Positions 1-24,690 of a stretch of 24,690 nucleotides of DNA are shown here, one piece after another (within the stretch, counting starts at the first letter, position 1; each line of letters opens with the position of its first letter). The notes beneath the pieces are model-generated. The model was not told the origin of the DNA. It ran no database searches and saw nothing but the letters and a program-made list of their open reading frames with translations. A program made the position numbers and the translations under genes. This stretch comes from Gemmatimonadota bacterium (GTDB taxonomy: Bacteria > 4572-55 > J002), in contig RFFQ01000010.1 in assembly GCA_003697105.1 (NCBI GenBank), positions 1 through 24,690 of the forward strand, given 5' to 3'.

Positions 1-89
1 GGGCTAGAAGGAAAAAGCAAAGAACCACCACCAATTGTCGATCAAGACTTTAGAAAAAGGCATCTGGCACTTGTGACGGTCTAAAATTC

Positions 90-336
90 TCACAGGTCAG
101 GTGATAGAACACAGTAAACCCCTGTGGATTCCAGCGCGACACTGTCCACACAGCACGCTTCCAACCAATCTGCCAACTCATGCAAATCACCGGTGAATGT
201 CTCGAAAACCCGAACCGGGTCATCAGACAGATGAGGCGCTACCGCCACCCACATCAATACCCGCAGAATTCGGGTGGGCAATCTCAAGACTTTCAAATTG
301 AACCGGTTGCTTCTTATTTTTAGGTTGACGCTTCAT
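90..336 (-). pseudogene. Decayed N-terminal fragment of an IS110-family transposase
   Basis: The reading frame starts at ATG 336, preceded by GGAG about 10 nt upstream, and reads as an IS110 N-terminus: a basic leader, then HPNSAGIDVG (the first catalytic Asp of the DEDD/RuvC-like fold) at about 250-280. The frame then breaks and the homology continues one frame over at about 251 with WVAVAPH, a TGDLHELADWLEACCVDSVA segment and ESTGVY (the catalytic Glu region) near 114-131. Family members carry about five residues (like SRSHW) between GIDVG and WVAV. These are missing here, so a small deletion that is not a multiple of three explains the frameshift. Homology stops after ESTGVY and a stop follows at 90-92. 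About three quarters of a normal IS110 transposase is absent, so this is a dead remnant. Confidence 0.8.
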
Positions 337-453
337 AAGTCTATCTCCTATCCAAACCGTGATAAAATACAGTGAGTTCAATAGAAGATAGGACATCACA
401 TGTGCAACGACAAGTTTCATCGGTCAACGAAATGACCGAACATAGGGACAATG

Positions 454-478
454 ATTAGGTCGATCGGATCGATCTAAT
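454..478. repeat. Palindrome built on GATCGATC (copy 1)
   Basis: The left arm TTAGGTCGATC (455-465) and right arm GATCGATCTAA (467-477) pair around a single central G, with one G/T wobble, and A454 pairs with T478. It is the first of three neighbouring elements sharing the core TAGATCGATC. There is no gene here. Confidence 0.7.
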
Positions 479-495
479 TCTGCGAATTAAAAAGT

Positions 496-556
496 GTTTA
501 GATCGATCAAAGATCGATCTATCGTCCGTGAATGAAAAAGGTTTAGATCGATCAAA
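496..556. repeat. GATCGATC palindrome (copy 2) and 16-bp direct repeat
   Basis: TAGATCGATC (499-508), AAA, GATCGATCTA (512-521) form a perfect 10-bp inverted repeat with a 3-nt spacer. The 16-bp string GTTTAGATCGATCAAA occurs exactly at 496-511 and again at 541-556. Together with the 454-478 palindrome this puts nine GATC tetramers in 462-553. Function unknown; a protein-binding cluster or a mobile-element scar are both possible. Confidence 0.75.
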
Positions 557-598
557 AAAACCGCGATTTAATCGATAAATAAATCGAATATCGCGGTT
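554..598 (-). terminator. Probable Rho-independent terminator of the TPR gene pair
   Basis: On the minus strand the outer stem is AACCGCGAT / ATCGCGGTT (plus positions 590-598 and 559-567). An inner TCGAT / ATCGA helix (583-587 with 572-576) extends it past an asymmetric internal loop. The stem runs into a tract of seven T residues on the minus strand (A554-A560 on the plus strand). It lies about 230 bp beyond the stop of the second TPR gene, so transcription would have a long 3' tail. Confidence 0.55.
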
Positions 599-825
599 CA
601 TATCTAAAATCCCCGTTTCCGGTGAAAGAATAGCTGAATAGTACTCTTTTTTAGAAAATACACGGATGGGGTTAAAAGATCAAGTGTAAAAATGGGTTAT
701 TTTAGCACACTTAAAAATAGTTTCGGACGTGCCCGCCTAACGATGTTGATAACCGTATTCAAAAAAGTTTCAACGATCACTGATTTTTATTGACCAGCGG
801 GAAGTAAAGTGCAATACCGGCGGTA
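599..825. other. Non-coding stretch without recognised features
   Basis: There is no credible gene between the terminator at 554-598 and the stop of the TPR gene at 826. I see only a weak imperfect inverted repeat (AAGTGT at 682-687, ACACTT at 707-712) and a short AATACC-GGC-GGTATT hairpin at about 813-827 that overlaps the stop codon. With the palindrome region it makes about 490 bp free of genes (337-825). Confidence 0.6.
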
Positions 826-1680
826 TTAAAAATCCTCTGGAAGCGTGATCCGGTACGCTGCGGCGTGTTCATAAAACGATTGGTACTGCTCGCGGTTAAA
901 TTGGTGTGCCGCCTGAATCGAATTCCGCAGAGTGCCTTCATAATAGCGCCGCCAGAGCAATACAACAATAGCGCCAGCTTCCCCATACCGCTCTCCGCGA
1001 AGGGCATCGACCGTATAATAAGCACAGACCCCATTCAACAGCAAGGCAAGCAGCCCTTTTTGCCTTTTTCCAGCATATATCAAACCCAATCCCGGTACGA
1101 CCGCAGATAGAAATCCTGCCACCTCCGGTGACTTTTGCGGCAGGGTTTCCCCATGTAAACTAAGGGAAGACAGAGCATCACACCGCAGACGAACATCCTC
1201 AGAGTGCGCCTGTTGACCCGCCTGCTCAAACCAACATTGTGCCTCCCGCCATTTTCTCAACTGCAGATACGCCCAGCCCATCAAATATGCCCAATGGGGA
1301 TGATTCTCCTCACATTGGCGTAACGCCCTCAAGCCTAATTTCGGTTGATCTGCCCTCAAATAAACATCGGCGACCATCAAGCCGGCGGCACGCTGCAATG
1401 CCGGCGTCGCTAACGAATCCTGCTCGATTTGTTCAAAATGATAAGCGGATTGCTTCCAAAACTGCCCCTGATAATACGCCCATCCCAATCGATAATGGAT
1501 CGAATCCCGCAAACTAGGTGAAACGCCGCCGGATAACAACCGTTGGTACTCCGTCACCGCCCGGTAATAATCATGCTGGTGATACAGATGATCGGCAAAC
1601 CCAAGGTCACTCATGGGTTGGGCAAAAAGGTCTGAACCGGTGAAAAGAAGTACCCATAACCCACAGACACACCATCTCAT
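826..1680 (-). CDS. Secreted TPR protein with C-terminal hydrophobic domain (second of tandem pair)
   Basis: 284 residues. The N-terminus MRWCVCGLWVLLFTGSDLFA followed by Q looks like a signal peptide. A TPR-like helical region follows (about 25-180), beginning ADHLYHQHDYYRAVTEYQ. Near residue 187 a domain starts with VAGFLSAVVPGLGLIYAGK, followed by hydrophobic segments and a basic/aromatic tail ending in AAHQFN. The PGxGxxYAGxxxxG pattern recalls TM2/DUF5683-like membrane domains. It is clearly a paralogue of the upstream gene: same order of parts, same length, matching motifs. Its ATG overlaps the upstream stop by 4 bp (ATGA), so the two are probably translationally coupled. The exact role is unknown; a periplasmic or inner-membrane scaffold is likely. 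Confidence 0.85.
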   Translation of the reverse strand: MRWCVCGLWVLLFTGSDLFAQPMSDLGFADHLYHQHDYYRAVTEYQRLLSGGVSPSLRDSIHYRLGWAYYQGQFWKQSAYHFEQIEQDSLATPALQRAAGLMVADVYLRADQPKLGLRALRQCEENHPHWAYLMGWAYLQLRKWREAQCWFEQAGQQAHSEDVRLRCDALSSLSLHGETLPQKSPEVAGFLSAVVPGLGLIYAGKRQKGLLALLLNGVCAYYTVDALRGERYGEAGAIVVLLWRRYYEGTLRNSIQAAHQFNREQYQSFYEHAAAYRITLPEDF

Positions 1681-2537
1681 TCAACAATACCTTTCACCTG
1701 AGAACGTGCATTGACTTCCAGCTCGATATGACGAAAGTGGTGGACTTGAACACGGTGGTTGAATTGCAACGCGGCGGCAATCGCCCCGTAAATATTCCCC
1801 AGATAAAAAACACCGCCACCCAGACCAAAAACCGCCAATCGGACAGTATGATCGTCTTCGTGCGCTTGGTATGTTGCCCACGCGGCGGCGGAAATCAGTA
1901 AAAAAGAGAAACCCCCATCCTGCCAACGTCCGGCGTAAGTTTGCCCCATCCCGGGAAGTAACGCCGACAGCAATCCCGCGACCACCGGTGACCGCCGGGG
2001 AAGCCGCAACCCATCTGCCGCCAGACGGGTTAAAACCGGAGATACTGGCATAAATTCCTGCCGTGCCTGCTCCCAATCATATTGCCGGGCAGCAACCAAC
2101 CCTTTTAAAAGATGCCCTTCTTGCCAGCATGTATCTGCCGGGGCACAATAGGCGAATAACTGATCGGCTAATTCACCACTGCGGGAATAATCACCCTGCC
2201 GGTACGCAACCACAATTGACGACAAGTAGGCTTTCCGCTGCCAATAGCGTGCGGAATCCGCCTGTAGCAACGGGGCATAACTCTGCAAGGCAAACTGCCA
2301 TTTCCCTTGTGCCTGATACGCCTGCCCAATCCGAAATTGGGTCGCCAGTTGTAAGGAATCTGCCGGAAAAAAATACAAATACCGCTTGTATTCTGATATC
2401 GCTCGGAAATGATCCCCCTGCCGGTAGAGTTCATCCGCAAATTTCAATATATCGGGAGCATGAGGTTGGGCAGTTACGACATTCCCACTCAATACGATCC
2501 ATACAATCCAGCCGGTCAGCTTGATCAATCTACGCAT
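1677..2537 (-). CDS. Secreted TPR protein with C-terminal hydrophobic domain (first of tandem pair)
   Basis: 286 residues. The signal peptide is MRRLIKLTGWIVWIVLSGNV with a likely cleavage at VTA-Q. The mature part starts with a TPR-type repeat (ADELYRQGDHFRAISEYKRY) and further helical pairs (IGQAYQAQGKWQFALQSY). The C-terminal third opens with VAGLLSALLPGMGQTYAGR and continues as Gly/Ala-rich hydrophobic segments ending AALQFN. The same layout is found in the next gene, so the pair arose by tandem duplication. It is separated from gatE by a terminator, so it probably has its own promoter in the 114-bp gap, but I could not find a convincing one, and the Shine-Dalgarno is weak. No enzymatic motif is visible. 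Confidence 0.87.
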   Translation of the reverse strand: MRRLIKLTGWIVWIVLSGNVVTAQPHAPDILKFADELYRQGDHFRAISEYKRYLYFFPADSLQLATQFRIGQAYQAQGKWQFALQSYAPLLQADSARYWQRKAYLSSIVVAYRQGDYSRSGELADQLFAYCAPADTCWQEGHLLKGLVAARQYDWEQARQEFMPVSPVLTRLAADGLRLPRRSPVVAGLLSALLPGMGQTYAGRWQDGGFSFLLISAAAWATYQAHEDDHTVRLAVFGLGGGVFYLGNIYGAIAAALQFNHRVQVHHFRHIELEVNARSQVKGIVE

Positions 2538-2590
2538 ATTGACATTCTACTCTGCAAAGTCGGGTGCTTTGCCTGCCCCACCTTCGCAAC

Positions 2591-2617
2591 AAAAAACCGG
2601 ACGAAATAATCGCCCGG
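2591..2617 (-). terminator. Rho-independent terminator after gatE
   Basis: On the minus strand CCGGGCGA (plus 2610-2617) pairs with TCGTCCGG (plus 2597-2604) through one G-U pair, with a 5-nt loop, and runs directly into six T residues (plus 2591-2596). It lies 35 bp past the gatE stop and separates gatE from the TPR pair. Confidence 0.8.
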
Positions 2618-2651
2618 CAACACGATAATCGCCCACAAGCACAAGCGATGA

Positions 2652-4595
2652 TTATGAAAGGTACTCATTTAACAATTGGTTCACCACAGCACCTGCAATT
2701 TTCCCCCGGCACTGTTTCATCACATTCCCCATAATGAAATGGTGTTTTGCCGCCGGACTGGTGTAGGGACGTTCAACCGCAAGTTCCTGTTGAAGGAGGT
2801 CTTTCACGGTTGCTTCGTCAATTGAAGGCAACAGAAAGGCGTGAATTTGGGTTGCTAGATCAACAGTCCCATCACTTTTGAGGAATGTTTCTAATAACGT
2901 TTCCGCCGCTTCCACCAATGGCGGGTGGGTGTTCGCATGGGTAAACAGGGTCTGCCAGACGGCTTCGGTTAAACGGGAGGTATCCAGCCCTTCGCGGCGC
3001 CAGGCCACCGTTTTTTCAAACATCAAGCGGGCAATTCGCACTGGAGAGAGGCGGTTAAATGTCTTGACCAAAGATTCAAATAATTCTGCCTGCATCGAAG
3101 AAGCAATTGGTACTAACAGATGTTCCGGCACTCCCCATTCGCGGTAGCGGTCTTCCCGCACCCACATTTGCTCCGGCACATCTTCAGCGAGGTTTTCAAT
3201 GCGCTGGGGGGTAATCTCCAATGGCGGGAGGTCGGTATCGGGGTACATCCGCTCGGGACCCGGCAGAATACGCTCAAAGCCGTTTGTACCATCGTCAAGG
3301 GCTTGGCGCGTTTCACTGGGGACAGGACAATCCAATGTTGCTTCGCGGGCACGGATAGCAATCTCATCAATGGCAGTTTTCACATCTTGAGAGCTACCCC
3401 AGACCAAGATTAATGCGTCATTAGCTTGTGCCCGAACCGCTTTGCGAATCCGGTTCCAGACCACATTGCCGATGGTGACTTCCGTACTTTCCGAGGTCAA
3501 GATGTTGGGCTGGCGGGTCAGGCAAGCAATCACCCGCACCCGGTCGGAAATTTCCTTGGAAAAGACCGTTCCGGTTTGGGTCGGGTAGCTCAGAATGCCC
3601 AAAAAGCCCTTTAAGTTGACACATGCCACCATCTCTTGCCGCTTATGAATTGCCCGTTGGATCGGTTCCCAGGTTGTGTGCATCAGGTAGGAGGTCACAT
3701 CCACCCATTCATATTGAAAGGTGTCCGGGGTGATGCCGCGCCGGCGCAATTCATCCCGAATTTTCAGCAAGGAATATTGTCGTTGGGCTTCATGGTAGAT
3801 CAAGCGAGGAATGAGTTTGATGCGGTGGACACCTTTGATTTCGATCCGGGTACCCCCAGCGATACTCACATTAACATCTTCCCGTGCCGCACCTAAACCG
3901 GTGCGAACTCTGCCAGTACTGCGGGAAACATACCGGATAATATTGCACACATCCGCAACTTCCTGCGGAGTACGCATGACTGGCTCCGTAACAACTTCCG
4001 TGATCGGCATCCCCAACCGGTCGGTGATGTAAATACGCTCATGTCCGATGTCAGACACTTCCCGGCAGGAATCTTCCTCCAACCCCAACTGCACCAAACC
4101 GATCTTACGCCCTTTGTAAGGTAACCAGCCATCAATCCCGACAATTGTCGTCCGTTGAAAGCCGGTGGGAATACTCCCATCCAGATATTGCTTGCGGGCA
4201 ATATGAATCTCGCTCACGAGCTTATAGTTCATCACCATCGCCAGTTGTAAGGCAATATCAAGCGCTTGTTGGTTGATTTCAAAGGGGGGTGTATCATCCA
4301 TCTCATAGGTACAAACACTTTGATGATTGATGCGGTAGATAATTTCTTTGCGAGTTTTGAATTCCATCAGCGCCGTTCCATCGTACTCGCCCAATTCCGA
4401 AAGGGTTGGGCGCATGTGGCGCAAAATCTCGGCATCGTATTCTTTGGTGTTGTATAACCCGGCGGGACAGCGGCAGAATAGTTTGCGGTCGGTTAATAGC
4501 TGTTGGTGTACTTCCAACCCGGAACGTAGCCCGATTTCGGCATAATCTTCCGGCGTCATCTCTTCAAAAGGCTTCAAAAGTCCAGATAACGTCAT
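2652..4595 (-). CDS. gatE: Glu-tRNA(Gln) amidotransferase subunit E (GatE, archaeal-type)
   Basis: 647 residues, the usual GatE length and longer than bacterial GatB. GatE is the kinase/transamidase subunit that, with the glutaminase GatD, converts Glu-tRNA(Gln) to Gln-tRNA(Gln). Signature stretches include GLEVHQQL then LFCRCP near residues 28-45 (cradle start with cysteines), IARKQYLDGSIPTGFQRT (about 131-148), the GLEEDSCRE acid cluster, GLGAAREDVNVSI (about 234-246) and PGPERMYPDTDLPPL (about 448-462). Between about 280 and 420 lies the AspRS-like GAD insertion that distinguishes GatE from GatB. The C-terminal 200 residues form the helical/YqeY-like tRNA-binding tail. GAGG lies about 9 nt before the ATG. 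No gatD is in the window. GatDE is the archaeal system, so its presence among otherwise bacterial genes is notable. Confidence 0.92.
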   Translation of the reverse strand: MTLSGLLKPFEEMTPEDYAEIGLRSGLEVHQQLLTDRKLFCRCPAGLYNTKEYDAEILRHMRPTLSELGEYDGTALMEFKTRKEIIYRINHQSVCTYEMDDTPPFEINQQALDIALQLAMVMNYKLVSEIHIARKQYLDGSIPTGFQRTTIVGIDGWLPYKGRKIGLVQLGLEEDSCREVSDIGHERIYITDRLGMPITEVVTEPVMRTPQEVADVCNIIRYVSRSTGRVRTGLGAAREDVNVSIAGGTRIEIKGVHRIKLIPRLIYHEAQRQYSLLKIRDELRRRGITPDTFQYEWVDVTSYLMHTTWEPIQRAIHKRQEMVACVNLKGFLGILSYPTQTGTVFSKEISDRVRVIACLTRQPNILTSESTEVTIGNVVWNRIRKAVRAQANDALILVWGSSQDVKTAIDEIAIRAREATLDCPVPSETRQALDDGTNGFERILPGPERMYPDTDLPPLEITPQRIENLAEDVPEQMWVREDRYREWGVPEHLLVPIASSMQAELFESLVKTFNRLSPVRIARLMFEKTVAWRREGLDTSRLTEAVWQTLFTHANTHPPLVEAAETLLETFLKSDGTVDLATQIHAFLLPSIDEATVKDLLQQELAVERPYTSPAAKHHFIMGNVMKQCRGKIAGAVVNQLLNEYLS

Positions 4596-4651
4596 AGCGT
4601 CAATCCTCAGTTTCTAAGGGATGAAATAAAAGAGATCAAATGAATAGGGTA

Positions 4652-4680
4652 TATATACGCTCTATTGCGAGATCACTCAA
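4652..4680 (-). promoter_or_regulatory. Candidate sigma-70-like promoter of gatE
   Basis: On the minus strand TTGAGT (plus 4675-4680, overlapping the mscS stop codon), a 17-bp spacer and TATATA (plus 4652-4657). The predicted leader is about 50 nt. It suggests gatE is not purely read-through from the transporter-channel pair. Confidence 0.45.
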
Positions 4681-5447
4681 TGAATTTTTTCAGTCACCGA
4701 AGGATGCGAAAAGAATTGTGAAAGTTGGTCTTTGATCTGGCGTTCCATCTCATGAAAATAGCGATCATGAAAGGAATAAACCGTCACTTCAAACTCCACC
4801 ACATCCGCCGTTTGTCGGACGGACTTGAGACGTGGCTCCCGTTTTAAGGATGCCGCCGGAAAGTTCAGGATAATCTCCCGTAACCAACTCAAAAATTCGG
4901 GATTCACCTGAGACGCCGGTACTTGCAGTTGGAACACATATGTCTTTTCCGTCTCGATGGGGCTTGTTTTTTTGATAACCCCTTGGGAAATAGTGCTATA
5001 GGGGATTTTCACCCGCTCCCCATCGTGGGTTTCGATTTCGAGGATGCGAAATCCCAACGTCCGAATATACCCCTGATAGGTATCCCATTCAAGCCAATCA
5101 CCTACTTGATACACATCCTCGGATTTTAAGATGATCCCAGCGGCAATATCCCGGATAGCAAACCAGACCGAGCCAATCCCCACAGCAACCATGACCCCCA
5201 ACAGCAGATACGCCAATTGCGGGCTTTCCCGAAAAAGAGATTTGAGCATCTGAAAACTAAAAATAAGCCAAACCAGCATTTCGACGACGAGAAACCCTTG
5301 TCCCAACCGCAACCGGTACGGTTTTTTGAGGTCTGCCCGGTGGAGAACGGTTTGCAAAAGCCGGAAACTGATAAACAAAATCACGCCCAGCAGCAGAAAT
5401 TCGACCAATAGAAATTCCGATATGTTGAAATGCCATGACGGATTCAT
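4677..5447 (-). CDS. MscS-family mechanosensitive ion channel
   Basis: 256 residues, slightly shorter than E. coli MscS. Three N-terminal hydrophobic segments (about 10-35, 48-70, 76-100). The third, Gly/Ala-containing, runs directly into the pore-lining/beta transition IRDIAAGIILKSEDVYQVGD, typical of the MscS beta domain. Then come LEWDTYQGYIRTLGFRILEI and IPYSTISQGVIKK, the conserved beta-domain core, and a C-terminal alpha/beta domain. The family opens on membrane tension and releases solutes during hypo-osmotic shock. The start overlaps the stop of the upstream transporter fusion by 4 bp (ATGA), so the two are almost certainly co-translated. It may be specialised for the fused transporter rather than being the housekeeping channel. 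Confidence 0.9.
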   Translation of the reverse strand: MNPSWHFNISEFLLVEFLLLGVILFISFRLLQTVLHRADLKKPYRLRLGQGFLVVEMLVWLIFSFQMLKSLFRESPQLAYLLLGVMVAVGIGSVWFAIRDIAAGIILKSEDVYQVGDWLEWDTYQGYIRTLGFRILEIETHDGERVKIPYSTISQGVIKKTSPIETEKTYVFQLQVPASQVNPEFLSWLREIILNFPAASLKREPRLKSVRQTADVVEFEVTVYSFHDRYFHEMERQIKDQLSQFFSHPSVTEKIH

Positions 5448-8400
5448 AGGACTTCCATCTCCTTTAATTTGCGCACCAGATACGGATGGAGAAACGGATT
5501 AATTTCTAAAATATGATACGTATTTTCCGTGACAATCCCCATCCGTTTGAGGGTTGTGAGGTCTTGCTTCCAACGTTCGGGGGGACGGCGTAAAATACGA
5601 GCCAGCCGGGCACGTGTCAATTTTTTGTGCAAAATAAACTGAATCAGGATCAGAATCCAATCTGGTTCAAGCAAATTCAAGGGTTTTAGGTCTGGGGTCA
5701 CCGGTTTACGGATAATCAAGGTTTCATTTTGGATCTCCTGAATATTGGCTATCCACGCTTGAAGCGCCACACCCGGATTACCGCGGGAATATTTGAAATA
5801 CTCCGTAAACAAGCGGGCTTGTTTCCATTCTGCCAAATGTTTCTCGTCGTGCCCATCCAATTGGAAAGTCAATCCGGTGGAACGGTGTCGCCGTAAAATT
5901 AAATCCTTCAATTGTTCCGCATCAAACGGGGGGCAAGAGATTACTTCCAGCATGAGATGGTCTAAGTTACGTAACGCATTGATAAAATTGTAGCTATAAT
6001 GATTCAAATTGAGGATAAAAAAGTATTTATCCCCATAATCCGTCATCAATTGTAAAATACGATTAACGACAACCATGCCGCCGGCACTACGCTCCCACCA
6101 CATATCCAAATCATTGAAAACAAAAACACTATGAGCCGGTAAGGTATTAAAAATATCGCTATAGGGCAATTCGGACGCCACGGCATGTTGAACGGTTGTT
6201 TCAAACACGGCCAACTCAATTGACCCACCTTGTGGCGGGTCAATGCGATAAACCCGCCGCGTATCAAAACATTGATGCGCAATGAAAAGCGAAAGTGCCG
6301 TTTTCCCGGAATACCGCTCCCCAATGATGGCTAAGCCTCCGGCAATACCGCTCCGAAAGCGGCGTACTGCCTGCTCTGCGCGGGCGATCTCAGCCGTAGC
6401 ACCGATCCAAAACTCCGTACTAATCGTAGGTTTACCGATGAACAACTGTTTATAGTAAAAGGGCAATGCCGCCAGAATCCGTTTTGGTGGCGAAATGGTA
6501 TCGACCAGCGCCAACATGCTTTCCACCTTCCCCCCGGCGGTTTCAAGGGGTGAAGTACCCCTTGTGCGGGATAAGTTGCGGCTCTGATGGTACCACAATT
6601 TCACCAGTACCTCCCGTCCAAAACGATACAACTGCTCCAACTGTTCCTGAAATTTGGAGGGCACCGCTTGGTCCACTTGATGCTGCATATACTGCCCCCA
6701 AACACCGGTGGAATGGGTGATAAAGTACAAATTAATCTTTTCAAAGGTCTGTTTTAGATGGCGTTGGGTGGCTTCATTCAGGATGTTCAAGATTTTTTCG
6801 ATTTGCTCTCGTTCGCTTTGGATAATCCGTATCCCATCGGTGATTTTTTGGACGGTCGCCTCGTAGACGGTCTCCAGATCAATCTCTAAATCGCTGAGAT
6901 GGAGCGAGACCATGCGGAGTACATCACTGGTGGTGCCTAAGGCTTTGCTCAGTTTGAGCGGCAATTCCGCCATCACGGCTTGTAAAGGGCGCACAAATTC
7001 AGTCGCAATCAGATAATCCACCAGCCGCCGGAGGGATATTGTCAACACCTCAATGCGATCAAACTGGCGGTTTTCAATCATGTTGAGGGATTCCCCACTC
7101 ATCACCTCAACCGTTTCCGGCAGTTCACCGGTAACCTCTTGAATTTCAGCGACAAGTTTGTCCATTGCCTCTTGGATATCAAAATCAACTCGTAGTTCTG
7201 GCATAACCGGCAGGGTATAGTCTGTTTTTTCCTGAAGATGGGTGCGCAGTTGCTCCAAGTCCGCCGTTAATTCTTGGAAGTTTTCACTGATATTTTTCTG
7301 CACACTCTGATTCAACTCGGACATCATTTTTTGCACCAGCATCCGCATCCGGCTCTGCAAAGAGGCTAACACAAGGTCAGTCAACAGAACATTCAGTACC
7401 AAATACTGATTTTTCAACCATAGACTTGGGACATTCAAAATTTGATCCCGTAATGCTTGTGCAGACTTCGGAACTCTGCGCTGGCGCCGGATAAATTGGT
7501 TGACATCGATCCGGTCGGCATCCTGAATCAGCCGTTGCAGGATGTGCCGGCTCTCTCGTAGCAAGGTATGGCGGCAAGTATTAAATTTCTCCTGATGACT
7601 TGCCGTGGTCTGCGCCGTAAGGGTCTTCAATTTTTCGCGTTCGGCGGCGATAACTTCCGGCGAAAACTCATCTGTTTGGAGGTGCCGGTCTAAAACGGAT
7701 AAACTGGACTTTGCCTGTTCTAACAATCGCTGCACCTGATACAGATTTTGGTAGCTATCCACCCCAAATTCTTGCAATATCTGGTAAAAAAGGTGGCGTC
7801 CTTTGGTTTCTACATAAAAAATTTTAAGGTCACGTAACCGTACATCCTGCGTGATCACTTTTGCGGGATTTAGACGTGCTTTCTGCCACTTAAAAAGCTT
7901 CAGGCGAAGTGAATCTTCCGGCTGGATGGCAAACCGCTCGAGTTCATAGCCAACATTCAAGGTTTCTGGGGTGCGGTATGCCAGCTCGGTCATTTGTGAA
8001 AAAATCCACGTGATCCCCGCCTCCGCCATCTCCTTTTGGTCGGGCAAGTAATCTGTTTTAAACTCTGTGAGAATCCGGCGAGCTTGAAACAAGAAATTAT
8101 TCCGAATTTTGGGGATCACCTTCTGTTGCCGTAAACGCTCCGTGGTGGAAACCTGCTTTTCCAGATCGGTAAATGTGCGCTGGATCAACTGGTTGATGGT
8201 GCCAATCAACTGTTGGTCTGCTCCGTACATCTCTTTCAAGTAGCAGTCGATGTAATCCCGCAGGAGGTCTTCCAACTGTTGGGCTAACTGCCGTAATGCT
8301 CGTTCCAGCGCATCATTTTGGGGAAAGATCAGTGCCGGCAGTTGAAATTCGGTAATAGGGGTGGTGTCATCCTTCAATTTGGGTTGTTTTCGCTCGATCC

Positions 8401-10591
8401 CGACAAAAATTTCCTCAAAATAGGACGAAGCCCGGATCAACAGCACCGTACCGATTTCATGAAGCAACCAATTGGTATTTGCAATAAATTGATCTACATT
8501 TTGCGGATTGACATCGGGCATCCCGATGATAGTCAGATCAGAATGCACGGATTCCAGTTTAATCAAGTCCCGAAAACTGCGCTTTTCAATGGCATTGTTG
8601 ATCACTTTTACTTCGGCGGGGATGCGATATTCTTCCAATACTCGCCCCATATTTTTGATGATTCGGGGAGTAAGGGAACTGTCCTCATTCACAATCATGA
8701 CCCGGATGAGCGCGTCGCGCCATTCATCCGAAACGCGCATAAATTTGACTAACATCAAAGATAAGCTGATATTATTACCGGAACCCCGCCACCAAATATC
8801 AATTTGCTGGCGTTTGCCATATCCAAACCGGTCATCATAATCAAGTAGTAAGAGATTATAATCCAGCTCGGTCATGGTGTGGAGCAAGTCCACAAAGCGT
8901 GCCGGATTACGGCTGTTGCGCACCCACCCCATCAGCACGGTATTGGGTTCAATTCCGGAAAATCCGTAGCTCCGCACAATCATATCAATACCGTCATAGA
9001 TGTTGCGGCAGGTTTGGCGGCGCATAAAAATGCCGGTAAATTCATCCGGGTCGGTCTTCAACGCTTGGTTGGATTTGGAAAAGAGGACTTTCGTGGTCGT
9101 ATCTTCAATGAGATCAAAATTGGAGAGAACACCCCGATTTTGTACCAACCATTTACCGAATTGCAACAAATGCGGACGTTTATCCGTGCCCCCACTAAAT
9201 AGGATCACGTTGGGCTGCCAGTTTCGTTTGTGAAGGTCACTTTGGTTGAGTTTGAACAGCCCAGAGCGAACCACCGTAAACCAGACCCCTGCCCAGACAT
9301 CCCCGGCATCTGTACCGAGTTCCTTGCGCTTGAGATAGAAAAAGATGCCGATCATGATCAGGGAGGAGGCAATCATTGCCACCACATCCAATAAAATCAT
9401 AAACAGAAAGCAGACAACCGCACCGACAACGCTTACCCATGTGGGAATCTTAAATTCGGGACGGAAATCAGGACTTGCCCAACTTTCAATGGCATACGTC
9501 AGGTTGAGGAAACCGTAGGTGGTCATGTAAAACATGGAGACAATGCGGGCGATCAGGTCTAATTCCCCGCTCCAGATAGCAATCTCGGCAATAATGGCAG
9601 TAAAAATGAGGGCATTTCGCGGTTCGTTACCTTCACCAAACCCGATTCCGAAAAGTTTTGGTGTCACTCGATCCATTGAGAGGGCTTGTAAAATACGTGG
9701 TGCTCCCAAAATGCCCCCCATAGCAGAAGAGATGGTCGCCGCCCAAATACCACCCAATACCAGCGGTGACCACCACGCAATTTGCTTAAGAATGTTGTAA
9801 TCCGTGCGAAGAACCTCGCCATCCACAGTTAGACCTAGAAAAATCGCCAAACTAATATAGATCACAAGTCCGGTTCCTACTGCCGCCATAGTGCCGACCG
9901 GAATCGATTTGTTAGGGTCTTTCAAATCTCCTGACATGGCAATACCCGCTGTGAAGCCCGTTACCGCTGGAAAGAATATCCCAAAAACCTCCGCAAAGGA
10001 GCGGGATTCTGCCGGCGCAAACAAATTCACGTGGGTGGGAACAAAATCATGGGAACCCAAAAAGATGGAAACGAGGGAGAGCGCAATCAACCCCAATACT
10101 AAAAATTGCGATTTTAAGGCAAGAGACGTGCTGATAAATGCGAGTGTCGTAACAACAAGCAACGTTAAAGAACCGGTGAGCCGCAAATCCGCTTTGGTCG
10201 TACCTAACGTGATGCCAAAAAATGAATCCAGTAGCGGTGAAAACGCCTCATTGAAACTTTCGGCAAAACCGACAATATACAGCGCAATACTAACCGCCGT
10301 TCCGGCATAAAGGGCAATACCCAATGCGCCACCAATGGAGAGTCCCAAACTGCGTGAAATGATATAATAGACACCTCCAGCTTTGACCCGCTTGTCTGTC
10401 GCAATGGAAGACACACTCAATCCAGTGGAGACCGAGATAATGTGCGCAATCAAAATAATCCCAATCGCTCCGATAATCCCGGCTTGTCCAACGACCCACC
10501 CGAGACGCAGGTACATAATCACGCCAAGGATCGTCAGAATCGATGGAGTAAATACCCCCGCAAATGTTCCGAATTTGTAACCGTTTGCCAT
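5444..10591 (-). CDS. SLC12-like cation-chloride cotransporter fused to a P-loop (AAA+/STAND-like) ATPase and winged helix
   Basis: 1715 residues in one uninterrupted frame. Residues 1 to about 425 are an APC-fold transporter of about twelve membrane segments, starting FGTFAGVFTPSILTILGVIM, characteristic of cation-chloride cotransporters. Residues about 440-725 match the SLC12 cytoplasmic C-domain, including IDIWWRGSGNNISLSLMLVK near 600 (eukaryotic SLC12 proteins have a similar IDVWW segment). Residues about 740-1380 are long amphipathic, coiled-coil-rich helices with no family I recognise. A P-loop ATPase follows: Walker A GERYSGKT (about 1422-1429), Walker B VFVFNDLD (about 1493), a sensor-1-like LNLNHYSYNF and GNPGVAL. 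The last 60-70 residues look like a winged helix (KLTRARLARILRRPPERWKQ). Ordinary bacterial SLC12 proteins end after the second part. There is no clear Shine-Dalgarno; the start sits against an octamer repeat tract. The next gene, mscS, overlaps it. Confidence 0.88.
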   Translation of the reverse strand: MANGYKFGTFAGVFTPSILTILGVIMYLRLGWVVGQAGIIGAIGIILIAHIISVSTGLSVSSIATDKRVKAGGVYYIISRSLGLSIGGALGIALYAGTAVSIALYIVGFAESFNEAFSPLLDSFFGITLGTTKADLRLTGSLTLLVVTTLAFISTSLALKSQFLVLGLIALSLVSIFLGSHDFVPTHVNLFAPAESRSFAEVFGIFFPAVTGFTAGIAMSGDLKDPNKSIPVGTMAAVGTGLVIYISLAIFLGLTVDGEVLRTDYNILKQIAWWSPLVLGGIWAATISSAMGGILGAPRILQALSMDRVTPKLFGIGFGEGNEPRNALIFTAIIAEIAIWSGELDLIARIVSMFYMTTYGFLNLTYAIESWASPDFRPEFKIPTWVSVVGAVVCFLFMILLDVVAMIASSLIMIGIFFYLKRKELGTDAGDVWAGVWFTVVRSGLFKLNQSDLHKRNWQPNVILFSGGTDKRPHLLQFGKWLVQNRGVLSNFDLIEDTTTKVLFSKSNQALKTDPDEFTGIFMRRQTCRNIYDGIDMIVRSYGFSGIEPNTVLMGWVRNSRNPARFVDLLHTMTELDYNLLLLDYDDRFGYGKRQQIDIWWRGSGNNISLSLMLVKFMRVSDEWRDALIRVMIVNEDSSLTPRIIKNMGRVLEEYRIPAEVKVINNAIEKRSFRDLIKLESVHSDLTIIGMPDVNPQNVDQFIANTNWLLHEIGTVLLIRASSYFEEIFVGIERKQPKLKDDTTPITEFQLPALIFPQNDALERALRQLAQQLEDLLRDYIDCYLKEMYGADQQLIGTINQLIQRTFTDLEKQVSTTERLRQQKVIPKIRNNFLFQARRILTEFKTDYLPDQKEMAEAGITWIFSQMTELAYRTPETLNVGYELERFAIQPEDSLRLKLFKWQKARLNPAKVITQDVRLRDLKIFYVETKGRHLFYQILQEFGVDSYQNLYQVQRLLEQAKSSLSVLDRHLQTDEFSPEVIAAEREKLKTLTAQTTASHQEKFNTCRHTLLRESRHILQRLIQDADRIDVNQFIRRQRRVPKSAQALRDQILNVPSLWLKNQYLVLNVLLTDLVLASLQSRMRMLVQKMMSELNQSVQKNISENFQELTADLEQLRTHLQEKTDYTLPVMPELRVDFDIQEAMDKLVAEIQEVTGELPETVEVMSGESLNMIENRQFDRIEVLTISLRRLVDYLIATEFVRPLQAVMAELPLKLSKALGTTSDVLRMVSLHLSDLEIDLETVYEATVQKITDGIRIIQSEREQIEKILNILNEATQRHLKQTFEKINLYFITHSTGVWGQYMQHQVDQAVPSKFQEQLEQLYRFGREVLVKLWYHQSRNLSRTRGTSPLETAGGKVESMLALVDTISPPKRILAALPFYYKQLFIGKPTISTEFWIGATAEIARAEQAVRRFRSGIAGGLAIIGERYSGKTALSLFIAHQCFDTRRVYRIDPPQGGSIELAVFETTVQHAVASELPYSDIFNTLPAHSVFVFNDLDMWWERSAGGMVVVNRILQLMTDYGDKYFFILNLNHYSYNFINALRNLDHLMLEVISCPPFDAEQLKDLILRRHRSTGLTFQLDGHDEKHLAEWKQARLFTEYFKYSRGNPGVALQAWIANIQEIQNETLIIRKPVTPDLKPLNLLEPDWILILIQFILHKKLTRARLARILRRPPERWKQDLTTLKRMGIVTENTYHILEINPFLHPYLVRKLKEMEVL

Positions 10592-10593
10592 GT

Positions 10594-10706
10594 GAGTTTA
10601 TGAGTTTGATGAGTTTTATGAGTTTGGGAGTTTATGAGTTTATGAGTTTATGAGTTTATGAGTTTATGAGTTTGAGAGTTTGACGAGTTTTATGAGTTTG
10701 GGAGTT
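10594..10706. repeat. Degenerate octamer tandem repeat (TATGAGTT unit) against the transporter start codon
   Basis: Thirteen exact GAGTTT hexamers occur from 10594 to 10699, followed by a degenerate GAGTTG. The steps are 8 or 9 bp, and the six copies between 10628 and 10673 are spaced exactly 8 bp apart. Read on the minus strand this is AAACTCAT repeated as the whole upstream leader of the transporter fusion, ending 2 bp before its ATG. No Shine-Dalgarno is visible inside it. Confidence 0.9.
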
Positions 10707-10733
10707 GGTAAGTTTTGGAAGTTCGTCACTCAT

Positions 10734-10775
10734 CATTACCCATCGCCCATTGGTCAGTGCTCCCATTCTTCATTC
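10734..10775. repeat. Degenerate heptamer-like repeat (CATTACC type)
   Basis: The plus strand can be divided into 7-mers CATTACC, CATCGCC, CATTGGT, CAGTGCT, CCCATTC, TTCATTC. They are only loosely related and resemble short tandemly repeated heptamers seen between genes in other bacteria. It lies between the octamer tract and the DUF4177 gene. No transcription signal is visible. Confidence 0.4.
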
Positions 10776-10784
10776 ATCCTTGCT

Positions 10785-11102
10785 TCATTGTCCGAGGTCT
10801 CGTACTAAGATCACCGTATGTACCATCATCTGTGGATCGGCAATCGCGCGTGCCTCCCAGACCAAGCTACTGTGCGAAACGACCCGCCAACCTTCTGCGG
10901 CATGTTGATTCAGCTCATCTTCCATGCGGTTATCCCGCCGGTCATCTCGCTTGCTCAGGGCGGCTTGCTTGAATTCCAACACTTTGTACTCAACCCTCGA
11001 TTTTTCAGGTGAATTCCCCGCAGAGACCCGTTGTGATTGCAAAACAGCCCCCGCAAGGATTCCGATAAACATTAATAGTAGTGTCCAGCGAAAGACAATC
11101 AT
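10785..11102 (-). CDS. Small secreted or membrane-anchored DUF4177 protein
   Basis: 105 residues from the chosen start. The frame is open to an ATG at 11195 inside pyrD, but GGAGG at 11108-11112 lies 5 nt before ATG 11102 (2 nt before the adjacent ATG 11105), so the short form is preferred and does not overlap pyrD. The N-terminus MIVFRWTLLLMFIGILAGAV is a signal peptide or membrane anchor. The rest matches the DUF4177 pattern: VEYKVLEF, then a charged helix, LNQHAAEGWRVVSHSS, and a terminal strand TVILVRDL. The function of the family is unknown. It follows pyrD by about 50 bp on the same strand and may be co-transcribed with it. Confidence 0.8.
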   Translation of the reverse strand: MIVFRWTLLLMFIGILAGAVLQSQRVSAGNSPEKSRVEYKVLEFKQAALSKRDDRRDNRMEDELNQHAAEGWRVVSHSSLVWEARAIADPQMMVHTVILVRDLGQ

Positions 11103-11151
11103 CATAACCTCCAAACATGATATAAAGTTGTCCCTAAACGGGAGAAATAAT

Positions 11152-12225
11152 TTAATGACTGGCGCCAACGGCATCACCAATTGATTTCCAGCCATCCCGA
11201 TCCATCAATTCAATCAAGCGCCGGCAGATGTTCCATACCGCACGGGGTCCTTCGTAGATAAAGCCCGTGTAAATCTGCACCAAAGATGCCCCTGCCAGAA
11301 TCTTTTCGTAGGCATCATCACCCGTAAAAATACCGCCAACCCCGATAATTGGGATAGAACCATCACTCAGATGATAAAGTTGGTGGATAATTTCAGTTGA
11401 TTTTCGGCGGAGGGGTTGCCCACTAAGCCCACCGGTTTGGGGTTCATCCAACCGGACGCCTTCGCGGGAGATCGTGGTATTGGTGGCAATGATCCCGTCA
11501 ATGCGGTGTTCTTGCACGACGGTCACAATGTCTTCCAACTGTCCTTCAGTCACATCGGGGGCAATCTTCAAAAAGATGGGTTTGTGTTTATTATTTTTTG
11601 CTTGAAGTGCGGCTAAAATCTGGTGGAGTTCATCCTTGTTTTGCAGTTCCCGCAGATTGGGCGTATTGGGCGAACTGACATTTACCGTAAAATAATCCCC
11701 AAACGGGTACAATTTTTCAAAAGAAGCGCAATAATCTTCTACCGCCCTCTCTAACGGCACAACTTTTGTTTTTCCAATATTGATTCCCAACGGGATCGGA
11801 CATGTCCTGTCCTGATAAAACTGCCGCAAGCGACGTGCAACCCGTGTTGCCCCATCATTATTGAAACCCATCCGATTGATAATAGCCCGATCCGCAGGAT
11901 ACCGGAACAGCCGGGGTTTAGGGTTACCCGGTTGTCCCTGAGCCGTCACCGTACCGACTTCAACATGTCCAAACCCGAAATGATGCCAGAACCGGATGCC
12001 ATGCGCATTTTTATCAAACCCTGCCGCCAACCCGACCGGATTCGGGAAATGAAGCCCGGCGAACGACACGTGCAAACGTGGATTTTGGTATGTCAAAAGT
12101 GGGTCTATGAGGTGTAACATGGGTGAAGCCGCACGTAGAAATGCCATTGTCCCCTCATGTACCACTTCTGGGTCAACCTCAAAAACAAGTGGACGAATAA
12201 AAGACTTATATAATAATAGCATCAT
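11152..12225 (-). CDS. pyrD: Dihydroorotate dehydrogenase (quinone), class 2
   Basis: 357 residues. It oxidises dihydroorotate to orotate in pyrimidine synthesis and passes electrons to quinone at the inner membrane. The N-terminal hydrophobic helix (LLLYKSFIRPLVFEVDPEVV) is the class 2 membrane-association segment. FMN-barrel motifs appear in order: NPVGLAAGFDKN (about 62-73), GTVTAQGQPGNPKPRLFR (about 92-109), NRMGFNND, NVSSPNTPNLRELQ (with the class 2 catalytic Ser) at about 180, FLKIAPD, NTTISR, GLSGQPL and IIGVGGI. Two adjacent ATGs (12225 and 12222) are both possible starts, without a strong Shine-Dalgarno. Class 2 enzymes imply a respiratory quinone pool. Length and motifs are complete. 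Confidence 0.95.
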   Translation of the reverse strand: MMLLLYKSFIRPLVFEVDPEVVHEGTMAFLRAASPMLHLIDPLLTYQNPRLHVSFAGLHFPNPVGLAAGFDKNAHGIRFWHHFGFGHVEVGTVTAQGQPGNPKPRLFRYPADRAIINRMGFNNDGATRVARRLRQFYQDRTCPIPLGINIGKTKVVPLERAVEDYCASFEKLYPFGDYFTVNVSSPNTPNLRELQNKDELHQILAALQAKNNKHKPIFLKIAPDVTEGQLEDIVTVVQEHRIDGIIATNTTISREGVRLDEPQTGGLSGQPLRRKSTEIIHQLYHLSDGSIPIIGVGGIFTGDDAYEKILAGASLVQIYTGFIYEGPRAVWNICRRLIELMDRDGWKSIGDAVGASH

Positions 12226-12276
12226 TAACTGACCCGATAATAGAGATATGTGCGAAAATTGGGTTTATGTAGCAAC

Positions 12277-12306
12277 AGTATAGGCTATTTGACGGTCAAA
12301 GATCAA
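12277..12306 (-). promoter_or_regulatory. Candidate pyrD promoter with an embedded operator-like palindrome
   Basis: On the minus strand TTGATC (plus 12301-12306), an 18-bp spacer and TATACT (plus 12277-12282); the predicted leader is about 45 nt. The spacer contains the perfect inverted repeat TTTGAC-G-GTCAAA (plus 12288-12300), placed where a repressor could block RNA polymerase. Both are pattern-based readings. Confidence 0.45.
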
Positions 12307-12407
12307 TTTTTTTTTATGAACCGTTGCGCCAAGTGGGTGTCATTTGGGGTATGAGCTGTGAAATGGCGTCTTCTCTGCGTCCATCCACCCCGTAAAGATC
12401 AAATTCC

Positions 12408-12436
12408 TTGACTTTTCAGGGGTTTGGGTTTACCAA
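12408..12436 (+). promoter_or_regulatory. Weak candidate promoter for the acyl-CoA dehydrogenase
   Basis: TTGACT (12408-12413), a 17-bp spacer and TACCAA (12431-12436). The -10 match is poor (3 of 6). It is the best candidate I can see in the 283-bp divergent gap shared with pyrD. Confidence 0.25.
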
Positions 12437-12495
12437 TTTGATGAATTCAATTGATCATAAATAATCAATGTCATTCATCCCAATAACATCATATC

Positions 12496-12503
12496 AAGGA
12501 GGT
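12496..12503 (+). promoter_or_regulatory. Strong Shine-Dalgarno of the acyl-CoA dehydrogenase
   Basis: AAGGAGGT ends 5 nt before ATG 12509 and fixes that start. It is the strongest ribosome binding site in the window and suggests high translation. Confidence 0.85.
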
Positions 12504-12508
12504 TTACG

Positions 12509-13648
12509 ATGCCATTTGAACTGACAGAAGAACAACGGATGGTCCGTGATATGGCGCGGGATTTTGCAGAAAAAGAGGTTGCCCCTCTAGCGCACGAGTT
12601 GGATGAGCAGGAACGCTTTCCATCCGAGACCATACCCAAATTGACCGAATTAGGATTTCTCTCCATGATGGTGCCGGAAGCATACGGCGGTCTGGAAGCC
12701 GACACGCTGAGTTATGTGCTGGCGGTAGAAGAAATTTCGCGGGCGTGTGCTTCCACCGGGGTTGTAATTTCGGTGCATAATTCGCTGTGTGCTTATCCGC
12801 TTTCCAAGTTTGGGTCGGATACCGCCAAAGCGAAGTACCTACCCCAATTGGCTGAAGGTAAATTAGGCTCCTATTGTCTGACCGAACCTCAGGCGGGGTC
12901 AGATGCGGCAAACCAGCAGACAACGGCTACTCTCGATGGGGATCATTATGTCCTGAACGGTACCAAAATTTATGTCACCGGTGGGGAACAATGCTCCTTT
13001 ATGATGGTCATGGCAATGACCGACAAAAGCAAAGGCACGCATGGCATTAGTGCCTTTTTTGTGGAAAAAGCATTTGAGGGCATTAAATTGGGCACAAAAG
13101 AGAAAAAAATGGGGTTGAAAGGTTCCGACACCATGGAACTTATTTTTGATAATGTGCGCGTGCCCAAAGAGAATCTGCTCGGTGAAGAGGGTATGGGGTT
13201 TAAGATCGCCATGATCACGTTGGATTGTGGACGGTTGGGTATTGGTGCCCAAGCCCTCGGCATTGCTCAGGCGGCAATGGAAGAAGCGATCAAATACGCC
13301 AAAGAGCGGGTCCAATTTGGCAAACCGATCAGCGAATTTCAGGCAATCCAATGGATGATCGCCGATATGGCAACCGAAATTGAAGCCGGTCGTGCCTTGC
13401 TTTACCGGGCGGCAGACCTGAAAGATCGAGGCGAACCGTTCAGTAAAGAAGCGGCGATGGCAAAATTGTTCTGCTCCGAGATGTGCGGACGTGTCGTCGA
13501 TAAAGCGGTACAAATTCATGGTGGCTACGGCTACATGCGGGATTACACGGTGGAACGGCTCTACCGGGATGCGCGTATCACCCGCATTTACGAAGGTACT
13601 TCTGAAATCCAGCGGCTGGTCATTTCTCGCCACATGTTGCGGAGCTAA
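12509..13648 (+). CDS. Acyl-CoA dehydrogenase (short/medium-chain, butyryl-CoA dehydrogenase-like)
   Basis: 379 residues, full length for the family. FAD flavoenzyme that introduces the alpha-beta double bond in acyl-CoA and passes electrons to ETF. The N-terminal helical domain starts FELTEEQRMVRDMARDFAEK. The middle beta domain has the FAD-binding YCLTEPQAGSDA (about 130-141) and GTKIYVTGG. The C-terminal helical domain has RVQFGKPISEFQAIQWMIAD, QIHGGYGYMRDYTVERLYRD and RIYEGTSEIQ, in which Glu362 is the expected catalytic base. Substrate length cannot be set from sequence; similarity of style is to short-chain enzymes. No etfAB or thiolase is nearby. The next gene follows after 38 bp on the same strand. 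Confidence 0.95.
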   Translation: MPFELTEEQRMVRDMARDFAEKEVAPLAHELDEQERFPSETIPKLTELGFLSMMVPEAYGGLEADTLSYVLAVEEISRACASTGVVISVHNSLCAYPLSKFGSDTAKAKYLPQLAEGKLGSYCLTEPQAGSDAANQQTTATLDGDHYVLNGTKIYVTGGEQCSFMMVMAMTDKSKGTHGISAFFVEKAFEGIKLGTKEKKMGLKGSDTMELIFDNVRVPKENLLGEEGMGFKIAMITLDCGRLGIGAQALGIAQAAMEEAIKYAKERVQFGKPISEFQAIQWMIADMATEIEAGRALLYRAADLKDRGEPFSKEAAMAKLFCSEMCGRVVDKAVQIHGGYGYMRDYTVERLYRDARITRIYEGTSEIQRLVISRHMLRS

Positions 13649-13686
13649 ACCAGAATTACGCATTCAAACTGAGAAGGGAAAACACA

Positions 13687-15039
13687 ATGAAACCAATCGT
13701 TACACTGATGATCATTACCGGAATCCTCTTGAGCGGAACGGGGCTTGGAAGGGCACAAAATAACCTGATGTTCTCTGGTGACCCGAATTCCGTGCAAGCG
13801 GGTTTGACCGGCGGCATGATGGGCGGTGTTGGTGTCTCGTTCATTGAAGATGATGACGGCGAGATGGAAACGTGGGTTAATCTTAATTTGCAGCCGGAAC
13901 TTCGCTTTGGTAAATTTGGCATTGGGCTTCATTTGGATCTGTTGGTTAATACGGCGCCCGATTCTGGAGAGGACGCCATCCGAACGGAAGATTTAGAATT
14001 TACCAAAATTGTGCGGTATCTAAGCTACGGTTGGAAAGGGTCGAAGCCGCTTTACGCCCGCCTCGGGGATTTGTCGGGTTATTCACTGGGGGATGGCTTT
14101 CTGTTTTATAGTTACAGCAACCAAATCAATGAAGATAACCGCAAATTGGGGCTCGCCGTTGACGTAAATCTGGAAAAATTCGGCGTGGAAACCGTGACCA
14201 CTGATTTGGGTCGTTTGGGCATTATCGGAGCCCGCCCCTATGTTCGTCCCCTCAAATTAGCAAACCTGAATGTACCTCTTTTAGACAAGTTGGAAGCCGG
14301 TTTCACCTTTGTGGAAGACTTTGACCCCGACGAAAACACCAACACGGATGATGAAACGATTGCCTACGGGATCGATTTAGGGCTACCGGTTATCCAGACC
14401 AAACCCTTGAACCTACGGTTGTACTGGGATTGGGCGACCATCACAGCGCAAGTGCCGCAAATGGATGGTTCATTTGAGGAAATTGACGGTGCGGGTCAAG
14501 CGCTCGGTACGGCAGCCACCTTTAATGGCTTGGGGTTATTGACCCTGAACGCCCGTCTGGAGCGCCGCTGGCTAGGTGAAAACTTTATTCCCAATTACTT
14601 CAATGCTCTTTATGAAGTTCACCGGGCAGAACGCGCACAGGCGTTGCAAACTGTCGAAGAAAAAAGCGGTACATTTGGTGAACTAGGCGGGGATTTCCTC
14701 GGCAAAGCCACCCTCAAAGGTAGCTACCAGTATATTGATGACATCAAATACAGCGGGGTTTTCCATGCGGAAGCCAGTATTCCAGATGCGATCCCCAAAA
14801 TTTGGGCATTTGCCGCCTATGATCGCACCCACATTGAGACCATGACCGGCACTTACGGGCTGTTCAAGGTCAACCAGTATTCTTTGGCGTATGTGGATGT
14901 GGGCTATAAACTTAAAGAGGTACCGGACATTATACTGGTGATGCATTACGAGTGGTCTTTCCGGGAGAATGAAGAAACCGGTGAAATTGATACTATCCAG
15001 AAAATCACCCCCCGTATTCAGGTTAATTTTACGTTTTAG
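13687..15039 (+). CDS. Secreted protein, probable outer-membrane beta-barrel, unknown family
   Basis: 450 residues. The signal peptide MKPIVTLMIITGILLSGTGL has a likely cleavage at GRA-Q (about residue 23). The mature protein has many short alternating strands with aromatic ends (LNLQPELRFGKFGIGLHLDL, YARLGDLSGYSLGDGFLFYS) and ends in IQVNFTF with a C-terminal Phe, as many Gram-negative outer-membrane barrels do. An acidic loop (DFDPDENTNTDDE) lies near residue 214. AAGGG about 8 nt before the ATG supports the start. The 38-bp gap from the acyl-CoA dehydrogenase suggests co-transcription, so it could be a channel for a lipid-like or acidic substrate, but that is speculation. I do not recognise the family. 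Confidence 0.8.
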   Translation: MKPIVTLMIITGILLSGTGLGRAQNNLMFSGDPNSVQAGLTGGMMGGVGVSFIEDDDGEMETWVNLNLQPELRFGKFGIGLHLDLLVNTAPDSGEDAIRTEDLEFTKIVRYLSYGWKGSKPLYARLGDLSGYSLGDGFLFYSYSNQINEDNRKLGLAVDVNLEKFGVETVTTDLGRLGIIGARPYVRPLKLANLNVPLLDKLEAGFTFVEDFDPDENTNTDDETIAYGIDLGLPVIQTKPLNLRLYWDWATITAQVPQMDGSFEEIDGAGQALGTAATFNGLGLLTLNARLERRWLGENFIPNYFNALYEVHRAERAQALQTVEEKSGTFGELGGDFLGKATLKGSYQYIDDIKYSGVFHAEASIPDAIPKIWAFAAYDRTHIETMTGTYGLFKVNQYSLAYVDVGYKLKEVPDIILVMHYEWSFRENEETGEIDTIQKITPRIQVNFTF

Positions 15040-15075
15040 GCTCGACGGCGAGCCAACACGATAACCCCTCACGCA

Positions 15076-15107
15076 AAACGGCGGCTGAAACCAATCAGCC
15101 GCCGTTT
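15076..15107. terminator. Bidirectional hairpin terminator between convergent genes
   Basis: AAACGGCGGCTGA (15076-15088) and TCAGCCGCCGTTT (15095-15107) form a perfect 13-bp stem with a 6-nt loop. T-tracts are short (three on the plus strand, four on the minus). It lies between the outer-membrane gene (ends 15039, plus) and the response regulator (ends 15144, minus) and can serve both. Confidence 0.8.
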
Positions 15108-15143
15108 GCATACCCCCTTACCAACCACTTTAATCCGTTTCAA

Positions 15144-15524
15144 TCAGTGGACTGTACCAAAAAGATGGTGGATTTCCTCTGCCATCTTTGTGGCAAAATA
15201 GGGCTTCTTCAGTAGCCGATCGATGCCCCATTTTTCTTTTTCCAGATCAAATCGAGACTGCGTAAATACGGCAGTAAACAAAATAATTTTAACATTCGGG
15301 TTGATAAACTCTTTGATGCGTTTACTCGCCTCGAAACCATTCAGATATGGCATTAAGCCATCCATGATAATCACCTTGATCTCCTGATCACGGGCGTACT
15401 CCACAGCTTGTTGGCCATCATTGGCAGTCACAACCTCAAAACCGTTTAACTCCAGACTGGTCTTCACCAATACCCGCATATCATTATCGTCATCGGCAAC
15501 CAGCACCTTTCCTTTGAAGTTCAT
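15144..15524 (-). CDS. Single-domain (CheY-like) response regulator
   Basis: 126 residues from ATG 15524, chosen because AGGGAG lies 6 nt upstream (plus 15531-15536) and because the receiver domain begins at once; an in-frame ATG at 15566 would add 14 residues with no domain content. Receiver residues are all present: acidic Asp11-Asp12-Asp13, phosphoacceptor Asp55 (IIMDGLMP), Thr84 (LFTAV), and Lys107 followed by Pro (KKPY). There is no output domain, so it signals through protein contacts. No histidine kinase is in the window. It lies just downstream of the giant repeat protein gene on the same strand but is separated from it by a terminator, so functional linkage is not shown. Confidence 0.9.
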   Translation of the reverse strand: MNFKGKVLVADDDNDMRVLVKTSLELNGFEVVTANDGQQAVEYARDQEIKVIIMDGLMPYLNGFEASKRIKEFINPNVKIILFTAVFTQSRFDLEKEKWGIDRLLKKPYFATKMAEEIHHLFGTVH

Positions 15525-15600
15525 AAGGGACTCCCTTTGGTTAAAGCGTAAAAAAGGCGAAAACATAACCCGCGCGAAACAACTGCAAAGCAGTGATTAC

Positions 15601-15629
15601 AGTGTAACCGAATTTGCATACCGGATCAA
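15601..15629 (-). promoter_or_regulatory. Candidate promoter of the response regulator
   Basis: On the minus strand TTGATC (plus 15624-15629), a 17-bp spacer and TACACT (plus 15601-15606). The leader would be about 70 nt. The -35 hexamer is identical to that proposed for pyrD. Confidence 0.45.
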
Positions 15630-15647
15630 CTCTTTTTTTTACAACTC

Positions 15648-15682
15648 AAAAACCCCGAATGTTTAACTACATCCGGGGTTTT
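15648..15682 (-). terminator. Rho-independent terminator of the giant repeat protein gene
   Basis: On the minus strand AAAACCCCGGAT (plus 15671-15682) pairs with ATTCGGGGTTTT (plus 15649-15660) with one G-U pair and a 10-nt loop, ending in five T residues. It lies 35 bp past the stop at 15718-15720. Confidence 0.8.
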
Positions 15683-15717
15683 CAGAGAATACACAAGGGA
15701 ATTACGCCCGAGCCGGG

Positions 15718-18700
15718 TCATTTAATGGTGACTTTATAGCTCATCTGCCCGCTTTGCCCAGGAGTGAGTTCTAGCACATTAACATTCACGTTTGTAAAAT
15801 CAATTGAAATGGAGTGTCCATCATATCCCCCACCGTCATTATCCCCATCATTGGCATCGGCGGTCAGATAAATGGTACTGCCATCGGGACGGACAAACTC
15901 AATATCTTGCGAACCCGCGCCGGTATCAAAACCATCATACACGATGTTCACAAATTCTGAAATTGGGTCGGAGAGATCAATTTGGAGTAACGTATCCGCA
16001 CCCGCATTGATATATGTCACCGTATAAAGCAGGGTATCTCCGGGTGACGCCACCGCTTTATCAACCGATTTGACCAGTTGCATACTGCCGGTCTGCACAT
16101 CGCCCACCGTTGTCATATCCGTGACACTGCTGGTAATTGCCGGATTATTGACTGACGTGGCAGTAAAGACGGTAACATCCACAGCATTATCTGGTGTGCT
16201 GGTGGGTACAAACGCCGTCACAATAATATCCACGGTACCCCCTGCCGGCACATTACTCAATGAGGTAATCGGGCTGCCGGTTGGGTTTCCACTGCCATCA
16301 TCCAAGTAAATCGCCCACGCCCAGCCCCGTGAACTGGTAAAGCTTAGATTGACATCATCTGGCACACTTCCCAAGTTAGTCACATCATGGAAGTAATGGA
16401 CTCGCGTCCCTTTCGGTACCGTCCGGCTTTGATCTGGCAGAATAATAATACCGCCCAGATGTACCGTAGCCGAGGCATCTGGTCCGGGGCTGTATTTGCG
16501 CCGGTAGGTACTGGTCGGATGGCTATACCACGTATCCACCTGTGCCGTATTGGTAAAGGCAGTACCTAAGGGGACGATGTCTAAAATATTACTATCCACA
16601 ATCGCACTGTAATAAATCACCAAGCTATCACCGCCGGAATTGAGAGAGTCGCCGCTACCAAACGTCCAGGTAATTCGTCCGGTCGTAGAATCATAGACCG
16701 CCAAACTCGGGGTTGTCGCCACATTATTGATCTCGTATGCCGGAGCGGGTGAGCCAGTGAGCGGATTATCCGAGCGCATCCCATTGGGCACGACATCTGT
16801 AATGATAATATCATACGCTTTCGCTGGGGAAGAGCCGCTATTGACCACCTCAATGCGGTATCGAACCGTATCACCGGCGGCAACGGTCTGTTTATCCGCC
16901 GTTTTGGTGATTGACATTCGAGGCTGAACGATAGTATGGCTGGTTGAGGCGTATCGCGACTCATAATCCGCCGCCAGATCATCACTAAAACCATGGTTCA
17001 CGTAATTCCAATTTACACTGGCATTATTGGTCACCGTTCCATCCACGCTGGTATTGAGGAATAAATTTTGTCCGGTGGAATTTTTGCCGGTCACATCAAC
17101 GGTATAATAAACATAGATGCTTTCCGGGCTAGTGTTCGCATTGGTGATCGGGTTAAACTCCCAGCGGGGGATAAACCGGCGGAATGAATTCAGCGAATCC
17201 GAGATGTCAAAGGAGGTCAACGCCGTATTGGGATCGGTAATGCTGGCATCACTTCGTCCATAGGATACGGTTGTGGTATCCATGCGGGTGGCTTCCGGTA
17301 ACGTATCGACCACCACCGGATAATAGATCACCGTTTGCCGGGGCAATTCGACGGTCAGCGTATAGGATTGCCGGTCGCCGATGCGCCAGGTAGTGCCGGT
17401 TGGTGTTTTGGTAATGGTCGCGCCTTCAATCGCCACCACACCGGCGGAATCTGGACCCACATCCGCATAAGCAGGGGTCGAATCGGTGTCGCGTTCGAGT
17501 GGTAGATTGCCCGGCAACGTACTGTAATCGATCACATCCACCCGGTTCGTGATCAGTTTGGAAGATTCCATAATCTCGGAATTCAGAGTCGCCGTATATT
17601 CCAGTAAAACGGTTTCGGCGGTATCTACCCGGGCCGTCGCATTACTGGCATTGGTGATCAACGTGATAATCCATTCTCCGGTCGCCGCCGTGTAAGATCG
17701 ACTGTAATCCACACCGTCAGTCAGAGCGCGTCCACCCGAGGTGAACGTGGTAATCGTCGGTTCGGTACCGTTCATTTCCGCCGGGATGGTATCCCGAATT
17801 ACCACATCATAGGCGGCAGAATTACCGGTATTTTGAAATGTGACGGTGTAATTGACCGAACTCACTCCCGGGCGCACAATCGGATTACCATTTCCGTCCG
17901 TTCCGAGGTTGGGTGCAACCGGCGGGACATCCAAGTTCTTGACCAGATTGGAGATCGTTGGTTCGATGATAGTTGCTTGTACCGGATTGGATTGAATCTG
18001 GGTGACCGATGCTGGATTGCCATTGATGGTATTCCAGCGGAAACCTGCCCGGTTGGTCAACACACTATCTCGTGCCACATCCGGCGAACCTCCAAAATAT
18101 TGTTGATCCACGTTCGTGCGCATCGTGATGCGATAGGGATTGACCGTCGCATTCCCCGGCAAACTTCCTAATGAGAGGGCAATGGTATCTCCCAAACCGG
18201 TATAGAGCGTATCAATGGAGCCGCTGTTATTCTGGAATCGCAGGTCAACCAGCGAGACACCATCCGGCAAGGTATCCAGAAAGACGGATTGGTAAGCCGT
18301 CGTCTGATTTGGTACATCAAATTCAATGATATAATAGAGCGTATCCCCGATGGTCGTTACAACATCCGTGCTATCGGTAGGGGAGGGGTCCACAAAAACG
18401 GAATATTGATTTTTGATTTGTGTCGGTAATCCATCGGTAAACGCTAAAGCAGTATCATTTTGGGTCGATTGGTACACCCGCTCAAAAGGGGTTGAACCGG
18501 GCAGACTGGAAAAGGTATCCACGACCGCATGGTTGACCATGTAGGCTGAGGTACCAATACTGGCATCGACTTGCAGTTGGTAATTAATCGTCACCGTTTC
18601 CCCCGGATAAACGGGTGTGTTTGCGGTACTATCAAATTCGATGGTAAAGACTGTGCCATCGTACAAAAGGGTGGTATCTCCCGCACCTAAAGTCCGTGCG

Positions 18701-21700
18701 CCGACCGTGATTGAAATCGATAAGGTGGTGGGGTCGGTATCGCGCATACCCTGCGGCACGGTATCCCGAAAGACGGTTTCATAGGCAACTCCATCCCCGA
18801 CATTATCAAACGTAACGGTATAATTGACAATCTGCGTTCCCGAGACCGGATTACCGGTGGTCTGTGTCTTGACAAAATTCGCAAATTCCGGCTCATTGAC
18901 ATACGTGGTGACGGTATTCGTAACGGAACTTAACTGCGTCCCCACATCATCATTGATGTAATTCCACGTGAAATAGCCGGTATTACTGAACGAATCGGTA
19001 CTATCGACCGGGCTTCCCCCATTGAACGTGGAATCCACACGAGCGGTAATATCAATCGTTACCGTTAACCCTGCGGCGCCACCGAAAAGAGAATCAAACT
19101 CGGCACCGCTCACTTGGACCAGAGTTGTCCCATTCCCTTGCGGTGTCTCCGTAATCGTCCCATGCGTGGTACTGGTGTTTAGAACCGTTAGCCCATCTGG
19201 GATGGTATCGCGGAAGACGACATCGTAAGCAGTAGCACTATCCGGCACAATAAACTGAATCTGGTAATAAATTTCCTCACCGATCTGCACCGAATCCCCA
19301 TCCGCCGGCGCATGATACTGGGTCGTCACCGATTTAGACGAGGTGGGACCTCGCGTATAAAACGTATTACAATCTGGACCCACTTGGGTATAGACGCGCT
19401 CTGGGGTGACATAGGCACTGTCCGCGGGACCGGTGAAGTTCCCATACTGGGCCGTATCTTTAATGGAGGTATAACTGAGCACAGCGGCACAGTTCTGCAT
19501 GGTAACACCTGCCCCAATGGAGGAATCAACCGTCGCGGTATAGGTTATCGTAATGACTTCATTGGGGTCCACCACGGCAGTAGCGGTGGTATCAAACGCA
19601 ATGGTGAGTACCCCTGTACCGCTGTTAAAACTGGCGTTAAAATCCGTTCCGGAGGTAAATGCACCATCGGTACTACTGGTAATTGCTACCGTACCAGAAG
19701 GATCGGTTAAGCGCATTCCGATAGGCAACGTATCCACCACCACTACATCATAGGCAGGGGAATCAAAGTTATAGCCGGGGTAATTATTATCAAAAGTCAA
19801 CGTAAAGGGGATATTTTCGTTTGCTTGTACCGTATCATCGGGGGTCGTGTGGGTCTTCGTAAAACTGATAATCTGCGGTTCGATGACATAATAACGGATA
19901 TTAGGACCGTAATCTTCATCTTGGGTCGTCGGATTCCCATTTTCATCGTACGTATCCCAATTAAAATCATTCACACCGCGATTTTGGGTCCGGACTCGCA
20001 GTTCATCGCTAACGTCCACGACCCCGTTGAGTGGACCCGCCTCATTTTGCCCACTGCCACCCCCGTGATAATTGCTCATGACACTCGCAATAACGGTAAT
20101 GGTGACCAGTGAGTCGCTCGCTCCGGCCCGGATTCGATCCCATTGGACTTCAAAACCACGATACGTCCCTGTCCGAATATAATTGAAAATATTGGGGTTA
20201 TCTCCACCATTAATGGTAATTTCCTGAATTTCCCAGCCATCATCCAATTGAATCAACGCATTTGGATTATAGGCTTGCGTATATGCCGGCACGGTAATTT
20301 CGTAGGTAATGGTGGTATATTCCCCAATGGTAATATGGGGGCGATTTGATCCACCGTCATATGTGGTGGACTGCTGTCGCGTAAAGCTACGGGAAAGCGT
20401 GACATTGGGGGTCTGAAAACTAATGGATTGCAACAAGTTCGGGTCATACGTGCGTTCATTTGCACTGGTATCTGGCATGGAGGTATAACCGGTTATATCT
20501 GCATAATTGGAGAGGGTCACCAAGGTTTGACCAGCGGTTGCGATTCCATTTGCCGAGATGGTATCATCAACATCCACCGTGTACTGAATAAAGAGCGTAT
20601 CCAAGGGTGCCAGACCCCCTTGGGTGCTATCTCCTTGCGTTTTGAAGGTTAAAATACCTGTTGCCGCCGTGTAGGTGGTATCAATAACCCCTAACACGAC
20701 GAGATCACGGGTGCTACCGGCATCTGGACGGATTTCCACCGTATTGATCGTGGGTGTTGCATTTCGCATCCCATACGGCAGAGTATCCGCAATGGTAATT
20801 TGATATGCCGGAGACGTTCCACTGTTGACCGCCCGCAACGTGAACACAATTGTGGAATCCCCATTGATCGTGCCCGAAATGTTACTGGTTTTGCTGAATG
20901 TACTGACGTTTGGCTCAACAATATAATAATCAATGGTACGGGACATCGTCGTCGGGAAAGCGTTATGATTGTAATTGACCCCGTAAATGGAAAAATCGGT
21001 ATAACCGGTATTCGGTAGTTGGGTGGGAATGGTGTAATCATTTCCCGGCACATCCTGCGGTCGCGTGGCATATTGGATAACAACTTCCCCTTGACCTCCT
21101 GGACTCACAAAATCCGCCACAGTCCAGACCAATGACGGCGCCGTTGAATCGGATAACGTGACGGTCGAACCGGTGGTATTGGTAATAATACTGAAACTGC
21201 CCGGCACATACTCCATACCGGTCGAAATGGAATCACCAATGGTCACTCCGGTATAATTCCCCGCGGCAAACAGATTGAGCGAATCTCGATGGAAAATGGG
21301 ATTCCCGATGGTTCCATAGGCGGTGCTGTCTGAGGTCACGGCGCCGGGCTGCACGGTGGACCAGTGAACTTTGTTAAATTCCACTCCGGCAACCGTTACA
21401 ATCGCCGGGGTCGTATCATAGCTATGGCGGCAGATACGGGTACCCGCGCCATCCACACACCAGCCTTCCACTACACCCAATACATTAAGGGAATCGGGCC
21501 CAACAATCGCGCTAAAAACCGCCGATTTGGTATCATTTCCGCCAGCCGCTTCAATGGTATCAATATCGGTATAATCCCAATAAAGAACGCTATCACCGAT
21601 AATCGTTGCCACACCTAATGAATCTACCCCGCCTCCTTGTCCACTTTCTTGCACGATACTACTAAATCCGTTACCGAGTTCAATGTTGAGATAAAGAGAA

Positions 21701-24690
21701 TCCGCGGCACCATCTCCCACATTCGTCAAGGTTACGGTAAATGTAACGCGTTGACCTAACCCTGCCGTTTGCAAGGTGGGTGTAATGTCGATATTCACAT
21801 TGGGGGTGAGGGGATTAACGGTTGTCGTTGCAGGTGGGGATACAATTGGGTCACCGCATGTGTTGGTATAATCTAGGTCAACAACATTATCACTTGTCGG
21901 TACGATACCGGGGTCACTATTCAAGTCGGAATCACAATAGGTACCATCACCTTCCACCCGAAACGTAATGGTGATCCGCTCACCCGGGATGATGGTATCC
22001 ACTTCGGTTGCCCATTGGATGATAGTACCACCGGCAGACGTATCGGGCTCCGTATCGGCAAAGGTACGTCCGGTGGGCAAACCGGTACTAATATACGTAC
22101 TCGTAATCGTTGCCGTGCCCTGATCATAGACATAGCCTGTGGGTAGGGTATCCGTGACGACCACATTCCGCGCTACGGAACTCGGCATTCCACCGGTGGT
22201 ATCGTTATCCACAATGATACGCATCTCACCGCCACAGGTGCTAAAATCTGCCGAGGAAACCACGCTTGTCGCCCCTGCCACCGAAGGTTGCGTCACCACG
22301 GTTCCAGAGGTGACACTGGTAAACAAATCCCGGCAACTACTGGCATTACATCCCCAATACACATACGCCAAATTCGTGACCGGGTCCACACAACTATCCA
22401 CAACAGTATAAATATAATATTCCGACAACCCTAACGGCAGGTCCGATGCTAAGGTAAATTCATACGCTCCATTCACGATGTTGACACTACTGATCGCCGG
22501 TGCACTCCCTTGGGGAACAATTGTTTGATACTGCAAATTGGATGGAATACTATCCCGAATGAGAGCATTCTGGGCAGTGGCATTTCCATTATTATAAATC
22601 TGAATGCGATAATAGACCGGTTCGTTATAGGACGCATAAATGGTATTACTCCACGACCCTGTCGTATCTTTTGCCACATCCTTATTTAAGGTGATGATCG
22701 GCTCTTTAATCTCGATGGTGATCGAGTTAGAGAGTGAAATTTCCGTTGCTGTTGAGGTGCCCGAGGTATCCACTTGGCACGGAGTCGAATACCGCGCCAC
22801 CGTACTGGTACGACGATTCGCCGAAAAATCACAGGTCGTACGAACTTCAAAGAAGATTTTGAGGGTATCCCCCACATCCAGAGAGGCTAATTCAGGAATT
22901 TCGGTTTTCGTCCAGAGCAACAAGGTATCGCCGGCCGTAAAACCAGCCGGGTCATTTGTGGCGGTACGTGCACCACTATTGAGTTGAACTTTCGTCGTTC
23001 CGGTTTGATATTCAAACCCCGTTTGAAGAAAATCATACTCAGCTTCGATATTATAATCCGTAGTTGCCCCATTATTGATCAAATAGATTGCTAAGGTATC
23101 CGTCGAACACAACTCGACGGAATCTGGCACCACATTTCGCGCCCGTAAATTGGAGTTCGGGACGGTAAATCGGGGAACACCATCTTTGACGATGGGTGTG
23201 GCACAACTTCCCGGACAGTTTTTGTACCATGTGGTGGTAGAAGAGGTCTGATCGGCTAAATCACAATCGGTCCCTTTCAGACGGGTAAAAACGGTAATGG
23301 TATCCGTTTGACCGGGCGCAAGGTCGCCCAAATCAATATCAAAGGTTGTCTTGTTGACTTGATAATTAAACGTAATCAATGAATCTTGACGACTACCGTT
23401 CACATAGACGGAATCCAGCCGCAGATGTTGCCCAATGGAATCATATAAGGCCGTATTAAAAGCGGTGCCGCTTCCGGAATTGGTCACATAAATAATCCAA
23501 CTCGGGTTGATATTCTCGACGGTCACATCGTTTGGAGTAAAAATCACACTGACATCGGCAACAGTATTCAACAACGGTTCATCACTATTGGTCACTGAAC
23601 CATATACCGTACCGCATGCATCTCGCTCGTGGAGTGCGACATTCAGCAATTTTGGCGTCCCGCAGATTTTAGTCAGGAGCAGTCGAATCGTTCCGGTGGC
23701 GCTGGTATTCGGCGTGTTCAGGAAGCGGAACACTAAACTATCAGCATAGGCGGTCGTATCCGAAGGCAATACCCCACCAAATCCGGTGATCGATGTGACG
23801 GAATTATACAGGTAATTTGTCGTTTCAATAACAACTTCAACGGTATCCGCATTCCAGTTGGAACCGGAAACACCCACCAGATCAATATCAACGGAGATCG
23901 TATCACAATCGGCAACAATATTTCGTGAAAAATTAGGAGTAATGGTGATATTGGGGGTCGGAATGGTAAACGACAGATTATCCGTGGCAAAAGCTGGGTC
24001 GGTACAATTATAATCTACCCGGGCGTTAATACTCGTGGTGGGGGTACAATCGTTATAAATTTTTGCCTGAATCGTTCCCGTACCGACAGGCAAGCTCGAG
24101 CCAGCAAAAGAAAATCGCGTGCTGTCCCCCAACGTGATAATGGTCGGCTTAATATTCCCAAAGCCACTAACACTGTTGGTATCCACGAACACATAATCGG
24201 GGTGAATTAAGGTTACAAAAACCGAATCGGCGGTGTAATTGGTAATATTTAGGTCAATATCCACATCAAAGGTATCAAAGACGGCCGCCGCTTGGGAAAG
24301 AGCAAGGGTAATCCCCGGATTCGATTGCACAAAATTAACCGTCTGGACATAATCCCCATTACCACCGCCCCCACAACCGGCATTGTTACCGTTAATCGAC
24401 AAGGTGGAAGTAGTCGGATACGTGAGGGTGGAATCGGGTCCGATATTGGGCGGGTCAAATGAGAGATCGTATTGGATAATCAGTTGGTCACCACGCACAA
24501 AATCATCGGCTTCATCGAATAAAAAGTCCAGTGTGATGTAGATCGAATCATTCGAGACGGTTGAATCCGCAACTGGAATCGGGTTGGGACCAAACACGGT
24601 GGAGTTGCTATCCGTTAAAGTGTAGGTGAGATTTCCTGCATATTGCATATTGGGATGGGTTGTAGTTGCCAAAAAGGTGGAATTGGTCCA
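15718..24690 (-). CDS. Giant secreted DUF11 / isopeptide-fimbrial-like repeat protein (N-terminus outside the window)
   Basis: At least 2990 residues. The frame is open to the window edge (it begins WTNSTFLATTTHP there), so the true start and any signal peptide lie beyond 24690. It is rich in Thr, Ser, Asp, Asn and Val and very poor in Lys. It is made of Ig-like beta domains of about 150-180 residues with the DUF11 (TIGR01451-type) signature: a YTVTFxNxGxxxAYDVxxxDTxP core, then a YTAxVDSxI strand and TNxAxV near the end. From about 20925 to 16465 two domain types alternate (see the repeat entry). Near 16460-16090 is a CARDB-like domain (GIIILPDQSRTVPKGTRVHY), then a final DUF11 domain with an Asp/Gly-rich loop (ADANDGDNDGGGYDG). 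It ends ...SYKVTIK with no LPXTG or type IX sorting domain. Likely a surface fibre or matrix protein. Confidence 0.85.
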   Translation of the reverse strand, partial: WTNSTFLATTTHPNMQYAGNLTYTLTDSNSTVFGPNPIPVADSTVSNDSIYITLDFLFDEADDFVRGDQLIIQYDLSFDPPNIGPDSTLTYPTTSTLSINGNNAGCGGGGNGDYVQTVNFVQSNPGITLALSQAAAVFDTFDVDIDLNITNYTADSVFVTLIHPDYVFVDTNSVSGFGNIKPTIITLGDSTRFSFAGSSLPVGTGTIQAKIYNDCTPTTSINARVDYNCTDPAFATDNLSFTIPTPNITITPNFSRNIVADCDTISVDIDLVGVSGSNWNADTVEVVIETTNYLYNSVTSITGFGGVLPSDTTAYADSLVFRFLNTPNTSATGTIRLLLTKICGTPKLLNVALHERDACGTVYGSVTNSDEPLLNTVADVSVIFTPNDVTVENINPSWIIYVTNSGSGTAFNTALYDSIGQHLRLDSVYVNGSRQDSLITFNYQVNKTTFDIDLGDLAPGQTDTITVFTRLKGTDCDLADQTSSTTTWYKNCPGSCATPIVKDGVPRFTVPNSNLRARNVVPDSVELCSTDTLAIYLINNGATTDYNIEAEYDFLQTGFEYQTGTTKVQLNSGARTATNDPAGFTAGDTLLLWTKTEIPELASLDVGDTLKIFFEVRTTCDFSANRRTSTVARYSTPCQVDTSGTSTATEISLSNSITIEIKEPIITLNKDVAKDTTGSWSNTIYASYNEPVYYRIQIYNNGNATAQNALIRDSIPSNLQYQTIVPQGSAPAISSVNIVNGAYEFTLASDLPLGLSEYYIYTVVDSCVDPVTNLAYVYWGCNASSCRDLFTSVTSGTVVTQPSVAGATSVVSSADFSTCGGEMRIIVDNDTTGGMPSSVARNVVVTDTLPTGYVYDQGTATITSTYISTGLPTGRTFADTEPDTSAGGTIIQWATEVDTIIPGERITITFRVEGDGTYCDSDLNSDPGIVPTSDNVVDLDYTNTCGDPIVSPPATTTVNPLTPNVNIDITPTLQTAGLGQRVTFTVTLTNVGDGAADSLYLNIELGNGFSSIVQESGQGGGVDSLGVATIIGDSVLYWDYTDIDTIEAAGGNDTKSAVFSAIVGPDSLNVLGVVEGWCVDGAGTRICRHSYDTTPAIVTVAGVEFNKVHWSTVQPGAVTSDSTAYGTIGNPIFHRDSLNLFAAGNYTGVTIGDSISTGMEYVPGSFSIITNTTGSTVTLSDSTAPSLVWTVADFVSPGGQGEVVIQYATRPQDVPGNDYTIPTQLPNTGYTDFSIYGVNYNHNAFPTTMSRTIDYYIVEPNVSTFSKTSNISGTINGDSTIVFTLRAVNSGTSPAYQITIADTLPYGMRNATPTINTVEIRPDAGSTRDLVVLGVIDTTYTAATGILTFKTQGDSTQGGLAPLDTLFIQYTVDVDDTISANGIATAGQTLVTLSNYADITGYTSMPDTSANERTYDPNLLQSISFQTPNVTLSRSFTRQQSTTYDGGSNRPHITIGEYTTITYEITVPAYTQAYNPNALIQLDDGWEIQEITINGGDNPNIFNYIRTGTYRGFEVQWDRIRAGASDSLVTITVIASVMSNYHGGGSGQNEAGPLNGVVDVSDELRVRTQNRGVNDFNWDTYDENGNPTTQDEDYGPNIRYYVIEPQIISFTKTHTTPDDTVQANENIPFTLTFDNNYPGYNFDSPAYDVVVVDTLPIGMRLTDPSGTVAITSSTDGAFTSGTDFNASFNSGTGVLTIAFDTTATAVVDPNEVITITYTATVDSSIGAGVTMQNCAAVLSYTSIKDTAQYGNFTGPADSAYVTPERVYTQVGPDCNTFYTRGPTSSKSVTTQYHAPADGDSVQIGEEIYYQIQFIVPDSATAYDVVFRDTIPDGLTVLNTSTTHGTITETPQGNGTTLVQVSGAEFDSLFGGAAGLTVTIDITARVDSTFNGGSPVDSTDSFSNTGYFTWNYINDDVGTQLSSVTNTVTTYVNEPEFANFVKTQTTGNPVSGTQIVNYTVTFDNVGDGVAYETVFRDTVPQGMRDTDPTTLSISITVGARTLGAGDTTLLYDGTVFTIEFDSTANTPVYPGETVTINYQLQVDASIGTSAYMVNHAVVDTFSSLPGSTPFERVYQSTQNDTALAFTDGLPTQIKNQYSVFVDPSPTDSTDVVTTIGDTLYYIIEFDVPNQTTAYQSVFLDTLPDGVSLVDLRFQNNSGSIDTLYTGLGDTIALSLGSLPGNATVNPYRITMRTNVDQQYFGGSPDVARDSVLTNRAGFRWNTINGNPASVTQIQSNPVQATIIEPTISNLVKNLDVPPVAPNLGTDGNGNPIVRPGVSSVNYTVTFQNTGNSAAYDVVIRDTIPAEMNGTEPTITTFTSGGRALTDGVDYSRSYTAATGEWIITLITNASNATARVDTAETVLLEYTATLNSEIMESSKLITNRVDVIDYSTLPGNLPLERDTDSTPAYADVGPDSAGVVAIEGATITKTPTGTTWRIGDRQSYTLTVELPRQTVIYYPVVVDTLPEATRMDTTTVSYGRSDASITDPNTALTSFDISDSLNSFRRFIPRWEFNPITNANTSPESIYVYYTVDVTGKNSTGQNLFLNTSVDGTVTNNASVNWNYVNHGFSDDLAADYESRYASTSHTIVQPRMSITKTADKQTVAAGDTVRYRIEVVNSGSSPAKAYDIIITDVVPNGMRSDNPLTGSPAPAYEINNVATTPSLAVYDSTTGRITWTFGSGDSLNSGGDSLVIYYSAIVDSNILDIVPLGTAFTNTAQVDTWYSHPTSTYRRKYSPGPDASATVHLGGIIILPDQSRTVPKGTRVHYFHDVTNLGSVPDDVNLSFTSSRGWAWAIYLDDGSGNPTGSPITSLSNVPAGGTVDIIVTAFVPTSTPDNAVDVTVFTATSVNNPAITSSVTDMTTVGDVQTGSMQLVKSVDKAVASPGDTLLYTVTYINAGADTLLQIDLSDPISEFVNIVYDGFDTGAGSQDIEFVRPDGSTIYLTADANDGDNDGGGYDGHSISIDFTNVNVNVLELTPGQSGQMSYKVTIK
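16465..20925 (-). repeat. Alternating two-domain super-repeat inside the giant protein (A-B x4, then A)
   Basis: Reading the protein, type A domains start at about 20925, 19885, 18890, 17965 and 16925. They open with EP..xxFxKT and carry DTLPxGMRxxxPT, and most end near PxERxY. Type B domains start at about 20420, 19350, 18430 and 17435. They carry an IGDxxxYxIxVPxxTxxY core, DTLPDG and, near the end, a Phe/Asn-Trp-Asn motif (FTWNYIN, FRWNTIN, VNWNYVN), then VxEP leading into the next A. Boundaries are approximate, and the period is about 1 kb. Copies are diverged at the protein level; I did not align the DNA. Confidence 0.7.

Follow-up and report, generated by a model that had tools for sequence, protein, structure and literature searches.

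A gene in the window, the 24,690-nucleotide stretch of DNA analysed here, encodes an SLC12 transmembrane core followed by the SLC12 cytoplasmic domain, a helical domain of about 570 residues, a P-loop ATPase and a winged helix, all in one chain, and an MscS-family gene lies directly behind it. The fusion belongs to a large and widespread bacterial group of NKCC-like proteins that would carry a regulator in their own chain, with a probable sensor encoded by the adjacent gene. Both the transporter class and the channel class are already known; for the regulatory architecture no described counterpart was found in the open-licence literature, in agreement with the initial annotation, which knew of none. 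The full-text search of open-licence papers returned neither an SLC12-AAA+ fusion nor an MscS-AAA+ pair, and no description of how prokaryotic NKCC/KCC relatives are controlled. Together, the fusion and its partner point to an undescribed way of controlling cellular salt uptake.

The fusion protein and its distribution

The fusion is encoded on the minus strand (5444..10591) by a frame of 1715 codons that starts with ATG and has no internal stop, so the single uninterrupted frame of the initial annotation is borne out (Table 1). The cotransporter core and cytoplasmic domain proposed there are likewise recovered by profile and structure searches. Pfam finds AA_permease (PF00324) over residues 13-460 (E 1e-44) and SLC12 (PF03522) over 472-559 (E 2e-6), both above cut-off. 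The TIGR00930 match has an E of 1e-120, yet is under the model's own 953-bit cut-off. In the PDB the window protein matches KCC4 (E 3e-86), KCC1 and NKCC1.

Table 1. Features of the fusion gene and its neighbour, in window coordinates
Feature	Residues	Position	Strand	Basis
SLC12/cation-chloride cotransporter transmembrane core	1-440	9272..10591	-	PF00324, TIGR00930, PDB matches KCC1/NKCC1
SLC12 cytoplasmic domain	455-735	8387..9229	-	PF03522; TIGR00930 to residue 673; PDB KCC alignments to 666
Helical domain, two long-helix bundles	736-1305	6677..8386	-	AlphaFold2, Foldseek, hydropathy
Low-confidence linker	1300-1352	6536..6694	-	AlphaFold2 pLDDT < 50
Orc1/Cdc6-like AAA+ ATPase	~1387-1632	5696..6433	-	VIA-align Z 16.0 to Aeropyrum ORC2 1w5t
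Walker A, GERYSGKT	1424-1431	6299..6322	-	Alignment of 66
Walker B-like, VFVFNDLD, then clade signature WWE (1498-1500)	1489-1496	6104..6127	-	Alignment of 66
GNPGVAL, sensor-2-like position without the sensor-2 arginine	1604-1610	5762..5782	-	Alignment of 66: GN-x-G
Winged helix	1640-1715	5447..5674	-	Model secondary structure; ORC2 match reaching C-terminus
MscS-family partner gene, 256 aa		4677..5447	-	PF00924 E 3e-12 (above cut-off)

The roles of the Na+, K+ and Cl- ligand residues have been defined in NKCC1 (PMC7889885). The corresponding family features, namely the break in TM1, the TM3 tyrosine, the Na+-type Ser-Ser pair of TM8 and the TM10 tyrosine, are kept in 63-65 of the 65 fused members, the ligand residues themselves in 64-65, and in the window protein the predicted ligands are S288 and S289 for Na+, Y105 for K+ and Y359 at a Cl- site. 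With the NKCC-type Na+ ligands conserved, as well as the tyrosines for K+ and Cl-, the fusion is predicted in the first place to carry out Na-K-Cl cotransport, and the K/Cl flux named in the initial annotation appears too narrow. Free bacterial SLC12 proteins of this survey, mostly 720-775 aa and devoid of the ATPase extension, likewise keep the ligand features, with one exception (L015).

The fusion is thus like NKCC1, KCC1 and the prokaryotic MaCCC in its transmembrane core, ion ligands and cytoplasmic domain, but bears about 980 extra residues (helical domain, AAA+ and winged helix). Searches of these C-terminal 980 residues of the window protein with Pfam, NCBIfam, PHROGs and PADLOC gave nothing useful, with zero Pfam matches above cut-off over residues 740-1715. 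In the AlphaFold2 model of the helical domain (pLDDT 91, pTM 0.85), each of the two bundles has a small beta-alpha-beta insert. Hydropathy gives no transmembrane segment in this domain, and Foldseek returned nothing below E 0.07 (best E 0.08). VIA gave matches up to Z 12.4, with the stalk of a bacterial dynamin at Z 9.8, scores that any helical bundle would be expected to reach, and no family is claimed from them.

A full-length homologue of the same domain order, 46% identical, is present in the nearest genome. In GTDB, both sides of the joint are in one frame at 70 of the 71 loci whose contig reaches it, a ratio that is not the SLC12-fused share of the module at large, since the scan was queried with the SLC12-type ATPase profile. 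Homologues divided near residue 730, which the initial annotation had named as the mark of a local fusion or an assembly error, are limited to one locus (L146), split at the joint by a single in-frame stop. Both are ruled out, since 65 complete GTDB loci, as well as genomes from other families and phyla, show the domain order of the window protein; with the homologue of the nearest genome, these loci put the fusion far beyond chance. Fused loci occur in at least eight phyla, including Bacteroidota, Marinimicrobia, Ignavibacteriota, Calditrichota, Cloacimonadota, Delongbacteria, Desulfobacterota and Myxococcota, and a single origin fits both the tree of the ATPase and that of the transporter. 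One fused locus (L127) is from the cultured Perlabentimonas gracilis. A search for plasmid carriage gave one weak AAA match only.

The ATPase unit and its nucleotide site

The initial annotation had read a Walker A/B ATPase with a winged-helix end. An AlphaFold2 model built on 66 homologues (mean pLDDT 86) has an AAA+ fold and then a winged helix at about 1375-1715, and the fold covers residues 1390-1640, where the ATPase had been placed. The best solved structural match, Aeropyrum ORC2 (1w5t), extends over 323 residues in VIA-align (Z 16.0) and spans 1375-1715. By this model, the ATPase and winged helix are one Orc1/Cdc6-like unit. The ORC2 match takes in both, which makes the winged helix a component of this fold, and its presence alone does not argue for the DNA binding suggested as possible in the initial annotation. 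An AAA_16 match is above cut-off in paralogue P0003 (E 8.5e-10) and weak, below cut-off, in paralogue P0002 (E 3e-4).

Among the 66 aligned homologues, Walker A keeps its glycine in all, its lysine in 65 and its Thr/Ser in 64. The first acid of Walker B varies (Asn 24, Asp 24, Glu 15, His 3), and Asp occupies the second position in 57. At GN-x-G no Arg recurs among the same 66, and no strongly conserved R/K column is found between sensor 1 and residue 1553, the maximum being 33/66, at 1539. Walker A and the AAA+/winged-helix arrangement of Orc1/Cdc6-like proteins are thus found in the fusion, and the Walker B Asp-Glu, the sensor-2 Arg and the Arg finger are not. The nearly invariant Walker A lysine, as against the variable Walker B acid and the missing arginines, suggests selection on ATP binding and less so on the hydrolysis machinery; hydrolysis may nonetheless occur, Asp being common at the second Walker B position. 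The view of the initial annotation that the ATPase is regulatory rather than energising holds up. The AAA+ core and C-terminal winged helix are common to Aeropyrum ORC2 and the fusion, but in the fusion the unit is tethered to a membrane transporter, is without the sensor-2 Arg, varies in Walker B and has no replication gene context.

The MscS-family neighbour and other settings of the module

MscS is the small-conductance mechanosensitive channel, which is gated by membrane tension. In the window, 4 bp (ATGA) are shared by the stop of the fusion and the start of the MscS-family partner gene. The partner-family profile matches E. coli MscS at E 9e-16 over residues 27-243, covering TM1-TM3 and the beta domain. 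The initial annotation treated the fusion alone; it was right that the fusion is real and missed this gene, an MscS-family ORF being directly downstream at 63 of the 77 loci with room for one. The start of the partner is at -30..+40 bp in 53 of the 63, with the 4-bp overlap in 13. In a second phylum, all 20 sampled copies have an MscS-family neighbour, on three architectures. The adjacency is not due to chance, since the window genome has just 8 MscS-family genes in 4.2 Mb. At about 14 loci with room, the gene right after the fusion is not of the MscS family, and an antiporter fusion of the same module in the window's own genome has gyrA next instead; the partner may therefore be dispensable or encoded elsewhere. 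The flanking genes of the fusion are housekeeping genes, and no conserved neighbour recurs among 19 scanned, save one second MscS gene.

The module of helical domain, ATPase and winged helix also occurs free, adjoining MscS channels with a normal pore helix, and as a fusion with antiporters of the Na+/H+-exchanger type. Twenty copies from the phylum of G375, chosen in a way that favoured long frames, comprise 14 antiporter fusions, 2 SLC12 fusions and 4 free modules. PF00999 is above cut-off in 8 of the 10 antiporter fusions scanned; for the own-genome fusion the PF00999 identity comes from profile comparison only (probability 99.6%). In some antiporter copies Walker A is without its Thr/Ser, reading for instance GKA or GRQ. 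The fraction of Gly, Ala and Ser in the MscS pore helix TM3a is 0.40 beside free modules, 0.27 beside fused antiporters and 0.21 beside fused SLC12. The partner of SLC12 fusions has the TM1-TM3 and beta-domain layout of the channel, but not its Gly/Ala-patterned TM3a: the pore-helix residues are bulky, and IPYS replaces IPN in the beta domain, whereas free modules adjoin canonical MscS. The pore need not be closed just because TM3 has lost Gly/Ala.

A putative osmotic relay and its alternatives

NKCC/KCC transporters set the volume and chloride of animal cells, and SLC12 carriers run on ion gradients. Eukaryotic SLC12 proteins are controlled through kinases; the fusion carries an AAA+ domain in its own chain. 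The eukaryotic proteins are volume-regulated, and their cytoplasmic domain binds ATP/ADP, as in human KCC1, which has no known pumping activity (PMC8280820).

We give about an even chance to the two genes forming an osmotic or ion-homeostasis unit, made of an NKCC-like fusion with an Orc-like AAA+ switch and an MscS-derived partner. The first gene would supply an Na-K-Cl cotransporter bearing, on a long helical stalk, the AAA+ domain with its winged helix, and the second a membrane protein whose pore helix is without the channel signature. We infer that this MscS-like protein acts as a sensor rather than a channel, responding to membrane tension or cytoplasmic crowding, and that it contacts the stalk or the ATPase. 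The AAA+ domain would then bind ATP, with hydrolysis slow or absent, and switch its conformation or oligomeric state. Control would run through the stalk to the cotransporter, opening or closing the transport cycle so that salt uptake tracks turgor. The energy for transport would come from ion gradients, not from ATP.

Other roles for the module can be envisaged. The pairing of module and MscS without any transporter, and the presence of NSF, ClpB/ClpC and RuvB among the structural matches of the ATPase, would suit a chaperone-like assembly or remodelling factor that acts on MscS-type oligomers by loading, clustering or dismantling them; in the fusions this would happen beside the transporter and give a channel-transporter complex, not a sensor switch. 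However, remodellers require brisk hydrolysis, and the loss of Walker A Thr/Ser in antiporter copies, like the variable Walker B acid and the lack of a sensor-2 Arg or a strongly conserved R/K column (sensor 1 to 1553) in the SLC12 clade, makes this role unlikely. That the protein is an Orc-like DNA binder or transcription regulator anchored in the membrane and reporting on transport, or serves there as a DNA tether, is quite improbable: archaeal ORC2/Cdc6, the best fold match, does bind DNA with both AAA+ and winged helix, but the module stays with MscS and transporters, no DNA-related neighbour recurs, and winged helices that do not bind DNA are routine in this ATPase clade, among them those of STAND proteins.

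The last point brings in a STAND or nSTAND-type alarm or defence device, in which an ATPase-sensed trigger would open ion fluxes and stop growth. NLRP3 NACHT and a plant resistosome are among the fold matches, and the antiporter paralogue alone gives a weak nSTAND1 match, beside AAA_16. Such a device is nevertheless very unlikely, as PADLOC yields no convincing match (best E 0.002), the neighbours are housekeeping genes, the SLC12 form has apparently one origin and a broad spread, and the chain stops at the winged helix without sensor repeats. We give hardly any credence to a primary pump, with the ATPase energising the cotransporter. The ATP site is covalently joined to the transporter, and the SLC12 clade conserves Walker A strictly, but SLC12 carriers are gradient-driven and all their ligands are kept, the hydrolysis residues are not strictly conserved, and the module serves antiporters and channels as well.

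The osmotic unit may be one case of a general relay from tension or crowding to transport, to which we accord somewhat less than an even chance. An MscS-family protein, a non-channel in the fusions, would act through an Orc-like switch on a new stalk upon three unrelated effectors, namely MscS channels, SLC12 and Na+/H+-type antiporters. Such a relay would be a bacterial counterpart of the kinase-based control of cell volume through NKCC/KCC, with an Orc-like AAA+ domain working on ion transport in a role outside DNA, and it would suggest that MscS proteins are convertible from channels into sensors. Volume control of the NKCC/KCC class thereby becomes testable in a two-gene bacterial system. 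The RCK/KTN domains of Trk and Kef, and TeaD of TeaABC, are likewise cytoplasmic nucleotide-binding domains that steer a secondary transporter or channel in osmoregulation; the module of the fusion differs from them in its unrelated fold, its much larger size, its AAA+ class and its link to an MscS-family gene.

Domain structure of the fusion

The SLC12 fusion is read from one frame free of stops and, as the initial annotation proposed, joins an SLC12 core and cytoplasmic domain to a helical region, an ATPase and a winged helix (see table). The helical domain is modeled as two bundles of long helices, each with a small beta-alpha-beta insert, and a search of solved structures with this model found no clear match. 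An ATPase in the C-terminal region was likewise borne out by structure prediction, which gives an AAA+ fold. The match of this region to Aeropyrum ORC2 covers both domains (Z 16.0, 323 residues, rmsd 5.4); the next matches, NSF, Cdc6/Orc1 and TnsC (Z 14-15), are mostly to the AAA+ core only. Because the ORC2 match takes in AAA+ and winged helix together, the two form a single Orc1/Cdc6-like unit. This unit, the linker and the helical domain are called the module below.

Positions of the fusion, its parts and other genes (residues are those of the fusion protein)
Feature	Position	Strand	Remarks
Fusion gene	window 5444-10591	-	1715 residues
SLC12 transmembrane core	residues 1-440		sequence/structure matches
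SLC12 cytoplasmic domain	residues 455-735		sequence matches
Helical soluble domain	residues 736-1305		AlphaFold2, 66 homologues: pLDDT 91, pTM 0.85
Disordered linker	residues 1300-1352		between helical domain and AAA+
AAA+ domain and winged helix	residues 1375-1715		predicted structure, match to Aeropyrum ORC2
MscS-family partner	window 4677-5447	-	256 aa
Free module, same genome	L029:559-4781, contig C86		1063 aa, GTG start uncertain; canonical MscS gene (340 aa) follows directly
Antiporter + helical + ATPase + winged-helix fusion, same genome	L030:6729-11363, contig C169		1544 aa
Locus split at the joint	L146:3921-9077		one in-frame stop
Two consecutive MscS-family genes	L112:9066-10755		downstream of an SLC12 fusion
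Antiporter-module array	L070:4684-12984		outside the window's phylum
GatE	window 2652-4595	-	647 aa
Two similar adjacent TPR proteins	window 826-2537	-
Open frame	window 15718-24672	-	2984 aa

Conservation and origin of the fusion

The nearest genome, Candidatus Cloacimonetes bacterium 4572_55 of the same class, encodes a 1724-residue homologue (46% identity end to end), and a third homologue is found in a Delongbacteria genome. A profile of the ATPase domains from these three fusions, scanned against 84,980 species genomes, gave 184 relatives, from which 80 loci were retained. Nine end at a contig edge short of the SLC12 part, leaving 71 informative for the joint between transporter and module. 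Complete single-frame fusions, the domain order sought, account for 65, among GTDB species genomes of several phyla; two are truncated yet fused, and three have a frame break within the transmembrane part with the joint itself continuous. A local fusion or assembly error, for which homologues always split at about residue 730 would speak, is thus not the case: 70 of the 71 are continuous there. The sole exception is L146, where the split is either natural or a sequence error. The fusion gene is real and old.

The hosts are Bacteroidota (the majority), Fidelibacterota/Marinimicrobia, Ignavibacteriota, Calditrichota, Cloacimonadota, Delongbacteria, Desulfobacterota, Myxococcota and records titled Proteobacteria; one, Perlabentimonas gracilis, is a cultured strain. 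When the ATPase domains are placed in a tree, those linked to SLC12 fall on one side of a fully supported branch, and in a separate transporter tree a branch of full support parts fused from free bacterial SLC12. With due caution for the long branch that separates the groups, a quick method of tree building and the uncertain root, the trees fit a single fusion event followed by inheritance as a unit.

Pairing of the module with MscS-family genes

The start of the partner gene shares four bases with the stop of the fusion (CTATGA). The partner belongs to the MscS family (PF00924; partner-family profile against E. coli MscS, E 9e-16). An MscS-family frame lies directly 3' of the fusion in 63 of the 77 loci with room for one, in 53 of these within -30 to +40 bases; 4572_55, among the remaining loci, carries its MscS-family gene divergently. 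No other flanking gene, as scanned, recurs beside the fusion. Since the window's genome has so few MscS-family genes (eight in 4.2 Mb), the adjacency cannot be accidental. At L112 the second of the two MscS-family genes scores PF00924 at E 3e-21. Three Bacteroidota contigs (L071, L072, L084) have a related ATPase end with no MscS gene downstream, the upstream part lying beyond the contig edge.

The window's genome has two more copies of the C-terminal half, one free and one fused to an antiporter. Downstream of the latter (L030) lies gyrA instead of an MscS gene, which makes the pairing less than absolute. A search of 386 genomes gave further copies in other phyla, each adjoining an MscS-family gene. 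In the phylum of the genome G375, perhaps Myxococcota and in any case not that of the window, 46 of 140 genomes have the module; among 20 extracted copies, 14 are fused to Na+/H+-exchanger-type antiporters, two to SLC12 and four are free, all 20 with an MscS-family frame directly downstream. In G375 itself (L070), an antiporter-module fusion and MscS-like gene adjoin two apparent trkH- and trkA-like genes, an array we read as a compact potassium/osmotic cluster. As the module recurs with the MscS family on different architectures, these two are the constant pair, and what varies is the transporter. The Gly/Ala/Ser fraction of the partner's pore helix is 0.40 beside free modules, 0.27 beside antiporter fusions and 0.21 beside SLC12 fusions; the pattern is kept in the first case and lost in the other two.

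Residue patterns and possible function

Among fused members the NKCC-type ligands of SLC12 are retained: the TM8 Ser-Ser (65/65 and 64/65), the TM3 Tyr (64/65) and the TM10 Tyr (65/65). The roles of these positions in human NKCC1 have been described (PMC7889885). In 66 ATPase homologues, the Walker A Lys is present in 65, the first Walker B acid varies (N, D, E or H), the alignment has no recurrent Arg at sensor 2, and no strongly conserved R/K column was found between sensor 1 and residue 1553. The strictly conserved residues of the clade are Trp-Trp 1498-1499, Arg-His 1568-1569 and Trp1613. The kept Walker A, variable Walker B acid and missing sensor-2 Arg suggest that selection on the domain has favored nucleotide binding and communication more than fast turnover. 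Several antiporter-linked copies are without the Walker A Thr/Ser.

Beside this pattern, a remodelling ATPase is unlikely and a primary pump scarcely credible. The winged helix and the ORC2 match bring to mind a DNA-binding role, which appears improbable, and an alarm device, a further reading of the unit, very improbable. To a gradient-driven transporter with an ATP-binding switch and a signal from MscS we give an even chance. Ion gradients would drive the cotransporter; the AAA+ domain would bind ATP and, by a change of conformation or oligomeric state, act as a switch on the helical stalk; and the MscS-family protein would provide the signal, tension or crowding. With a free module, the switch would work on a functioning MscS channel; with fused modules, the MscS protein would be the sensor and the transporter the effector. 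The parts, their order, conservation, pairing and residue patterns are observations; protein contact, signal and direction of control are inferred.

The transporter and channel classes are already known, as is the ability of the human KCC1 cytoplasmic domain to bind nucleotide (PMC8280820). Our search of openly licensed papers turned up no account of an SLC12-AAA+ fusion, of an antiporter joined to AAA+ in this manner, or of paired MscS and AAA+ genes. Tentatively, the fusion and MscS may form a new kind of sensor-switch-effector relay.

Elsewhere in the window are the long open frame, the two TPR proteins, with a DUF5683-like C-terminal part below cut-off, and GatE, an archaeal-type Glu-tRNA(Gln) amidotransferase subunit in a bacterial genome (NCBIfam NF003107 and TIGR00134, both above cut-off).
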